Assembly (NCBI RefSeq): GCF_004331685.1
Contig: NZ_SJSM01000013.1
Coordinates: 1 to 64,000, forward strand
Length of the DNA: 64,000 nt
Source of the DNA: Pedobacter hiemivivus
Lineage (GTDB): Bacteria > Bacteroidota > Bacteroidia > Sphingobacteriales > Sphingobacteriaceae
Reading direction: 5' to 3'
The notes under the pieces were generated by a model. It saw only the letters and a program-made list of their open reading frames with translations. It did no database searches and was not told where the DNA came from. This document shows, piece by piece, positions 1 through 64,000 of this stretch. Made by a program: the position numbers and the translations under genes. Position 1 is the first letter of the stretch; each line of letters starts with the position of its first letter.

Positions 1-576
1 GAAATCAGCCAGGAGAATGGCATCAAAATAGATACAGTCATCGGAGATGGTGCCTATTCAGGCAAGGATAACCTAAAGCTAGCAGACGAGCAGAACATCA
101 AGATCGTTGCCAAGATGGTCTCTTCTATAAGTCAGGGATTCAGAAAGGATGAAAACCTATTCGATTATAACAAAGATGCCGGTATGTTCGTGTGTCCAGC
201 TGGACATATGGCCATCAGGAAGGCCAGACAAGGCGAGAAAAATATTGGAGAAAATCAAGCGACCACTTATTACTTCGACGTGGAAAAGTGCAAGGTCTGC
301 CCCCTGAGGGAGAACTGCTACAAACCTGGAGCCAAGAGTAAGACTTATTCGGTAACCATAAAATCCGATCTTCACAAAGAACAGATAGCATTTCAGAAAA
401 CCGAATATTATAAGGAGAAAACTAAGGAGCGATACAAGATAGAAGCAAAGAACAGCGAGCTCAAAAACGTCCATGGATACAGACGTGCGACTTCCTATGG
501 AATACAGAATATGGAAATGCAGGGGGCTATGGCAATTTTTACCGTAAACTTAAAAAGAATCCTAAAACTGATCTAA
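1..576 (+). CDS. IS1182-family transposase, C-terminal part (5' end outside window)
   Basis: DDE-type transposase that would move the element by binding its terminal repeats and cutting DNA. The visible 191 residues are in frame from base 1, before the first internal ATG at 115. They contain a VIGDGAYSG segment typical of the DDE core of IS1182/IS4-like transposases, a cysteine-bearing segment (CPAGH, then CKVCPLRENC) of the kind found in IS1182 members, and the late KERYKIEAKNSELK segment that supplies the family's catalytic glutamate, followed by HGYRRATSYG. No frameshift is visible, so the gene may be intact upstream. The family call is firm; activity cannot be judged from a part of the protein. 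Confidence 0.85.
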   Translation, partial: EISQENGIKIDTVIGDGAYSGKDNLKLADEQNIKIVAKMVSSISQGFRKDENLFDYNKDAGMFVCPAGHMAIRKARQGEKNIGENQATTYYFDVEKCKVCPLRENCYKPGAKSKTYSVTIKSDLHKEQIAFQKTEYYKEKTKERYKIEAKNSELKNVHGYRRATSYGIQNMEMQGAMAIFTVNLKRILKLI

Positions 577-701
577 TATTCAATAAATCTGAGTTAATCC
601 AGTCAATTGCAACCAAAATGCTTATTTATCCTTCGAAAAAGACAGGTATATATTGATCAAAAAATCAGTATAACGAAATCTCAACTTTGTTCAATAAAAA
701 A

Positions 702-737
702 AACGATCAAGTAAAAAACATGTTCTACTTGATCGTT
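702..737 (+). terminator. Perfect 12-bp hairpin behind the IS transposase
   Basis: AACGATCAAGTA at 702-713 is exactly complementary to TACTTGATCGTT at 726-737 with a 12-nt loop. It lies 125 bases after the transposase stop and inside the element. There is no long T-tract, so it may act as a weak terminator or as a structural element of the IS end rather than as a strong intrinsic terminator. Confidence 0.5.
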
Positions 738-780
738 CCTTAAGCTGGCTCATAAATGAGGAACTTTTTCAGTGCCCTCT

Positions 781-803
781 CATGATACAGCCCCCCTTTT
801 TTT
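781..803 (-). other. Half of a terminator-like hairpin beside the IS end
   Basis: ATGATACAG followed by six C and a run of T reads, on the minus strand, as an A-run, G-run, CTGTATCAT. The same arm forms one side of the perfect palindrome at 54513-54566. Here the partner arm is missing and the sequence stops next to the presumed IS end. It lies just after the stop of the minus-strand MFS gene, where a terminator is expected. The missing half may lie on the far side of the IS. Confidence 0.5.
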
Positions 804-817
804 TGTTCGATCGTCAT

Positions 818-2203
818 CTAGTGTACGATTTCCTCTATGGCTTTTTCTTCTGCAAGATTATGCTTGTGTTTAAACATAATGGCAAATGCAACCGTAATGA
901 TCAGTGCGTATATGGTAAAAGAGAGCCAGATATGATGCCAGTTTTTTACATCTAAGGCACGGCTCAAATCACCGTTAGACAATACACTTATGCCTTTATT
1001 TTTTAGAAATGTAAGTAAGTGTTCATTTTTAGGATCTGAATTTACAACAGTGGCTAAGGATTGGATGTCGGTATAATGTTTAGTGAAGTACTTGTCGATC
1101 ATCCAGCCGGATACAAGACTACCAAATACAGCACCGAATCCATTTGTCATCATCATAAACATTCCTTGCGCCGAAGAACGCGTCTTTGGGGTAGTAGAAG
1201 TTTCAACGAAAAGAGATCCGGAAATGTTAAAGAAGTCGAACGCCATTCCGTAAACAACACAAGAAAGTACAATCATCCATAAGTTGCCTGCAGGGTCGCC
1301 AAAGGCAAAGAAGCCGAAGCGCAGCACCCAGGCTAACATCGCAATAACAATCACTTTTTTAATACCAAAACGCTTTAGAAAGAAAGGAATTGCTAAAATA
1401 AATAAGGTTTCGGAAACCTGAGAAATGGACATGATGATGGTCGAATACTTGATTACAAACGAATCTGCATAGACAGGAAATAATTTGAATTCATCAAGAA
1501 ATACATCACCATAAGCATTTGTTAACTGAAGGGCACCACCTAAAAACATTGAAAAGATGAAGAATAGTGCCATTTTATAGTTAGCAAACAACTTGAAGGC
1601 TCCCAGTCCTAAAGTTTGTGCAAAGGATTTCTTTTCATCTATTAAGTTTTGAGGGCGGCATTTGGGTAAGGTGAATGCATATATTCCCAATCCAAGTGCA
1701 GCAAGACCAGCAATGTAAAATTGGTAAGCCGTAGCCTTATTTCCGGTTAGGTTGGTTGTCCACATGGCGACAATAAAGCCTATTGTACCCCATACCCTTA
1801 TAGGTGGGAAATCTTTGATCACATCAAATGACCCAGATTTTAAGGTCGTATAAGATATAGAATTACTCAATGAAATGGTTGGCATGTAGAAGCACATAGC
1901 CAGTAGCATTACCCAAAAGAAGGTGTTGGGACTATCAACCTGGGGTATATAGAACAAAACTCCAGCGTATAGAATGTGAAGAATTCCATAAAGTACTTCA
2001 GCATTTACCCATTTGTCAGCAATAATACCTGTAAGCGTAGGCATAACAAGGGAAGCAAATCCCATTGTTGCAAATATGGCACCGAATTGTGTGCCATCCC
2101 ATTGTTTTGTCCCGAACCAATAATTTGCGATGGTGATGAGCCATGCTCCCCAAACGAAGAATTGTAAAAAACTCATTAAGGTTAAGCGAAACTTAACGTT
2201 CAT
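818..2203 (-). CDS. Nucleoside:H+ symporter family MFS transporter
   Basis: Inner-membrane transporter of 461 residues with about twelve hydrophobic segments, a length normal for the family. The N-terminus (FLQFFVWGAWLITIANYW), the central GTIGFIVAMW and the later SAQGMFMMMTNGFGAVFGS match the NupG/XapB nucleoside permease family of the major facilitator superfamily, so proton-driven uptake of nucleosides is the likely role. The substrate is inferred from the family. Its ATG overlaps the end of the upstream nuclease gene by 11 bases on the same strand, so the two are probably translated from one message. The expected downstream terminator is reduced to one hairpin arm beside the insertion sequence. 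Confidence 0.8.
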   Translation of the reverse strand: MNVKFRLTLMSFLQFFVWGAWLITIANYWFGTKQWDGTQFGAIFATMGFASLVMPTLTGIIADKWVNAEVLYGILHILYAGVLFYIPQVDSPNTFFWVMLLAMCFYMPTISLSNSISYTTLKSGSFDVIKDFPPIRVWGTIGFIVAMWTTNLTGNKATAYQFYIAGLAALGLGIYAFTLPKCRPQNLIDEKKSFAQTLGLGAFKLFANYKMALFFIFSMFLGGALQLTNAYGDVFLDEFKLFPVYADSFVIKYSTIIMSISQVSETLFILAIPFFLKRFGIKKVIVIAMLAWVLRFGFFAFGDPAGNLWMIVLSCVVYGMAFDFFNISGSLFVETSTTPKTRSSAQGMFMMMTNGFGAVFGSLVSGWMIDKYFTKHYTDIQSLATVVNSDPKNEHLLTFLKNKGISVLSNGDLSRALDVKNWHHIWLSFTIYALIITVAFAIMFKHKHNLAEEKAIEEIVH

Positions 2204-2807
2204 TATTTCTCTTATTTATTTCATCTCGAATGCGGGCTGCTTTTTCATAGGCTTCTTCAGTTATTGCTTCTTGAAGTTTTTGATTTAGTTCTTCTAGGCT
2301 CAAGGATTTATAACTTGATGATGGAATGGATGAAATATCTTCTGTTCCCTGTTCTTTGGATAGACTGTCGATATTTTCAAGGAAAAGAAAGTCGTTTCCT
2401 TCTATAACTATACCTGCTGAGGAAAGAATAAATTCGTAGGTATAAATTTCTGCGTTGAAACGAACTGCTAATGCAATCGCATCAGAGGTTCGAGCATCGA
2501 TTTCGTGGATGGTTTTGCCATCCGTACAAATTAGTTTGGCATAAAAGACCCCTTCAACTAAATTGTAGATTAAAATCTCCTGGATTTCAATATTGTAAAT
2601 TTGAGCGAAGGTTTTAAACAGATCGTGGGTTAAGGGCCTGCTCGGGGTCATCTTTTCTATTTCTATGGCGATAGCCTGCGCTTCAAACGCACCAATTATA
2701 ATTGGCAGGCGTCTTCGGCCATTTACTTCTCCCAGTACAAGGGCATAGGCTCCTGATTGGGTTTGGCTATATGATAAACCAACGATGTCTAGTTTTACTT
2801 TTTTCAT
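2193..2807 (-). CDS. Bifunctional nuclease (DUF151) protein with C-terminal UVR motif
   Basis: A 204-residue cytoplasmic protein. Residues about 1-135 form the DUF151/bifunctional nuclease domain, recognised from VKLDIVGLSYSQTQSGAYAL, GRRRLPIIIG and the DARTSDAIALA segment. Residues about 170-202 (EELNQKLQEAITEEAYEKA) form a UvrB/UvrC-type coiled motif, a common arrangement in Bacteroidota. DUF151 proteins in plants have DNase and RNase activity; the bacterial role is less clear. It is followed with an 11-base overlap by the MFS transporter gene. A REP-like palindrome separates its start from etfA. The domain call is firm; the cellular function is not. Confidence 0.85.
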   Translation of the reverse strand: MKKVKLDIVGLSYSQTQSGAYALVLGEVNGRRRLPIIIGAFEAQAIAIEIEKMTPSRPLTHDLFKTFAQIYNIEIQEILIYNLVEGVFYAKLICTDGKTIHEIDARTSDAIALAVRFNAEIYTYEFILSSAGIVIEGNDFLFLENIDSLSKEQGTEDISSIPSSSYKSLSLEELNQKLQEAITEEAYEKAARIRDEINKRNNER

Positions 2808-2817
2808 TATATAGCGA

Positions 2818-2873
2818 TGTCATGTTGAGCTTGTCGAAATATCAAGGGATAGCCCGACAAGCCCAGGATGACA
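2818..2873. repeat. REP-like imperfect palindrome
   Basis: TGTCATGTTGAGCTTGTCG at the left is nearly complementary to CCGACAAGCCCAGGATGACA at the right, about 17 of 19-20 positions, with a loop of about 17 bases. The TGTCAT..TGAGCTTGTCG core is the type seen in dispersed REP-like repeats of bacterial genomes. It fills the gap between the end of etfA and the start of the nuclease gene and could form a transcript hairpin. No second copy was found in the window by eye. Confidence 0.65.
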
Positions 2874-2878
2874 AAATA

Positions 2879-3850
2879 TTACCCTTTATGTGCTTTTAAT
2901 GCTTCTATTAATTTTGGTACTACTTCAAATGCATCACCAACGATCCCATAATCAGCCACTTTAAAGAAAGGAGCCTCTGGATCTTTATTGATAACAACAA
3001 TTACTTTTGATGAGCTAACACCGGCTAAATGCTGGATTGCTCCTGAAATACCAATTGCAATATACAAATTTGGACTGATGGCAATACCAGTTTGTCCTAC
3101 GTGTTCTTCATGTGGTCTCCAGTCAGCGTCTGATACTGGTTTAGAGCAGGCTGTTGCTGCGCCTAATAAGGAAGCTAGCTCTTCTATCATTCCCCAGTTT
3201 TCAGGGCCTTTTAATCCTCTTCCTGCTGATACAACCAATTCTGCATCAGGTAATGATATTTTGTTAGTTGCTCTAATTACTTCTTTTACAATAGCAGCAA
3301 GGTCAGTTGACTTTACCTCCGGATTGAAGGCCTCTATTGTGGCATCGGTAACATTTTCTTTAGTACCAAAAGCATTAGGGTTAAGTGCGATTACTTTTAT
3401 AGCTGAAGTTAATTCGGTGATGGCAAATGCTTTTCCGGAGAAGGCAGTTTTCTTAACCAGGAATTTTCCGCCGTCAAGCTGAGGCAATTCTACAGCACCA
3501 TCAACCAAACCTGCTTCAAGTTTTACTGCAATACGTGGTCCTAAGCCCTTTCCTGAGAAAGAATTAGATAACACTACTACATCTGCATTTTCTTTTTTTG
3601 CGGCTTCAGCAATTACTGCTGCGTACGCCTGGTTTACGAAGTTTTTTAATTGATCGTTTGATACATTTAAAACTTTAGAAGCCCCGTATTTACCTAATTC
3701 TTTAAGTTCGTTCTCGCCAACATTGCCAATAGAAATGGCGGTTAAATTGCTACTTTGTTTATCTGCAATGGCTTTTGCATAAGAAACTGCTTCGAATACA
3801 GACTTCTTAAACTTACCATCTACTTGCTCTACATATACTAAAACTGACAT
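2879..3850 (-). CDS. etfA: Electron transfer flavoprotein, alpha subunit
   Basis: The alpha subunit (323 residues, normal length) pairs with EtfB to carry electrons from acyl-CoA and other flavin dehydrogenases to the quinone pool through ETF-QO. The N-terminal domain begins MSVLVYVEQVDGKF. The C-terminal FAD domain is visible from about residue 205 (LVVSAGRGLKGPENW) and includes VGQTGIAISPNLYIAIGISG, the FAD-binding signature of the family. The gene follows etfB on the same strand after 43 bases, the usual operon order in Bacteroidota. The REP-like palindrome follows its stop. Confidence 0.95.
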   Translation of the reverse strand: MSVLVYVEQVDGKFKKSVFEAVSYAKAIADKQSSNLTAISIGNVGENELKELGKYGASKVLNVSNDQLKNFVNQAYAAVIAEAAKKENADVVVLSNSFSGKGLGPRIAVKLEAGLVDGAVELPQLDGGKFLVKKTAFSGKAFAITELTSAIKVIALNPNAFGTKENVTDATIEAFNPEVKSTDLAAIVKEVIRATNKISLPDAELVVSAGRGLKGPENWGMIEELASLLGAATACSKPVSDADWRPHEEHVGQTGIAISPNLYIAIGISGAIQHLAGVSSSKVIVVINKDPEAPFFKVADYGIVGDAFEVVPKLIEALKAHKG

Positions 3851-3893
3851 AAGATCTTTTGTTAAATGATTTTTAAATTTGAAACAGAAATGG

Positions 3894-4631
3894 TTAGATT
3901 ACTTTTGCTTCCTGGTGCAACAGGTCAATTAATTTAGTAGCATCTTCTGCTGGCACTAATTTAACTGCTCCACGTGGGGCAGGGGTTTCAAATTGTTGTA
4001 CTTTACTAAGCTGAGCGATCTCTTTCGCTTCAACAACTTGTAAAGGTTTGGTACGTGCAGACATGATACCTCTCATGTTAGGTATTTTAGGTTCAGCTGT
4101 ACCCTCAGCACAACTCGCAATAAACTTGCCAGTTACTGAAATAACTTCCTTACCGCCTTCAATTTCACGTTCAATTGTTGCAGTACTTCCGTCAAAGTCT
4201 AATTTTTTAATGATAGAGATAGAAGGGATGTTCAAAAACTCGCCAATCATTGCTGCTACTTGAGAGCCGTTGTAATCGATTGACTCACGTCCGCAAAGGA
4301 TCACATCAAAATCACTGCTCTTAGCGTACTCAGCGATCTGATATGCAGTAAAATAGGCGTCTCTTGGTGCCGCATTGATTCTTACCGCATCATCAGCACC
4401 TATTGCCAATGCTTTTCTTATGGTTGGTTCTGTCGCAACTTCGCCTACATTGATTACAGTCACTGTACCTTTTCCACCTTCACATAGCTCAATTGCTCTT
4501 GACAAAGCGATTTCATCATAAGGGTTTACAATAAACTGTACTCCTGAAGTATTGAATTGTGTATTATCGTTAGTAAAAGTTATTTTTGTGGTCGTGTCGG
4601 GCACGTTACTGATACAAACTAATATTTTCAT
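3894..4631 (-). CDS. etfB: Electron transfer flavoprotein, beta subunit
   Basis: The beta subunit (245 residues) completes the ETF heterodimer and binds AMP. The protein begins MKILVCISNVPDTTTKI and contains the FIVNPYDEIALSRAIEL and DVILCGRESIDYNGSQVAAMIGEFL segments that mark the family. A longer reading frame would start at 4694, but a -7 promoter element (4692-4699) overlaps that codon and homologues start at MKIL, so 4631 is chosen. It is the first gene of the etfBA unit and diverges from the TPR gene at 4722. Confidence 0.95.
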   Translation of the reverse strand: MKILVCISNVPDTTTKITFTNDNTQFNTSGVQFIVNPYDEIALSRAIELCEGGKGTVTVINVGEVATEPTIRKALAIGADDAVRINAAPRDAYFTAYQIAEYAKSSDFDVILCGRESIDYNGSQVAAMIGEFLNIPSISIIKKLDFDGSTATIEREIEGGKEVISVTGKFIASCAEGTAEPKIPNMRGIMSARTKPLQVVEAKEIAQLSKVQQFETPAPRGAVKLVPAEDATKLIDLLHQEAKVI

Positions 4632-4691
4632 AGATTTATATATTTGATTGTTAAAGGTCAGGAAGTCGTAAGACTTCAAATTGTCTTTTTG

Positions 4692-4699
4692 CAAATCTA
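4692..4699 (-). promoter_or_regulatory. Candidate -7 element (TAGATTTG) for etfBA
   Basis: On the minus strand TAGATTTG matches the Bacteroidetes -7 consensus TAnnTTTG exactly. It lies about 60 bases before the etfB start at 4631. No convincing -33 TTTG at the usual 19-21 base spacing is seen, so the call rests on the -7 match and position. Confidence 0.5.
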
Positions 4700-4721
4700 A
4701 TTAAAAAAGCAGGGATTTAAA

Positions 4722-5057
4722 ATGCAAAGTACCCGATTAGCAAAGTTATTGGAGTTTTTACAAAGTGATCCTAATGATCCATTCGTATTGTATGCGTTAG
4801 CTACAGAATATAATACTTCAAATGATACTGAAAAAGCACTTGATTATTATTTGAAGTTGATTACAGACCACCCGGATTATGTAGGTACCTATTATCATCT
4901 TGGTAAACTTTATCAAAAATTAGGACAGACAGAGCCAGCGCTTGACATCTATCAGAAAGGTATGGTGGCAGCAAGAAACAAAAGAGATATGCATGCCTTT
5001 TCTGAGCTTCAGGGCGCATACAATTCGGCAGCAGGTTTAGATTATGAAGATGATTAA
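4722..5057 (+). CDS. Small tetratricopeptide-repeat protein
   Basis: A 111-residue acidic protein without signal peptide or membrane segment. It holds about two to three TPR units: residues 19-50 (DPFVLYALATEYNTSNDTEKALDYY) and 53-85 (YVGTYYHLGKLYQKLGQTEPALDIY) show the W/L-G-Y-A-F-A-P helix-turn-helix pattern. TPRs usually mediate protein contacts, and no enzymatic role is suggested. It diverges from etfB and is followed nine bases later by the chromate-type transporter gene, which probably shares its message. The partner is unknown. Confidence 0.8.
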   Translation: MQSTRLAKLLEFLQSDPNDPFVLYALATEYNTSNDTEKALDYYLKLITDHPDYVGTYYHLGKLYQKLGQTEPALDIYQKGMVAARNKRDMHAFSELQGAYNSAAGLDYEDD

Positions 5058-5066
5058 TTAAAGCAG

Positions 5067-6269
5067 GTGGGCAAAAAAAGGCAATTGTTATTTATCAGAA
5101 ATGTAATCCTTTTTACTTTTACCGCTTTTGGGGGGGCGCAGGCACATTTAGCCCTTTTACTGAAGTATTTTGTAATAAACATCCGGTTTGTATCTGAAGA
5201 GGAGTTGCTTGAACTTAATGCTTTGGCTCAGGTATTACCCGGACCAGCGTCTACTCAAACGCTTGTAGGTGTTGCTTATAAGGTAGGCGGGTTAAAGCTT
5301 GCGATTGTTACTTTTTTGATCTGGATTATACCATCGGCAGCGATTATGACTTTCGCAGCAATTAGTTTTGCCCGGGTTGATCATAAGGAAGAGTTTGTTG
5401 AAATTTTAGAATATATACAGCCTATTGCGTTGGGAATTGTGGCTTATGGTGCATTTAACCTGGCAAAAAGGGTACTAGTATCGCAGCTTACTATTTTTTT
5501 AGCTATTTCCGCTGCTATTGTAACATTGGTTTTGAGAAATGCTTATGTATTTCCACTCGCCATATTGATGGGTGGAATGGTTTCTTCTGCTATTGGAACG
5601 CCTACTGAAGAGAGTAATATTAGATTGAAGCTTTTTTCGAATATTAATCCGAAAAAACTGACCTACTTTTTTGGTGTGTTGCTTTTTTTAGCTTTAATGG
5701 GTGCTATTATCAATAGAACTTCGCCCTTTAGTTTACCGATCAGGTTATTTGAGAATTTTTATCGTAATGGTATTGTGATTTTTGGGGGTGGGCAGGTGCT
5801 AGTTCCTTTGATGTTTACGGAATTTGTACAAATGAAGCAGTACTTAAGCTCTTCAGGTTTTTTATCTGGATTTGCTTTGCAGCAAGCTTTACCTGGACCT
5901 ACATTTTCGTTTACCAGTTATGTAGGTGCATTAACTATGAGGAATTTCGGATTTGGTGTTACTGGTCAAGTCTTGGGAGGATTGGTAGGCGTGTTAGGGA
6001 TTAACTTGCCAGGGCTAATCCTTGTTTTGTTTATCGTTCCATTTTGGGAAGACCTGAAAAAAATCACGCGCATTAAATACTCTTTAACTGGTATTAATGC
6101 GGTGAGTGTGGGATTTATTATTGCTGCATTTGTGTTATTGCTTGTGCCTGTAGGCTTAAACGCAATGGCAATAGGGGTAATGATCGTTACTTTTTTGGTG
6201 CTCAATTACACCAAAATAAGCCCACCTTTTATTGTGCTTGCGGGCATCCTTTTAGGGTACTTTTTGTAG
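5067..6269 (+). CDS. Chromate transporter (CHR) family protein, two-domain
   Basis: A 400-residue membrane protein made of two homologous CHR halves. Each half carries the PGP hallmark: LAQVLPGPASTQ near residue 55 and LQQALPGPTFSF near residue 275. The FGGAQAH segment near residue 19 and FGGGQVLVPLM near 240 are the paired FGG motifs of the family. CHR proteins export chromate or a related oxyanion; the substrate here is an inference. Translation starts at a GTG nine bases after the TPR gene stop. The gene ends four bases from the convergent dnaB stop. Confidence 0.85.
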   Translation: MGKKRQLLFIRNVILFTFTAFGGAQAHLALLLKYFVINIRFVSEEELLELNALAQVLPGPASTQTLVGVAYKVGGLKLAIVTFLIWIIPSAAIMTFAAISFARVDHKEEFVEILEYIQPIALGIVAYGAFNLAKRVLVSQLTIFLAISAAIVTLVLRNAYVFPLAILMGGMVSSAIGTPTEESNIRLKLFSNINPKKLTYFFGVLLFLALMGAIINRTSPFSLPIRLFENFYRNGIVIFGGGQVLVPLMFTEFVQMKQYLSSSGFLSGFALQQALPGPTFSFTSYVGALTMRNFGFGVTGQVLGGLVGVLGINLPGLILVLFIVPFWEDLKKITRIKYSLTGINAVSVGFIIAAFVLLLVPVGLNAMAIGVMIVTFLVLNYTKISPPFIVLAGILLGYFL

Positions 6270-6273
6270 TACA

Positions 6274-7845
6274 CTAGAAAGGAGCATCATCATGCATGTC
6301 ATCCATACGTGACGGCTTAATGATTACGTTTCCTGCTGGTCTATCAAAATCCTGTGAAGGGGCCATTCCGGCACTTGGACTGTCCATTGAGAATGAAGTT
6401 GGAGCCGCAAAGCTTTCTTCTAAATCGGCAAATTTCACATATTTACCAATAAAGCGAAGTGGTACGATACCCGTTTCACCGTTACGGTGTTTAGCGATAA
6501 TAACCTCACCAACACCAGCTTGAGAACGTCCTTGCTCATCTTCGGTGATACCGTAGTATTCTGGCCTGTACAAGAAAAGTACCATATCCGCATCCTGCTC
6601 AATAGATCCCGATTCACGTAAATCTGATAGCATAGGCCTTTTTCCGTTTACACCTGGTCTACTCTCCACAGCACGACTTAGCTGAGATAGTGCCAGAACC
6701 GGTACGTTTAATTCTTTGGCTACAGATTTTAAAGCCCTTGAAATACTACCGATTTCCTGCTCCCTGTTTCCACCACCACTTTGTCCTTCACCTTTACCAT
6801 GCATCAGCTGCAAATAATCGATGATGATCAACTGGATGTCATACTGAGCTTTTAATCTTCTGCATTTCGCCCTGAATTCAAAGATATTTAGGGCAGGGGT
6901 ATCATCTATCAGGAGTGGAGCTTCTGTAAGTCCACCTATTTTACTGTGTAATTGTTGCCATTCCCATTCTGCAAGGTTTCCCTTTCTGATTTTTTCCTGT
7001 TCAATTTCTGCTTCTCCAGAAATCAAACGATTTACCAACTGCACAGAGGACATCTCCAAGGAGAATACTACTGCCGGACGGTGGAATTGAACAGCGGCAT
7101 TTCTGGCGCAGGTTAATACAAAGGCTGTTTTACCCATCGCTGGACGGGCTGCAATGATTACCAAATCTGAAGGCTGCCATCCACCGGTAATACGGTCTAG
7201 GTCCGTAAAGCCAGAAGGTACACCTGTTAAACCATCGCTCTTGCCGCGAAGCTCTTCCAGGGTGGCTAAAGATTGTTTTACAATCTCATCCATTTTTTGT
7301 GTATCTCTTCTTAAGTTGTTTTGAGCAATATCAAATAAGCCCTTTTCGGCCTGATCTAGTAGGTCGAAAATATCAGTCGTATCTTCATAAGCATTCGTTA
7401 TGATCTCTGATGAGATTCGGATCAGTTCTCTTTGAATATATTTTTGAGAAACAATCCTTGCGTGATACTCAATATTGGCTGCCGAAGCAACTCTGTTTGT
7501 AAGGTTGGTAATGAAATAAGCCCCACCAATCATTTCCAATAAACCTAGTGTACGTAACTCTGACGTAACCGTTAAAATATCTACTGGCTTTGATTTTTGG
7601 AAAAGTCCCTGAATGGCTTCGAAAATTTTCTTATGCGCTTCGTGATAAAACATTTCAGGCTTAAGAATATCAATAACGGTAGAGAGCGCGTCTTTTTCAA
7701 GCATTAAGGCTCCCAAAACAGCTTCTTCAAGGTCGGTAGCCTGAGGGGGTATTCTTCCTGCAGTGCTGATTGTATTACTCAATCTATTTTTTCGTGCACT
7801 AAAGCTTGCCTTATCTTGTCCTTGGGATGCGTGATCGTTACTCAT
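6274..7845 (-). CDS. dnaB: Replicative DNA helicase DnaB
   Basis: The hexameric helicase that unwinds DNA at the replication fork (523 residues). The N-terminal primase-interacting domain (IPPQATDLEEAVLGALML) is followed by a RecA-like ATPase with Walker A ARPAMGKTAF near residue 235 and the LIIIDYLQLM Walker B. Arginine-rich DNA-binding and sensor motifs follow (SQLSRAVE, DLRESGSIEQDADMV). No intein interrupts it. A longer frame would start at 7863, but a perfect -7 element covers 7851-7858, so the ATG at 7845 is chosen and the mRNA would have almost no leader. Confidence 0.96.
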   Translation of the reverse strand: MSNDHASQGQDKASFSARKNRLSNTISTAGRIPPQATDLEEAVLGALMLEKDALSTVIDILKPEMFYHEAHKKIFEAIQGLFQKSKPVDILTVTSELRTLGLLEMIGGAYFITNLTNRVASAANIEYHARIVSQKYIQRELIRISSEIITNAYEDTTDIFDLLDQAEKGLFDIAQNNLRRDTQKMDEIVKQSLATLEELRGKSDGLTGVPSGFTDLDRITGGWQPSDLVIIAARPAMGKTAFVLTCARNAAVQFHRPAVVFSLEMSSVQLVNRLISGEAEIEQEKIRKGNLAEWEWQQLHSKIGGLTEAPLLIDDTPALNIFEFRAKCRRLKAQYDIQLIIIDYLQLMHGKGEGQSGGGNREQEIGSISRALKSVAKELNVPVLALSQLSRAVESRPGVNGKRPMLSDLRESGSIEQDADMVLFLYRPEYYGITEDEQGRSQAGVGEVIIAKHRNGETGIVPLRFIGKYVKFADLEESFAAPTSFSMDSPSAGMAPSQDFDRPAGNVIIKPSRMDDMHDDAPF

Positions 7846-7850
7846 GGGTA

Positions 7851-7858
7851 CAAAATTA
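7851..7858 (-). promoter_or_regulatory. Candidate -7 element (TAATTTTG) for dnaB
   Basis: TAATTTTG on the minus strand matches TAnnTTTG and lies six bases upstream of the chosen dnaB ATG. Transcription starting a few bases downstream of the element would begin at or next to the start codon, giving a leaderless or nearly leaderless message. Confidence 0.5.
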
Positions 7859-7982
7859 TACAAAAAAAAAGTCGTTTGTGTAATTCTTTATACACATTTC
7901 GACATTCCTGAATATCCGCTTTGCAATACCGTTTCGATAAATTTTTGATTTTTGCTAACAAAACTATGTGGAAAAGAATACC

Positions 7983-7990
7983 TATTTTTG
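7983..7990 (+). promoter_or_regulatory. Candidate -7 element (TATTTTTG) for rlmB
   Basis: TATTTTTG matches TAnnTTTG and stands 19 bases before the ATG of rlmB. TTTG sequences exist upstream (for example 7951-7954) but not at the ideal 19-21 base spacing. Confidence 0.45.
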
Positions 7991-8009
7991 CGCTTCAATT
8001 TAATATTTA

Positions 8010-8774
8010 ATGGAAAATTCCAGAAGACCTTCAAGACCTAAAGAAAATAATGAATTTGTATTTGGTATACGTGCTGTAATAGAGGCTATTAAAGCTGGGA
8101 AAGAAGTAGAAAGTATATACATACAACGCGGACTAACTGGTGAGCTAATTTTAGAGCTAAAGGCCTTATTAAAAGACACTGACATTCCGGTACATAATGT
8201 GCCGATTGAAAAGCTAAACCGGATGACTCAGAAGAATCATCAGGGTGTAATTGCAGTAATTTCTGCTATTACTTTTCAAAAAATTGAAGATATAATTCCA
8301 ATGATCTATGAAAAAGGTGAAGTTCCTTTGGTAATGATATTGGATGGGGTTACTGATGTGAGGAATATGGGAGCTATTGCGCGGACAGCTGCTTGTGCAG
8401 GGGTACATGCACTTATTGTGCCTTCGAAAAATTCGGCACAAATTAACGCCGATGCGATTAAGACTTCTGCTGGTGCTTTGTTTAGCATTCCGGTATGTAG
8501 ACACCAAAATTTACATAAAGTAGCCTTGTATTTGCAGGATTGTGGTTTACAGATTGTAGCTTGTACTGAAAAAACAAACGATTTGATTTATGCGCCGGAT
8601 TACACGGCTCCAACTGCAATTGTAATGGGAGCGGAAGATGAGGGTATCTCAAATGAGATCATGCGTATGGCTAATCACCTGGCTAAAATTCCAATGATAG
8701 GGGAGATTAGTTCTCTTAATGTATCTGTGTCGGCAGGAGTTATTCTTTATGAGGCCATCAGACAGCGACAATAG
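8010..8774 (+). CDS. rlmB: 23S rRNA (guanosine-2'-O)-methyltransferase RlmB / TrmH-family SPOUT enzyme
   Basis: A 254-residue SPOUT methyltransferase. Residues about 15-85 form the substrate-binding domain (FVFGIRAVIEAIKAGKEV). The catalytic domain shows the three TrmH motifs: VRNMGAIARTAACAG (motif 1), AIVMGAEDEGIS (motif 2) and IPMIGEISSLNVSVSAGVILYE (motif 3, the knotted AdoMet site). The family 2'-O-methylates G2251 of 23S rRNA or a similar site; the exact nucleotide is inferred. It is monocistronic with its own -7 element and converges on the Hsp70-like gene. Confidence 0.9.
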   Translation: MENSRRPSRPKENNEFVFGIRAVIEAIKAGKEVESIYIQRGLTGELILELKALLKDTDIPVHNVPIEKLNRMTQKNHQGVIAVISAITFQKIEDIIPMIYEKGEVPLVMILDGVTDVRNMGAIARTAACAGVHALIVPSKNSAQINADAIKTSAGALFSIPVCRHQNLHKVALYLQDCGLQIVACTEKTNDLIYAPDYTAPTAIVMGAEDEGISNEIMRMANHLAKIPMIGEISSLNVSVSAGVILYEAIRQRQ

Positions 8775-8798
8775 CTGACTGATGACCTGTAAAGGTTT

Positions 8799-10070
8799 TT
8801 ATTCTTCATCAAATAAATAACCGCTGTAAGCTAATCCTTTTGCAACACTCATAAAGTTGTCGCCAGTATGGATAGGGGTAGCTGGAAATCTAGCTTCAAA
8901 TAAGTTTTTAACCGCACAAACCATCGAGGTTCCGCCAGTTAAAAACAAACTGTTGATCTCTTCTGGTTTAATGTTATTGGTAGACAAAAACTCTTCCAAA
9001 TAGCGACTGATCTTCGTCAAGTCTTTTTCTATAATTGTTTCGTATTGATCAATAGTAACTTCCTCATCGATCTCTATTTCCATTTTCGAATACTTAAACG
9101 TTGATGAGGTTTGTTTAGATAACTCTATCTTCGTTTTCTCTATAGACTGAAATACAGAATAACCAAGGTTATTGTCCGTCAGGGTAATAAGATTTTTAAA
9201 GATTTTATCCTGCTTAGCATAATGATAATAGGTTTGCAGATCATTTTTTATCTTTTGACCGTTAAAAAAGTTCATTTGCTCCCATGAGCAGATATTCGCA
9301 AATAGAGATACTGGTACTTTTAACATTTTTCCAGGCGCTGCTTCATACATGGTATGTTTCCCAAAATAAGGTGTTCCCTTTTCCCACATAAATGCAGAAT
9401 CGAAGCTATCTCCACCGATATATATACCCCCAGTGGCTATGATGTCTTTTCTGCGGTCTTTGCTGCCAATTTTAGCTGGATCTAATTCTAGATAGGTAAA
9501 GTCAGTTGTTCCGCCACCTAAATCGGCAACTAATACCTTTTCTTGCTTATTAATGGTTTTTTCATAAGCGAAGGCAGCACCTATAGGTTCAAACTGAAAT
9601 CTTACCTCGTCGAAGCCTGCATTCTCTGCTGCCTTATTCAGTCTTTTTTGTGCTAAGGCATCTTTTGATGAGTTCTCATCATCAAAAAATACTGGTCTGC
9701 CTATAACGGCTTTACGGCAATCATAGCCGGTAATTAGGTCGGCTCTGCTTTTCAATTCTTTTAAGATTAGCGTAACCAGATCCGATGCATTAAATCTTTT
9801 GTTGTGAATACGGGTTTCAATAAAGCTGCTCCTTGGTAGGATACGCTTAATCGATTTCATGAAACGGCCTTTCATCCCATCACTCAGGTAAGAGGCAATA
9901 GCTTCTTCACCAACAACATATTTTAAGGCCTCGGCAGCAGGTTGTTCGCTTTGGAAATATAAGATAGAGGGAACGATAATGGTGTCTACGATTTCTTTTT
10001 TTTCTTCATCATAGATAGACAGGGCAGAATTGGTTGTTCCAAAATCAATTCCATATAAAAACTTACTCAT
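8799..10070 (-). CDS. Hsp70-family ATPase domain protein (DnaK-like, YegD type)
   Basis: A 423-residue protein consisting almost only of the actin-like Hsp70 ATPase fold, without the peptide-binding domain of DnaK. Phosphate motif 1 is visible as YGIDFGTTNSALSIYD, phosphate motif 2 as VLVADLGGGTTDFTYLE and the adenosine motif as LFLTGGTSMVCAVKN. It resembles E. coli YegD and is probably a cytoplasmic chaperone-like ATPase of unknown client. A longer frame reaches 10109, but that start lies inside the upstream gene's terminator hairpin, so the ATG at 10070 is preferred. Confidence 0.85.
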   Translation of the reverse strand: MSKFLYGIDFGTTNSALSIYDEEKKEIVDTIIVPSILYFQSEQPAAEALKYVVGEEAIASYLSDGMKGRFMKSIKRILPRSSFIETRIHNKRFNASDLVTLILKELKSRADLITGYDCRKAVIGRPVFFDDENSSKDALAQKRLNKAAENAGFDEVRFQFEPIGAAFAYEKTINKQEKVLVADLGGGTTDFTYLELDPAKIGSKDRRKDIIATGGIYIGGDSFDSAFMWEKGTPYFGKHTMYEAAPGKMLKVPVSLFANICSWEQMNFFNGQKIKNDLQTYYHYAKQDKIFKNLITLTDNNLGYSVFQSIEKTKIELSKQTSSTFKYSKMEIEIDEEVTIDQYETIIEKDLTKISRYLEEFLSTNNIKPEEINSLFLTGGTSMVCAVKNLFEARFPATPIHTGDNFMSVAKGLAYSGYLFDEE

Positions 10071-10103
10071 TGTAAAGGCAAAATGTTTAAAGGTATTAAA
10101 AAA

Positions 10104-10141
10104 AGACATCCGGATCTGGTTTAGCCCGGATCCGGATGTCT
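10104..10141 (-). terminator. Strong intrinsic terminator of the kdsD-manC operon
   Basis: AGACATCCGGATC (10104-10116) pairs perfectly with GATCCGGATGTCT (10129-10141); three further pairs, one of them G-U, leave a six-base loop. On the minus strand the stem is followed by a T-run (complement of the A-run 10097-10103). It stands 20 bases after the manC stop. Confidence 0.9.
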
Positions 10142-10160
10142 ATAAAATTAAGTTAGAAAA

Positions 10161-11252
10161 CTAAATGTACTTTGTTCCAAATTTGGCTTTTACGTCAGCA
10201 ACTACTTGTTTAATGGTTTGCTCTTCTGTTCTTGGGCAAATCATTAGTGTATTGTTAGACTCTACAACAATATAGTCATGCAGGCCTTGTAGGATAACCA
10301 ATTTATTTTTAGGCACATTGACCATGCAGTTAGAGGAGTTGAACATCATCACATGTTGTGCAGGTATTACTGCATTTCCTACGTAATCATGTTCAGCAAT
10401 GTCATATATTGAGGCCCAGGTGCCTAAATCAGACCAGCCAAAGTCAGCAGGTAATACATAAACATTATCAGCTTTTTCCATAATTCCAAAGTCTATCGAA
10501 ATATTGGTGCATTGCTGATAAGCATCGCTGATAAATTCTTTTTCACTTTCTGTATTGTACATTGGATTTCCCTGCAAAAATATTTCGTGCATTTCGGGAA
10601 GATGTTTAGAGAAAGCTTTATTTATAGAGTTAGCAGACCATATAAAAATTCCTGCATTCCATAAAAAATCACCACTTTGTATAAACGATTTCGCCAGGTC
10701 AATATTAGGTTTCTCTGTGAAAATTTTTACTTTGTGGATTTGGTTATCAGTTTTTAAAGTGTTTTCTACATATTGAATATAACCATATCCTGTATCCGGT
10801 CTGCTGGGTTTAATACCTAAGGTAATCAGGCAGTCATTTTCTGATGCAGCTTTTAAAGATTGTTCTATTGCTGCTATAAAAGCATCCTGATTGGTTATGG
10901 TGTGATCAGAAGGGGCAACAACTATCGTAGCATCAGGATTAAGGCTGGCAATTTTCATGGAGCCGTAAGAGATGCATGGCGCAGTGTTACGCATGATTGG
11001 CTCTGCTAGAATCTGGTTTTCATTCAGATTTGGCAATTGCTCCTTAACGATACTGGTGTAGATTTCGTTGGTAACGACAAAAATATTCTCGGGTGGACAT
11101 ATTTTTAAAAAACGTTCGTAAGTACTCTGAATCAGTGTCTTTCCGACACCAAAGAAATCAATGAATTGCTTTGGAAAATCAGTTCTACTTACTGGCCAAA
11201 AACGGCTGCCAACTCCACCAGCCATTATTAATGCGTAATTATTTTTATTCAT
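10161..11252 (-). CDS. manC: Mannose-1-phosphate guanylyltransferase
   Basis: A 363-residue nucleotidyltransferase that makes GDP-mannose from mannose-1-phosphate and GTP for polysaccharide and lipopolysaccharide synthesis. The signature loop LIMAGGVGSRFWPVSR begins at residue 8, TIVVAPSDHTI carries the DH metal/nucleotide motif, and IFTEKPN and LWNAGIFIW are standard NDP-sugar pyrophosphorylase elements. The length fits the monofunctional guanylyltransferase, without the isomerase domain of E. coli-type fused enzymes. It follows kdsD by 15 bases and ends before a strong terminator, so the two form an operon. Confidence 0.92.
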   Translation of the reverse strand: MNKNNYALIMAGGVGSRFWPVSRTDFPKQFIDFFGVGKTLIQSTYERFLKICPPENIFVVTNEIYTSIVKEQLPNLNENQILAEPIMRNTAPCISYGSMKIASLNPDATIVVAPSDHTITNQDAFIAAIEQSLKAASENDCLITLGIKPSRPDTGYGYIQYVENTLKTDNQIHKVKIFTEKPNIDLAKSFIQSGDFLWNAGIFIWSANSINKAFSKHLPEMHEIFLQGNPMYNTESEKEFISDAYQQCTNISIDFGIMEKADNVYVLPADFGWSDLGTWASIYDIAEHDYVGNAVIPAQHVMMFNSSNCMVNVPKNKLVILQGLHDYIVVESNNTLMICPRTEEQTIKQVVADVKAKFGTKYI

Positions 11253-11267
11253 GCTAATTAGAAAGTG

Positions 11268-12233
11268 TTAAATTATGCCTTCTTGTAATAGATCGTGCAA
11301 ATGTACGATACCAAAGTAATTTCCAGCATCAGTAACTAATAATTGAGTGATATTGTTTTCTTTTATAATCTCAAGTGCATGAATTGCTAATTGATCTTTC
11401 TCAATTCTTTTGGGATTTGGGTTCATTAAGTCGCTCGCTTTTATATTGGTTAAATCTGAATGTTTTTGAAGCATCCTTCTGATGTCTCCATCTGTAATTA
11501 TGCCTAAGATAACATCTTCCTCAACAACAACTACTGTACCTAAACGGTTTTGACTAATTTCTATGATGACATCTTTTACAGATGCATCAGGACTAATAGA
11601 TGGTTTTTGGTTTTTTACGGCTAGATCTCCAGTTCTTAAATATAGTTTTTTGCCTAACGAACCGCCTGGGTGATATTTAGCAAAATCCTGCTCATTGAAA
11701 TCTCGTGAATGTAACAAACATATCGCAAGCGCATCGCCCATGGCGAGCTGAGCGGTTGTACTAGTCGTAGGAGCAAGGTTATGTGGACAAGCTTCCTTTT
11801 CAACATAGGTATTTAATACAAGATCAGCCTGTCTGGCTAACTCAGAGTTTAGCTGGCCGATCATGCCAATCATGGTGTTACCTGATTGCTTAAGTAAGGG
11901 GGCAAGTACTTTTATTTCTGGTGTATTTCCACTTTTGGATATGCAGATCACAATGTCATTTTTTTGGATCATGCCGAGGTCGCCATGGACGGCATCTGCG
12001 GCATGCATAAAAATGGCTGGTGTGCCTGTAGAGTTAAAAGTTGCAACGATTTTTTGCGCAATAATGGCGCTTTTGCCAATTCCTGTGACGATCACACGGC
12101 CCTGACTTTCGATAATTAGGTTAACTGCCTTAACAAAATCATCATTTATGTTCTTAATTAAGCCTAAAATGGCCTCAGCTTCCAACTGTAACGTGCTGAC
12201 CCCAGCCTCGATAATAGATTTTTTACTTTTCAA
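11268..12233 (-). CDS. kdsD: Arabinose-5-phosphate isomerase (KpsF/GutQ/KdsD family)
   Basis: A 321-residue enzyme converting ribulose-5-phosphate to arabinose-5-phosphate, the first step of Kdo synthesis. An SIS domain spans about residues 35-170 (GRVIVTGIGKSAIIAQKIVATFNSTGTP, ICISKSGNTPEI shown here in parts), followed by two CBS domains from about 200 to 320. The family name KdsD fits because kdsA, which uses the product, lies two genes away. It is transcribed from a -7 element at 12271-12278, divergent from recQ, and leads into manC. Confidence 0.92.
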   Translation of the reverse strand: MKSKKSIIEAGVSTLQLEAEAILGLIKNINDDFVKAVNLIIESQGRVIVTGIGKSAIIAQKIVATFNSTGTPAIFMHAADAVHGDLGMIQKNDIVICISKSGNTPEIKVLAPLLKQSGNTMIGMIGQLNSELARQADLVLNTYVEKEACPHNLAPTTSTTAQLAMGDALAICLLHSRDFNEQDFAKYHPGGSLGKKLYLRTGDLAVKNQKPSISPDASVKDVIIEISQNRLGTVVVVEEDVILGIITDGDIRRMLQKHSDLTNIKASDLMNPNPKRIEKDQLAIHALEIIKENNITQLLVTDAGNYFGIVHLHDLLQEGII

Positions 12234-12270
12234 ACAGAATTAATTAGTATATTGATGCTTTGAATTAGTG

Positions 12271-12278
12271 CAAAATTA
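12271..12278 (-). promoter_or_regulatory. Candidate -7 element (TAATTTTG) for kdsD-manC
   Basis: On the minus strand TAATTTTG matches TAnnTTTG and sits 38 bases upstream of the kdsD ATG, within the intergenic space shared with recQ. Confidence 0.45.
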
Positions 12279-12322
12279 TGTTATTTTGAAGTAAAAATAG
12301 CACTGAATATTTTATACACGAA

Positions 12323-14512
12323 ATGGATGTGAAAAAGTCGTTGTTTGACAACTTACAAACCTTTTTTGGTTTTGACAATTTTAAGGGTGATCAGGAGTCA
12401 ATTATAACCAATGTTCTTGAGAAGAAGAATACATTTGTGATCATGCCTACAGGTGGGGGAAAATCCATATGTTATCAGTTACCAGCATTGATGAATGAAG
12501 GAACTGCAATTGTTATATCCCCTTTAATCGCTTTGATGAAAAATCAGGTGGATCAACTGAGGGCTTTTGGTGGGAGTGATAGTATTGCACATTTCTTAAA
12601 TTCGTCTTTAAATAAGACCGAAATTGCCCAGGTTAAAAGTGATTTATTAAGTGGACAGACCAAGTTACTGTATGTAGCTCCTGAGTCGCTTTCTAAACAG
12701 GATAATATTGATTTCCTTAGATTAATTAAAATATCTTTTGTAGCGGTAGATGAGGCTCACTGTATTTCTGAGTGGGGACATGATTTTAGACCTGAATACC
12801 GTAAGATTAGACAGGTAATCAGTGGTTTGGGTGATGATATTCCTATTATTGCACTAACTGCAACTGCTACTCCTAAGGTTCAACAGGATATCATTAAAAA
12901 CCTTCAGATGAGTGATGCCACCTTGTTTAAGTCTTCATTTAACAGGCCTAACTTATTTTACGAGATCCGTCCCAAGCGTGACGTACTTAAAGAGATCATC
13001 AGGTACATTAAATACAATACAGGGAAATCTGGCATCATCTATTGTTTAAGCCGAAAAAAGGTTGAAGAAGTTGCTGAATCATTAAACCTGAACGGGATAA
13101 AGGCTCTACCTTATCATGCTGGTCTGGAACCAAAAGTAAGAGCAGACACTCAAGATAAGTTCTTGATGGAAGATGTAGAAGTCATTGTAGCTACTATCGC
13201 TTTTGGAATGGGAATTGACAAACCGGATGTTCGTTTTGTAATCCACCATGATATTCCAAAAAGTATGGAAGGCTATTATCAGGAGACTGGTAGGGCTGGC
13301 AGAGATGGTGGTGAAGGCGTTTGTATTGCCTTTTACGCGCAGAAGGATGTAGATAAGCTGGCCAAGTTTATGAAAGATAAGCCGGTATCGGAACGAGAGA
13401 TCGGCACACAAATACTAAAGGAGGTAATTGATTATGCTGAATCTGGCGTTTGCCGGAGAAAGCAAATTCTTCATTATTTTGGGGAGAACTTTAACGAAAC
13501 CGGTTGTAATTGCATGTGTGACAACTGTAAAAAGCCTAAAAAGTTATTTGAAGCTGAGGAGTCGCTGCAAGTGCTTTTAAAACTGATCCAGAAAATAGGA
13601 GAGAAATTTGATGATACTCACATCATTAATGTCTTAATGGGATTAGAAACCGCGCAAACCATAGCTTACGAACATAGTAAGTTGCCTGAATTTGGCTTAG
13701 GTGTTGTTGAAGGCGAGAATTACTGGAAATCGTTGGTTAGACAAGCTGTATTAAATAACTTCCTTTCAAAGGATATTGACAATTACGGATTGCTAAGCTT
13801 AACCAACAATGGTCGTGGCTTCGTAGAAAATCCATACAGTCTTAAATTTATATTGAACGAGCCTATTGAGAGTGCCGCTGATGACGATGAGGATGATGTG
13901 AAGCATGGCACGGGGACTTTAGATATCCAGTTGCTGCAATTGCTGAAAGATCTACGTAAGAAAATAGCCAAGCAGAAAAATGTACCTCCGTTTGTTGTTT
14001 TTCAAGATCCATCATTAGAGGAGATGTGTACGCATTACCCGATTGCCATGGATGAGCTCAAACAAATTTCTGGTGTCGGTAACGGTAAGGCCCTAAAGTT
14101 TGGGGCACCATTTCTTGAGTTGATCAAGAAGTATGTTGAAGATAATGATATTGAACGTCCGATAGATTTAATCATTAAAACTCAGGCAAATAAATCGCAG
14201 TTAAAAGTATCCATCATTCAGAATATTGATAGAAAAATTGGCCTGGAAGATATTGCCAGAGCTAAAGGGATTACCTATGATGATATCTTAAAAGAGATTG
14301 AAGCCATTGTGAATTCTGGAACCAAATTGAACTTGAATTATTTTGTTGATGAAGTAATTGATGAAGATCGTCAGGATGAGGTCTTTGATTATTTTCAATC
14401 GGCCGAAAATGATTCAATTGATGAAGCATTAAGAGAATTGGGCGAAACAGATTATTCACGTGAAGAGATACAGCTGATGCGTATTAAATTCATGTCCGAA
14501 TTAGGTAATTAA
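12323..14512 (+). CDS. recQ: ATP-dependent DNA helicase RecQ
   Basis: A 729-residue 3'-5' helicase of recombination and fork repair. Walker A is [16 protein letters not shown] near residue 40, the DEAH box is [18 protein letters not shown] near 140, and helicase motif VI is [13 protein letters not shown] near 320. A zinc-binding segment (C-rich, [11 protein letters not shown] near 395), a winged-helix RQC region and an HRDC domain (from about 535, [18 protein letters not shown]) follow. The extra C-terminal stretch of about 100 residues after HRDC is common in Bacteroidota RecQ. It diverges from kdsD and is followed 15 bases later by kdsA. Confidence 0.95.
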
Positions 14513-14527
14513 TAGTAAAAGATTAGA

Positions 14528-15343
14528 ATGATAAACCTTTCATTAGATAAATTAAAACATACAAACTCTGGTAATTTCTTTTTAATGGCTGGGCCATGTG
14601 CTATAGAAGGAGAAGATATGGCCATGCGAATTGCTGAGAAGATCATAACCATTACTGATAAGCTGGAAATTCCGTTTATTTTTAAAGGTTCATATCGTAA
14701 AGCAAATCGTTCTAAAGGCGGTTCTTTTACTGGTATTGGAGATGAAAAAGCGCTTAGAATACTAGAAAAAATAGGGCAGACTTTTAATGTACCTACAGTT
14801 ACTGATATTCACGAAAGTGGAGAGGCAGCTATGGCAGCGGCATATGTTGATGTTTTGCAGATTCCTGCCTTTTTGTGTCGCCAAACAGATTTGCTAATTG
14901 CAGCTGCAAAGACCAATAAAGTGGTCAATGTGAAAAAAGGGCAATTCCTTTCTGCCGGCTCAATGAAGTTTGCTGTCGAAAAGATTGTAGAATCTGGAAA
15001 TGATAGGGTAATTCTTACCGACAGGGGGAACACGTTTGGTTATCAGGATTTAATCGTTGATTACCGTGGACTTCCTGAGATGCAGAGCTTTGGGGTTCCT
15101 GTAGTAATGGATTGTACGCACTCCTTACAACAGCCTAATCAAAGCTCTGGCGTTACAGGCGGTAAACCTGAATTGATTGAAACTATTGCAAAAGCAGCAA
15201 TAGCCGTAGGAGCAGATGGGTTGTTTATTGAGACACATCCCGATCCTGCAAATGCTAAATCGGATGGTGCAAATATGCTTCATCTGGATTTACTGGAGCA
15301 ATTATTAGTTAAATTAGTTAGAATAAGAAAAGCGGTTATTTAA
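14528..15343 (+). CDS. kdsA: 3-deoxy-8-phosphooctulonate synthase (Kdo-8-P synthase)
   Basis: Condenses arabinose-5-phosphate with phosphoenolpyruvate to form Kdo-8-phosphate for lipid A-core assembly (271 residues, normal length). The MAGPCAIEGEDMAMRIAE opening, KGSYRKANRSKGGSFTG, VNVKKGQFLSAG and GADGLFIETHPDPANAKSDG are family signatures of the PEP and A5P sites. It lies 15 bases behind recQ, perhaps co-transcribed, and its stop codon is part of a bidirectional terminator. Together with kdsD two genes away it marks a Kdo pathway neighbourhood. Confidence 0.96.
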   Translation: MINLSLDKLKHTNSGNFFLMAGPCAIEGEDMAMRIAEKIITITDKLEIPFIFKGSYRKANRSKGGSFTGIGDEKALRILEKIGQTFNVPTVTDIHESGEAAMAAAYVDVLQIPAFLCRQTDLLIAAAKTNKVVNVKKGQFLSAGSMKFAVEKIVESGNDRVILTDRGNTFGYQDLIVDYRGLPEMQSFGVPVVMDCTHSLQQPNQSSGVTGGKPELIETIAKAAIAVGADGLFIETHPDPANAKSDGANMLHLDLLEQLLVKLVRIRKAVI

Positions 15344-15353
15344 CCGCTTTTTT
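15328..15353. terminator. Bidirectional intrinsic terminator between kdsA and the OmpA/PD40 gene
   Basis: AAAAGCGGTTA (15328-15338) pairs perfectly with TAACCGCTTTT (15341-15351). The stem carries an A-run on the left and a T-run on the right, so it can stop transcription from both convergent genes. It includes the kdsA stop codon and abuts the stop of the opposing gene. Confidence 0.9.
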
Positions 15354-17250
15354 AGATTTTAGTAATGACAAAAGAGGTTCTTCTGTTTTGTTTTCTCTGT
15401 GTTTCTGTATCGTTAGGAGCAATTGGTTTGGTTTTTCCATAACCTTTAAACGTTAATCTTTCCCGATCAATTTCTGCTTCAATAAGGTAATCATAAACAG
15501 CTTTAGCACGTTGTAAAGATAGTTTTTCGTTCTGTTGGTCATTACCAATATTGTCGGTGTGGCCTTGAACTTCTATCTGCAGACTTGGATTGTTTTTGAG
15601 TAAATCTTTAAGCGTACTGAGTTCTGTTAAAGAGGCTGGTAAAAGTGCATACTCGTTGGTATTGAAGAAAATATTCTTTAACACCATGTTCTTTCCAGCT
15701 GTCAGCTTTTCAAGGGAGACCGTTACAAGGAAAGGTTTGTTCCCATAAGCACTGTCTAGCTGATAGTTTTCCGAGTAAAAAAGATAACCATTTGCAGTTA
15801 CGTTAAAAGCATAATCTCCTCCAATAGGCATTACAGCCAGAAAGTCACCAGTTTCTTTAGAGGTCATGTCATTGTATGCTATTCTACCTGTTTTTAAATT
15901 GACTATTTGAACATTAGCCTCTAAAAATGCATTATTCACTTTGTCCGTTACAATTCCCTTTACATATGTAATCGGGAGTGGCTTTTTATTGTGAGGTATT
16001 TTAAACTGATAAATATCCATATCACCAAAACCACCCTTTAAATTAGAAGAAAACAAACCCGATGAACCATCCGGTGTAACAATTAAACCTGTCTCTTCAT
16101 TAAAAGTATTAATAGGGTAACCTAGGTTTTCTGGTTTTGACCATTTGCCATTTTCGTCGGCACGACTCATAAAAATATCCTTATTCCCCATTCCTGGCCA
16201 CCCATCTGAAGAAAAGTATAATGTTTTTCCATCGGGATGAAGAAAAGGTGTGTGCTCATCGTAAGGTGTGTTAATTTCCGGACCTAGATTTTCGGGAACA
16301 CTCCAGTAACCATCAGCTTTTAATGAACTTTTCCAAATGTCGTAACCACCCAGACCACCCGGCCTGTTGCTTACAAAATATAAAGTACCACCATCGGGAC
16401 TGATAGCAGGTTGCGACTCCCAATATGGGGAATTAATTGGAGCACCCAGATTAAATGGCTCTCCCCATTCTTTCCCGCTTTTATGACTGACATAAATGTC
16501 GCAGCGACCTAGTCCATCTGGTCTGTTGCAGCCTGTGAAAAACAAGTATAAGCCATCGGGTGTAATGGATTGGGCGCCTTCATTGTATTTTGATGTATTG
16601 ATTTTGTCGCTTAGTGGAACTGGGCTGCCCCATGATTTATCCTTCAGTGCCGAAATAAAAAAATCTTCATTTCCTTCAATATTCCTGCTAAAAATCAGTT
16701 GAGTTCCATCGGCGGTGATAGAAGGAAAGTAATCACGATAAGTTGAATTGATTTCAGAACCTATATTTATTGGCTCATATTTTACGGGATGCTTCAATGC
16801 CTCAATGGCAAATTCACAATCTTTTAAATATTTTTTAGCCCTGTTCATAAAGTCGGGATCTGTACCCTTATAGGTTTTTATAAATTGGTTAATGTTTTTT
16901 AAGGCATTTTCGTAATCTCCGCTAAAAATTTCTGCCTCGGCAAAGCCATAATAAACCCTTGGTTCTGGATTGCCACCCAAAGCCAGTGCATTGGCGTAAT
17001 TTTGTTTTGCTAGCTCATAAGATTTAAGCCTACGGTTGATATCAGCAAGTTGTATAAATGCGAACTGAAAACCAGGATCAGCTTTAACCGCTTCTTGAAG
17101 TAAGGTAATGGCCTGATCATAATTGTCGGCCCTAAGGAAGTCTTGCGCCTTATCAAAATTAGTCTGTGCTTTTTTTACAGTAGAGGTTTGAGCACCAGCA
17201 ACTTGAATGATAAAACATAGGAAGAGTAAAAGCGTAGTTTTCTTCATCAA
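15352..17250 (-). CDS. OmpA-family outer-membrane protein with TPR and PD40 propeller repeats
   Basis: A 632-residue secreted protein. Residues 1-21 form a signal peptide ending in VAGAQ. TPR units occupy about 25-150. WD40-like/PD40 beta-propeller repeats fill about 175-420, each with an SPDG or TPDG-type turn (ISPDGGTLYFVSNRPGG is the clearest). A carboxypeptidase-regulatory-like domain follows (about 425-500), then a C-terminal OmpA peptidoglycan-binding domain (about 515-632; EVQGHTDNIGNDQQNEKLS and GYGKTKPIAPN). This architecture is typical of Bacteroidota cell-envelope proteins, some linked to type IX secretion or gliding. No PorE or Spr partners are nearby, so the role stays open. Confidence 0.88.
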   Translation of the reverse strand: MMKKTTLLLFLCFIIQVAGAQTSTVKKAQTNFDKAQDFLRADNYDQAITLLQEAVKADPGFQFAFIQLADINRRLKSYELAKQNYANALALGGNPEPRVYYGFAEAEIFSGDYENALKNINQFIKTYKGTDPDFMNRAKKYLKDCEFAIEALKHPVKYEPINIGSEINSTYRDYFPSITADGTQLIFSRNIEGNEDFFISALKDKSWGSPVPLSDKINTSKYNEGAQSITPDGLYLFFTGCNRPDGLGRCDIYVSHKSGKEWGEPFNLGAPINSPYWESQPAISPDGGTLYFVSNRPGGLGGYDIWKSSLKADGYWSVPENLGPEINTPYDEHTPFLHPDGKTLYFSSDGWPGMGNKDIFMSRADENGKWSKPENLGYPINTFNEETGLIVTPDGSSGLFSSNLKGGFGDMDIYQFKIPHNKKPLPITYVKGIVTDKVNNAFLEANVQIVNLKTGRIAYNDMTSKETGDFLAVMPIGGDYAFNVTANGYLFYSENYQLDSAYGNKPFLVTVSLEKLTAGKNMVLKNIFFNTNEYALLPASLTELSTLKDLLKNNPSLQIEVQGHTDNIGNDQQNEKLSLQRAKAVYDYLIEAEIDRERLTFKGYGKTKPIAPNDTETQRKQNRRTSFVITKI

Positions 17251-17306
17251 TGCTACTAAATAGATTAACTATGATGCTAAATGTAGCGAAAAAATAAATA
17301 AGCGAG

Positions 17307-17930
17307 TTAAGGGATGTTTAAAAATTTATGGGTTTGTAATGAGATTTCCCATTTAGGATTAGCCATAACATAATCGATAATCAAAGGTGTGATTTCTTTT
17401 GATTTTGACCATTCAGGTTGCAAATATAGTTTGCACTGAGGTGAAACGGTCACGGCGTATTTTTCAGCCCATTCAAAATCACTTTTATTAAATACGATTA
17501 CTTTCAACTCATTAGCAAATGGAGTGATATCAGGACGAGGAGCTTTGAACTTTTTAGGGGATAAACAGATCCAATCCCATTCGCCCGAAAGAGGGTAGGC
17601 CCCAGATGTTTCAATAAAGGTTAATATCCCTTTTTTACGAAGTTCCTTTGTCAGGTAGTCCAGGTTATAAATTAATGGTTCACCACCAGTAATCACTACA
17701 GCTTTTCCAGGGAAGCTATCTGCTTTTGTAGCAATATCGTCAGATAAAGTAAGTGGATGTAACTCTGCATCCCAGCTTTCTTTTACATCACACCAGTGAC
17801 AGCCGACGTCACAACCGCCTAAGCGGATAAAGTAAGCGGCTTTTCCGGTATTAAATCCTTCTCCCTGTATCGTGTAAAATTCTTCCATTAAAGGAAGTAG
17901 TGTGCCGTCTTCTGGTATTTGATGTGCCAT
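17307..17930 (-). CDS. queE: 7-carboxy-7-deazaguanine synthase QueE
   Basis: A radical-SAM enzyme (207 residues from the chosen start) that converts 6-carboxy-tetrahydropterin to 7-carboxy-7-deazaguanine in preQ0/queuosine synthesis. The opening EEFYTIQGEGFNTGKAAYFIR is typical. The cluster motif reads CDVGCHWCD, the QueE form of CxxxCxxC, followed by the GGEPL motif at VVITGGEPLI. An earlier ATG at 17966 is possible, but the -7 element at 17943-17950 lies downstream of it, so the start is set at 17930. A queuosine-precursor transporter gene lies at 23157. Confidence 0.92.
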   Translation of the reverse strand: MAHQIPEDGTLLPLMEEFYTIQGEGFNTGKAAYFIRLGGCDVGCHWCDVKESWDAELHPLTLSDDIATKADSFPGKAVVITGGEPLIYNLDYLTKELRKKGILTFIETSGAYPLSGEWDWICLSPKKFKAPRPDITPFANELKVIVFNKSDFEWAEKYAVTVSPQCKLYLQPEWSKSKEITPLIIDYVMANPKWEISLQTHKFLNIP

Positions 17931-17942
17931 ATTTAAGAATTG

Positions 17943-17950
17943 CAAAGGTA
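17943..17950 (-). promoter_or_regulatory. Candidate -7 element (TACCTTTG) for queE
   Basis: TACCTTTG on the minus strand matches TAnnTTTG exactly and lies 13 bases before the chosen queE ATG. It falls inside the longer reading frame and so argues for the shorter protein. Confidence 0.5.
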
Positions 17951-18008
17951 AATAAATATCAATCAAAATGAGAATATATGTATCTTAAGCTCAATATATG
18001 ACTGACCT

Positions 18009-18350
18009 ATGAATAAATTGATTTGGCATAAAATTGATACAGGAATTGAGAAAGGGGAATTTGTTAAGCAAATTATTGTTGATGGAAAAAAACTATGCTT
18101 GGTAAGTCATAAGGATGAGTTTTTCGTTGTGCAAAATTATTGTCCTCATGCAGGAGGTGTTTTGAGTGGTGGTTGGTGCAAAAATGGATATTTGATTTGT
18201 CCAATTCATCGCTGGGAGTATAATTTACATACTGGCATGGGCGCAGAAGGACAGGGGGATTATATTGAGAAGTACCCTGTAGAAATAAAACCCGACGGGT
18301 TGTACGTCGGGTTTAAAAAAAGTTGGATTAAAAGGCTTTTTGGTAGTTAA
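18009..18350 (+). CDS. Rieske [2Fe-2S] ferredoxin-like protein
   Basis: A 113-residue soluble protein consisting of one Rieske domain. The two cluster-binding motifs are NYCPHAGGVLSGG (CxH) and ICPIHRWEYN (CxxH), spaced as in NirD and dioxygenase ferredoxins. No signal peptide or membrane anchor is present. It could pass electrons to an oxygenase or reductase, but no such enzyme is adjacent. It diverges from queE and converges on folD, whose likely terminator lies inside its last codons. Confidence 0.85.
   Translation: MNKLIWHKIDTGIEKGEFVKQIIVDGKKLCLVSHKDEFFVVQNYCPHAGGVLSGGWCKNGYLICPIHRWEYNLHTGMGAEGQGDYIEKYPVEIKPDGLYVGFKKSWIKRLFGS
18288..18314 (-). terminator. Probable folD terminator embedded in the Rieske coding region
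   Basis: AAACCCGACG (18288-18297) pairs perfectly with CGTCGGGTTT (18305-18314) around a seven-base loop. Read on the minus strand the stem is followed by TTTTATTT. It lies 47 bases past the folD stop, within the final codons of the opposing Rieske gene. On the plus strand it is followed by an A-run, so it is oriented for folD. Confidence 0.65.
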
Positions 18351-18360
18351 ATTAATCGCC

Positions 18361-19242
18361 TTAGCTATAAATTTCTCCTTTTGCAGAAGCTAGTGTGTTT
18401 TTAAGTAAACCTACAATAGTCATTAAGCCTACACCTCCGGGAACCGGAGTGATCCATGAAGATTTAGGGGCCACATTTTCAAAATCAACATCACCATATA
18501 GCTTGTAACCAGATTTAGTCTGATCTGAAGTCTCTCTGTTTATACCAACATCAATGATGATAGCACCTGGTTTCACCATATCAGCCGTTACGAAGTTCTT
18601 TTTGCCAATTGCTGCGACAATGATGTCAGCCTGTAGTGCCAATTCTTTTAAATTAGCCGTTTTACTATGTGTAAGCGTTACAGTACAGTTGCCTGGATTT
18701 GCATTACGTGCCATTAAAATACTCATTGGACTGCCAACAATATTGCTTCTGCCCACCACTACACAATGTTTACCCGTAGTGTCTATTTGGTAAGCTTGTA
18801 GCATTAGTAAGATACCATAAGGCGTAGCAGGAATAAAGCAAGGAAGATTACGCATCATTCTGCCTAAGTTCACAGGATGGAAACCATCTACATCTTTACG
18901 GTAATCTATTTTTTCAGTTACTTTTTCCGGATCGATATGTTTAGGCAACGGAAGTTGTACGATTAAGCCGTCAACACCTGCATCCTGATTGATCTCTTCA
19001 ATTTTCTGTAGTAATTCCTCTTCTGTTACTGTAACCTCATATCTGATCAGCGAAGATTGGAATCCAACCTTTTCACAGTTTTTCATTTTACTAGCAACAT
19101 AAGTTTCACTACCACCGTCATTACCAACTAAAATTGCTATCAGATGTGGTTTCCTACCACTCTTAGCTAAAAAATCTGCAGCTTCAACTGCTATTTCCTG
19201 TTTTATTTTTTCAGATGCGAATTTTCCGTCTAGTAATTGCAT
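18361..19242 (-). CDS. folD: Methylenetetrahydrofolate dehydrogenase / cyclohydrolase
   Basis: Bifunctional one-carbon enzyme (293 residues) interconverting 5,10-methylene-, 5,10-methenyl- and 10-formyl-tetrahydrofolate. The catalytic region shows [16 protein letters not shown] with the active lysine, [15 protein letters not shown], and the NAD(P)-binding [34 protein letters not shown] is the second family signature. It is transcribed as a single gene or with the upstream lepA region on the minus strand. Its probable terminator lies in the neighbouring convergent gene. Confidence 0.95.
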
Positions 19243-19297
19243 GTAGTGATCGTGTTGTTTTTTGGTTATAAATTTAGGTAAAGTTAAATGTAGGAGC

Positions 19298-21085
19298 TTA
19301 ATCCAGTTTAAGTACCGCCATAAAGGCCGTTTGAGGAATTTCTACGTTTCCAACCTGACGCATACGTTTCTTTCCTTGTTTCTGTTTTTCAAGTAACTTA
19401 CGCTTACGAGAAATATCTCCACCGTAACATTTGGCGGTAACATCTTTACGTAAAGCACTAAGCGTTTCGCGGGCAATAACTTTTGCACCAATAGATGCTT
19501 GTATCTTAATTTCGAATTGTTGACGAGGGATTAATTCTCTCAGTTTCTCACAAATTTTCTTTCCAAAATCGTAAGCATTACTACGGTGAATCAATGAAGA
19601 TAAAGCATCCACAGGCTCTTCATTTAATAACACATCCAGTCTTACTAAATCCGACTTGCGATAACCAATCTGATGATAATCAAATGATGCATAACCTTTG
19701 GAAATCGTTTTTAATTTATCATAAAAGTCGAATACAATTTCACCCATTGGCATTTCAAAAACCAATTCTACCCGGTCTGATGTGAGGTAAGACTGATTTG
19801 CAATGATTCCCCTTTTCTGAATACAAAGTGACATTACCGGTCCAACAAATTCGGCTTTAGTAATGATATTTGCTTTTATAAAAGGTTCTTCCACGGAATC
19901 CAATTTACTTGGATCTGGTAAATCAGATGGATTGTTTACAATAACTTTATCGCCCTTGGTGGTGTATGCAATATAAGATACGTTGGGTACGGTTGTAATA
20001 ACCGTCATGTCAAATTCACGCTCCAAACGTTCCTGGATAATCTCCATGTGCAACATGCCAAGGAATCCGCAACGGAAACCAAAACCTAATGCCGCAGAGC
20101 TTTCTGGTTCGAAAACGATAGAAGCATCATTCAATTGCAACTTGTGCATTGCCTCACGCAATTCTTCAAATTCGTCAGTATCAACAGGGTAAATACCAGC
20201 AAAAACCATTGGCTTAACCTCTTCAAAACCTTGAATTGACACCAATGATGGTCTATCAACGGTAGTAATTGTATCACCAACTTTTACCTCACGAGCTTCT
20301 TTGATCCCGGAAATAATATAACCTACATCACCAGTTTTAACAACTTTACGGGGCGACATATCCAGTTTCAGGATACCAACTTCGTCAGCTAAATATTGTT
20401 TACCAGTGTTTATGAATTTAACTTTGTCGCCCTTTTTAATTTCACCATTTACTACTTTATAGTAAGCGATGATTCCTCTGAAAGGGTTAAAAACTGAATC
20501 GAAAATTAGGGCTTGTAAAGGTGCATCAGGGTCACCCACAGGAGCAGGGACACGATCTACAATAGCCTGAATGATATCTGGAATACCAAGCCCCGTTTTA
20601 CCCGATGCTGGAATAATATCTTCACGTTTACATCCTATTAAATCAATAATCTGGTCTTTCACTTCCTCAGGCATTGCCCCAGGTAAATCCATCTTATTTA
20701 AAATTGGGATAATTTCAAGGTCGTGTTCTAATGCTAAGTATAAGTTTGAAATTGTTTGCGCCTGAATTCCCTGAGAGGCATCAACAATAAGCAAGGCACC
20801 TTCGCAAGCTGCGATAGAACGCGAAACTTCGTAAGAAAAATCTACGTGTCCAGGTGTATCAATCAGGTTGAAATTGTATTCAATTTCACCAACCTTGTAA
20901 TTCATTTGTATGGCGTGGCTTTTTATTGTGATCCCACGCTCACGTTCTAAATCCATATTGTCAAGCAACTGAGCTTGAGACTCACGTTGAGAAATGGTAT
21001 TAGTGTATTCTAATAGACGGTCAGCTAAAGTGCTTTTTCCGTGATCAATATGTGCAATTATGCAAAAATTACGTATGTGCTTCAT
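19298..21085 (-). CDS. lepA: Elongation factor 4 (LepA)
   Basis: A 595-residue translational GTPase that acts on ribosomes during initiation or stalled elongation. The G1 loop is [19 protein letters not shown]2/switch I includes [16 protein letters not shown]3 is [13 protein letters not shown] and G4 is LNKMDLPGA. The EF-G-like domains II, III and V follow, with the LepA-specific C-terminal domain ending [15 protein letters not shown] and [11 protein letters not shown]. Length and domain order are complete. A -7 element stands directly upstream. Confidence 0.97.
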
Positions 21086-21093
21086 CAGTGGCG

Positions 21094-21101
21094 CAAATAT
21101 A
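21094..21101 (-). promoter_or_regulatory. Candidate -7 element (TATATTTG) for lepA
   Basis: TATATTTG on the minus strand matches TAnnTTTG and lies eight bases before the lepA ATG, so any leader would be very short. No good -33 element is apparent. Confidence 0.45.
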
Positions 21102-21115
21102 GCATTTTGCCTTGA

Positions 21116-21919
21116 TTATACGATATTAAACTGATCAGCATCTTTTAAGAAAGGGAAACTTCTACGGGTTTTTACCAATTCTTCGTAGCCAATGCTAAAA
21201 GTGTACAGGTCTTCATCCTCGGGTTTATAATAAACGGTTTTGCCCATTGGATCAATACACATAGAGTGCCCACTATGATAAACCTCTTTGCCATCATGGC
21301 CAATCCTATTGGCTGCAATTACATAGCTTTGGTTTTCAATTGCTCTGGCGGGAATTAGTGCCTTCCAGTGTGCTGATCGTTTATCAGGCCAGCTGGCGAT
21401 TAACAATAAGATGTCGTATTCTTCATTTTGATTACGTAACCAAACCGGAAAACGAAGGTCGTAACAGATTGCTAAACGTATTTTCCAACCCTTTAATTCC
21501 ACGATAACTTTATCTTTTCCTGGAGTATATGTTTTATCTTCATCACCCAATCCAAATAAGTGCCTTTTGTCATAGTGACTGGAATCGCCGTTTGGCAGCA
21601 TCCAGATCAGGCGGTTATAATAATTCCCATTTTCTTTAATGATCAGACTTCCGGTAACTACGCAATCATATTTATTGGCTATTGAGTGCATCCATTGCAT
21701 AGTTTTTCCATTCATTTCTTCTGCAAGTTCGGCGGCATTCATGCTGAAGCCTGTGTTGAACATTTCAGGTAAAACAATTAGATCCGTTTTTTCCTTTACA
21801 CCAGATGATAGTCTTAAAGTAAGGTTTTGCAGGTTTTTATCAATATTTTCCCAGAACAGGTATGCCTGAAAAATAGTAACTTTAAGGTTATTTATGTTTA
21901 AGTAATTTGGGCTATCCAT
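21116..21919 (-). CDS. Carbon-nitrogen hydrolase, omega-amidase-like (YafV/NIT2 type)
   Basis: A 267-residue nitrilase-superfamily amidase. The catalytic triad is readable: Glu in LIVLPEMFNTGFSM, Lys in HYDKRHLFGLGDE and Cys in RLAICYDLRFPVW. These segments match YafV-type omega-amidases, which hydrolyse alpha-ketoglutaramate or alpha-ketosuccinamate. The gene lies 23 bases behind an aminotransferase of the methionine/glutamine (YbdL) type on the same strand, which fits the glutamine transaminase plus omega-amidase pair used in methionine salvage. The substrate is inferred from that context. Confidence 0.87.
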   Translation of the reverse strand: MDSPNYLNINNLKVTIFQAYLFWENIDKNLQNLTLRLSSGVKEKTDLIVLPEMFNTGFSMNAAELAEEMNGKTMQWMHSIANKYDCVVTGSLIIKENGNYYNRLIWMLPNGDSSHYDKRHLFGLGDEDKTYTPGKDKVIVELKGWKIRLAICYDLRFPVWLRNQNEEYDILLLIASWPDKRSAHWKALIPARAIENQSYVIAANRIGHDGKEVYHSGHSMCIDPMGKTVYYKPEDEDLYTFSIGYEELVKTRRSFPFLKDADQFNIV

Positions 21920-21942
21920 TATTCTAATTTATAGGGATTAAA

Positions 21943-23088
21943 TTATAATTTCATTAGTCTTTCAACGGCTTTTTCCAGTGTTTCTTGCTTTTTTGCAAAA
22001 CAAAATCGCAATACCTGATGATCTGTACTCCTAATATAGAAGGCTGAAACAGGGATACTAGCGACACCATATTCTTTAACCAGCCTTATAGCCATGTCTG
22101 TATCCTTTTCTTTATTTAGGTGAGCATAGCTAACACATTGGAAATAAGATCCGTTACAAGGTAGTAATTTAAAGTTGGTTTCCATGAGCAGGGAGCGGAA
22201 GAAATCTCGTTTCTGTTGAAAGAACCCAGGAAGGCTTGTGTAAGTCTCCGGATCTTTGAGGTAGTTGGCAATTCCCAGTTGCATAGGAGTATTTACACTA
22301 AAGACATTAAATTGGTGTACTTTTCTAAATTCCTTCATTAGTTGTTCGGGAGCAAGGCAATACCCCATTTTCCAACCCGTGGCATGCAGTAGTTTTCCAA
22401 ATGACGCCACAATAAAGCTTCTTTCTCTTAATTCAGGGTATAAAGCAATGCTTCGATGTTTATTGTCATCAAATATAATGTGTTCATATACCTCATCACT
22501 TAAAATCAAGATGTCAGTGTTCTTGGTTAATTTAATCAGTGCTTTTATGTCTTTTTCTGATAGAGTACAGCCTGTAGGGTTTTGCGGGCTGTTCAGGATA
22601 ATCATTTTAGTGTTAGCTGTAAATAGTTTTTTAACCATTTCCCAGTCTATTTCATAATTGGGCGGAGCCAGTTCGTAAGGCTTACACAAGCCCCCTAATA
22701 ATTTAATAGCTGGGGCATAACAATCATAAGCAGGTTCGAAAATGATCACCTCATCGCCAGAATTAATGCAAGAGCTTAAAGCTGTAAAAATTGCCTGAGT
22801 ACCACCTGCAGTAATCGTTACTTCAGTATCTGGATGGTAACTGGCTCCATATAAATTACTGACTTTCTCGGCAATCAGTTCTCTAAGAACTGGTAAACCC
22901 GGCATTGGAGCATATTGGTTAAAGCCTTTTTGCATGGCATCGTTCACAAAATTTAATAGTTTGGGATTGCAATCGTAGTCAGGGAAACCCTGAGACAAGT
23001 TAATTGCTTTATGCTCTTCTGCTAATTTCGACATTACAGTAAATATAGTAGTGCCGGTGTGTGGTAATTTTGAATTTATTGATATCAT
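21943..23088 (-). CDS. Methionine/glutamine aminotransferase (YbdL/KAT-like, class I/II)
   Basis: A 381-residue PLP enzyme of fold type I. Visible motifs are INLSQGFPDYDCNP at the N-terminus, NSPQNPTGC with the cofactor-contacting Asn, ILSDEVYEHIIFDD with the PLP-N1 aspartate, and ASFGKLLHATGWKMGY with the Schiff-base lysine. They match YbdL and kynurenine/glutamine transaminase K, which use methionine and glutamine. A longer frame begins at 23121, but homologues begin near MISINSKLPHTG, so 23088 is chosen. It precedes the omega-amidase gene, probably in one operon. Confidence 0.9.
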   Translation of the reverse strand: MISINSKLPHTGTTIFTVMSKLAEEHKAINLSQGFPDYDCNPKLLNFVNDAMQKGFNQYAPMPGLPVLRELIAEKVSNLYGASYHPDTEVTITAGGTQAIFTALSSCINSGDEVIIFEPAYDCYAPAIKLLGGLCKPYELAPPNYEIDWEMVKKLFTANTKMIILNSPQNPTGCTLSEKDIKALIKLTKNTDILILSDEVYEHIIFDDNKHRSIALYPELRERSFIVASFGKLLHATGWKMGYCLAPEQLMKEFRKVHQFNVFSVNTPMQLGIANYLKDPETYTSLPGFFQQKRDFFRSLLMETNFKLLPCNGSYFQCVSYAHLNKEKDTDMAIRLVKEYGVASIPVSAFYIRSTDHQVLRFCFAKKQETLEKAVERLMKL

Positions 23089-23156
23089 GTTACAGCGAAA
23101 ATAGAAATAATATTTTATCACCTTATGTCAGATTTATTTAATAATTTCAACCTGCT

Positions 23157-23927
23157 ATGAGTTTTAAAACAAAAGAGAGTAAGTTATTGCTCGTTCTTGG
23201 GAGCTTTTTTGTAGCTAATGCCATATTATCAGAGTTTATAGGAGTAAAGATCTTTACGGTAGAGGGAACCCTGGGAATCAAGCAATTTGACATTAGTTTA
23301 TTGGGTGTACCTAATTTATCTTTTAACATGTCGGCGGGAGTGTTAACCTGGCCTTTGATATTTATCATGACTGATATTATTAACGAATATTATGGCGTTA
23401 GGCAGGTTCGTTTTTTATCTGTATTGACCGCCATTTTAATTTCCTATGCTTTTATTGTAGTAGGGGCAGCCATGCATCTTACACCCTCAGGTTTTTGGAT
23501 AAATCAAAATATTAACGGACAACAAGTGAATATGAATGCTGCATTTGCGGGTATATTTGGGCAGGGAATGTGGATTATTGTTGGTTCTGTAATTGCTTTT
23601 TTAGTGGGCCAGATAGCTGATGTAGTTATTTTTCATCGCATTAAGGTGATTACTGGTGATAAAGCTTTATGGTTGCGTGCCACTGGTTCAACAGTTGTTT
23701 CACAATGTATTGATAGTTTTGTAGTAATCTTTATCGCATTCTATTTGAATCCGCAATACCACTGGAGTTGGCAAATGGTAGCCGCGATCGGTTTGGTTAA
23801 TTATACATATAAGTTTATTGTAGCCATTTTAATGACACCTTTACTGTACCTGGTGCATGGTATTATTGATAATTTCTTAGGAAAGGACCTGGCGCAACGA
23901 ATGATTAAAATGGCTGGAAGGAGATAG
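23157..23927 (+). CDS. yhhQ: Queuosine precursor transporter (YhhQ/VUT_1 family)
   Basis: A 256-residue inner-membrane protein with about six hydrophobic segments, belonging to the family that imports preQ0/preQ1. Typical features are the opening GSFFVANAILSEFIGVKIF, the TDIINEYYG motif near residue 78, and the conserved LRATGSTVVSQCIDSFVV segment near 180. It could salvage the base that QueE (17307-17930) helps make. It diverges from the aminotransferase gene and converges on the Rnk-like gene. The family call is firm; the exact substrate is inferred. Confidence 0.88.
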   Translation: MSFKTKESKLLLVLGSFFVANAILSEFIGVKIFTVEGTLGIKQFDISLLGVPNLSFNMSAGVLTWPLIFIMTDIINEYYGVRQVRFLSVLTAILISYAFIVVGAAMHLTPSGFWINQNINGQQVNMNAAFAGIFGQGMWIIVGSVIAFLVGQIADVVIFHRIKVITGDKALWLRATGSTVVSQCIDSFVVIFIAFYLNPQYHWSWQMVAAIGLVNYTYKFIVAILMTPLLYLVHGIIDNFLGKDLAQRMIKMAGRR

Positions 23928-23946
23928 GGCGGTTCCCAATATCTCC
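23920..23946. terminator. Hairpin at the convergent ends of yhhQ and the Rnk-like gene
   Basis: GGAGATA (23920-23926) pairs with TATCTCC (23940-23946), and GGG (23927-23929) with CCC (23935-23937), leaving a two-base bulge and a five-base loop. The stem includes the yhhQ stop codon. There is only a weak T-rich tail, so termination strength is uncertain. Confidence 0.4.
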
Positions 23947-23966
23947 TGAGTGATGTTTTAAGCCAA

Positions 23967-24344
23967 TTAGAGTCTGTTAACTTCAAGAATTTTGAATTCC
24001 TGTATACCATCAGGCATTTCCCAATTGATACTGTCGCCTGTTCTGTAGCCAAATAAGGCAATGCCTATTGGTGCGAATACAGATACTTTTTGAACTTTGA
24101 TATTTGCTTCTTCGGGCATGACTAGCTTAAATGTAAATTCTTTTCCTGATTTTACATTTGCTATCCTGGCTTCCGATTTTAAACATACAACATCTGATGG
24201 GAGCTCGTCTTCAGAATAAATTGTGGCTGCTTTTAGCTCTGCTTGTAGTTTTTCTTTATTGTAAGCGCTCATATTTGATTTTTCCAAATGCTCTTTTAAA
24301 AGTTTGAAGTCGCTTTTTGACAGTGATAATGATTTTGTTTCCAT
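23967..24344 (-). CDS. GreA/GreB-family (Rnk-like) RNA polymerase-binding factor
   Basis: A 125-residue protein with a short N-terminal helical part and the GreA/GreB C-terminal FKBP-like domain (about residues 45-125; FKLVMPEEANIKVQKVSVFAPIG and GYRTGDSINWEMP-like segments). Without the long Gre coiled coil with its acidic tip, it resembles Rnk, a regulator of nucleoside diphosphate kinase that binds RNA polymerase. A role at the polymerase secondary channel is likely but inferred. It is probably transcribed alone, converging on the queuosine transporter gene. Confidence 0.82.
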   Translation of the reverse strand: METKSLSLSKSDFKLLKEHLEKSNMSAYNKEKLQAELKAATIYSEDELPSDVVCLKSEARIANVKSGKEFTFKLVMPEEANIKVQKVSVFAPIGIALFGYRTGDSINWEMPDGIQEFKILEVNRL

Positions 24345-24459
24345 GATTTATATGTATTAATATAATTATTGAACTAGGCTCAAACGCAAACTGAACGATA
24401 ACCCGATTTACAGGCTGCTATAATGCTCCGTTAAAAAAATGTATAGAATAGTTTATCAG

Positions 24460-24510
24460 AAAAAATCTGAGCCCCTGAATCGAAGAAGGTAAAAGGAATG
24501 ATTCGGGGCT
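24460..24510 (-). terminator. Intrinsic terminator after the RES toxin region
   Basis: AGCCCC-T-GAATC (24470-24481) pairs with GATTC-GGGGCT (24500-24510), with one bulged T and an 18-base loop. On the minus strand the stem is followed by CAGATTTTTT. It lies directly at the stop of the small minus-strand ORF 24510-24656, which suggests that the toxin-antitoxin transcript runs through that ORF and stops here. Confidence 0.6.
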
Positions 24511-24656
24511 TAAATGATAAAGTCCTTACTCGTGATTTGAAAGGTGAAGCCTAATGGATAGTTTTCTCTAAAAAACTTTTTGAATAGGGCATAGGCCTGC
24601 AATTGACTTTTATTGTAAGTCACCACTAAAGCTTTATGAATCCCTTTTTGTTCCAT
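24510..24656 (-). CDS. Possible small ORF (48 aa) downstream of the RES toxin
   Basis: An ATG-initiated reading frame of 48 codons begins 48 bases after the toxin stop and ends at an intrinsic terminator on the same strand. The predicted peptide starts MEQKGIHKALVVTYN, is rich in aromatic and basic residues (QLQAYALFKKFF in the middle) and ends in SKDFII. It has no signal peptide. I do not recognise a family. Its position inside the toxin-antitoxin transcript is the main argument that it is real; it could also be a degraded remnant or untranslated spacer. Confidence 0.35.
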   Translation of the reverse strand: MEQKGIHKALVVTYNKSQLQAYALFKKFFRENYPLGFTFQITSKDFII

Positions 24657-24704
24657 TTTTGCTAATGTCGTCAGCTTTTTCTAAAATTCAAAGTAAAATG
24701 AATA

Positions 24705-25157
24705 TTATGACATTTTTATCCTTTTATCAAAAATGAAATCCTCGGATTTTAACAATTTGATAGACTTGAAATCCGGATGGAGTGGATTGATGATGTAATT
24801 GTATTCGGCATGGATGATGGAAGATGGAACTTTTAGGATAGCAGATTTTTTTTCCTTTACCCAATCTTCCCCTAATTTTTGAGTAATTGGTATTTGACTA
24901 AATTCGGTCCAGTTTGCTGGGAGTTTTTTTTGTTCAATAGTCAGAATACAGAGGTCATCCGGTATTACAATGGTCATTACTTTAAAAAGATGGTTCAATC
25001 CAACCTGATTTCTGTGAACCACATTTTCGAGGCAAGCTAGCGAACGTGAGCCTGCAGTGTAGATCATTTCAACATCATTGGGATTCCATCGGGCAGCTCT
25101 GCCCGAGGCGTTTAATGTAGTCGCATATTTAGCTAGTGCAATACGGAATACCTGCAT
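24705..25157 (-). CDS. RES-domain toxin (NAD+-degrading)
   Basis: A 150-residue RES protein. The three letters naming the domain can be placed at Arg20 (ASGRAARWNP), Glu44 (CLENVVH) and Ser112/113 (VPSSIIHAEYNYIINPLHP). RES toxins such as MbcT and RES-Xre systems consume NAD+ and halt growth. The gene follows the antitoxin gene by two bases on the same strand, as in RES-Xre modules. All key residues are present, so the toxin appears intact. Confidence 0.9.
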   Translation of the reverse strand: MQVFRIALAKYATTLNASGRAARWNPNDVEMIYTAGSRSLACLENVVHRNQVGLNHLFKVMTIVIPDDLCILTIEQKKLPANWTEFSQIPITQKLGEDWVKEKKSAILKVPSSIIHAEYNYIINPLHPDFKSIKLLKSEDFIFDKRIKMS

Positions 25158-25159
25158 AA

Positions 25160-25618
25160 CTAGGCTAAATCACCGTATTCTATTCTGATTAGTTCTTCTT
25201 CTATAAGAGAAATACCGGTAATTGTATCCATCAAATCAAAGGGGATTTTATTACCAAGGCCATATGAAGGTGTATTTAGCCATTGATGAAATGCATCTGC
25301 AGAACCAAACACAGCTATGCCCTTATCAAACAAAGAAAACGACTTTAAAAGCTTTTCGCTTAAAGGGGCATCTAATTTTGAAGAATTAGAAACGTAATTT
25401 TGTATGGTTTTAACATTGGTTTTGAAAGTATCTTGAAATTCTTCTTTGCTAAAGCCGGATAGTGTTAAAAAATCAAGCGCCGCTTTCGCAGGTAAGCCTT
25501 TTTTAGAATTTGTAAGTAGACTTATTGAATTGCCGTATAGGGATTGATATGGTGCTATTAGCTCGGCAACAACGGATAATTTAGTTTTGGTTTTATAAGG
25601 TTTTTGAGTAGCAGCCAT
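25160..25618 (-). CDS. Xre/MbcA/ParS-type antitoxin (DUF2384)
   Basis: A 152-residue antitoxin expected to bind and block the RES toxin and to repress its own promoter. The N-terminal half (about 30-85) is a divergent helix-turn-helix (SVVAELIAPYQSLYGNS, GFSKEEFQDTFKTNVKTIQNY in parts), and the C-terminal DUF2384 region is seen in KGIAVFGSADAFHQWLNTPSYGLGN, followed by an acidic helix. It is the first gene of the pair, preceded by a -7 element at 25642-25649. Confidence 0.9.
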   Translation of the reverse strand: MAATQKPYKTKTKLSVVAELIAPYQSLYGNSISLLTNSKKGLPAKAALDFLTLSGFSKEEFQDTFKTNVKTIQNYVSNSSKLDAPLSEKLLKSFSLFDKGIAVFGSADAFHQWLNTPSYGLGNKIPFDLMDTITGISLIEEELIRIEYGDLA

Positions 25619-25641
25619 AATTTCTCGTATTTAAGGTTATT

Positions 25642-25649
25642 CAAATTTA
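25642..25649 (-). promoter_or_regulatory. Candidate -7 element (TAAATTTG) for the toxin-antitoxin operon
   Basis: TAAATTTG on the minus strand matches TAnnTTTG and lies 24 bases upstream of the antitoxin ATG. It would be the place where antitoxin autorepression acts. Confidence 0.5.
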
Positions 25650-25682
25650 AGAAATTTTTCTTATATTATTAGAATTTTTTCT

Positions 25683-26045
25683 TCAAGCGGATAGTTGCCC
25701 TTTAACCTGATGAATAAAATGATTAAGGTCAAATGGTTTACTAATAAAATCATCTGCTCCAGCTTCATCTAATGCCGACTTTTCAGCCGCATGGGCAGAC
25801 ATGATGATGATTGGAATGTTTAATGTCTCTGTATCTGATTTTAGTGTGCGACATATATTAATGCCATTACCATCCGGCAACATTACATCTAAAATAATCA
25901 GATTTGGTTTTTGCCTATGCAAACTTCTATAGAATGCAGTTGCAGTCGCAAAAGCCTCGACCTCATACCCCTCTTCTAAAAGTACATACTCAATAATAAA
26001 CCGAATGTCTTCATCATCTTCAATAAGGTGTATAAATTTAGCCAT
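25683..26045 (-). CDS. Single-domain response regulator (CheY-like receiver)
   Basis: A 120-residue phospho-acceptor domain without an output domain. The acidic pocket (E9-D11), phospho-acceptor Asp53 (IILDVMLPDG), Ser83 (IIMSAHA) and Lys103 (FISKPFD) are all present. It would receive a phosphoryl group from a histidine kinase or phosphorelay and act by protein contact. No kinase gene is adjacent, so it is an orphan. It lies upstream of the toxin-antitoxin operon on the same strand, 64 bases away, and seems unrelated to it. Confidence 0.93.
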   Translation of the reverse strand: MAKFIHLIEDDEDIRFIIEYVLLEEGYEVEAFATATAFYRSLHRQKPNLIILDVMLPDGNGINICRTLKSDTETLNIPIIIMSAHAAEKSALDEAGADDFISKPFDLNHFIHQVKGQLSA

Positions 26046-26188
26046 AATTGATGTTTGCTGCGAGATAATTCTGAATAGGATAACTTAGAAAATAACCCTT
26101 TTAGGGCTCAAAAGGTTTTAAAATAATAAAGATTGAATAGAAAAATGCAATACAAGGCAAGTTCTGTACGATTATTTGTAAAAAAATA

Positions 26189-26196
26189 TATATTTG
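26189..26196 (+). promoter_or_regulatory. Candidate -7 element (TATATTTG) for the histone-like gene
   Basis: TATATTTG matches TAnnTTTG and lies 65 bases before the ATG at 26262, leaving a leader of about 60 bases. Confidence 0.45.
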
Positions 26197-26261
26197 GCTT
26201 AAATTAAAATGGGAACGGTATAAGCAGCTTCCATATTATTAAAAGAAAAAACACAAAAAAC

Positions 26262-26441
26262 ATGGAAAAATTTTCAAAAGTTAAAGAATTATTAGCTTCT
26301 GTTGAAGCTGATGCAGAGAAATTTTACAGTGCAGGAAACAATGCTGCAGGTACAAGAGTACGTAAAGCTATGCAAGATTTAAAAGTACTTGCTCAAGAGA
26401 TCCGTACCGAAGTAACAGAAAAGAAAAATACTGGTAAATAA
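26262..26441 (+). CDS. Histone H1-like small DNA-associated protein (Hc1 family)
   Basis: A 59-residue, largely helical, charged protein (MEKFSKVKELLASVEAD at the start; NNAAGTRVRKAMQDLKVLAQ in the middle; a lysine-rich end). It matches the small histone H1/Hc1-like proteins conserved in Bacteroidota, with the GNNAAGTRVRKAMQ segment as the clearest mark. The probable role is nucleoid association. It forms a compact single-gene unit: -7 element, about 60-base leader, gene, and a strong terminator directly after. Confidence 0.85.
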   Translation: MEKFSKVKELLASVEADAEKFYSAGNNAAGTRVRKAMQDLKVLAQEIRTEVTEKKNTGK

Positions 26442-26454
26442 TATCTGATGCTCT

Positions 26455-26494
26455 AAATATCAGTAACGAGCTGTTGTTGGTTACTGATATTTTT
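26455..26494 (+). terminator. Strong intrinsic terminator of the histone-like gene
   Basis: AAATATCAGTAAC (26455-26467) pairs perfectly with GTTACTGATATTT (26480-26492) around a 12-base loop and runs into TTTTT. It stands 14 bases after the stop codon and 11 bases before the next gene. Confidence 0.92.
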
Positions 26495-26504
26495 AATAAA
26501 AAAT

Positions 26505-27494
26505 ATGTCGTATACACCCAACAGTTCTAGATACTCAGAGATGCAATATCGCCGATGTGGCAAAAGTGGATTAAAATTATCTGCAATTTCGTTGGGGTTG
26601 TGGCATAATTTCGGCCATGTTGATCAGTTAGAAAATTGTAGTAATATTTTAAAGTTGGCTTTTGATCGGGGAATTACTCATTTTGATCTAGCCAATAACT
26701 ATGGGCCGCCTCCAGGCTCAGCTGAAGAAAATTTCGGTCGTTTACTAAAACGAGATTTTTCAGGATATAGAGATGAGATGATTATTTCTACCAAAGCTGG
26801 TTATACTATGTGGGATGGACCTTATGGTGATTGGGGATCTAAAAAGTACCTGGTATCTAGTCTTGATCAAAGTTTAAAACGATTAAATCTTAATTATGTT
26901 GACATTTTTTACCATCATAGACCTGACCCTGAAACCCCTTTAGAGGAGACCATGGCAGCGCTTGACTTAATTGTCCGTCAAGGTAAGGCGCTATATGTGG
27001 GGATTTCAAACTATGGACCTATTGAAGCAGCCAGAGCAATCCAGTTGTTAAAAGAACTCGGAACTCCCTGTATCATTCATCAACCCAAATACTCCATGTA
27101 CGAACGTTGGATAGAAGACGGCTTGTTGGATCTGTTAGGAAATGAAGGTGTAGGTTGTATTCCATTTTCACCTCTGGCCCAGGGGATGCTAACTGATAAG
27201 TATTTGAAAGGAATTCCAAGTGATTCAAGGGCTGCAAAAGCGCACGGTGCCCTGCAACAAAACCAAATTACTGAAGAGCGGTTAGTGCAACTAAATCAAT
27301 TAAATGCAATTGCAGAGAGCCGTGGACAAAAATTAGCCCAAATGGCATTGTCATGGATACTACGTGATGACCGTATTACCTCGGTTTTAGTTGGTGCAAG
27401 CAAGCCAGAACAATTGGCTGATTCCTTAGCCTGTTTAAGCAATATAAGCTTCAGCAAAATCGAGCTTGATCAAATAGAAAATATCCTTATATGA
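26505..27494 (+). CDS. Aldo/keto reductase, YghZ-like (beta-subunit fold)
   Basis: A 329-residue NADPH-dependent reductase of the AKR superfamily. The catalytic tetrad is visible as Asp and Tyr in HFDLANNYGPPPGSAE, Lys in IISTKAGYTMWDGPYG, and His in YVDIFYHHRPD. The YGPPPGSAEENFG and DGPYGDWGSKK segments mark the YghZ/Kv-beta-related group, whose E. coli member reduces L-glyceraldehyde-3-phosphate and methylglyoxal. The substrate here is inferred. The gene starts close to the terminator of the upstream histone gene, so its promoter must be embedded there or read through it. Confidence 0.92.
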   Translation: MSYTPNSSRYSEMQYRRCGKSGLKLSAISLGLWHNFGHVDQLENCSNILKLAFDRGITHFDLANNYGPPPGSAEENFGRLLKRDFSGYRDEMIISTKAGYTMWDGPYGDWGSKKYLVSSLDQSLKRLNLNYVDIFYHHRPDPETPLEETMAALDLIVRQGKALYVGISNYGPIEAARAIQLLKELGTPCIIHQPKYSMYERWIEDGLLDLLGNEGVGCIPFSPLAQGMLTDKYLKGIPSDSRAAKAHGALQQNQITEERLVQLNQLNAIAESRGQKLAQMALSWILRDDRITSVLVGASKPEQLADSLACLSNISFSKIELDQIENILI

Positions 27495-27513
27495 TTTATT
27501 CCTATATTTAGGG

Positions 27514-28161
27514 ATGGAATCTTCGCAAAATTTACCAATTCTTGATGGTGTCGAACTCCGCGTTTTAGGCGTGCTGATGGAGAAATCGAAAACAACACCA
27601 GAGTATTATCCGATGACAATCAACGCGATTACGCTTGCTTGTAACCAAAAAACATCCAGAAAACCGGTTGTGCAATACGATGATCAAACCGTAATACTGG
27701 CATTGGACACTTTAAAAAGAAAAAGCCTTGTCTCTACAGCTACTGGCGGTTCAAGCCGTAGTGTAAAATACAAACATAATTTTGCTATTGTGTTTCCTGT
27801 TACCCCACCAGAAGTATCTGTAATTTGTTTGTTAATATTAAGGGGCCCCCAAACTCCAGGCGAATTAAATACGAATTCTGGAAGGATGTATGAGTTTGAA
27901 TCTCTTGATGAGGTACAAGCTGTGCTTGAAAGACTTTCTGATCCAGAAATGCCTTATGTATTACAGTTGCCAAAGCGCCCAGGACAGAAAGAGGTACGCT
28001 ATGTTCATTTATTAGCTGGCATTCCAGATCTTAGCCAGATTGATCAAGATGAAGCTTATACAAGGCCTGCTACTGAATTAGAAACAAGACTTGCTAAAGT
28101 AGAGCAGGAACTAGCAGAATTGAAAGAAGCTTTCGAAAAACTGATGAAAGAATTGTATTGA
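27514..28161 (+). CDS. YceH family protein (DUF480)
   Basis: A 215-residue cytoplasmic protein of the DUF480/YceH family made of two winged-helix modules. The family marks are VELRVLGVLMEKSKTTPEYYPMTINA (in parts), ACNQKTSRKPVV and LILRGPQTPGELNTNSGRM. A C-terminal helix from about residue 190 (ETRLAKVEQELAELKEAF) is likely a coiled coil. The biological role of the family is unknown. It follows the aldo/keto reductase by 19 bases and probably shares its message. Confidence 0.93.
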   Translation: MESSQNLPILDGVELRVLGVLMEKSKTTPEYYPMTINAITLACNQKTSRKPVVQYDDQTVILALDTLKRKSLVSTATGGSSRSVKYKHNFAIVFPVTPPEVSVICLLILRGPQTPGELNTNSGRMYEFESLDEVQAVLERLSDPEMPYVLQLPKRPGQKEVRYVHLLAGIPDLSQIDQDEAYTRPATELETRLAKVEQELAELKEAFEKLMKELY

Positions 28162-28194
28162 GGTTAGGTGTAGGTTAAACTATGATCTGTTTTG

Positions 28195-28614
28195 TCAATG
28201 ATGATATACTCTTTCATGAGCATGCATTACCGAAGAGCTTGGTTTAATGCTTCCAAAATCTATTTTTGCTTCAGGTTTGGAGTATTGACTAAGTAATTCA
28301 GTGTACTTTTCTAAAAGTGTGATATACTTAGTCATCCAGTATTGGATGGAACAATCCTCATTTTGATCTGTTTTATTACTCACTACATCTAGTGTAGCAT
28401 GATGTTTTGCATTGGCAAATTCTTCAGGAAATTCATTTGCAAAGTCATGGTTTATTGCTTGCCCAATCTTGCAAATAGTTTCAATATTTAAATGTCCGTG
28501 CTCAAACCAGTTGTAAATGGATGTTCTACTAACATGTAGTATTCGTGATAGTTCACTGATTCCGATTTTTGTTCGAACAATGCGTTCTATCACATCCCCT
28601 TTATTAGATGTCAT
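28195..28614 (-). CDS. Small helix-turn-helix protein, left bookend of the polysaccharide locus
   Basis: A 139-residue putative DNA-binding protein. An HTH spans about residues 5-45, with ISELSRILHVSRTSIYNWFE as the clear helix-turn-helix. A helical tail follows (YWMTKYITLLEKYTELLSQ). It is a paralogue of the protein at 54122-54484: both have VIER.V, IS.LSR.LHVSR..IYNWF, ICKIG.AI..DF..EFP and YWM.KYI.LLEKY.ELLS. That alignment places the start at 28614 instead of the longer frame from 28665. It is read away from the polysaccharide genes. Its DNA target is unknown; autoregulation or control of the locus is an inference. Confidence 0.85.
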   Translation of the reverse strand: MTSNKGDVIERIVRTKIGISELSRILHVSRTSIYNWFEHGHLNIETICKIGQAINHDFANEFPEEFANAKHHATLDVVSNKTDQNEDCSIQYWMTKYITLLEKYTELLSQYSKPEAKIDFGSIKPSSSVMHAHERVYHH

Positions 28615-29251
28615 AATTAGTCTATAGTTTAGATGAAACTTACTATACTCTAAAAAAATGCTCAAGACTAGAGGGATGTGCTAATCTCTATCTAAAGTTA
28701 AGTAAAATATTATGAATGAAACAAGAGTTATTTTTTTTTTATAAACATTGTCAACTTTTGTCTACATATACAAGTGTTGAAAGTCTCAATTAATCGAAAT
28801 GGTTTTGTTGTAAATAGAGGTAATTACGGCTTTACGAGGCTAAAGGTGTTGATTTTTCTCTTTTAAAAGAAGTGATAAATGGATTCTTTTAATCTTTTAT
28901 AAAATTAATTGTAAAGCTTTTGTAAACCCATGTGTATAAATTATACAATTGTACGACAACTCTAAAAATCACTTATCTTCTTGTGATATTTTGCATAGCT
29001 TTATTTCATGAAATTAATTGTTTAGCAGATGTTTCTAAACTGAAAGCTATATATAAATGTATAGTTGAGTTATTAATTATCTGATAGATAAATTATAATA
29101 GAAGAGAAAATATTTTATTAGCTATTTTCATTCAAGAATCAGCCGATGTAACTGATGTAGCGAAGCTATATACAATAGGAGTTAAAGATGGACTCTTTTG
29201 GGACCAGAATCCTCATAATCCTTTTCAAGATCAAATTATAAACCTCATAAA
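28615..29251. promoter_or_regulatory. Long A+T-rich intergenic region heading the polysaccharide locus
   Basis: About 640 bases lie between the divergent HTH gene and the UDP-sugar dehydrogenase gene. The region is A+T-rich with a run of T near 28730, holds a 15-base palindrome at 28933-28947 and ends in an open reading-frame tail (29088-29258) that lacks a start. No single promoter stands out. It must carry the promoter(s) for the long plus-strand operon, and it is the natural place for an operator of the HTH protein. Confidence 0.5.
28933..28947. promoter_or_regulatory. 15-base palindrome, candidate operator
   Basis: TGTATAA-A-TTATACA is a perfect inverted repeat around one central base. 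It lies about 320 bases upstream of both divergent genes' coding starts. It is A+T-rich and could arise by chance, so the operator role is only a suggestion. Confidence 0.25.
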
Positions 29252-29258
29252 ATGTTAG
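29088..29258 (+). pseudogene. Possible 5'-truncated ORF tail upstream of the UDP-sugar dehydrogenase
   Basis: A stretch of 56 sense codons follows two stop codons and contains no ATG, GTG or TTG before the protein-like part. The translation has a natural composition (ESADVTDVAKLYTIGVK, then [14 protein letters not shown]) and ends INLIKC, overlapping the ATG of the next gene. It may be the tail of a gene lost by deletion. I do not recognise the family, and chance openness cannot be excluded. Confidence 0.3.
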
Positions 29259-30544
29259 ACGCGCACACTAAAATCGCTATCATTGGCCTTGGCTATGTAG
29301 GCCTACCATTAGCCGTAGAATTTGCAAAAAAGTATAAAACATTCGGTTTTGATATTAATGAAGAGCGCATCGCCGAACTCAATTCAGGATTTGATCATAC
29401 ACTTGAAATTAGTTCGGATGACTTAAATCATGTACTTACCTATGATTGTACATTTCCGCTGGGTTTGTATTGTACCGGTGATAATGAAAAAATAAAAAAT
29501 TGCTCCGTATACATTGTTACTGTGCCAACGCCTGTAGATAAAAATAATCGCCCCGATTTAACACCTTTAGTAAAAGCAAGTATAACCGTTGGTCAGGTTC
29601 TTAAAAAGGGTGATATTGTAATTTATGAATCAACCGTTTATCCTGGTGTTACAGAAGATGAATGTGTGCCTGTTTTAGCTAAAACATCGGGTTTAAAGTT
29701 TAATATTGATTTTTTTGCAGGTTACTCGCCAGAGCGTATCAATCCGGGGGATAAAAGCCATACCGTAGCCAACATTCTTAAAATAACCTCTGGTTCTACT
29801 CCAGAAATAGCCGAAATTGTTGATCAGCTTTACAATTCTATTATCACCGCAGGTACTCACAAAGCTTCCTCTATTAAAGTTGCAGAAGCCGCTAAGATCA
29901 TTGAAAATGCACAACGTGACATCAACATTGCCTTTGTAAATGAGTTGGCTATGATTTTCAATCGTCTAGGAATTAATACCAATGAAGTATTAGATGCTGC
30001 TGGTACAAAGTGGAATTTTTTGAACTTTAGACCTGGTTTAGTTGGTGGGCATTGTATTGGAGTGGATCCTTATTACCTGGCACAAAAGGCACAAGAGGTT
30101 GGTTATCATCCCGAAATTATCTTAGCCGGACGTAGGGTAAATGATGGAATGGGGGCCTATGTCGCTGATCAGTTGATTAAACAGATGATTCAAAAAAATA
30201 CACAGATCATTGGTGCTAAAGTGCTGGTTTTGGGTTTTACATTTAAAGAGAACTGCCCGGATGTACGTAATACCAAAGTAATAGATATTATTAACCGCTT
30301 AAAAGAATACAATGTTCATGTAACCGTTCACGACCCATGGGCAAATGTAGAGAATGCGAAACATGAATATGGGATTGTATGCGAGAATGGGGAATCGAAA
30401 ACCAGAAAGTATGATGGAATATTATTAGCAGTTGCGCATCAAGAGTTTAAAAGCATTGATTTGAGAGAATTGTGTAAAAAAAATGGAGTAATATATGATG
30501 TGAAATCAATGCTCCCTGATGAATCAGTAGATTTTAGATTGTAA
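29252..30544 (+). CDS. Nucleotide sugar dehydrogenase (TviB/WbpA-like UDP-sugar 6-dehydrogenase)
   Basis: A 430-residue enzyme oxidising C-6 of a UDP-hexose or UDP-N-acetylhexosamine to a uronic acid. The NAD-binding motif is GLGYVGLP at residues 12-19. The catalytic cysteine is Cys268 in [13 protein letters not shown], and the UDP-binding C-terminal domain starts near 320 ([17 protein letters not shown]). The sequence resembles TviB/WbpO-type enzymes, which make UDP-GalNAcA or UDP-GlcNAcA, more than UDP-glucose dehydrogenases; the exact sugar is inferred. It is the first gene of the plus-strand polysaccharide run. Confidence 0.9.
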
Positions 30545-30550
30545 AAAATA

Positions 30551-31999
30551 ATGGATTTAGAAGGGAGAACGGTTTACGGAGTTTTTTGGTCAATCAGTCA
30601 AGAATTAAGCTCTAAGTTTATAAGCTTTTTTATCACAATTATACTCGCCAGGATTTTGTCACCAGCCGAATTTGGCTTAATAGCCATGCTATCCATTTTT
30701 ATTGCAATAGGAAATTCATTATTAGACGGAGGCTTAACATCTTCATTAATTCGGACAACTGAGATAACACAAAAGGATTGCTCAACGGTTTTCTATTTTA
30801 ATTTAATTGGGAGTATAGTTATATATCTACTTTTGTTTCTCTCAGCGCCTTTAATAGCTAATTTTTATAATCAACCAGTGCTCACCAATGTAGTTCGTGT
30901 TTATGGTATTGCGGTAATCATAAATGCTTTTTTTGGAATTCAGCAAACACTCCTGGTTAAAGAGATGAGGTTCAAAACAATGACAATGATTCAGATACCA
31001 TCGGTTATAGGTGGCGGTATTCTAGGAGTTTTTTTGGCCACATTGGGTTATGGAGTTTGGAGTTTAGTATGGATGAGTTTACTTAATTCGTTTATATCTA
31101 CCGTATTACATTGGGGTTATTCTGCATGGCGACCAATCTTTTTATTCGATTCAAATAGCTTTAAAAATCATTTTAACTACGGTTATAAATTAACACTGTC
31201 GGGACTAATTGATAGGTTATATCAAAATATTTATACCATAATCATTGGTAAATTTTATATGCCTGCTCAGCTGGGCTTTTATTCCAGAGCTGATTCTATT
31301 AGTCAACTTCCTATTGGAATAATATCATCAGCGATAAATAAAGTTACATTTCCAATGTTTGTTAATATAGCACATGATAGCGAACAGCTTTTAAACGTAT
31401 ATAGGAAAGTAATGTTGCAGGTTCTTTTTTGGATGGCACCATCTTTAGTAGCATTGTGTGTAATAGCAGAACCATTATTTAGATTGATGTTAACTGACAA
31501 GTGGTTACCGGCTGTTCCTTACTTTCAAATTTTATGTATTTCAGGTATAACTTATCCAATACATGCCTACAATCTAAATATTTTAAAAGTAAAAGGACAT
31601 AGCAATTTATTCTTAAGGCTTGAGATCATAAAAAAAGTGCTTTGCGTTATTGGTATTATTTGTGTTTTTCCATTCGGTATTTACGGCCTCTTATACTTTC
31701 AGTTGATTTTTAGTTTTTTAGGTTTCTATATCAATTCCATTTATACGGTTAGATTTATCAATTACCCATTTATTAAACAGGTTGAGGACATATTACCAAT
31801 TTTATTTGTTTCTGGTTTAATTGGTGTAAGTTGTTATTTTTTAGACAAACTATTAGTTGCATCCAATTTTAATGATGCCTTCAGAATTATAATCGTGGGA
31901 CTCACTTACTTCGTCAGTTATTTTTCCTTGAGCTTCCTCTTTAAATTATCAGCGATCATTGATTTTAAACACTTGATCTTAAAAAGATTGTACCAGTAA
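30551..31999 (+). CDS. Polysaccharide flippase (Wzx/WzxC-like, MOP superfamily)
   Basis: A 482-residue integral membrane protein with about 12-14 hydrophobic segments. The opening (GVFWSISQELSSKF, then ARILSPAEFGLIAML) is typical of lipopolysaccharide biosynthesis proteins of the polysaccharide_synt_3 type. It should move undecaprenyl-diphosphate-linked repeat units across the inner membrane. It begins six bases after the dehydrogenase stop, so both are co-transcribed. The presence of Wzy-like proteins, Wza and Wzc supports a Wzx/Wzy-dependent route. Confidence 0.9.
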   Translation: MDLEGRTVYGVFWSISQELSSKFISFFITIILARILSPAEFGLIAMLSIFIAIGNSLLDGGLTSSLIRTTEITQKDCSTVFYFNLIGSIVIYLLLFLSAPLIANFYNQPVLTNVVRVYGIAVIINAFFGIQQTLLVKEMRFKTMTMIQIPSVIGGGILGVFLATLGYGVWSLVWMSLLNSFISTVLHWGYSAWRPIFLFDSNSFKNHFNYGYKLTLSGLIDRLYQNIYTIIIGKFYMPAQLGFYSRADSISQLPIGIISSAINKVTFPMFVNIAHDSEQLLNVYRKVMLQVLFWMAPSLVALCVIAEPLFRLMLTDKWLPAVPYFQILCISGITYPIHAYNLNILKVKGHSNLFLRLEIIKKVLCVIGIICVFPFGIYGLLYFQLIFSFLGFYINSIYTVRFINYPFIKQVEDILPILFVSGLIGVSCYFLDKLLVASNFNDAFRIIIVGLTYFVSYFSLSFLFKLSAIIDFKHLILKRLYQ

Positions 32000-32050
32000 C
32001 AGCATAGGTATGTTATTGGGTGTATATAATGAAAAATTTAATTGTATAGA

Positions 32051-32914
32051 ATGGAAACAAGTAGTGAAGAAATCGTGCTTAGTGTTTGTTGTGTCACTTA
32101 TAATCACGAAAAGTATATCGCTCAAGCGATTGAAGGTTTTTTAATGCAGAAAACGACTTTTAAATTCGAGGTGTTAATTGGTGAAGATTGTTCTACCGAT
32201 CAGACAAGAAAAATAGTAGATGAATATGCGTTGAAATATCCTGATAAAATAACGTTGGTTACTTCAGAAGTTAATGTTGGCGCTCATAAAAATGCAGTGA
32301 GGATATTTAGTAAGGTGAAGGGGAGATATGTCGCTCTGTGCGATGGCGATGATTATTGGACAGATCCTTTAAAATTACAAAAACAAGTTGATTTTCTGGA
32401 ACAAAATCAAGATTACATAATGTGTTGTCATTATTCAAAGCGAATTAAAGAAAATAATGAGATATATTATATGAATTTGAATCCCAAACCAATAACCTAT
32501 TCTTTTGAGGATATATTGTTTGATAATGATTTTGAAACGGTTCTTCTTTCTGTTGTTTTTAGAAATACCCCAGAAATCAATCAGATGTATAAAGCTGATT
32601 GGTTCTTTCAAAGTAATGCTCCAGATAGATTTCTCAAGCTGTATGCAACTTTTACATCAGGGAAAGATATTTATGTTTTGCCCGAAATAATGAGTTGTTA
32701 CAGAAAACATACCGGGGGGATCTGGAGTACGCTACATCCTAAAATCATAAAGCAAAAGACACTTAGCGATTTATATCTGATAATTAAAATTTTTAAATAT
32801 TCAAGAGTTCAGAAATTTAAGCTGCTGCTATATTACCTTAAAAATTACTTTCTGTTCGAAGTTAAAGACCATAGCATTCAAAATGCTTTTAGCACAATAA
32901 AGACTATACTGTAA
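32051..32914 (+). CDS. Family 2 glycosyltransferase
   Basis: A 287-residue GT-A enzyme. The nucleotide-sugar fold is seen at LSVCCVTYNHEKYIAQAIEG, the EDCSTD motif near residue 45 and the metal-binding ALCDGDDYWTDP near residue 95. An alternative TTG start nine bases upstream is less likely than this ATG. It probably adds one sugar of the repeat unit on the cytoplasmic face; donor and acceptor cannot be told. It lies between the flippase and the first O-antigen polymerase-like gene. Confidence 0.88.
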   Translation: METSSEEIVLSVCCVTYNHEKYIAQAIEGFLMQKTTFKFEVLIGEDCSTDQTRKIVDEYALKYPDKITLVTSEVNVGAHKNAVRIFSKVKGRYVALCDGDDYWTDPLKLQKQVDFLEQNQDYIMCCHYSKRIKENNEIYYMNLNPKPITYSFEDILFDNDFETVLLSVVFRNTPEINQMYKADWFFQSNAPDRFLKLYATFTSGKDIYVLPEIMSCYRKHTGGIWSTLHPKIIKQKTLSDLYLIIKIFKYSRVQKFKLLLYYLKNYFLFEVKDHSIQNAFSTIKTIL

Positions 32915-32957
32915 ATCAGGTTGTTACATTTAAAGGTGATTCAAAAAGTTTTTCAAG

Positions 32958-34109
32958 ATGAAATACATTAGGATAATTATTCTATTTTTAATTTTCTGTA
33001 ATCTTCCAAGTTATTTTTTGGCTAAGAGTAGTGCGTCCTTAGGTCAGCTTTTCAGCTATAGCACTTTTCTTCTTATAATAGTGTATTATATTTTTAGTAA
33101 AACTAAGAAGTTAATAGTTCCATTTGTTGTTTTAGGATTTTTATTCTTTTTGATCTCCATATTGGTAAGTGCAGATAATACTCAGACTTATCTAGTAACT
33201 CTAGTTAAGTATTTTATTGTCGTAATTATGGGCGCAATTGTAGTAAGTGATACAACTAAGGAAGAAATGTATATAGTCCTTTTACTAGGATGTTTAAGTA
33301 TAATTTACGAATCTATGTTTATAGAGGGCATAGGTGGTAGGTATAGGGGATTTTACTTAAATCCTAATGCCGCAGGTTACGCTTGTATATTGGGTTACTG
33401 TTTGAGCTTTTCTATAGATAATAGAAAACTAAAAATTGCTGGTCAATTGTTGTTTTCCATTGCGGGCTTTATGACTTTCTCCAGGACATTTTTGCTGATT
33501 TGGGTGTTAATTAATCTGTTTTCATTATTTATTAGTTATCAAAATGTTTATAAAATTATTGTGGGGGTGGTTTTGTTTAGCTTGTTTCTTTCTTTTGGTA
33601 GTAAATTAGATTTAAGTGCTAAAAGATTGCACGCTTTTTCAGGTATACTACAGGGAAAAGTAAATGATGATTTAAAAGAAGAGTCCAGAGAAGAAACTTG
33701 GTCACATTATTACAATAAGCTTCTAATTAACCCTGTTCTTGGCAATGGCTACCATTCTTTTAGTGGAGAAACGTTTGGGCGGGGAAACAATACATTCACC
33801 ATTCATAATGGTGTACACAATACATTTTTAATGATAATGGGTGAAGCTGGATTTTTTGTGCTATTATATTTTACATGGATTTACGGAGGCTTTTTAGTTA
33901 ATGGTTTTAGGATGTTTGGCAGTAATCCAGTAATTTTTTTTGTTTCATTTTCCTTAATAATGTACATGCTCACAAACCATAATTATTTTGAAAATAACTT
34001 GGTGCTGTTTGTTTCCATGTGGATCTATATTCAAATAGATAAGTGGAAAAACAATGAGGTTGAGACAACATTTGGTTATAAGTTAAACTTATCAAATCAA
34101 AGTATTTAG
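32958..34109 (+). CDS. O-antigen ligase/polymerase-like membrane protein (Wzy/WaaL), copy 1
   Basis: A 383-residue protein with about ten to twelve membrane segments and the Wzy_C/O-antigen ligase region in its C-terminal half. The periplasmic loop holds LGNGYHSFSGETFG and HNGVHNTFLMIMGEAGFF, the His-containing motif of the family. It is clearly paralogous to the protein at 48302-49387, from the first residues (MKYIRIIILFLIFCNLPSY) onward. It probably polymerises repeat units; ligation is the alternative. Its stop is three bases before the asparagine-synthase gene. Confidence 0.85.
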   Translation: MKYIRIIILFLIFCNLPSYFLAKSSASLGQLFSYSTFLLIIVYYIFSKTKKLIVPFVVLGFLFFLISILVSADNTQTYLVTLVKYFIVVIMGAIVVSDTTKEEMYIVLLLGCLSIIYESMFIEGIGGRYRGFYLNPNAAGYACILGYCLSFSIDNRKLKIAGQLLFSIAGFMTFSRTFLLIWVLINLFSLFISYQNVYKIIVGVVLFSLFLSFGSKLDLSAKRLHAFSGILQGKVNDDLKEESREETWSHYYNKLLINPVLGNGYHSFSGETFGRGNNTFTIHNGVHNTFLMIMGEAGFFVLLYFTWIYGGFLVNGFRMFGSNPVIFFVSFSLIMYMLTNHNYFENNLVLFVSMWIYIQIDKWKNNEVETTFGYKLNLSNQSI

Positions 34110-34112
34110 CTT

Positions 34113-35960
34113 ATGTGCGGAATTTATTTAACGAACATTCCTTTTACAAAGGATGAGGTAAAGTCAAAATTAAAAACGATACAGTTTAGAGGGCCTGATT
34201 ATATGGGCATTCAAAAACAATCTGATTTAACTTTTGGGCATTTAAGGTTGGCTATTTTGGACTTAAATGTTCGTTCTAATCAACCTATGCAATTTGAAGA
34301 TCTTGTAATTGTATTTAATGGGGAGATTTATAATTTTCATGAGCTACGAAATGATCTGATCAGTTTAGGATATTCCTTTAGTACAACTGGCGATACAGAA
34401 GTGCTGCTAAAAGGTTATAAAGAATGGGGAGCAGCCCTCGTCAGCAAACTAAATGGAATGTTCGCATTTGCAATATATGATTCCACATCAAGAAAAGTAT
34501 TTTGTTCAAGGGATCGATTGGGGGTAAAACCATTCTATTACTCATGGATCGATGGACAATTTGAAATCTGTAGTCAATTAAGGCCCATAAGTCACAACAA
34601 GCAAATAAATGAAGAAGCCATTTCGATGTATTTAGACTGTGGATATATTCCAAGCCCTTATAGCATTTACCAGAACGTTTATAAACTGCCTCCAGGAAAT
34701 AATCTTGAAATTGATTTGACTGAGCAAAAATATGAAATTAAAGAGTATTGGAATTTAAAGAAGGTAAAGGATACAGACTTGTCTTATGAAGAAGCTAAGG
34801 AAAAAGTACATGATTTGTTAAAAGAAGCAGTGAAAATACGATTGGAATCTGATGTTCCTTTTGGAACATTTCTTTCCGGTGGGATAGATTCAGCTTTGGT
34901 ATCGAGTATTGCGGCTAAAATTTCAAAAAATCCGATTCGTACATTTTCAATCGGATTTGATGATGCTAAATATGATGAAAGTAAAGCCGCTGCCAATTAT
35001 GCTAAGATTATAGGTTCTGATCATACAGAAACCATTTGCAAGCCAACTGATGTGTTAGAGATGATACCAAAATTGATAGCAGTGTATGATGAGCCTTTTG
35101 GAGATAGTTCGGCCTTGCCCTCCTTGTTGTTAAATAAAGTAACTAAGCAATCAGTTACCATGGCTTTATCTGGTGATGGCGGGGATGAAAGCTTTTTTGG
35201 TTACAATCATTTCAGATTAGTTACTTATGCAAGTAAAGTTACGCTTGTTCCGAGGTTGTTAAGAAAGTTAGCGTCAAAAATGTTGGTTTTAAATATCTTA
35301 GGGCGTAGAAATCAATCGTGTAAAGGGATATTAAATGTGGGTTCTAAGTATGATTTTATTGCCGGAATATTTGTAGGTTTTGATTCGCTTTTAAAAAAAC
35401 GTGATTTTAAATGGCTATCTCATTATAAAGGCTATCAAACCTGGTCAGAAAATTTGCTACAGGCAACAGCCGATTTGAATATCAAACTGTGGTTAGAAAA
35501 CGATAGCAATGCGAAAGTTGATCGTGCAAGCATGGCTTATTCAGTGGAGGTAAGAAGCCCATTTTTAGATTATAATATTATAGAGTTTGCAAGAACACTT
35601 CCTGTCGCATTTCGCTATGAAAAAGGAAATAGAAAAAGAATATTAAAAGACATTCTTAAAGACTACATCCCGGAAGAAGTATTTGATTTGCCCAAAAAAG
35701 GATTTGCCGTACCTCTGGATGGATGGATAAGAAATGAACTACGTAAAGATTTTGAAGAAAATTTAACTGATGATTTTTTACATCTGGTTCCCAACTTGAA
35801 CATAAAAAAGTTTAAATCGATGTTTCGGCAACATTTGGATGGAGAGTACGATTATTCATCCCATATCTGGAGACTATATGTGTTGTCGAGATGGTACCAG
35901 GAATTCGGATTTTATACTAGAAAAACTGCCAAAGAGCGTGTGCTTGTTTACACCAGCTAA
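34113..35960 (+). CDS. asnB: Asparagine synthase-like glutamine amidotransferase
   Basis: A 615-residue two-domain enzyme. The N-terminal class II glutaminase domain has the nucleophilic Cys2 after Met1 (MCGIYLTN), TIQFRGPDYMG and FNGEIYNFHELR. The synthase domain has the ATP-pyrophosphatase loop FLSGGIDSALVSS near residue 255 and ALSGDGGDESFFGY near 350. In sugar loci such enzymes usually amidate uronic acids of the polysaccharide instead of making asparagine. That role fits the uronic-acid genes here but is inferred. It is in a tight run with the polymerase. Confidence 0.9.
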   Translation: MCGIYLTNIPFTKDEVKSKLKTIQFRGPDYMGIQKQSDLTFGHLRLAILDLNVRSNQPMQFEDLVIVFNGEIYNFHELRNDLISLGYSFSTTGDTEVLLKGYKEWGAALVSKLNGMFAFAIYDSTSRKVFCSRDRLGVKPFYYSWIDGQFEICSQLRPISHNKQINEEAISMYLDCGYIPSPYSIYQNVYKLPPGNNLEIDLTEQKYEIKEYWNLKKVKDTDLSYEEAKEKVHDLLKEAVKIRLESDVPFGTFLSGGIDSALVSSIAAKISKNPIRTFSIGFDDAKYDESKAAANYAKIIGSDHTETICKPTDVLEMIPKLIAVYDEPFGDSSALPSLLLNKVTKQSVTMALSGDGGDESFFGYNHFRLVTYASKVTLVPRLLRKLASKMLVLNILGRRNQSCKGILNVGSKYDFIAGIFVGFDSLLKKRDFKWLSHYKGYQTWSENLLQATADLNIKLWLENDSNAKVDRASMAYSVEVRSPFLDYNIIEFARTLPVAFRYEKGNRKRILKDILKDYIPEEVFDLPKKGFAVPLDGWIRNELRKDFEENLTDDFLHLVPNLNIKKFKSMFRQHLDGEYDYSSHIWRLYVLSRWYQEFGFYTRKTAKERVLVYTS

Positions 35961-36006
35961 TTAATAGCTGATATATAGTATCCCATCAAATATTAAGGCT
36001 GATAAA

Positions 36007-37113
36007 ATGGAAAAAAAGTTATTTTTTGTCATTAATAACCTGTACAGCGGAGGAGCAGAAAGAGTGGTGTCTACACTCGCCAACGAATTTAGTAAGCAGG
36101 GATTTAATGTTTTTATCGTTTGTCTGAACCAGGCTGAGTTAGGCTATCACATTTCTCCTGAAATTACCATCGTAAACCTTTTAAAAGAGCGAAGTAAAGA
36201 ACATATTTTTAACAGATTGAAATATGCATCATTAATCTATTTAAGACTATTCAAATTGCTGGTTAAGGAAAGGCCAATTTGTGTTGTTTCTTTCATGACC
36301 ACATCCAATCTATGGACAGGATTGGTTTGTAACTTAATTAATATTCCATACATCGTATCTGAAAGAACCACACCCGACAATACCATTAATTCTTTTAATT
36401 ATTTTTTGAGAAAACTCACTTTTTTGATTTATAAAAAGTCTAAAACCGTAGTTCTCCCAGCAAAAGGAATTGAAGATTGCATCAAAAGAAACCACACTTT
36501 TAAAAAATTAAATAACATTAAAATTATTTGCAATCCGATAAATACTTTTCAGTCTCCTTCTGATGTAAATGTATATGGTAGAAAGTTTATTCTTGGCGTA
36601 GGTCGTCTTTCCTACATTAAAGGTTTCGATCGGCTAATAGAGGCCTACAGTAGTATTGGAGTAGATGATATTGATTTAATAATTGTTGGGGATGGAGACG
36701 AGCACGCGAATTTGTCAATTCAGATTGAAAAATTAGGTCTCCAAAATAGGGTTAAACTGATTGGTACCAAAGATAACTTACAAGACTATTATAGCCAGGC
36801 TGAATTGTTTGTTTTACCTTCTAGAAACGAAGGGTCTCCCAATGCTTTAATAGAGGCTATGAGTTTTGGATGTGCATGTATTGCGATGGATTGTGAATTT
36901 GGCCCATCAGAATTAATAGAAAATGAAAAAAATGGAATCTTAATAGAAGCTGATAATGTACTGAAGCTTACCGCTGCTATTCAAAGTTTACTAACTAATG
37001 CTGAGCTGAGAAAAAGGATAGCCATAAATGCACAATTAATCCATCGAACTAATTCTTTGGATGGGGTTTTTCTGCAGTGGAAAAATTTGATTTTGTCTGA
37101 TACAACAGTTTAA
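36007..37113 (+). CDS. Family 4 glycosyltransferase (PglH/PglJ-like)
   Basis: A 368-residue GT-B retaining glycosyltransferase. The N-terminal acceptor domain opens VINNLYSGGAERVVSTLANEF. The donor domain has GVGRLSYIKGFDRLIEA near residue 200 and the E-x7-E motif in SRNEGSPNALIEAM near 280. The style resembles GalNAc transferases PglH/PglJ, but the donor sugar is not determined. Its ATG is 46 bases after the asnB gene. Confidence 0.88.
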   Translation: MEKKLFFVINNLYSGGAERVVSTLANEFSKQGFNVFIVCLNQAELGYHISPEITIVNLLKERSKEHIFNRLKYASLIYLRLFKLLVKERPICVVSFMTTSNLWTGLVCNLINIPYIVSERTTPDNTINSFNYFLRKLTFLIYKKSKTVVLPAKGIEDCIKRNHTFKKLNNIKIICNPINTFQSPSDVNVYGRKFILGVGRLSYIKGFDRLIEAYSSIGVDDIDLIIVGDGDEHANLSIQIEKLGLQNRVKLIGTKDNLQDYYSQAELFVLPSRNEGSPNALIEAMSFGCACIAMDCEFGPSELIENEKNGILIEADNVLKLTAAIQSLLTNAELRKRIAINAQLIHRTNSLDGVFLQWKNLILSDTTV

Positions 37114-37127
37114 AAAAAAACATAGCC

Positions 37128-37724
37128 ATGGACGCAAAACGCACATTTGATATCCTATTTTCTTCTATGGGATTAATTATACTTAGTCCTGTTTTTGCAG
37201 TGGTTGGTCTGCTCATTATCATAGATTCAAAAGGAGGAGTATTCTATCGGCAGATTCGTGTAGGAAAGAATGTCGAAGATTTTCCACTTTATAAATTCAG
37301 AACAATGTACGTGCATGATAAGGACCAACAATTACTTACTATTGGTGATCACGATGCCCGAGTGACAAAAGTTGGGTATTGGTTGAGAAAATATAAACTG
37401 GATGAGTTACCTCAACTATTGAATGTTTTAAAAGGTCATATGAGCTTCGTTGGTCCTCGACCTGAAGTACGTAAATATGTAAATCTGTACAATGATGACC
37501 AACTAATGGTGCTTTCGGTTAAACCGGGAATTACAGACTGGGCATCGATTCAATTTTCAAATGAAAGTGAACTTCTGGCGCAATCTGAGGACCCTGATAA
37601 TTTTTACATAAATGAATTGATTCGTTTAAAAACTACACAGAATCTTAAGTATATCAATAATCATGATTTATGGGTTGATCTGAAAATAATACTTCTGACG
37701 CTAAGAAAAATTATAGTTAGATAA
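37128..37724 (+). CDS. Undecaprenyl-phosphate sugar-1-phosphate transferase (PglC-type)
   Basis: A 198-residue initiating transferase with one N-terminal membrane helix (about 10-33) and the catalytic domain. Motifs are RTFDILFSSMGLII, VFYRQIRVGK, PLYKFRTM, LRKYKLDELPQLLNVL (Asp-Glu dyad) and MSFVGPRPEVRKYV. Its size is that of the short monotopic PglC/WlbG class, which places a sugar-1-phosphate such as N,N'-diacetylbacillosamine on undecaprenyl phosphate. The sugar is inferred from the 4,6-dehydratase and aminotransferase genes nearby. It is the only initiating transferase in the locus. Confidence 0.92.
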   Translation: MDAKRTFDILFSSMGLIILSPVFAVVGLLIIIDSKGGVFYRQIRVGKNVEDFPLYKFRTMYVHDKDQQLLTIGDHDARVTKVGYWLRKYKLDELPQLLNVLKGHMSFVGPRPEVRKYVNLYNDDQLMVLSVKPGITDWASIQFSNESELLAQSEDPDNFYINELIRLKTTQNLKYINNHDLWVDLKIILLTLRKIIVR

Positions 37725-37741
37725 AATAATAAAATAGACTC

Positions 37742-38857
37742 ATGGCCAAAGTAAAAATTGTTCATATTATAGGTGCACTTGGAAGAGGAGGAGCGGAGCG
37801 TTTTGTGGTTGACTTATGTAATGAGTTAGCAAAAAATGACCAGTATGAAATATATTTGGTTTCTCTTTGTGATAATAGTGTAGATACAACCTTTCTTAAT
37901 GAAGTGGGTAATAAAGTCAATTATTTATCATTTCATAAGAAAAGAGGGTTAAGCTTAAAGGTACTTTTAAGATTGACATCCTGGTTAGTGAAACAAAATG
38001 CAGATGTAGTTCATTCTCATTTAAATGCTTTGGAATATTTGCTGTTATACACGTTCAGGAGCAGTCGTTGTAGGTTTTTTCATACCATCCATTCCATAGC
38101 CGAAGCTGAGTGTCCTAATTTTCTTATCAAATCATTTCGAGAAATCCTTTACCGAAGTCATAAGGTAACTCCGATAGTGGTTTCAGCAGATGGAAGCGAA
38201 TCGTTTAGAAGATACTATGGATTGGATAATGAAACTGTAATTGAAAATGGTCGTCCATTTTTAAATCTAACCGATAAAGCTCCTTTGTTGATTGAAGAAT
38301 ACAAAAAAGATGAGAATTCTTTTCTTTTAATTCATGTGGGAAGAATTATCAAAGTAAAAAATCAACTGTTATTGATTAAAGCTGTACAAAAGTTTAATAC
38401 TATAGAAGAAAAAAAATGCAAGTTGTTAATCATCGGAGATATACGGGATGAATCTTTATATCAAGAATTGTATGCACAGGCAGGAAAAGATAGATTTATT
38501 GAATTTTTAGGGGGGAAAGATAACATCGCTGATTATTTAAACATAGCTGATTTTTTCTGTCTATCCAGTTTCCATGAAGGAATGCCAATTTCTTTAATCG
38601 AGGCATTGTCGGTTGGCTGTATATCTATTTGCACCAAGGTTGGTGGCATTAAAAACATGATAGAAAACGAAATAAATGGCTTTTTAAGTATGGATAACAG
38701 TGTAGATTCATACTATCAAACGATGAAGAAAGCTATTTTTTATCCGGACAAGCAAAGGATTAAGGAAAATAGTTTTAACTCATTTAAACAGAATTACCAT
38801 ATAGGAGCTTCGGGTGAGAAACATTTCCATGCCTATAGTCTTGGTTTAAAAAGATAA
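37742..38857 (+). CDS. Family 4 glycosyltransferase
   Basis: A 371-residue GT-B enzyme. It opens VHIIGALGRGGAERFVVDL, has the donor-domain start IHVGRIIKVKNQLLLIKA near residue 195, and the E-x7-E motif in SFHEGMPISLIEAL near 280, followed by VGGIKNMIENEINGF. It would add a sugar to the lipid-linked intermediate. It follows the initiating transferase by 17 bases in the operon. Donor and linkage are not deducible. Confidence 0.88.
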   Translation: MAKVKIVHIIGALGRGGAERFVVDLCNELAKNDQYEIYLVSLCDNSVDTTFLNEVGNKVNYLSFHKKRGLSLKVLLRLTSWLVKQNADVVHSHLNALEYLLLYTFRSSRCRFFHTIHSIAEAECPNFLIKSFREILYRSHKVTPIVVSADGSESFRRYYGLDNETVIENGRPFLNLTDKAPLLIEEYKKDENSFLLIHVGRIIKVKNQLLLIKAVQKFNTIEEKKCKLLIIGDIRDESLYQELYAQAGKDRFIEFLGGKDNIADYLNIADFFCLSSFHEGMPISLIEALSVGCISICTKVGGIKNMIENEINGFLSMDNSVDSYYQTMKKAIFYPDKQRIKENSFNSFKQNYHIGASGEKHFHAYSLGLKR

Positions 38858-38889
38858 TGTAATTCTTGTTATTTAATCCTGAGCTTAAC

Positions 38890-39786
38890 ATGAACAAGGT
38901 AATAGATAGATATTTTGGTGCAGATAAATGGAACATTGGATTTGTGAAACAATCTGTTGAAGATTTAATTGTCAGAAAAAAATTCAGTAAGAAAGTAGTT
39001 TGGCTAGAGGAGGATAAGGCCGATTATTCAGCTGATCCATTTGTTGTCAATATAGATTCCAATCTTTTCATTTACTACGAAGAACTTGATTTCTGGAAGA
39101 TTAAAGGCAAGATTTCTCGAATCAAAAATTTTAATTTTGATACTAAGCAAAGGGTAACAGGCTTTAGTCCAAAAGAGATCCACTTTTCGTACCCATATAT
39201 TTTTGAAGAAAAGTCTAATTTTTATTGCATTCCGGAAACAGCAGATGCAGGTGAAGTAAGTCTGTATCAATTCAACCATGAAAATTATACGGAACTTAAT
39301 AAAAAGAGAATTTTGTTGGAAGGACCACGCTATGTTGACACTTCTATAATCAACTATAATGGGAAGTATTGGTTGTTTACAAATATAGATGGCAAATTGA
39401 ATGATATATACATATATCATTCAGACTCATTAGAAGGTGAATTTAAGCCACACAAATTAAATCCTATTCATGTTGATTCAAAAAATTGCAGGGGTGCTGG
39501 TAATTTGTTTACAGTCGGGGGAGAACTTTACCGACCTACTCAAAACCTCGAAGTTCGCTATGGAGGATCGATAATGATCAATAAGATTTCCGAACTTTCA
39601 GAGCAGTCGTTTAAATCTGAGGTTGATTTCGAATTGTTACCTGAAGCCCCTTATTTAGAAGGTATGCATAACATTAGTTTTGGAAGGGATTTGATTGTTG
39701 TAGATGGGAAAAGAAGGAGACATTCCGTAATTACACCGCTACACAGGTTACTAAAAAAGGTGCTTTATAGAAAAAAGTGTTCATGA
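38890..39786 (+). CDS. GINT1-N-like beta-propeller protein of the polysaccharide locus
   Basis: A 298-residue protein with no signal peptide and no GT motifs. Its repeats of aromatic-rich strands with an ADPFVV motif (near residue 43), IHFSYPYIFEEKSNFYCIPE, LLEGPRYVDTSII and CRGAGNLF are those of the five-bladed propeller found in the N-terminal domain of glucosamine inositolphosphorylceramide transferases and in GH43/68-like hydrolases. Such proteins occur often in bacterial polysaccharide clusters, but their activity is not known. A TTG start 24 bases upstream is less likely. It overlaps the next gene by four bases. Confidence 0.7.
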   Translation: MNKVIDRYFGADKWNIGFVKQSVEDLIVRKKFSKKVVWLEEDKADYSADPFVVNIDSNLFIYYEELDFWKIKGKISRIKNFNFDTKQRVTGFSPKEIHFSYPYIFEEKSNFYCIPETADAGEVSLYQFNHENYTELNKKRILLEGPRYVDTSIINYNGKYWLFTNIDGKLNDIYIYHSDSLEGEFKPHKLNPIHVDSKNCRGAGNLFTVGGELYRPTQNLEVRYGGSIMINKISELSEQSFKSEVDFELLPEAPYLEGMHNISFGRDLIVVDGKRRRHSVITPLHRLLKKVLYRKKCS

Positions 39787-40865
39787 AATTAATTCCACAT
39801 CGATTATTATTCGTATCCATGTCTGATACTGCAGGCGGCGCAGAAAATATTTTGTGTATGGTTGCAAGTGTAACGGATAGTCCTTTAGTTTTTCTAAAGC
39901 ACATCTACAATTCCAGATTGCAGATACCTAAGTTTTTGAAAGTTAAATATTTAACCAATGGGTCTATGCTGTTGGGCTTTTTTAAGCTTGTTAAGGCGCT
40001 TTATCCTTACAGAAAAGACTATACAATAATTAGTACACATCCTTATCTCAATTCGTATTTAGGCTTGCTCAAGCGCGTTGGATATATAAAATCGAATTTG
40101 ATTGTCCGTGAATGTACCTCAGTATTTACGCGTTACACAGGAATTAAAAAATTGACTTATCAGATTGCATATAGATTAGGTTATCCCGCTGTTAATTTAA
40201 TCATCTGCCAAACAGAAATAATGCGGAGTCAACTTCTGGAGGAAAACAAATTTATTCCGATGAACAAAGCGTTGACTAAAGAAAATCCTATTGACCTGAA
40301 TCATATATTAAAAAAAGCAGAGGAGCCTTTAAACGATAGTAACCATAATTCGGATTTTATTTGTTCAGCAGGACGATTGATTGCTGAAAAAGGCTTTTCA
40401 ATATTAATCCGTGCATTTGTAAATATTGCACAGCAGCATAATAATTTAAAACTATTGATATTAGGAGAAGGCAAAGAGCGTAACAATCTTAATAGTTTAA
40501 TAAAAGAAACGGGTCTCGAGGGACGGGTAATTCTAATGGGCCACGTTGATAATCCCATACCTTATTTTAAAAAAGCAAAACTATGTGTAGTTTCTTCCAT
40601 TAAAGAAGGATTCCCAAATGTTTTATTAGAAATGATGGCGGTAAGCTCTTCCTCTGTAATCTCAACCTTATGTGCAGGGGGGATTGAAGATATTCCCAGT
40701 ATAGTAAAAGTAAAGGTTAATGATGCTATAGCCTTAGCAGCAGCAATGGATTCTGTCTTACACAGCTATTCTAAAGATAATGATGTAAAGTATTACTTTA
40801 AACGTCGTACGCCAAAAAATTATATTGATTCTATTTTAAAGGAAGCCGATAAACTCCATTCCTAA
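39783..40865 (+). CDS. Family 4 glycosyltransferase
   Basis: A 360-residue GT-B enzyme. It opens LLFVSMSDTAGGAENILCMV, with the donor domain starting at FICSAGRLIAEKGFSILIRA near residue 190 and the E-x7-E motif in SIKEGFPNVLLEMM near 275. Its ATG overlaps the stop of the preceding propeller gene in an ATGA arrangement, so translation is probably coupled and the two products may work together. A GTG six bases upstream is an alternative start. Confidence 0.88.
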   Translation: MKLIPHRLLFVSMSDTAGGAENILCMVASVTDSPLVFLKHIYNSRLQIPKFLKVKYLTNGSMLLGFFKLVKALYPYRKDYTIISTHPYLNSYLGLLKRVGYIKSNLIVRECTSVFTRYTGIKKLTYQIAYRLGYPAVNLIICQTEIMRSQLLEENKFIPMNKALTKENPIDLNHILKKAEEPLNDSNHNSDFICSAGRLIAEKGFSILIRAFVNIAQQHNNLKLLILGEGKERNNLNSLIKETGLEGRVILMGHVDNPIPYFKKAKLCVVSSIKEGFPNVLLEMMAVSSSSVISTLCAGGIEDIPSIVKVKVNDAIALAAAMDSVLHSYSKDNDVKYYFKRRTPKNYIDSILKEADKLHS

Positions 40866-40919
40866 TTCTCTTCGGCTTGGTGATATGCATTTCGAAAATT
40901 ATTCTAAAACCAACAGATT

Positions 40920-42041
40920 ATGAAAATTTTAGTAACAGGAACAGCCGGCTTCATCGGTTTTCATTTAGCAAAACATTTATTAGAAAGAGGGGATGAGGTA
41001 ATTGGGGTTGATAACATAAATGATTACTACGACGTAAATTTAAAATATTCCAGATTAAACGAACATGGGATATCGCAAAGTCAAATCCAATATGGAAAAG
41101 AAGTAGAAAGTGTAAAATATCCTGGTTATAAATTTGTTAAGGCCGATCTGACAGATAAAACAGCGTTGCAAAACATATTCAGTGAATACAAGATAGATGC
41201 TGTCTGTAATTTAGCCGCACAGGCAGGGGTACGATATAGTCTTACCAACCCCGAGGCCTACATTGAATCGAATATTGTTGGATTCTTGAATGTTTTAGAA
41301 TGTTGCAGACACGCAAAAATTAAGCATCTGTTGTATGCAAGTTCTTCAAGTGTTTATGGCTTAAATAAGAAAATGCCTTTTTCTGTCAATAATAATGTAG
41401 ATCATCCTATATCCTTATATGCAGCATCTAAAAAAAGTAATGAGCTCATGGCACATGCTTATAGCCATCTTTTTAATCTGCCAACTACAGCCTTACGCTT
41501 CTTTACTGTTTATGGTCCCTGGGGCAGACCCGATATGGCTTTATTTATTTTTGTCAAAGCAATAATGGAAGGCAAGCCAATAAGGGTTTTTAACAATGGA
41601 AACATGAGCAGAGATTTTACCTACATTGATGATATAGTAGAAGGCATAGTGCATCTAATAGACAAACCGGCAGTGCACAATGCAACCTGGAATGCCTTTG
41701 AGCCTGATCCTGCAAGTTCGAAAGCTCCATTCAGTGTGTTTAATATAGGAAGAGGAGCTCCAGTGAGTCTTTTGGAATTTATCAATGAAATAGAAAGTAA
41801 CATTGGTGTTATAGCTAATAAAGAATATCTACCGATGCAAGATGGTGATGTAGCCGATACATGGGCTGATATCTCAGGATTAAAGAACGAATTAAACTAT
41901 ACACCTAAAATATCAGTAAAAGAAGGGGTACGTAATTTTGTGGAATGGTATAAAATGTTCTATTGCCCTGATAAGGAGGTGAAAAAGCGTTCAAGGATCA
42001 AAATATCAGACCAAAACTCCATTTTTAGCACAAGAATTTAA
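40920..42041 (+). CDS. UDP-glucuronate 4-epimerase-like NAD-dependent epimerase
   Basis: A 373-residue extended SDR. The NAD motif is VTGTAGFIGFHLAKHL, the GVDNINDYYDVNLKYSRL segment is the mark of UDP-glucuronate 4-epimerases (Cap1J/LpsL type), and the catalytic pair is Tyr and Lys in SLYAASKKSNELMAHAYS, with FFTVYGPWGRPDMA following. It should interconvert UDP-GlcA and UDP-GalA, giving galacturonate for the polysaccharide. It is followed by about 210 bases of leader and then a pectate lyase, an enzyme that cleaves polygalacturonate. Confidence 0.93.
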   Translation: MKILVTGTAGFIGFHLAKHLLERGDEVIGVDNINDYYDVNLKYSRLNEHGISQSQIQYGKEVESVKYPGYKFVKADLTDKTALQNIFSEYKIDAVCNLAAQAGVRYSLTNPEAYIESNIVGFLNVLECCRHAKIKHLLYASSSSVYGLNKKMPFSVNNNVDHPISLYAASKKSNELMAHAYSHLFNLPTTALRFFTVYGPWGRPDMALFIFVKAIMEGKPIRVFNNGNMSRDFTYIDDIVEGIVHLIDKPAVHNATWNAFEPDPASSKAPFSVFNIGRGAPVSLLEFINEIESNIGVIANKEYLPMQDGDVADTWADISGLKNELNYTPKISVKEGVRNFVEWYKMFYCPDKEVKKRSRIKISDQNSIFSTRI

Positions 42042-42202
42042 CTTTTCTTTCACCATAAATAGTCATTTTAATGTCATTTGAGATTAATTGTAAATCTACT
42101 TTACACTTGCTATATTAGCTGAAAAGCGGCCTTTATTTATATGTGGGGACAATTTTCCCCAATGTGAGTACATTTGTTACATTGTTCTCTGTAACTTTTA
42201 AG

Positions 42203-42253
42203 ATACAATTTTTTTTTGGACCCCCCGTTAAAGGGGTATTAAAAAAATTGTAT
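42203..42253 (+). promoter_or_regulatory. Long stem-loop in the leader of the pectate lyase gene
   Basis: ATACAATTTTTTT (42203-42215) pairs perfectly with AAAAAAATTGTAT (42241-42253). Inside it ACCCC (42220-42224) pairs with GGGGT (42233-42237), with a CCGTTAAA loop. The base of the stem ends two nucleotides before the ATG at 42256. No T-run follows it on the plus strand, so a terminator is unlikely. It would cover the ribosome-binding region and could control translation. Confidence 0.6.
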
Positions 42254-42255
42254 TA

Positions 42256-43659
42256 ATGGAAAGATTGAGAAAAAATTTGAAAAACGTGTGTGTACTAAGT
42301 GTATTGCTGTCAGCAGTTTTAATGTTTAGTCAATGTAAAAAAGATAGCCCTGCAGTTCCTGAAGAGTTGTCTGGTAGTATTAATGATACCGGATATGTGA
42401 GTGGAGATGGGTCATCTAGTACGTCAGTGATGACAGTAAATGTATCACAAGCTGTATCTGACGGAGGTTTTGCAGTTAGAATTCCAATGGATTCTAAATT
42501 AATTAGTGATACGAATGATAAACCTACAGTATCTACTGTTAAAGTATTTGAAAATGGTGTTGAAATAGGCCCTGCGCATACTTCACATGAAGAGATCAGA
42601 ACTAAAGGAAAAGGACGTTTCAGTCATAAAACAGGTTTCTTATTCCTATCGGCTTCGGACAATTCAAATCCGAAAACAAACGGTAAGAAATATACTTATA
42701 CCGTAAATGGACAAACTCCTACAACGCCGCCCACAACACCCCCTACAACTCCAACAGATCCTACAACTCCAGTTGCTCCAGTTACGGGAGACGTGCCAAT
42801 TGGTTATGCATCTGTTAATGGTCAAACAACCGGTGGTAAAGGTGGTCAAACTGTAACAGTAACAACTTTTGCTGCACTACAAACAGCTGTAGCTTCGAGC
42901 TCACCGATGATTATCCAGGTTTCAGGAACAATTACTGGTACAGGATTACTTCGTGTAGCTTCAAATAAAACTATACTTGGCCTTAAAGGATCAAAGTTGA
43001 TCGGTGCAAGTTTGTTTATTTACGGAAAGAACAATATTATTATCAGAAATATGAATATCAGTAAAGTGAAGACCTATTCAAACATTATTATAAAAGAAGG
43101 TTCTCACCACATCTGGGTAGATCATAATGAACTTTCATCAGAGCTTGTAAGTGACTGGGATTATTACGATGGATTGCTAGATGTTGGAACTGGTGCTGAC
43201 TATATTACTTTATCATGGAATAAACTACATGATAATCATAAAGCAATGCTAATTGGCTTTAGCTATACTGAACCAGAATCTGTTGGTAAACTTCATGTTA
43301 CCGTACATAATAACTACTTCTATAATGTTTCAGAGCGTTGTCCAAATGTAAGATATGGAACTGTTCACGTATTCAATAACTACCTTGACAATGCTGGATT
43401 TATGAGCTCATTGATGGGTGCAACAGTTAGAGTGGATAACAATTATTTCAAAAATACAACGCTTCCAATCAGAACGGAGCTTAGTCCGCAAGCTGGCGTT
43501 ATTAGTGGTTTAAGCACCAATATATTTGATAACTGTGGTAAAAATATCATTACTACCGCTGCTTCAAGCTGGGTGCCAACTTACGAATACAAAACTGGAT
43601 TCAATACTGCAGCAAATGTTCCAGCGGTTGTTACCAATGGATCAGGTGCAACATTATAA
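42256..43659 (+). CDS. Secreted pectate lyase, PL1 family, lipoprotein-like
   Basis: A 467-residue exported polysaccharide lyase. Residues 1-26 form a signal sequence with Cys27 at a lipoprotein-type site (VLMFSQCKK, imperfect lipobox). Residues about 30-150 are an uncharacterised domain, 154-176 a Thr/Pro-rich linker, and 180-467 the parallel beta-helix pectate lyase. Signatures are HHIWVDHNE (284-292), DGLLDV (305-310), HDNHKAMLIG and RCPNVR (361-366), which fits the RxPxxR catalytic motif. It should cleave alpha-1,4-galacturonan by beta-elimination. It sits directly after the UDP-glucuronate epimerase gene, carries its own leader hairpin and downstream hairpin, and is the only extracellular hydrolytic enzyme in the locus. 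Confidence 0.9.
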   Translation: MERLRKNLKNVCVLSVLLSAVLMFSQCKKDSPAVPEELSGSINDTGYVSGDGSSSTSVMTVNVSQAVSDGGFAVRIPMDSKLISDTNDKPTVSTVKVFENGVEIGPAHTSHEEIRTKGKGRFSHKTGFLFLSASDNSNPKTNGKKYTYTVNGQTPTTPPTTPPTTPTDPTTPVAPVTGDVPIGYASVNGQTTGGKGGQTVTVTTFAALQTAVASSSPMIIQVSGTITGTGLLRVASNKTILGLKGSKLIGASLFIYGKNNIIIRNMNISKVKTYSNIIIKEGSHHIWVDHNELSSELVSDWDYYDGLLDVGTGADYITLSWNKLHDNHKAMLIGFSYTEPESVGKLHVTVHNNYFYNVSERCPNVRYGTVHVFNNYLDNAGFMSSLMGATVRVDNNYFKNTTLPIRTELSPQAGVISGLSTNIFDNCGKNIITTAASSWVPTYEYKTGFNTAANVPAVVTNGSGATL

Positions 43660-43686
43660 TATCTAGAACAAATTTAAATAGCTGTG

Positions 43687-43719
43687 CAAGGCCATCTGAC
43701 TGTAAGTCAGGTGGCCTTG
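43687..43719 (+). terminator. Hairpin after the pectate lyase gene
   Basis: CAAGGCCATCTGACT (43687-43701) pairs with AGTCAGGTGGCCTTG (43705-43719) with a single G-U pair and a three-base loop, giving a 15-bp stem. It is 28 bases after the lyase stop. The T-rich tail is poor (TGTGGTTTAAC), so termination may be partial and let downstream genes be read from the main promoter. Confidence 0.65.
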
Positions 43720-43748
43720 TGGTTTAACAACCTTTTTAATTCATTGTC

Positions 43749-44897
43749 ATGATAGATAACAGAAAGAAAGTACTGATTGCTTGTGATTCATCGAGAACCC
43801 TACTGGATTTTCGTGGTAAGCTCATTGAAGAGCTACTTATGAAAAATGATGTACATGTTTTTACGCCAAAAATTTCACAACAACATGTTAGGGAAAGGTT
43901 ACAAATCATGAATGTCACTGTACACGAGAATAAGCTAAATGGCAGTAATGTTTCTATTTTGTCTGATCTTAAATACATCATACAGTTGTATAATCTGATC
44001 AAAGAAATTAAACCGGATATATTTTTTCCATATACATTTAAACCAGTAATATATGGAACCATTGTAGCGAAATTGTGTAAAATAGGTCGTATTACTCCTA
44101 TGCTAACTGGATTAGGTTATAATTTTGCCGATAAGCCCCCTAAGAAGCGGCTGGTAAGTACGATAACCAGAGTATTGTTAAAGTTTAGCCTAAGTTCAAG
44201 CAAAAGAATCCGAATCATTTTTCAAAATAGAGATGATTATCAAAAATTAATGGCATCTGGAATAATTGGCGTAAAACATCAGGCTTTTGTCGTTAACGGT
44301 TCCGGTGTAGATTTAACACATTACGATTATTCTCCTCCCGAAATTAAACAGATTAGTTTCTTGATGATCTCGCGTTTAATAAATGCTAAAGGCATTAAAG
44401 AGTTTTATGAAGCTGCCAAGTTAATCCGCCAAAAATTTTCCAATGTAAGATTTAAACTCATTGGTTCTTACGATGATAATATTGATTCGATAAATAAAGA
44501 GTTATATGCCAGTATAAGGTCCGGAGAAGTAATTGAGTACTTAGGACCAGTTGATGATGTAAGACCATATATTAAAGAGGCTTCTATCTTGGTATTACCA
44601 TCTTACTATGGTGAGGGGGTGCCCAGGTGTATATTGGAAGGAATGGCCATGGGTAGAGCAATTATTACCTGCGATTCTGTGGGGTGTAGAGAAACTGTAA
44701 ATACTGCGGCTAAGCAACGTAATGGTTTTTTAATTCCTATAAAGAATGTAGCTGCCCTTGCCTCGAAAATGGAGTACTATTTAAAACATACGAAAAATAT
44801 TCTCACTTACGGACTAAACGGAAGAAGCTTTGCAAAGGAAAAGTTTGATGTTAATCTGGTAAATGCAGAAATGCTTAAAATCATGCAAGTGGACTAA
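43749..44897 (+). CDS. Family 4 glycosyltransferase (PglA/WbpX-like)
   Basis: A 382-residue GT-B enzyme. It opens KVLIACDSSRTLLDFRGKLI and has the TPMLTGLGYNFADKP segment typical of PglA-like N-acetylgalactosaminyl or fucosaminyl transferases, donor-domain SFLMISRLINAKGIKEFYEA near 205, and the E-x7-E motif in SYYGEGVPRCILEGM near 290. PglA adds GalNAc to diacetylbacillosamine, which would fit the initiating transferase; this is inferred. It overlaps a longer reading of the next gene, whose likely start is 44911. Confidence 0.85.
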   Translation: MIDNRKKVLIACDSSRTLLDFRGKLIEELLMKNDVHVFTPKISQQHVRERLQIMNVTVHENKLNGSNVSILSDLKYIIQLYNLIKEIKPDIFFPYTFKPVIYGTIVAKLCKIGRITPMLTGLGYNFADKPPKKRLVSTITRVLLKFSLSSSKRIRIIFQNRDDYQKLMASGIIGVKHQAFVVNGSGVDLTHYDYSPPEIKQISFLMISRLINAKGIKEFYEAAKLIRQKFSNVRFKLIGSYDDNIDSINKELYASIRSGEVIEYLGPVDDVRPYIKEASILVLPSYYGEGVPRCILEGMAMGRAIITCDSVGCRETVNTAAKQRNGFLIPIKNVAALASKMEYYLKHTKNILTYGLNGRSFAKEKFDVNLVNAEMLKIMQVD

Positions 44898-44910
44898 AAA
44901 ATACACGAAA

Positions 44911-45963
44911 ATGGCTCATATAGAAAATTATTTACCCGCTCTGGAATACAAAGTAATTACGAGTGAAAGCCCTGACAAATGGCTTAATTATGTCAGAAAA
45001 GCAGTTAATTATGATTTTTACCATACCCTTCATTATCACACTTTAGATAAAAGAGGAGACCCAATTCTCTTTGTTTACGAAGAGGGAGAAACATTCATTG
45101 CTTTACCTCTTCTAAAAAGAAGGATTGAGCTTGTAAATTATAGCGATTTTACTTCAAGCTATGGATATGCTGGCCCTATTTCTAATGAAAAATTTGAGTT
45201 ACTTAGCAACAGCTTGATTGAAAACTTTAAGAATTCTTTTTTCAGTTTTATGAAGGATAATCAAGCTGTAAGTGTGTTTTCCAGATTAAATCCATTTATC
45301 AATCAATCTTTCTTATTAGAAAAAATAGGGGGGCTCAGGAGCAACGGAAGAACTATATATATGGATTTGACGCAATCATTAGAAGAGCAAAGAGCAAGAT
45401 ATGATAAAAGATTATATCGGCAAATCCGTCAACTTCGGAAAAAGGAATACCTCATAAAAGAAGCCAATACCCAGGAAGAGATTCGACTATTTACCAGCAT
45501 GTACAATAAAAATATGTTAAGGCTTTCAGCCGATAAAAGCTATTTTTTTGACGAAGCATATTTTACTTCCTTACTTAATAATCCAGACTTAAAATGTACC
45601 TTAATATTGATATACGATGGTGATGAAATGATTTGCGGATCCACCATAATATGGACAGACAGCATTATTAGAAATCACTTATCGGCAACTAGCGCGTCAC
45701 ACATCCACTTATCTCCAAGTAAGCTATTAACGGATGAAATTAGTGTAATTGGGAGAACGCTTGGTATGAAGTATTTTCATTTGGGTGGTGGTGTTGGAGG
45801 TAAGGAAGATACTCTATTTATGTTTAAATCACTATTTTCTGATCTCTTTTTAAAAGACTATATCTGGTGTTATATTGCTGATGAACAGATCTATGATCAA
45901 TTGGTTGAGCAAAAAAAGGTCAATCCCGATAGTAATTATTTCCCCTTGTACAGAAGTATTTAG
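44911..45963 (+). CDS. FemAB/GNAT-fold acyltransferase (Acetyltransf_6), copy 1
   Basis: A 350-residue member of the FemAB-related double-GNAT family, whose known members attach amino acids or acyl groups to amino groups of cell-wall precursors or sugars. The N-terminal half has YDFYHTLHYHTLDKRGDP, and the C-terminal half holds HLSPSKLLTDEISVIGR and MKYFHLGGGVGGKEDTLFMFKS, the conserved acyl/tRNA-site-like segment. It is paralogous to the genes at 49451 and 51028. The start is set at 44911 because the longer frame overlaps the preceding transferase and the paralogues begin equivalently. The donor is unknown. Confidence 0.8.
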   Translation: MAHIENYLPALEYKVITSESPDKWLNYVRKAVNYDFYHTLHYHTLDKRGDPILFVYEEGETFIALPLLKRRIELVNYSDFTSSYGYAGPISNEKFELLSNSLIENFKNSFFSFMKDNQAVSVFSRLNPFINQSFLLEKIGGLRSNGRTIYMDLTQSLEEQRARYDKRLYRQIRQLRKKEYLIKEANTQEEIRLFTSMYNKNMLRLSADKSYFFDEAYFTSLLNNPDLKCTLILIYDGDEMICGSTIIWTDSIIRNHLSATSASHIHLSPSKLLTDEISVIGRTLGMKYFHLGGGVGGKEDTLFMFKSLFSDLFLKDYIWCYIADEQIYDQLVEQKKVNPDSNYFPLYRSI

Positions 45964-45980
45964 AACTAAATTATATACTC

Positions 45981-46784
45981 ATGAAAAATAAATTTAACTA
46001 CGCGGAAGCTACTGTAGCTGATTTCGAAAGTGCAGTTGGTCAATATGGCTGGGTTGTTTATGAGAATGCTTTAAGTGAGGAATTGGTAGATGGAATAATA
46101 AATGACTTTACTGGTGCTTATGATACAAGGCGTCAGATTCAAATAGAAAATGGCATTGATACCAGTATGGAGGGAACACTCCATCACGTATTAGAGCGAG
46201 ACAATTTTGGATTATATTTTTTAGAACAAATGTTTTGTGACAAAGAAATGCGCCATTTTTTAGATGGAAAATATATTTTAAACGGAATGAGTGGGGTTAT
46301 TAATATGAAAAATGACCGTCCATATGTTCAAAATGTACATCGTGATTTAAGAACCTTTACTGGCAATTTAAAAATGATGATACAAATGATTGTGTTGTTA
46401 GATGATTTTACTCTTGACAATGGTGCAACTTATTTACTCTCTGGTTCACATAAAGAGGATGTTAAACCCGATGATGAATATTTCTATAAACATGCTGATC
46501 GGGCAATTGCAAAAAGAGGCAGTATTATTTTATTTGACTCTAATTTATGGCATGCTGCGGGTAAAAATTATACAGAAAACCCACGGAGAGTAATTACGCT
46601 AAGTTTTACTAAACCCTTCTTTAAGCCTCAATTTGATTTTCCGAGATTCTTAGGGTACGAATTTGGAGAAACGCTTAGCGAAGATTTGAGACAAGTTGTT
46701 GGTTATAATGCACGCATCCCAGCAAATCTATATGAATTTTATCAACCGGTTCATTTAAGAATGTATCAACCTGGACAAGGTTAA
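45981..46784 (+). CDS. Phytanoyl-CoA dioxygenase family (Fe(II)/2-oxoglutarate) protein
   Basis: A 267-residue double-stranded beta-helix oxygenase. The iron-binding HxD...H triad is seen as His-Arg-Asp in NVHRDLRTFTG and the distal His in SNLWHAAGKN; Arg for the 2-oxoglutarate carboxylate is in NPRRVITLSF. All residues needed for activity are present. In sugar loci such enzymes can hydroxylate sugars, acyl groups or amino acids. It lies 17 bases after the FemAB-like gene and before a PLP-fold gene, suggesting synthesis or modification of a side group of the polysaccharide. Confidence 0.85.
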   Translation: MKNKFNYAEATVADFESAVGQYGWVVYENALSEELVDGIINDFTGAYDTRRQIQIENGIDTSMEGTLHHVLERDNFGLYFLEQMFCDKEMRHFLDGKYILNGMSGVINMKNDRPYVQNVHRDLRTFTGNLKMMIQMIVLLDDFTLDNGATYLLSGSHKEDVKPDDEYFYKHADRAIAKRGSIILFDSNLWHAAGKNYTENPRRVITLSFTKPFFKPQFDFPRFLGYEFGETLSEDLRQVVGYNARIPANLYEFYQPVHLRMYQPGQG

Positions 46785-46813
46785 ATAAAGAAAAGCTAAT
46801 CAAAATTGATGGT

Positions 46814-47785
46814 ATGCAAGCGCAAAAGTCACAAACTAAAAGTATGGGCGGGTATTTTCAACTACATCTCGCTAATGGCAGGGAATATTATCCAGATCTC
46901 ATCAAGTTAAATACCTCAAGAAATGCTTTGCAGTACATTCTTGAAGTTAAAAAGTACACGAAAGTATATATCCCATACTTTACTTGCGAAGTTTTACTGG
47001 AGCCTATGGTAAAATTGAATATTCCATATCAATTTTACCATATTGATGCACAACTGGAACCCATATTTGATTTTGAAGTTGGATCAACAGAATGTGTTGT
47101 ATACAATAACTATTTTGGGCTAAAACAAGATGCTGTAAAGAAATTAAGCGATACTGTTCCTCATTTGATTATTGATAATGCGCAGGCCTTTTTTTCAGAA
47201 CCAGTCCCTAAAATAGACACTTTTTATTCTTGTCGAAAATTTTTCGGCGTTCCAGATGGCGCCTATCTTCAAATCAATTCGGATGAACGCTTATCCCCTG
47301 AAAACGATGTTTCTACCAATCGGTTCTCTCATTTGATTACAAGCATTGATCATAGTATAGAGCATGGTTATGCCGATTTTATAGAGAATGAGCTGGACTT
47401 TATCGGTAATGAAATTAAATCAATGTCTTCGTTAACACAAGCTGTTCTTTCAAATATTGATTACCAAGTTTGCAAAAATAGACGCATCGAAAATTTTACC
47501 TACTTACACGAAAAATTATCCTCTATTAATGAGTTAGGTATGGAGTTTCCAACTTCAACACCAGCGATGCTTTATCCTTTATTGATTTCAAAAGCTGATG
47601 TAAAAGCAAAACTCTTAGAGAAAAAAATATTTGTTCCTACCTATTGGCCTAATGTTTTTAGATGGACTACCCAGGATACACTAGAGTATAAGTTAGCCAA
47701 AAACGTAATTTACCTACCGATGGATCATCGTTATGATTTAGAGGATATGGCTTATATGCTAGCTGTTTTAACTAAAATTATATGA
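46814..47785 (+). CDS. DegT/AHBA-synthase-fold PLP protein, short variant
   Basis: A 323-residue protein, shorter than usual DegT aminotransferases (about 370-400). The fold type I marks are present: VYIPYFTCEVLLEP, LIIDNAQAFFSEP with Asp121 and Gln124 where PLP is bound, and YSCRKFFGVPDGAYLQ with Lys142 as the likely Schiff-base lysine. The usual GEGG after the lysine is replaced by VPDGA, and the arginine-rich substrate part is missing, so it may act on an amino-acid-like or acyl substrate, or be non-catalytic. Its stop overlaps the next GNAT gene by four bases. Identity as an aminotransferase is inferred from the fold. Confidence 0.7.
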   Translation: MQAQKSQTKSMGGYFQLHLANGREYYPDLIKLNTSRNALQYILEVKKYTKVYIPYFTCEVLLEPMVKLNIPYQFYHIDAQLEPIFDFEVGSTECVVYNNYFGLKQDAVKKLSDTVPHLIIDNAQAFFSEPVPKIDTFYSCRKFFGVPDGAYLQINSDERLSPENDVSTNRFSHLITSIDHSIEHGYADFIENELDFIGNEIKSMSSLTQAVLSNIDYQVCKNRRIENFTYLHEKLSSINELGMEFPTSTPAMLYPLLISKADVKAKLLEKKIFVPTYWPNVFRWTTQDTLEYKLAKNVIYLPMDHRYDLEDMAYMLAVLTKII

Positions 47786-48279
47786 CTCCTATATACATAA
47801 GACCATTGGTATTAGCTGATGCCAAAACATCATTTAACTGGCGTAATGATCCTGAAGTATGGGAGTACACCGAGTACCAGCCCGATCTGTATATATCGCC
47901 AGAGCTAGAAGAAGAATGGCTGAAAGCTAAATTAAGCAGAGTAAATGAAAAAAGATTTGCAATTTGTTTAGAAGAAAATGATCAATACATAGGCAATATT
48001 CAATTACTCGATATTGATGGCGAAAAAGCCTCTTACCATATATTTATTGGAGAAAAGAGCTTTTGGGGGCGGGGTATTTCGCAAAGTGCCACAAAACTCA
48101 TATTAGCCTATGCTTTTTCAGAATTGAATTTGGAAAACGTTTCATTGGAAGTAAATCCGTTAAATGTACCAGCTTGGAAAGCCTATCAAAAAGTAGGTTT
48201 TGAATCTATAGGCGAAAATAAAAAAAATGGGTTTATGAAGATGGCAATCAGCAAAAATGAGTTTTTAACCATACTGTAG
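47782..48279 (+). CDS. GNAT N-acetyltransferase (RimJ/RimL-like)
   Basis: A 165-residue single-domain acetyltransferase. Its opening RPLVLADAKTSFNWRNDPEVW and the acetyl-CoA loop KSFWGRGISQSATKLILAYAF are typical of the RimJ/RimL subgroup, which also contains sugar N-acetyltransferases of amino-sugar pathways. It could acetylate a 4-amino sugar. Its ATG overlaps the stop of the DegT-like gene by four bases, so the two are likely translated together and may act in sequence. Confidence 0.88.
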   Translation: MTPIYIRPLVLADAKTSFNWRNDPEVWEYTEYQPDLYISPELEEEWLKAKLSRVNEKRFAICLEENDQYIGNIQLLDIDGEKASYHIFIGEKSFWGRGISQSATKLILAYAFSELNLENVSLEVNPLNVPAWKAYQKVGFESIGENKKNGFMKMAISKNEFLTIL

Positions 48280-48301
48280 TCAATTTAAAAAAAATGCGAA
48301 C

Positions 48302-49387
48302 ATGAAATATCTTAGGTTACTCATTTTGCTATTAATTTTCTGCAATCTACCGAGTTATTTAATGGTCCATATCAACCCTGCAGTTGGATCGATTTTAAGT
48401 TACAGCACTTTTTTATTGATCATTATTTATTACTTATCTACAGATCATCATAAACCCGTAATCCCCTTTATTGTATTTGGACTTTTATTCTCTTTGATTT
48501 GCCTGATCGTTAGCTCCCACTTCTTCGAGATGCTTTTGGTCACTTTTATGAAGTATTTTGTTTTTATAATAATGGTGTCCAATTTAGTAAGGGATGTCAA
48601 AAACACGGATATATATTGTCTGCTACTTATTGGGAGTTTAAGCATAATTTACGAAGCTATTTTTGTAGTAGGTATAGGAATGGGGAGCACTGGTTTTTAT
48701 TTAAATGCAAATTTTGCTGCTTATGCCTGCCTTTTAGGTTATATTTTCGGTTTGTCAATAGAAAATCAAAAGCTTAAAATAGCCGGGCAAATTTTGTTTT
48801 CTATTGCTGGTCTGGTTACTTTTTCACGAACATTTTTGTTGATATGGTTATTGATCAATCTTTTGTCTGTATTTGTACATTATAAGAACATTTATAAAGT
48901 AGCCATGTGCGTGGCTTTGTTTGTTGTATTTCTAGTTTTTGGCGATAAATTTGATTTCTCCAGCAGTACAGAAACATGGAGATACTATTACGATAAAATT
49001 CTAAGCAATCCAATTTGGGGCAATGGATATCATTCGTTTAGCAAAGAAAGCCTGCACAATACATTTTTAATGATCATGGGTGAAGCAGGAATTTTTGCCT
49101 TACTCTATTTCATGTGGATGTATGGATACCTGTTGGTTAAGGGCGTACATTATTTTAAAGATAATCCAATAATTTTCTTCTTATCATTTTCGTTGGTCCT
49201 GTTTATGTTAACAGAACATAGCTATTTTGATAATTATTTAGTATTGTTTATTTCACTATGGCTATATCATGAAACATATAAGTTGAGGGATGCCCGGCGG
49301 CAAAAAGAAGTCATATTCACTAGATCCACGAAAAAGAATAAAGAATCAAATAAAGAAAATCTCCTGAAGCACTACAGCTTGAATTAA
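48302..49387 (+). CDS. O-antigen ligase/polymerase-like membrane protein (Wzy/WaaL), copy 2
   Basis: A 361-residue polytopic membrane protein paralogous to the protein at 32958-34109. The first 20 residues (MKYLRLLILLLIFCNLPSYL) and later blocks (LGYIFGLSIENQKLKIAGQ, GNGYHSFS, LHNTFLMIMGEAG) are almost the same in both. A segment of about 30 residues in the periplasmic loop of copy 1 is absent here. It retains the His-Asn motif, so it appears functional. It might polymerise a second repeat unit or act as the ligase. Confidence 0.83.
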   Translation: MKYLRLLILLLIFCNLPSYLMVHINPAVGSILSYSTFLLIIIYYLSTDHHKPVIPFIVFGLLFSLICLIVSSHFFEMLLVTFMKYFVFIIMVSNLVRDVKNTDIYCLLLIGSLSIIYEAIFVVGIGMGSTGFYLNANFAAYACLLGYIFGLSIENQKLKIAGQILFSIAGLVTFSRTFLLIWLLINLLSVFVHYKNIYKVAMCVALFVVFLVFGDKFDFSSSTETWRYYYDKILSNPIWGNGYHSFSKESLHNTFLMIMGEAGIFALLYFMWMYGYLLVKGVHYFKDNPIIFFLSFSLVLFMLTEHSYFDNYLVLFISLWLYHETYKLRDARRQKEVIFTRSTKKNKESNKENLLKHYSLN

Positions 49388-49433
49388 AGGAGGTCGGCCT
49401 TTTTAACGCGGAAAATTGTAACCGTATTATTTA

Positions 49434-50515
49434 CTGCAAAAACTAGTATTATGATTAAAGTAATTACCTTATCCCAAAAAGAGGAATGGGATTTCTATGT
49501 TAAGAATGCCTTTATTCATGATTTTTATCATACCTGGCATTATCATACCTTGGATGAAAGCGGTGTTGCCATTCTTCTGGTTTACGAGGAAGATGGAGAT
49601 TTTATTGCATTTCCTTGTTTGAAAAGGAAGATCCCAGACTCATCTTTTTTTGATTTAAGTTCCGTATATGGTTATGTAGGGCCAATAGCTAACAAAGAAA
49701 ATCAATACTTAAGTGAAGCTCTGATAAGCAATTTTAAAAAAGCATTTTTAAACTTTCTGAAAAATGAGCAAATAGTTTCGGTCTTCTCCAGGTTACATCC
49801 TTTTTTTGATCAAGATAGACTGGTGAGTGGTTTTAACGGAATTTATGAAAATGGAAAGACAGTAGCACTAGATTTAACTTTGCCTATTGTATCTCAACGT
49901 AAAAAATATAGTTCCTCGACCTATCGTGCTATTAGAAAAAGTTGGAAAAGAGGCTTTTCAATAAGAGAAACAAAACAGGACGCAGATGTCAATACGTTTA
50001 TTGATATCTATTTGGAAAACATGGCGCGCATTAACTCTACAGATTATTACCTATTTAGCAGGCAATACTTTTTTGATCTGATTAACTCCAATGATTTCGA
50101 TTGTCGTTTGCTGTTGGTGAGTTTAAAAGATGAAGTCGTATGTGGTATGATCATTACTTTTACGCATGGCATTATTCAGGCGCATCTGGTAGGCACTAAA
50201 GAAGCCTACCTAATTGAATCCCCAGCTAAACTTTTAATAGATGAAATTACGGTCTTAGGTCGTAAAGAGGGAATGAAATATTTGCATCTCGGTGGTGGGC
50301 TAGGCTTTAGAGAAGATACTTTATTTAATTGGAAATCATCTTTCTCCGACCTTTTTCTGGATTATAAAAGCTTCCGACATATCGTTAATGATTCCGTTTA
50401 TCAGACTCTGGTTCAGAAACAAAGAATTGAAAAAAATGCAACTATTGATTTTTTTCCACTTTATCGTGCTGTAGCTAAGGTTTTAGCATACAACTGTTTT
50501 GAGTTAATAATCTGA
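49434..50515 (+). repeat. Tandem duplication, unit A (FemAB-like gene with its leader)
   Basis: The 17 bases before the gene and the coding sequence itself closely match those at 51011-52068, with the same codons in long stretches. The two starts are 1577 bases apart, in the same direction, with a small GNAT gene between them. The similarity extends upstream of the ATG (CTGCAAAAACTAGTATT against CTGAAAAAACTAGCGTT), which indicates a DNA-level duplication. Confidence 0.8.
49451..50515 (+). CDS. FemAB/GNAT-fold acyltransferase (Acetyltransf_6), copy 2
   Basis: A 354-residue paralogue of the proteins at 44911 and 51028. It begins MIKVITLSQKEEWDFYV and contains HDFYHTWHYHTLDESG, KRKIPDSSFFDLSSVYGYVG and the C-terminal LIDEITVLGRKEGMKYLHLGGG, all shared with copy 3. 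The family attaches acyl or aminoacyl groups to amino groups. It is separated from copy 3 by one small acetyltransferase gene. Divergence between copies 2 and 3 is spread over the length and concentrated in the middle, which suggests a shift in substrate. Confidence 0.82.
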   Translation: MIKVITLSQKEEWDFYVKNAFIHDFYHTWHYHTLDESGVAILLVYEEDGDFIAFPCLKRKIPDSSFFDLSSVYGYVGPIANKENQYLSEALISNFKKAFLNFLKNEQIVSVFSRLHPFFDQDRLVSGFNGIYENGKTVALDLTLPIVSQRKKYSSSTYRAIRKSWKRGFSIRETKQDADVNTFIDIYLENMARINSTDYYLFSRQYFFDLINSNDFDCRLLLVSLKDEVVCGMIITFTHGIIQAHLVGTKEAYLIESPAKLLIDEITVLGRKEGMKYLHLGGGLGFREDTLFNWKSSFSDLFLDYKSFRHIVNDSVYQTLVQKQRIEKNATIDFFPLYRAVAKVLAYNCFELII

Positions 50516-50547
50516 TTGTTCTGTTATATTTCAAACCCAATCTCAAA

Positions 50548-50958
50548 ATGAAATCAAAAATTTACGACATGATGTATCCATTGATCAATGATGGCAGTGG
50601 AACATATGAACTTGGTGATTTGAATGGTTACATTGATAAAATCATCGAAAAGGGATGTTTAATCTCTATAATGGAGAACGATGTTTTACTTGCTTTCTTG
50701 GCATATTACGCCAACGACTACGAAAATAAACTTGCGTTTGTATCAATGGCGGTAGTTTCACCTTCAACACGAAAAATGGGGTATGGAAGAAGGCTGGTTG
50801 ATTTTTGTTTTGTCGATTTAATTTATAAAGGCTTTAAAAGATGCCTTACTGAAGTAAATGCGAACAATCAAGCTGCATTGAATGCCTGTAAGAAGCTTGG
50901 ATTTAATGAATTTGAAAGAAAAGGTAAATATATAGTTTTGGAAAAGTTGTTGTCGTAG
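50548..50958 (+). CDS. Small GNAT N-acetyltransferase
   Basis: A 136-residue GNAT. The acetyl-CoA-binding loop is SPSTRKMGYGRRLVDFCF near residue 75, and the C-terminal NNQAALNACKKLGFNEFER is the family's final strand-helix. It lies between two duplicated FemAB-like genes. A sugar N-acetyltransferase role is plausible from context, but any small amine could be the substrate. A second GNAT of this kind is absent after copy 3, so if the pair was duplicated together one partner was lost. Confidence 0.83.
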   Translation: MKSKIYDMMYPLINDGSGTYELGDLNGYIDKIIEKGCLISIMENDVLLAFLAYYANDYENKLAFVSMAVVSPSTRKMGYGRRLVDFCFVDLIYKGFKRCLTEVNANNQAALNACKKLGFNEFERKGKYIVLEKLLS

Positions 50959-51010
50959 TTGTCTTAATAGGAGGGGGATCCCTTCAACAAGAAGAATAGT
51001 GTCCGTAGTA

Positions 51011-52068
51011 CTGAAAAAACTAGCGTTATGATTAAAGTAATTACATTATCTCAAAAAAAGGAATGGGATTTCTATGTCAAAAATGCATTTGTTTATGATT
51101 TTTATCATACCTGGCATTATCATGCCTTGGACAAAAGTGGTATTGGTATCCTTTTGGTTTACGAGGAAGGTGGCGATTATATTGCATTTCCTTGCTTAAA
51201 GAGGAAGATTCCAGACTCATCTTTTTTTGATTTAGGTTCCGTATACGGTTATGTGGGACCAATAGCCAATAAGGAGAATCAATACTTAAGTGAGGTTCTG
51301 ATAAATAACTTTAAAAAAGCATTTTCAAACTTCCTTGAAACGGGGAAAATTGTTTCGGTCTTCTCCAGGTTGCATCCTTTTTTTGATCAGGATAGACTGG
51401 TTAGTGGTTTTAACAAGGTTTATAAAAATGGGAGGACAGTGGCGCTAGACTTAACTTTGCCTATTGATTTTCAACGCAAAAAATATAGTTCAGACACCTA
51501 TCGTTCGGTAAAAAGAAGTTGGAAAAAGGGATTTTTTATTAGGGAAAGTAAGGAGCTTGGGGATATTGATGTCTTTATTGAAATGTATGCAGAAAATATG
51601 CAACGTATTGAATCTACAGACTATTACTTGTTTAATCGGCAGTACTTCCTTGATCTAATTAATTCAACTGAATTTGATTGTCGCTTATTATTGGTTTGTG
51701 TCAATAATGAAATCATGTGTGGGACGATTGTTACTTTTACCCATGGCATTATTCAGGGACATTTGATTGCAACCAAAAGTTCATATTTAAGGGAATCTCC
51801 TGCTAAATTTTTAGTGGATGAAATTAGCCTGTTGGGGCGAAATGAAGGAATGAAATATATGCACCTTGGAGGGGGGCTTGGCTTAAAAGAAGATTCATTA
51901 TTCAAATGGAAATCTTCATTCTCAGATCTATTTCTGGATTATAGAAGTTTACGACATATCGTTAATCATTCTGTTTATGACCTGTTGGTTAAACAACAAG
52001 GGATTGATAAAGATGCGAATGTTGATTTCTTTCCACTTTATCGCGCTGTGGTTGAGGTTTTAGCGTGA
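51011..52068 (+). repeat. Tandem duplication, unit B (FemAB-like gene with its leader)
   Basis: Second unit of the direct duplication beginning at 49434. The match starts 17 bases before the ATG and runs through nearly the whole gene. It ends just before the 4,6-dehydratase gene. Confidence 0.8.
51028..52068 (+). CDS. FemAB/GNAT-fold acyltransferase (Acetyltransf_6), copy 3
   Basis: A 346-residue protein, nearly identical to copy 2 over its N-terminal 100 residues (DFYHTWHYHALDKSG, SVYGYVGPIANKENQYLSE) and close at the C-terminus (FLVDEISLLGRNEGMKYMHLG). All conserved family positions are intact and no frameshift is seen, so both duplicates are probably expressed. The donor and acceptor are unknown. 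It stands directly upstream of the nucleotide-sugar 4,6-dehydratase gene, which would provide the 4-keto precursor of an amino sugar. Confidence 0.82.
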   Translation: MIKVITLSQKKEWDFYVKNAFVYDFYHTWHYHALDKSGIGILLVYEEGGDYIAFPCLKRKIPDSSFFDLGSVYGYVGPIANKENQYLSEVLINNFKKAFSNFLETGKIVSVFSRLHPFFDQDRLVSGFNKVYKNGRTVALDLTLPIDFQRKKYSSDTYRSVKRSWKKGFFIRESKELGDIDVFIEMYAENMQRIESTDYYLFNRQYFLDLINSTEFDCRLLLVCVNNEIMCGTIVTFTHGIIQGHLIATKSSYLRESPAKFLVDEISLLGRNEGMKYMHLGGGLGLKEDSLFKWKSSFSDLFLDYRSLRHIVNHSVYDLLVKQQGIDKDANVDFFPLYRAVVEVLA

Positions 52069-52101
52069 AGTTGTTTCAATTAATAATCTAATTATTTTTT
52101 T

Positions 52102-54054
52102 ATGAAAAAACTAATGTTCGGCGACAAAACGTATTCGCGCTGGTTGATCTTATTGATAGATCAAATTATTATTATTTGGACTCTTTTTATGTCTTTCTTG
52201 TTAATTAACAAGTTCGAGTATACGCAGCTATTTTATATAAATACCTTTATCTATATTGGGTTATATAGTTTAGTCTCTGTTGGTGTATTCATGAGCATGC
52301 GCATACATACTGGCATCATTAGGTATTCTAATACACAAGATATTATTCGAATATTTATGGCAGTATTGTTAACTAATTTTGTTTTTGCCATTGTAATCAA
52401 AGTATGCTCAGTCTTACACTTCTATGCGCCATCTAAATGGGTTCCAGAAGTATTGATTATGAATTTTTTCGTATCATCATCATTATTAATTATTTTAAGA
52501 GTCGTTGTAAAGAGCTTATTTGTTTTCATAAGGGCACTGGAGCCTACCGAGAAGAAAGAGAATATTTTAATATATGGCTCCGGTAGTGATTCAATTTTAG
52601 TTAAAAAGGCTTTAGAGGGCAGTCAAGGTAATGCGTTAAATGTAATCGCTTTTGTTGATGATAATGAAGACAAACTAAACAAATATATCGAACAAAAAAA
52701 AGTATATCATTCCAAATCCATTGAGACCTTAAGGAATAAATTCAATATTAGTAAGGTCCTTTTTGTAAGTGATGATTTAAACGTAAATGGTAAAAAAAGC
52801 ACTTTAGATAAATGCATTGAGTTAGGCATAAAAGTAGTCACTGTACCACAATCTAATAAATGGTTGTATGGTAAATTAACGCCAAATCAAATTAAAGACT
52901 TAAAAATAGAGGATTTATTAGATAGAGAGCCCATTGTACTTACAAAAAGTAATATTTTGAGAGAGATGGTTGGAAAACGGATTTTGATTACTGGGGCTGC
53001 GGGCTCAATAGGATCAGAAATTGTCCGTCAGATTGTAAACTTTAATCCGGAGTTCGTTGTCCTTTGCGATCAGGCAGAAACACCTTTGCACGATTTGCAA
53101 TTAGAGATTGAAGATGATTTTCCTCATGCAAAAACACATGTAGTAATGGCTAATATTCAGAATAGGTCCAGAATGAAAGCCATTTTTGATGAATATCATC
53201 CACAAATCATTTTTCATGCAGCAGCCTATAAACATGTACCAATGATGGAAAATAATCCGTCTGAAGCCATATTAACCAATGTACTTGGGACAAAAAACTT
53301 ATCGGATTTAGCCATAGAGTCTGGCGTAGAAAAGTTTATAATGATTTCAACAGATAAAGCCGTTCGGCCTACAAATATAATGGGCGCATCCAAACGTCTT
53401 GCCGAAATGTATATACAATCCTTAAACAATGATAGGGCTTTGTCCATATCGAGTGATCAAGTAGAGCAGGTAGATGCTAAAGTCGAAAATAGAACTAAAT
53501 TTATTACCACCAGATTTGGCAATGTATTAGGTTCTAACGGGTCAGTAATACCTCGATTTAAGGCACAGATAGAACGTGGCGGACCGGTTACAGTTACGCA
53601 TCCGGAAATAACAAGATATTTTATGACTATACCGGAATCGGTTCAATTGGTGCTCGAAGCCGCGGCCATGGGGAATGGGGGCGAGATCTATATTTTTGAT
53701 ATGGGTGAACCCGTTAAAATCGTTGATTTAGCGACTAATATGATCAAATTGGCGGGCCTATCTCCTGACAAGGATATTAAGATTATTTTTACTGGATTAA
53801 GGCCTGGCGAGAAGTTATATGAAGAGTTATTACTTGTAGAGGAGCAAATAATCGCTACTTATCATCCAAAAATTAAAATATCTAAAACAATTAGTCTTAG
53901 CATTCGTTATGTGCAGGAGGTAATTGAAGAATTACTATTTCTTAACAACCTAAATAACGATTATGCTATGGTTAAAAAGATGAAAGAAATAATACCTGAT
54001 TATAAAAGTAAAAACTCGAGATATGAAAAAATAGACTATTACATTATTAACTAA
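52102..54054 (+). CDS. Membrane-bound nucleotide-sugar 4,6-dehydratase (PglF/WbpM/CapD-like)
   Basis: A 650-residue protein with four N-terminal membrane helices (about 15-140), a CoA-binding-like Rossmann domain (about 150-280) and an extended SDR domain. NAD motif is TGAAGSIGSE at 297-306. The usual catalytic Tyr of YxxxK is replaced by Met427 in MGASK (Lys431), and STDKAV at 416-421 is present. This M-x3-K form marks PglF/WbpM-like UDP-GlcNAc 4,6-dehydratases. Its product would feed the DegT aminotransferases of the convergent operon. It is the last biosynthetic gene of the plus-strand run. Confidence 0.92.
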   Translation: MKKLMFGDKTYSRWLILLIDQIIIIWTLFMSFLLINKFEYTQLFYINTFIYIGLYSLVSVGVFMSMRIHTGIIRYSNTQDIIRIFMAVLLTNFVFAIVIKVCSVLHFYAPSKWVPEVLIMNFFVSSSLLIILRVVVKSLFVFIRALEPTEKKENILIYGSGSDSILVKKALEGSQGNALNVIAFVDDNEDKLNKYIEQKKVYHSKSIETLRNKFNISKVLFVSDDLNVNGKKSTLDKCIELGIKVVTVPQSNKWLYGKLTPNQIKDLKIEDLLDREPIVLTKSNILREMVGKRILITGAAGSIGSEIVRQIVNFNPEFVVLCDQAETPLHDLQLEIEDDFPHAKTHVVMANIQNRSRMKAIFDEYHPQIIFHAAAYKHVPMMENNPSEAILTNVLGTKNLSDLAIESGVEKFIMISTDKAVRPTNIMGASKRLAEMYIQSLNNDRALSISSDQVEQVDAKVENRTKFITTRFGNVLGSNGSVIPRFKAQIERGGPVTVTHPEITRYFMTIPESVQLVLEAAAMGNGGEIYIFDMGEPVKIVDLATNMIKLAGLSPDKDIKIIFTGLRPGEKLYEELLLVEEQIIATYHPKIKISKTISLSIRYVQEVIEELLFLNNLNNDYAMVKKMKEIIPDYKSKNSRYEKIDYYIIN

Positions 54055-54121
54055 CTACAAGAGAGATTCATCCCTGTGAATTCTAATATCATCAATTTAT
54101 GAACTAAATTAATTATTTGTC

Positions 54122-54484
54122 ATGGATTTAAATGTAGGTAAAGTAATTGAGCGCGCTGTTAGGAGAGATCATATGGGAATAAGTGCGCTATCAAGAAAAT
54201 TACATGTTAGTAGAAGAACCATATACAATTGGTTTGATCAGGAATCTTTAAGCTTTGAGATTATCTGTAAGATTGGGAATGCCATTAAGTATGACTTTTC
54301 AAAGGAATTTCCGGACGATTTTGCTCGTATTGACGACGAAATAGGAAGCAATATGAATCAATTTACAAATGGAGACAACAGTTCACCGGAATCTTTTTCA
54401 AGCTCCGTCAATTATTGGATGAACAAGTACATCAAACTACTCGAAAAATACAATGAGTTGTTAAGCCATAAATTTCCAACTTGA
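54122..54484 (+). CDS. Small helix-turn-helix protein, right bookend of the polysaccharide locus
   Basis: A 120-residue protein with the HTH at about 8-45 (MGISALSRKLHVSRRTIYNWF) and a C-terminal helical tail (VNYWMNKYIKLLEKYNELLS). It is a paralogue of the protein at 28195-28614 over both parts. The tail is conserved, so it probably forms a dimer or contacts a partner. It is the last gene of the plus-strand run, 67 bases after the 4,6-dehydratase, and is followed by a perfect palindromic terminator. A regulatory role in the locus is inferred. Confidence 0.85.
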   Translation: MDLNVGKVIERAVRRDHMGISALSRKLHVSRRTIYNWFDQESLSFEIICKIGNAIKYDFSKEFPDDFARIDDEIGSNMNQFTNGDNSSPESFSSSVNYWMNKYIKLLEKYNELLSHKFPT

Positions 54485-54512
54485 TTTACTTGCGTGCTTT
54501 TTGCCTTATAAA

Positions 54513-54566
54513 ACACAAAAAAGGGGGCTGTATCATTTTTAGATGATACAGCCCCCTTTTTTGTGT
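54513..54566. terminator. Perfect 24-bp palindromic, bidirectional terminator
   Basis: A 24-base arm (54513-54536: ACAC, six A, five G, CTGTATCAT) is exactly complementary to 54543-54566 around the loop TTTTAG. The stem has A-runs on one side and T-runs on the other, so it can stop both the plus-strand HTH transcript and the minus-strand DegT transcript. The ATGATACAGCCCCC arm occurs again next to the insertion sequence at 781-799. Confidence 0.92.
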
Positions 54567-54588
54567 AATTATGATTCAAGTAGATTGA

Positions 54589-55836
54589 TTACTCCACGTG
54601 TAATAATTGCTGTAATTTGTTGTTTTTAAGTTGTAATTGTACTGCACTGATCACAGCATCAATAACGTAATCGGTATCTTCATTAGTTAGATTGGGATAA
54701 ATAGGCAATGAGATCTCGCAAGCATACTGTTTATAGCTGTTTGGATAATCGGCAATATTATACCCAGTTTTCTTGAAGTAAGTTAACATAGGCATAGGTA
54801 TGAAGTGGACATTTACAATTACCCCATGGCTAACGATTTCTTCAATAATTTGATCTCTTTGGGCTTCCGTAATATTCTTTATGCGCAAAGGAAAAATATG
54901 ATAAGAAGTCTCTCTTGTAAAATCTTCTAGTGATGGTGGGATGAACCAACTATAGCTACTAAAAACATCGCAATATTTTGTGGCGATGGTTTTACGCGCT
55001 GGCAATAAAATATTTTTGTATTGTTTTATCTGTGCCAGGCCTATTGCTGCACAAACGTCTGGCATATTGATTTTTAAGCCTTTATATAAAATATCATATT
55101 TCCAGTTACCACCTTTAGATTTGGTGTAAGCATCTTTGTTTTGGCCATTTAACGAGAATATCTTTAAGAAATCATATTCCTCTTCGTGATCAAAATTACC
55201 AGGTAAATTTAGGCATATGCATCCGCCTTCTCCTGTAGTGATATTTTTTACAGCGTGAAAGGAAAATATGGTAATGTCACAGCATACTGCAGCAGAATGT
55301 CCCATATATGTTGCACCAATAGAATGGGCTGCATCCGAAATTAAAAGTATTCGACCCAATTTTCTTTGTTTTTCCGAATCCGGTACAAATAAACTTCTAA
55401 CCTTGGGGCCTTTAAGTAAAGCTTTGATCATATTGTAGTCGCATGGCCAACCAGCAATATCAACAGCGATTATTGCTTTTGTTTTTGAAGTAATAGCCTG
55501 CCTTATACGCTGCGGATCTATGGTTAGGTCATCTGATATATCAACCATAACCGGAGTGGCGCCACAATGCATTACACACAGCGCAGTGGCACTATAAGAA
55601 TATGCAGGTATAATAACTTCATCCCCTTCTTTTACGCCAAACCATTTTAACATCATGATTGCGCCCGAAGTCCATGAATTTACACAGATCGCAGTTTTGG
55701 ATTTTGTTAAGCGAATAACCTCTTTCTCAAGCTCTTTTACCTTTGGCCCCGAAGTAATCCATCCTGATTTAAGCGAATCTACTACCTCATTAATTACATT
55801 TTGGTCAATAAACGGCGGTGAAAATGAAATGTTCAT
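54589..55836 (-). CDS. DegT/DnrJ/EryC1 aminotransferase (ArnB-like)
   Basis: A 415-residue PLP aminotransferase for sugar amination. Visible are the opening FSPPFIDQNVINEVVDSLKSG, EVIIPAYSYSATAL, the PLP aspartate in ILLISDAAHSIGAT and the Schiff-base lysine in FSFHAVKNITTGEGGCI. These match ArnB/PseC/WecE-type enzymes. It could aminate the 4-keto product of the 4,6-dehydratase. It is the last gene of the minus-strand operon and ends before the palindromic terminator. A second aminotransferase lies directly upstream. Confidence 0.92.
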   Translation of the reverse strand: MNISFSPPFIDQNVINEVVDSLKSGWITSGPKVKELEKEVIRLTKSKTAICVNSWTSGAIMMLKWFGVKEGDEVIIPAYSYSATALCVMHCGATPVMVDISDDLTIDPQRIRQAITSKTKAIIAVDIAGWPCDYNMIKALLKGPKVRSLFVPDSEKQRKLGRILLISDAAHSIGATYMGHSAAVCCDITIFSFHAVKNITTGEGGCICLNLPGNFDHEEEYDFLKIFSLNGQNKDAYTKSKGGNWKYDILYKGLKINMPDVCAAIGLAQIKQYKNILLPARKTIATKYCDVFSSYSWFIPPSLEDFTRETSYHIFPLRIKNITEAQRDQIIEEIVSHGVIVNVHFIPMPMLTYFKKTGYNIADYPNSYKQYACEISLPIYPNLTNEDTDYVIDAVISAVQLQLKNNKLQQLLHVE

Positions 55837-55892
55837 ATTCTTATATTTTAAAAGGTGAATAGAATTTTGTAAGATGCCTGTATGGCAGAAAC

Positions 55893-57074
55893 TTAAGAGA
55901 GAGAATCTTTTTTGGGGAGGAGTTCGTTAATTTCTGTTTCAATTTTATCCGCGATCTGCAGTCCGAAATCTTTCTTCTCTGCAGGAGCTGCCAATTCATA
56001 ATTTTGTGTTCTTTGGATGATACGGCAAATCAAGTCCAGATCTGGAAGCGTTAAAGTGTGGTAAAGTGGCAAACAAACTATTTTTTTCACTACATCGTCG
56101 CATATGGGTACATCCGTATGGTTAACGTAGGGTAGGGTGGCAAGAGATGGCGAAAAGTACCTGCGACAATATATTTTAGCGAGCTCGAGTTTCACCATAC
56201 ATTTTTGTCTCAGTGTTTCCGATTCAAACAATACTGGGAAATAAGCATAATTATAATCTTTATCGCGATTTAGCTTTGGAAAAGTTGCTTTTACATTTTC
56301 TAATCTTTCAAAATAATGTAGCGAAAGTTCCTTTCTTTTTTCCAGTATTTGGTCAACGTGTTTTAGATTGCAAAGCCCCATAGCGGCATGAAACTCACAA
56401 TTTTTACCATTTACACCAAGACCTTCGAATGTTTCCGGACCATTATGTCCAAAATTTCGCATGTACAACATCTTTTTCAACAAGTCCGGATCCTTAGTAA
56501 AAACAGCCCCACCCTCAATCGTATGAAACAATTTAGTCGCATGGAAGCTCGTAGTACTAATATCACCATATTCAAATACAGATCTATTCCTGTACTTCGT
56601 GCCGAAACAATGTGCTCCGTCGTAAATAACCTTTAAACCATATTTGTCAGCTATTTTTTGGATCGCATCTATATCACATGGATTTCCATAAACATGGGTA
56701 GCCAGTATAGCCGAAGTATGAGATGTGATTGCCGCTTCAATTTTTGATGGGTCGATGTTAAAAGTTTCAGGGTCTATGTCAACATACACAGGTTTGCAGC
56801 CTTCCCAAACAATACTACTTGTGGTAGCAACATAAGAAAAAGGCGTAGTGATTACCTCACCGGTAAGCTGTAAGGCCCTAATGGCCAGTTGTAATGCAAA
56901 AGTGCCATTACAAACATATAACAAGTGTTTTATATCTAAGTACTCCTTAAGTTTTAATTCAAGGTCATTTAGTAAAGGGCCATTATTTGTGAGCCATTGA
57001 CGTTCCCAGATACTATCAAGATATTCTCTAAATTCTTCTTCCTTTGGAAGAAATGGTTTGGTTACAGGAATCAT
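55893..57074 (-). CDS. DegT/DnrJ/EryC1 aminotransferase (VioA/WecE-like)
   Basis: A 393-residue PLP enzyme with opening TKPFLPKEEEFREYLDSIW, ITTPFSYVATTSSIVWEG, PLP aspartate in KVIYDGAHCFGT, and Schiff-base lysine in TTSFHATKLFHTIEGGAVF. The sequence resembles VioA/FdtB-type transaminases of dTDP- or UDP-4-keto-6-deoxy sugars. A tail of about 25 residues after the catalytic domain (KDFGLQIADKIETEINE) is an addition. It is followed by the other DegT gene after 56 bases and preceded by the UpxY gene. Two transaminases suggest two different amino sugars. Confidence 0.92.
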   Translation of the reverse strand: MIPVTKPFLPKEEEFREYLDSIWERQWLTNNGPLLNDLELKLKEYLDIKHLLYVCNGTFALQLAIRALQLTGEVITTPFSYVATTSSIVWEGCKPVYVDIDPETFNIDPSKIEAAITSHTSAILATHVYGNPCDIDAIQKIADKYGLKVIYDGAHCFGTKYRNRSVFEYGDISTTSFHATKLFHTIEGGAVFTKDPDLLKKMLYMRNFGHNGPETFEGLGVNGKNCEFHAAMGLCNLKHVDQILEKRKELSLHYFERLENVKATFPKLNRDKDYNYAYFPVLFESETLRQKCMVKLELAKIYCRRYFSPSLATLPYVNHTDVPICDDVVKKIVCLPLYHTLTLPDLDLICRIIQRTQNYELAAPAEKKDFGLQIADKIETEINELLPKKDSLS

Positions 57075-57120
57075 TTGCTTAAGATTAAATGTTTGAAATC
57101 TGTTGTTGCTGTAAGTCGAA

Positions 57121-57654
57121 CTAAATTGCCGTGTTCAACATTACATCAGCCAGGGGGACATTGGAGACCAGGGCGCAGTTTAAATGATCAAAAACCATTA
57201 AAACAGTTTTACCATGCACCTTGATAACTGTTCCTTCCTGGTTGTAAAAGATGCCGCTCTTAATGCGGATGCGGTCGCCATGATTTATTTCTTGCGAATT
57301 GATGACCTCATAATCAGAATGTGTGCTGATCAGATTCTCAATTTTATCTATTACACTATCCCTGATTACAGCGGGCTTTCCCATGTAATAGATAAAATTC
57401 AGCACCCCTAGCGTCTGCCTCACTTTATATTCCTCACGTTCACTAACCCATACAAACACATAACCACTAAAAAGTGGTAAATCAACAATTTTCTTTCTGT
57501 CCGCCCATTGATTGCTCACCCGCCTAATTGGGCAGTAGGATTTTATATCCTGCGTTTTTAATAATCTGTCTACCTTTTTCTCCCATCTCGGACGGGTGTA
57601 AACAACTAACCAGCGTCTGGTCCAAGGGTGTCTGGAGCCGAATTGATTTTCCAT
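57121..57654 (-). CDS. UpxY-family NusG-like transcription antitermination protein
   Basis: A 177-residue NusG paralogue. The NGN domain (about 12-110) opens RRWLVVYTRPRWEKKVDRLL and has LPLFSGYVFVWV; a KOW-like C-terminal part (about 120-170) includes NHGDRIRIKSGIFYNQEGTV. UpxY/LoaP-type proteins prevent early termination in their own capsule or antibiotic operons. In Bacteroides capsule loci the gene comes first; here it is third, after wza and wzc and before the DegT genes. Its target leader is not evident. Confidence 0.92.
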   Translation of the reverse strand: MENQFGSRHPWTRRWLVVYTRPRWEKKVDRLLKTQDIKSYCPIRRVSNQWADRKKIVDLPLFSGYVFVWVSEREEYKVRQTLGVLNFIYYMGKPAVIRDSVIDKIENLISTHSDYEVINSQEINHGDRIRIKSGIFYNQEGTVIKVHGKTVLMVFDHLNCALVSNVPLADVMLNTAI

Positions 57655-57766
57655 ATGAGAATTATTTGATTACAAAAGCTAATTGGAAAAAAATGTCAAA
57701 CACGCACAGCTTCGCTACCTCACTTACATGACAGTTTATTCATAAGTAAATCAGGGATGATTTTCG

Positions 57767-60079
57767 TTAGTTTCTCGAGACTTCTAAGCCGTATCCATAT
57801 CCAAACCCGCCATATCCGTATGTCGTACTATTATCAATTTTCGCATCGTTAAAAACTACCATTGGGTTATTTAGTTTTTTATAATAGAGGATATCTTTCA
57901 AGATATTAAGTTGCAATTTGTCTGTATAATTATAGCGTACAAGGTATATGCTCACATCAATGTATTTAGACAAGCTAAAGGCATCCGCAACCTGTCCAAC
58001 TGGAGCAGTATCGATAATCACATAATCAAATCTGCGCTTCAATTCTTCCAACATTTGTCCAATTTTCGGGTGCATCATCAGCTCCGCCGGATTCCCTGCT
58101 ACTTGGCCACAATCTACTACTAGCAAATCATGGTACTTTCTTGAGTTTAAAATGAGATCATCAATAGTGATTTCATCCCTCAATAAATAATCAGTAATGC
58201 CAATTTTCGAATTCAAATGCATTTTTTGAAGCAGTTGTGGCTCCCGCATATCAAACTCCAGCAAAACAACCCGTTTATTTACTGAGGCTAAAGTCATACC
58301 CAGGTTAATAGAGAAAAAGGTTTTTCCTTCATTCTTCATACAAGAGGTGACCAACATCACCTGGTCAGGTGAGCCAGAATTCATAAAATGCAGGTTACTT
58401 CTAATGTATCTAAACAGTTCAGAAATTGTTGACCTACTATTGCGTTCTATTACAGAAGCCTCATTTTTTTCGAGGTGATTTAAAACTCCTAAAACTGGTA
58501 CCCCTGTAAGTAGTTCAATTTCATTTATGTTTACTATTTTATTGTTCAATGCCGATCGGCCATAGATGGTAGCTCCTGGTATAAAAAAGCCTAAAAAGAC
58601 TGCAAAAAGATAAACCAATTGCGTTTTCGGTGTTACAGGTGTACTATTGTAAGCTGGTTTATCAACAATTTGAGAAGTTGGTACAGTTCCAGAAAGTGAA
58701 AGTGTAGTTTCTTCCCTTTTTTGCAATAGGTAATTGTATAAATTTGCTTTTACAATTTGCTCTCTGCTTCTTTCCTGTAATCCCCGCGCTACTGCAGGCA
58801 CCAGATGGATTTTAGAATTAAAATTGGAAGTCATTGATCGTAGATTATTTCTTTCAATGATTAAGCCCTGCTTGATGTTTTGAAGATTTTCCTGAATATT
58901 TGATTTTAAGCTAGTCAATTGAGCTGTTAGATTCTGCACCAGTGGATTACCTTCTTCAGAAGTGCGCAACATGCGATTTCTCTCCTGTTGTATCATATTA
59001 AATTTGCTGGTTAGCTCATTTAAGGTCGAGTTGTTTATGCTCAATGAGCTCGGCACCAGGTTTAAACTGTTGTTGTTGAGGTATTTTTCGAGGGATGCCA
59101 AAACATTAAGTTGTACATTTGCGGAAGACAACATTTGGCCATATTCGCTTGCTTTCTCTATGCTTGTTTTAGCGTCCATGTCCACATCAGTGATCATATT
59201 GTTTTGTTTGTAATCTTCTACATCCTGCTCAACACTCGTTAAATCATTATTTAAGTGTTTCAATCTCTTATCAATAAAGTTGATCGTATTTACTGCAATA
59301 GTGTTTTTCTTAACTACATTTTCCTCGTTGTAAGTATTAATAAGATTAGTGAGTATATCTACGCCTCTTTGAGGGACGTTGTCATTAAGGCTGATTATAA
59401 TTGTATTGGCTTCTTTTTCAACAGGCATAATCGTTAAGCCCGATAAGTTATAGGATTCAGCCGTTAAAAACAGGTTTTTAAACTTCAGTATAACAGGATC
59501 CGTATTTCTTTTAAATGCGGGCCCTTTGCTTACTATTATTTGGTACCCTGGTTTCTTGATTAACGCTTCATAGGGCAGTATAGATTCCTGGTCTTTGTCT
59601 GTCAGGACAAATTGATGGTCATTTAAAGCAGTTATTTTTAATGATTTTTTATAGCCTCTGCCATCTACACCGATTAGCTTAACTTTTATTGGTAAAGCGT
59701 TTCCATATAATTCCTCATCCCTTAAACTACCTTTCTGGAAATAAGCGACATCAAGAGAAAGCCCTTTTAGGGTTTTAAAAATAAGCTCTCTGGCACGCAA
59801 GGCCTCCATTTCACTACTTGCCTTTCTATCCGTTCTAAACATGTTAAGGTCGCTAAATGCAGTTCCCTTTTGTTCCCCATCACCTTTTCTATCATCCTGA
59901 ACTAATAATGTACTGCTTACTCTATATTGTGGGGTCGTGGTTTGCAGGTATAAGAATGCCCCTAAAAAGCATAGTCCAATACAGAGCAAAAAGATGGGCC
60001 AGTTTTTTAAAAATTTCTGTAAAATAATCTTCAAATTGTCTACTGAGGTTACCGTGTTTTGATAAGCTGAAGTGTTCAT
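57767..60079 (-). CDS. wzc: Polysaccharide co-polymerase with BY-kinase domain (Wzc-like)
   Basis: A 770-residue inner-membrane protein controlling chain length and export. Membrane helices lie at about 28-48 and 487-506, and the periplasmic part between them has long coiled coils (260-450). The cytoplasmic tyrosine-kinase domain carries Walker A CMKNEGKT (580-587, Lys586), A' LLEFDMRE (606-613) and Walker B VIIDTA (687-692). The C-terminal tail is a Gly/Tyr cluster (Tyr754, 756, 761, 763), the autophosphorylation site. It is downstream of wza by 26 bases, as usual. Confidence 0.95.
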   Translation of the reverse strand: MNTSAYQNTVTSVDNLKIILQKFLKNWPIFLLCIGLCFLGAFLYLQTTTPQYRVSSTLLVQDDRKGDGEQKGTAFSDLNMFRTDRKASSEMEALRARELIFKTLKGLSLDVAYFQKGSLRDEELYGNALPIKVKLIGVDGRGYKKSLKITALNDHQFVLTDKDQESILPYEALIKKPGYQIIVSKGPAFKRNTDPVILKFKNLFLTAESYNLSGLTIMPVEKEANTIIISLNDNVPQRGVDILTNLINTYNEENVVKKNTIAVNTINFIDKRLKHLNNDLTSVEQDVEDYKQNNMITDVDMDAKTSIEKASEYGQMLSSANVQLNVLASLEKYLNNNSLNLVPSSLSINNSTLNELTSKFNMIQQERNRMLRTSEEGNPLVQNLTAQLTSLKSNIQENLQNIKQGLIIERNNLRSMTSNFNSKIHLVPAVARGLQERSREQIVKANLYNYLLQKREETTLSLSGTVPTSQIVDKPAYNSTPVTPKTQLVYLFAVFLGFFIPGATIYGRSALNNKIVNINEIELLTGVPVLGVLNHLEKNEASVIERNSRSTISELFRYIRSNLHFMNSGSPDQVMLVTSCMKNEGKTFFSINLGMTLASVNKRVVLLEFDMREPQLLQKMHLNSKIGITDYLLRDEITIDDLILNSRKYHDLLVVDCGQVAGNPAELMMHPKIGQMLEELKRRFDYVIIDTAPVGQVADAFSLSKYIDVSIYLVRYNYTDKLQLNILKDILYYKKLNNPMVVFNDAKIDNSTTYGYGGFGYGYGLEVSRN

Positions 60080-60105
60080 ATGCTAGCGATTATAAATTGA
60101 ACTAA

Positions 60106-60858
60106 TTATCTTAATAATGCAGTTAGTAATACAGCTATGGCAGATATGCAGGTAGTTATGATAGGTAATGCGCGGACGTTTGGATTGTATTCTTTTTCTT
60201 TAGATTTGTCGGGCTCAACATATACAATGTCATTCTGTTTTAAGTGAAAATAGGGCGAATCGTATACATTCTTATCATTAAGATTTAGCCTGGTCATTTT
60301 TCGAACCCCGTTTGTTTCTCGAATCACCAAAACATTCTCTCTTTTGCCGTACACAGTCATGTCGCCAGCCATACCCAATGCTTCTAGTAAATTGACCTGA
60401 TCACCTGGGACAGTTAGCGACGCTGGATGGTTTACTTCTCCAATTACTGTGATTTTAAAATTAACCAGTTCAAGATCCACTACTGGATTTTTAATCTGTT
60501 TTTTAAGCTCTCTTGTAATTAGGTTTTGAGCCTCTTCAACAGTTAGTCCTTCAACCTTTAAGTCACCTAGTAATGGTAAAGTGATCATTCCATTGTTGTT
60601 TATTCTAAATCCTGATCTACTACTTATAGTGTTGTTGCTTGTACTATTATTAGCACTGGCAAATAAAACGTTATACTCCGCATTTAAACTCGTCAACGAC
60701 AGACTTAACTGATCGTTTTTTTGAAGTTTAAGTTCGGGAACATTCTGGATTTGACTACTGGATACGTCGTTGAGGTTACTGAAGTAAACAAGATTTCTGT
60801 GCGGTGCGCAGGCCATTAACACCGTTGATATTAACAAAGCAAAGCATATTTTTTTCAT
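60106..60858 (-). CDS. wza: Polysaccharide export outer-membrane lipoprotein (Wza-like)
   Basis: A 250-residue export protein. A lipoprotein signal ends at Cys17 (STVLMACAPHRN). The poly_export domain (about 40-120) has LKVEGLTVEEAQNLITREL and a SLBB-like part has VIGEVNHPASLTVPGDQVNLLEALGMAGD. The C-terminal hydrophobic segment (about 228-248) may be the membrane-spanning helix of the octamer. It heads the minus-strand operon wza-wzc-upxY-degT-degT. Its upstream region (60859-61038) is shared with the divergent pncB gene and holds no perfect -7 element on this strand. Confidence 0.93.
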   Translation of the reverse strand: MKKICFALLISTVLMACAPHRNLVYFSNLNDVSSSQIQNVPELKLQKNDQLSLSLTSLNAEYNVLFASANNSTSNNTISSRSGFRINNNGMITLPLLGDLKVEGLTVEEAQNLITRELKKQIKNPVVDLELVNFKITVIGEVNHPASLTVPGDQVNLLEALGMAGDMTVYGKRENVLVIRETNGVRKMTRLNLNDKNVYDSPYFHLKQNDIVYVEPDKSKEKEYNPNVRALPIITTCISAIAVLLTALLR

Positions 60859-61038
60859 TTTGATCTGGTTTAGAATTTCACTAAATGATAATCTTTAATT
60901 TGTTTAATAAAGTTATAGAAATAATAAACCAGTATACACGAGGGGCACTATGTTGTATTTTAAATTGTAAATGTTTACACTGATTTTTACGAAAAAGAAT
61001 GGTAAATTGTTCACAGGTTTTACAAGTTTGACAACTGT

Positions 61039-62226
61039 ATGGGTGCAATGTTTACATTCCCGTTATCCTCCATCCTTGATAACGACTTCTATAAAGTGAC
61101 CATGCAGCAAGGAGTTATTCGTTTATTCCCAGCGGCAAAGGCGAGGTATCAATTTATAAACCGCGGAAAGCATTTATTTCCTCCCGGATTTGCCACAGCT
61201 TTACGAAGTGCTGTAAATAGTATGGCCTTATTAAAGCTAAGTCCTAAAGAAAAACGTTTTTTGCAGCTTAACTGTCCTTATCTCGATCCTGTGTACCTTG
61301 ATTTTCTGGAAGGCTACCGTTTCAATCCCGATGAAGTGCACATTGAGCAGGAGGGAGACCAATTGAAGGTAAGCATCGAAGGCTTATGGTATCGGACAAT
61401 TTTGTGGGAAGTTCCTTTAATGTCCCTAATCTGCGAATTGTATTATGTTTTAAACAATGCTAGCAGGATTGGCGACCAGGCGGTCATTGATTTAGCGAGA
61501 CATAAAATAGAGAGCTACAGAGATCTTGGGGTAACAGTAGCCGAATTTGGTACGCGCCGAAGATATTCTTATCAAGTGCAACGTTTGGTATTACAATCGT
61601 TAAGCATCTATGGAAAAGGCTCTTTTATTGGCACTAGTAATGTGCATATGGCTATGTTACATCAAACAAAGCCAATAGGTACACATGCACACGAATGGTT
61701 TATGTTCCATGCAGCAAGGTATGGCTTCAAAATGGCTAATGCGATGGGATTGGAGCATTGGGTTCAGGTTTATCGTGGCGATTTGGGTATCGCATTATCT
61801 GATACGTATACTACAGATGTTTTTTTTAAGCAGTTTGATAAAATGTTCTCTAAACTGTTTGACGGGGTGAGGCATGATAGTGGCGATCCGCTGGTATTTG
61901 CAGATAAGGTAATTGCACATTACCGGAGCATGGGCATCGATCCTAAATCTAAAACGATTATTTTCTCCGATGGATTGGACTATGATAAAGTAGCCCGTAT
62001 TGCTGATCATTGTCGTAATAAGATAGGGATGTCTTTTGGTATAGGGACCAACTTTACCAATGATGCCGGACCTGAGCCGATGAATATTGTAATTAAAATG
62101 ACCGAAGCACATCCACAAGATGGGGAATGGACCGAGGTGGTTAAATTGTCCGATGAACGAGGTAAATACACCGGAAATGCAGAAATGATCAATCTTGCTA
62201 AAATTATTCTTGGCATTCATAGTTGA
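61039..62226 (+). CDS. pncB: Nicotinate phosphoribosyltransferase
   Basis: Converts nicotinate and PRPP to nicotinate mononucleotide in NAD salvage (395 residues). Signatures are LSSILDNDFYKVTMQQGVI, EFGTRRRYSYQVQRLV, the activating histidine in IGTSNVHMAM, and the PRPP site in VRHDSGDPLVFADKV and IFSDGLDYDKV. Two ATGs are close together (61039 and 61048). It diverges from wza and is not part of the polysaccharide locus. No pathway neighbours are adjacent. It marks the return to conserved housekeeping sequence. Confidence 0.95.
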   Translation: MGAMFTFPLSSILDNDFYKVTMQQGVIRLFPAAKARYQFINRGKHLFPPGFATALRSAVNSMALLKLSPKEKRFLQLNCPYLDPVYLDFLEGYRFNPDEVHIEQEGDQLKVSIEGLWYRTILWEVPLMSLICELYYVLNNASRIGDQAVIDLARHKIESYRDLGVTVAEFGTRRRYSYQVQRLVLQSLSIYGKGSFIGTSNVHMAMLHQTKPIGTHAHEWFMFHAARYGFKMANAMGLEHWVQVYRGDLGIALSDTYTTDVFFKQFDKMFSKLFDGVRHDSGDPLVFADKVIAHYRSMGIDPKSKTIIFSDGLDYDKVARIADHCRNKIGMSFGIGTNFTNDAGPEPMNIVIKMTEAHPQDGEWTEVVKLSDERGKYTGNAEMINLAKIILGIHS

Positions 62227-62337
62227 ATTTAGGTTGTTTTTTGAAGTTAATTGGAAATAATCTCTCTGGTAATAAGTCTCTTAAGGGATGTGTTCCTTTT
62301 TTTTGAAAAAATATTTAGCAGAATAAATTAATAATTC

Positions 62338-62345
62338 TATCTTTG
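62338..62345 (+). promoter_or_regulatory. -7 element (TATCTTTG) of tRNA-Lys
   Basis: TATCTTTG matches TAnnTTTG and stands 22 bases before the mature tRNA 5' end, where a precursor leader would fit. Confidence 0.6.
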
Positions 62346-62366
62346 CACCCTCATCAAACGATAGAT

Positions 62367-62439
62367 GATTCCTTAGCTCAGCTGGTAGAGCATTACACTT
62401 TTAATGTAGTGGTCCTGGGTTCGAATCCCAGAGGGATCA
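62367..62439 (+). tRNA. tRNA-Lys (anticodon UUU)
   Basis: The 73-nt cloverleaf folds completely. GATTCCT pairs with AGGGATC in the acceptor stem (one G-U), the D arm is GCTC/GAGC, and the anticodon loop CTTTTAA places UUU at 62400-62402. The TTCGAAT T-loop lies between CTGGG and CCCAG. The discriminator base is A62439; CCA is not encoded. It is flanked by its own -7 element and terminator. Confidence 0.97.
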
Positions 62440-62441
62440 CG

Positions 62442-62469
62442 AAAGCCTCACAGAAATGTGAGGCTTTTT
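62442..62469 (+). terminator. Intrinsic terminator of tRNA-Lys
   Basis: AAAGCCTCACA (62442-62452) pairs perfectly with TGTGAGGCTTT (62457-62467) around a GAAA tetraloop and runs into a T-tract. It begins three bases after the tRNA 3' end. Confidence 0.95.
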
Positions 62470-62553
62470 GCATTAAGATCTAATTTAGGTATTTTTGAAT
62501 TTCATTTTAGTCTGTCATACTGAATTGAAAGAATTATTGAACAATATACCATT

Positions 62554-62694
62554 TTGAAAGAAATCGAAACAGTCAGATTGTATTTAAAAGCCACAGATAT
62601 TGAAGATGCTCCCTTTATATTAGAACTGTTCAATACCCCCAAGTGGATTCGTTTTATAGGAGATAGAAACGTAAAATCGAATAGTACCTTCTAG
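62554..62694 (+). pseudogene. Truncated GNAT (RimJ/RimL-type) acetyltransferase remnant
   Basis: A frame of 46 codons reads ETVRLYLKATDIEDAPF and LFNTPKWIRFIGDRNVKS, the N-terminal signature of RimJ/RimL acetyltransferases, and then stops at TAG. No continuation was seen downstream, so the acetyl-CoA-binding part is gone. It has only weak start codons (ATT or TTG at 62551-62554). The remainder up to 62906 holds no recognisable gene. This is a decayed or deleted gene with good confidence for the fragment's family. Confidence 0.65.
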
Positions 62695-62906
62695 CTTACC
62701 AAATGATATAGAAGATTTACTCTTTTATTCAACGATTTTATAATTCACCATCCAGTTCGTGATTAATGTTGTAAAGCAAAATCTGTATCAAACCTATCAT
62801 TGTGTGAAGGCGTTATACAATATTTTTAACCGTCTGGTTTGTTGGAGATTAAATAATTAGATTTAGGGAAAGGTTTTTTGTTTATTTTGTTAAAATATCA
62901 TGAAAT
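62695..62906. other. Intergenic stretch without recognisable gene
   Basis: About 210 A+T-rich bases between the GNAT remnant and the Aat-like gene. I see no open frame of meaning, no terminator and no clear -7 element; a promoter for the Aat-like gene probably lies near its 3' end. Confidence 0.4.
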
Positions 62907-63689
62907 ATGGGACTTTTGCCAAAAGTAATATCATCCATCGTTCCTACAGGACTTAAAGGCCCGACAAAAAGGTTGCTTCAAAAGTTATTTCATTCGGGTT
63001 TGGTAAAGGTGTCTGGAGGTCGCGAAGATGCTTTATTATGGTCCTCTGCACAAGCTAAATTAACCCCATATATGATGATACAGGGATTTTTACAAGGTAC
63101 CTTTCCTATGCCTAAAGTCGATGATAATAAAATCTTTATTTGGCATGATCCCGATCCCCGCGCAGTTATACCTGTTGCTGATTTTAAAATAAGAAATGAT
63201 TTATTGCGTTGCTTAAAAAAAGACAAGCTACAAGAGTCAGACAAACGATTTGAAATAAAGGTGAATGTTAATTTTGAACAAACCATACTAAATTGTTCGA
63301 AACCTAGGGGGGAGAAAACAACCACATGGATATCCACTGAATATATTAAGGTCATGTTAGAGCTTCATAAAATGGGGATAGCCCATAGTTTTGAGACTTA
63401 TCAAAACGGTGAGCTTGTAGGGGGTGTTTTGGGAGTTGCTTTAAACGGTTATTTTATCACTTTAAGTCTCTTTAGAACTGTTGATAACGCTAGTAAAGTT
63501 GCTTTTTGTTATCTATTAACCAAGCTTAAGGAAGATGGATTTAAGTTGCACATTACCGGAGATGCCAATAGCTGGTTTGCTCAATTTGGGGCAGTTAATG
63601 TCACAAAGAATGATTTTAGACAAGAGCTGATATCTGCGATTACTGCACCAGTTATCTTTACTTCTCGAATGCCAGAACTCGTAGTATAG
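62907..63689 (+). CDS. Divergent Aat (leucyl/phenylalanyl-tRNA-protein transferase) homologue
   Basis: A 260-residue GNAT-fold protein clearly related to Aat. It has the FPM motif (GFLQGTFPMPKVDD), IFIWHDPDPRAVIPV, TWISTEYIKVMLELHKMGIAHSF (in parts) and ELVGGVLGVALNGYF with VDNASKVAF. The GESMFS motif of true Aat, which includes a key glutamate, is replaced here by TLSLFR, and the HxxSLG-like end is NSWFAQFG. The N-terminus is about 50 residues longer than in E. coli Aat. It may use another substrate than N-end-rule proteins. The next gene is a probable radical-SAM enzyme 62 bases downstream. Confidence 0.75.
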   Translation: MGLLPKVISSIVPTGLKGPTKRLLQKLFHSGLVKVSGGREDALLWSSAQAKLTPYMMIQGFLQGTFPMPKVDDNKIFIWHDPDPRAVIPVADFKIRNDLLRCLKKDKLQESDKRFEIKVNVNFEQTILNCSKPRGEKTTTWISTEYIKVMLELHKMGIAHSFETYQNGELVGGVLGVALNGYFITLSLFRTVDNASKVAFCYLLTKLKEDGFKLHITGDANSWFAQFGAVNVTKNDFRQELISAITAPVIFTSRMPELVV

Positions 63690-63751
63690 CTTTGAATATT
63701 TAGCTCCTGAGGCTTTTCTGTTTAAAATAAGGCATAAATACTAAAATAATT

Positions 63752-64000
63752 ATGGATATTTTTGTATCGAAATACAATTCCATTTTGAAGACAGATCTTT
63801 TCCTTATTACGCCACCCTTTACACAGCTAAATACACCGTATCCTGCAACTGCATATATCAAAGGTTTTTTAAATACTAAAAATATTTCTTCAACTCAGGC
63901 AGATTTAGGCATTGAAGTGATTCTGGCTTTGTTTTCTAGGAAAGGCCTGGAAGATCTTTTCGTGCATGCAGAGGGCCTGACGGATCAGTCAAAAAGCTTA
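63752..64000 (+). CDS. Probable B12-binding radical-SAM protein, N-terminal part (3' end outside window)
   Basis: The first 83 codons run open to the window end. The start MDIFVSKYNSILKTDLFLITPPF and the following TQLNTPYPATAYIKGFL and SSTQADLGIEVILALF resemble the cobalamin-binding domain of B12-dependent radical-SAM proteins (P-P-x-P/YPPLG-like entry and a Q-x-D strand). The radical-SAM cluster motif would lie beyond the window, so the call is inferred. It follows the Aat-like gene by 62 bases on the same strand, and both may be one unit. Confidence 0.55.
   Translation, partial: MDIFVSKYNSILKTDLFLITPPFTQLNTPYPATAYIKGFLNTKNISSTQADLGIEVILALFSRKGLEDLFVHAEGLTDQSKSL

Follow-up and report, generated by a model that had tools for sequence, protein, structure and literature searches.

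An old pair of FemX-like genes with mosaic divergence in a multi-Fem exopolysaccharide locus of Pedobacter hiemivivus

In Staphylococcus aureus, the transferases FemX, FemA and FemB each add their own residues, in order, as outlined in the excerpt of PMC6428869. HfsK of the Caulobacter holdfast is a FemX-like double-GNAT protein in polysaccharide biogenesis according to the cited portion of PMC5362036, and tRNA dependence is described for GNAT-fold relatives such as Orf11 and DhpH-C in a passage of PMC12945691. We compared these systems with a 64 000-nucleotide stretch of Pedobacter hiemivivus DNA (hereafter the window), which carries three Fem genes inside a long Wzx/Wzy-type exopolysaccharide locus on the + strand; below, FemA, FemB and FemC denote the window proteins unless another organism or a solved structure is named. 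A literature search, made mostly without subscription journals, found nothing on this Fem exopolysaccharide cassette.

The three genes, all on the + strand, encode FemA (44911–45963, 350 residues, with the earliest in-frame ATG at 44863), FemB (49451–50515, 354 residues) and FemC (51028–52068, 346 residues). Each open reading frame is unbroken and each product passes the cut-off of 22 for PF13480 (Acetyltransf_6; 23.2, 36.1 and 24.5 bits, respectively), so that the original prediction of three intact genes, with a third paralogue at 44911, is borne out. No other PF13480 match exists in the assembly of 6.58 Mb (E 0.001), and FemB used as a query against its own genome (E 0.01) matches only FemA, itself and FemC. 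The more specific families are not reached: FemB scores 21.7 bits against a cut-off of 24 for the Pfam FemAB family (PF02388), with FemA and FemC unlisted at E 0.001, and FemB and FemC score 24.5 and 19.3 bits against 260.35 for the XrtA/PEP-CTERM FemAB equivalog (TIGR03019), with FemA unlisted. We claim that these proteins work like FemX, without assigning them to the Pfam FemAB family. FemA shares 45% amino-acid identity with each of the other two and falls in a different class (class A) from FemB and FemC (class B2). FemC aligns as a duplicate of FemB whose C-terminal tail stops eight residues short.

Among the other products of the locus are a nucleotide sugar dehydrogenase of TviB type (NF011729 at 595.6 bits, cut-off 592), a Wzx-like flippase (PF13440), an asparagine-synthase-like amidotransferase (TIGR01536, above cut-off) and several glycosyltransferases. 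Around the Fem genes, the order is pectate-lyase-family gene, FemA, PhyH, DegT0, gnatP, Wzy, FemB, gnatS, FemC and PglF. PhyH (45981–46784, +; PF05721) is a PhyH-family oxygenase. DegT0 (46814–47785, +) has no Pfam match at E 0.001 and is assigned by fold as a short sugar-aminotransferase-like protein; all 50 fold matches listed for its model (pLDDT 88.9) are PLP-type, with modest TM values of 0.55–0.66, and nearly all are named sugar aminotransferases, for example WbpE. The Wzy-like polymerase (48302–49387, +) has no Pfam match of its own but is 50.7% identical over 381 columns to a second Wzy-like gene product of this locus, a paralogue at 32958–34109 that matches Wzy_C; this pair has a dS of 2.7 and is more diverged than FemB and FemC. 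A PglF-like nucleotide-sugar dehydratase (52102–54054, +; PF02719; PseB 184 bits, below the cut-off of 407.75) follows FemC, and DegT aminotransferases are found at 54589–57074 by Pfam. The pectate-lyase-family protein (42256–43659; PF00544) is built into this biosynthetic operon. Small proteins that look HTH-type by eye, paralogues with 50% identity over 115 columns, flank the polysaccharide locus at 28195–28665 (−) and 54122–54484 (+). A tRNA-Lys (ttt) lies at 62367–62440, about 10 kb past the Fem genes, and the reading frame at 115–576 resembles, by its sequence, a transposase end.

A Fem match (E 1e-30) occurs in 50 of the 145 genomes of the genus, including the present one. The other 49 genomes with a match were all included and yield 55 relative loci, or 56 with the window; the copies counted are those within the fetched stretches, and further Fem pieces of genome G040 on other contigs are left out. 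Labels in the 55 loci, assigned by the best BLAST hit to window proteins and therefore able to catch paralogues, are PglF in 49, GT4d in 48, galE-like in 47, PhyH in 46, pectate-lyase-like in 46, DegT0 in 44 and gnatP in 38, and the PglF label comes after the last Fem in 47 of them. The same order, with gaps, is found in loci of Sphingobacterium, Mucilaginibacter, Desertivirga, Arcticibacter and Daejeonella among the best 80 of 307 matches, which correspond to 76 named loci that partly repeat the 55 from Pedobacter. The operon is thus present in several Sphingobacteriaceae genera.

The Fem sequences of these loci fall into old classes. A tree of 110 rows separates class A (29 rows, SH-aLRT 99), class B2 (35 rows, 97) and class B1 (44 rows, 93), with modest support for B1 (92 in a tree with Sphingobacterium). 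FemB and FemC lie inside B2 together with the sequences of genomes G163 and G170 (SH-aLRT 100), and the branching inside this set is not resolved; when Sphingobacterium rows are added in a quick tree of 85 chosen rows, FemB and FemC are sisters (SH-aLRT 89). With the class of each locus read from the 110-row tree, 41 of the 56 loci have exactly two genes, and in every one of these the two belong to different classes (B1+B2 in 17, A+B1 in 14 and A+B2 in 10). The remainder comprise B1 alone (7), an outlying type (2), A+B1+B2 (3), A+B1+B2+B2 (genome G026), B1+B1+B2 (genome G009) and the A+B2+B2 of the window, so that the copy number per locus ranges from one to four. The two B1 rows of G009 (L066) are a single Fem broken into pieces with several stops. 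By these counts, intact-looking pairs of one class occur only in the window and in G026, and the window arrangement is unusual. Recent copying was rejected as the origin of the adjacent Fem pairs in other Pedobacter, where the 17 B1+B2 loci join two old classes. Among the best 80 of 307 matches, four Sphingobacterium loci are near the window type, and three of them carry class A and two B2 genes of different subclades. By the trees, the three genes of the window go back to two ancient splits between classes and a single later duplication. The 41 of 41 two-gene loci with different classes support the view that the Fem classes behave as distinct functions.

The differences between classes are concentrated in one part of the protein. 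In alignment A1 (61 of the 110 rows, with loci L066, L070 and L099 outside the counts), pairs matched for an overall identity of 0.42–0.55 show 0.53–0.56 in residues 156–295 and 0.50 in residues 1–155 when both members belong to one class, compared with 0.43–0.47 and 0.49–0.50 when they belong to different classes; the pairs are not independent, and this contrast is a description and not a test. On a fixed tree, with the rows of these three loci again outside the counts, the three branches that separate the classes account for 1.12% of the total length for residues 1–155, 2.98% for residues 156–295 and 4.08% for residues 296–345. Together, these values suggest that the presumed tRNA-facing domain carries most of what sets the classes apart.

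FemB and FemC share 262 of 346 residues (75.7%) and 79.3% of their DNA. The dS is 0.93–0.98 by NG86 and YN00 and 0.71 by LWL85, about 0.94 overall, with a dN/dS of about 0.14, which indicates purifying selection. The longest exact run is 29 bases. These values leave the original prediction of close copies standing as duplicates, and rule out that the duplication is recent; the pair is old and mosaic. Of the 17 upstream bases said to be copied along with the genes, 14 match, and the similarity extends for about 60 bases (49388–49450 for FemB and 50959–51027 for FemC, both +), with a local alignment score of 39 against a shuffle maximum of 24. Identity, dS, dN/dS and the upstream similarity together argue that the two genes are real and constrained but old duplicates. 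Although they are neighbours, they are not strictly tandem, as had been proposed, because a GNAT gene (50548–50958) intervenes. Downstream of the two genes, 28 similar-looking bases score 32, equal to the best shuffle (32), and the hairpins upstream of FemB and FemC are as stable as those of shuffled sequences (z of −0.02 and 0.20). With regard to a plasmid origin, positions 49388–52101 have no match in the plasmid collection.

To describe the mosaic, we used as a reference the single class B2 gene of G163, the nearest relative. First, in codons 1–150, FemB and FemC are 86.0% identical in DNA (dS 0.61), compared with 73.8% and 74.9% to G163. From codon 151 on, the values converge at 74.0% for FemB/FemC, 74.5% for FemC/G163 and 72.2% for FemB/G163, and from codon 301 on FemB and FemC are closer again (79.4%, against 70.6–73.8% to G163). 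MaxChi places a break at codons 155–160 (permutation p 0.0005; 0.0045 on third positions alone), and its two-break version delimits codons 160–293 as the diverged stretch (p 0.005). Among five other pairs, FemB/G163 gives p 0.026 on all variable sites, and none reaches that on third positions. The gap in FemB/FemC protein identity between residues 1–155 and 156–295 is 0.187, which exceeds that of all 84 class B2 control pairs. Recombination between the copies, which the original prediction had proposed to test, is suggested by the MaxChi break, but the AU tests reject no rival grouping (p 0.157–0.165 for codons 1–150, 0.20–0.24 for codons 1–118 and 0.06–0.52 for later parts), and in trees of the later part FemC groups weakly with G163. 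Domain 1 is more similar than domain 2 between the old classes too, so part of the mosaic could reflect uneven constraint. We consider partial gene conversion after the old duplication a likely but not proven cause. Between B1 and B2, conversion of domain 1 in general is not seen: identity within a genome falls below the cross-genome mean in 12 of 21 pairs, equals it in 2 and exceeds it in 7. Fem genes f2 and f3 of G026 (0.66 against 0.52) form a possible second case.

One alternative is that FemB and FemC catalyse the same reaction and the duplicate is kept by dosage or chance, under birth-and-death drift, which is compatible with either donor. At the 74 columns where at least 90% of rows agree, FemB deviates in 2 and FemC in 3, and the low dN/dS and the similar first halves agree with a common reaction; copies are also lost elsewhere, as in the broken copy of G009 and in S. 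puteale, which has one Fem fewer than S. yanglingense and S. nematocida. Faster change in domain 2 of FemB has weak support (16 changes versus 8, p 0.15; 0.029 with G163 alone and 0.60 with G170 alone), and by eye the majority of these 16 seem conservative. However, domain 2 is only 66% identical between FemB and FemC, the same as between FemB and G163 (FemC/G163 0.76), and none of the 41 other two-gene loci pairs one class with itself. We regard a shared reaction as somewhat unlikely.

The fold bears on the donor. The model of FemB (61 rows) has a pLDDT of 92.7, and its best fold matches are FemX, FemA and the tRNA-dependent peptide synthases Sba18 and Sbb17 (Z 23.8–25.5); Foldseek also places these synthases among the closest folds. 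The alignments with FemX and FemA (Z 24.0–25.5) cover up to residues 1–342 and show two GNAT domains in the FemX arrangement, at 13–16% identity. The next matches are MprF and related synthases (Z 16.6–18.9) and 2hqy, a protein with function not known (18.3). FemX is also recovered by a profile search (E 6.8e-05), in which the alignment is confined to domain 2 and places a query lysine opposite FemX Lys305. This counterpart is a lysine in 61 of 61 rows, including all three window copies, and corresponds to the candidate catalytic residue K295 of FemB. Pairwise phmmer against solved structures at E 1 found no relative. Taken together, the predicted fold and the invariant lysine favour tRNA-dependent aminoacyl transfer over generic acyl transfer. 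The amplified acyltransferase of the original prediction is partly supported: one family has multiplied in one surface-polymer locus, but the indicated substrate is an aminoacyl group from tRNA and not a generic acyl group. Conversely, the Fem proteins might be N-acyltransferases that use acetyl-CoA, acyl-CoA or acyl-ACP and place a plain acyl group on exposed amines of the polymer, an option left open for HfsK. PF13480 bears the name of an acetyltransferase domain and occurs in 10 of 14 control genomes, and the operon also contains two ordinary GNATs; yet the closest folds, by a wide margin, are tRNA-dependent enzymes, the first acetyl-CoA enzyme among the matches, VipF, reaches a Z of only 16.3, and the Lys305 counterpart is invariant. 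We therefore judge a plain acyl donor to be unlikely.

The two ordinary GNATs differ in their distribution. The PseH-like gnatP (47782–48279, +; PF13302; PseH 58.1 bits, below the cut-off of 93.1) has relatives in nine Pedobacter genomes that form the N-terminal part of a fusion protein with a class B1 Fem (513–515 residues; loci L054, L067, L082 and L091–L096), and these fusions, which the label count of 38 of 55 leaves out, tie gnatP and Fem to a single pathway. The small gnatS (50548–50958, +; PF00583) lies between FemB and FemC. It is 25% identical (32/130) to the other GNAT of the locus and PF13480 is not among its Pfam matches, in agreement with the earlier description of an unrelated gene. 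At E 1e-12, gnatS is matched in 1 of 145 genomes of the genus, its own, and in 12 of 400 genomes of the order drawn evenly; ten of these 12 come from one other genus, Mucilaginibacter (for example G394, G447 and G323). In Mucilaginibacter sp. RYN_310 (L181), a relative with 70% identity comes after FemA-PhyH. From its mainly Mucilaginibacter relatives and the FemA-PhyH-gnatS arrangement, gnatS was probably acquired and may be part of the Fem pathway; the same arrangement weakens the notion of a random passenger. In ten further loci of gnatS relatives, no neighbour matches a window protein. Two Mucilaginibacter-type genomes carry different genes at the same site, a Fem in L124 (around 8001–9062) and a gnatS relative in L195 (around 6040–6450), which is one of these ten loci, flanked in both genomes by 455-residue oxidoreductase-like and 243-residue methyltransferase-like genes (named by eye). 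That FemB or FemC is instead a class B2 gene from a related strain set beside the resident one is quite improbable: the higher identity of FemC to G163 than to FemB in domain 2 (with weakly agreeing later-part trees), the Mucilaginibacter-type GNAT between the genes and the kinship of the operon with Sphingobacterium across genera speak for it, and their sister position in the quick tree and the upstream bases common to FemB and FemC, but not to G163, speak against it, while the AU tests do not separate the topologies.

Lastly, we consider how these features may fit together. We give an even chance to the explanation that FemX-like, aminoacyl-tRNA-dependent transferases modify an exopolysaccharide precursor and that FemB and FemC are an old class B2 duplicate, half homogenised, with a diverged middle. 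The Fem proteins would transfer the amino acid of an aminoacyl-tRNA to an amine group of the precursor. The acceptor is probably an amino sugar, which the PglF-like protein (4,6-dehydratase-like), the DegT aminotransferases and the PseH-like GNAT would make and acetylate, judging from their family labels. The location of the Fem genes in a polysaccharide operon argues against the peptidoglycan stem peptide as the acceptor. Classes A, B1 and B2 would be ancient and each responsible for a distinct step. The first half of FemB and FemC would later have been homogenised, probably by gene conversion, and the middle, which covers most of GNAT domain 2 and faces the tRNA in FemX, would have diverged towards distinct specificities. 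Against this explanation, GNAT folds use many donors and the acceptor chemistry rests on family labels; the FemX profile match covers one domain, phmmer finds no solved relative and PF02388 stays below its cut-off; and the tree incongruence is not significant and the acceleration in FemB domain 2 is weak. The earlier observation is partly confirmed and its interpretation partly supported; selection for several modifications of the polymer is inferred. A doubtful extension is that the cassette uses charged tRNAs to assemble a short peptide side chain on the exopolysaccharide, much as FemX, FemA and FemB do on peptidoglycan, with one residue per Fem class and a cap added through acetylation by gnatP; the number and class of the Fem copies (A, B1, B2 and the nascent B/C split) would in that case determine how long the chain is and what it consists of.

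If the tRNA-dependent explanation is right, these bacteria decorate an exopolysaccharide with the help of charged tRNAs of the translation machinery, through a cassette that occurs in several genera. The duplicate would also be a case in which partial gene conversion maintains similarity in one domain while the presumed specificity domain diverges. The natural series of Fem copy numbers makes the idea of tRNA-based decoration testable. Of greater interest than the duplicate itself, which is modest, is the conserved exopolysaccharide cassette with its several Fem genes and features of tRNA-dependent transferases.

Among known systems, the XrtA/PEP-CTERM FemAB protein shares an exopolysaccharide setting, and its weak profile match to FemB and FemC lies far under the cut-off. 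Sba18 and Sbb17, streptothricin-type peptide synthases whose tRNA dependence is taken from PDB titles, are among the closest folds to FemB; they and other natural-product transferases with GNAT folds act on small molecules and not on polymers. HfsK, compared by its description in the cited portion of PMC5362036, resembles the window proteins in its FemX-like double GNAT and polysaccharide setting, but is reported to be a c-di-GMP effector with a C-terminal extension, and that portion mentions no multi-copy cassette. Finally, in comparison with FemX, FemA and FemB of Weissella and Staphylococcus, the window genes differ in their place in an exopolysaccharide operon beside a dehydratase, an aminotransferase, an oxygenase and a GNAT, and in their low sequence identity; they share the double-GNAT fold, the counterpart of Lys305 and the presence of several paralogues per organism.
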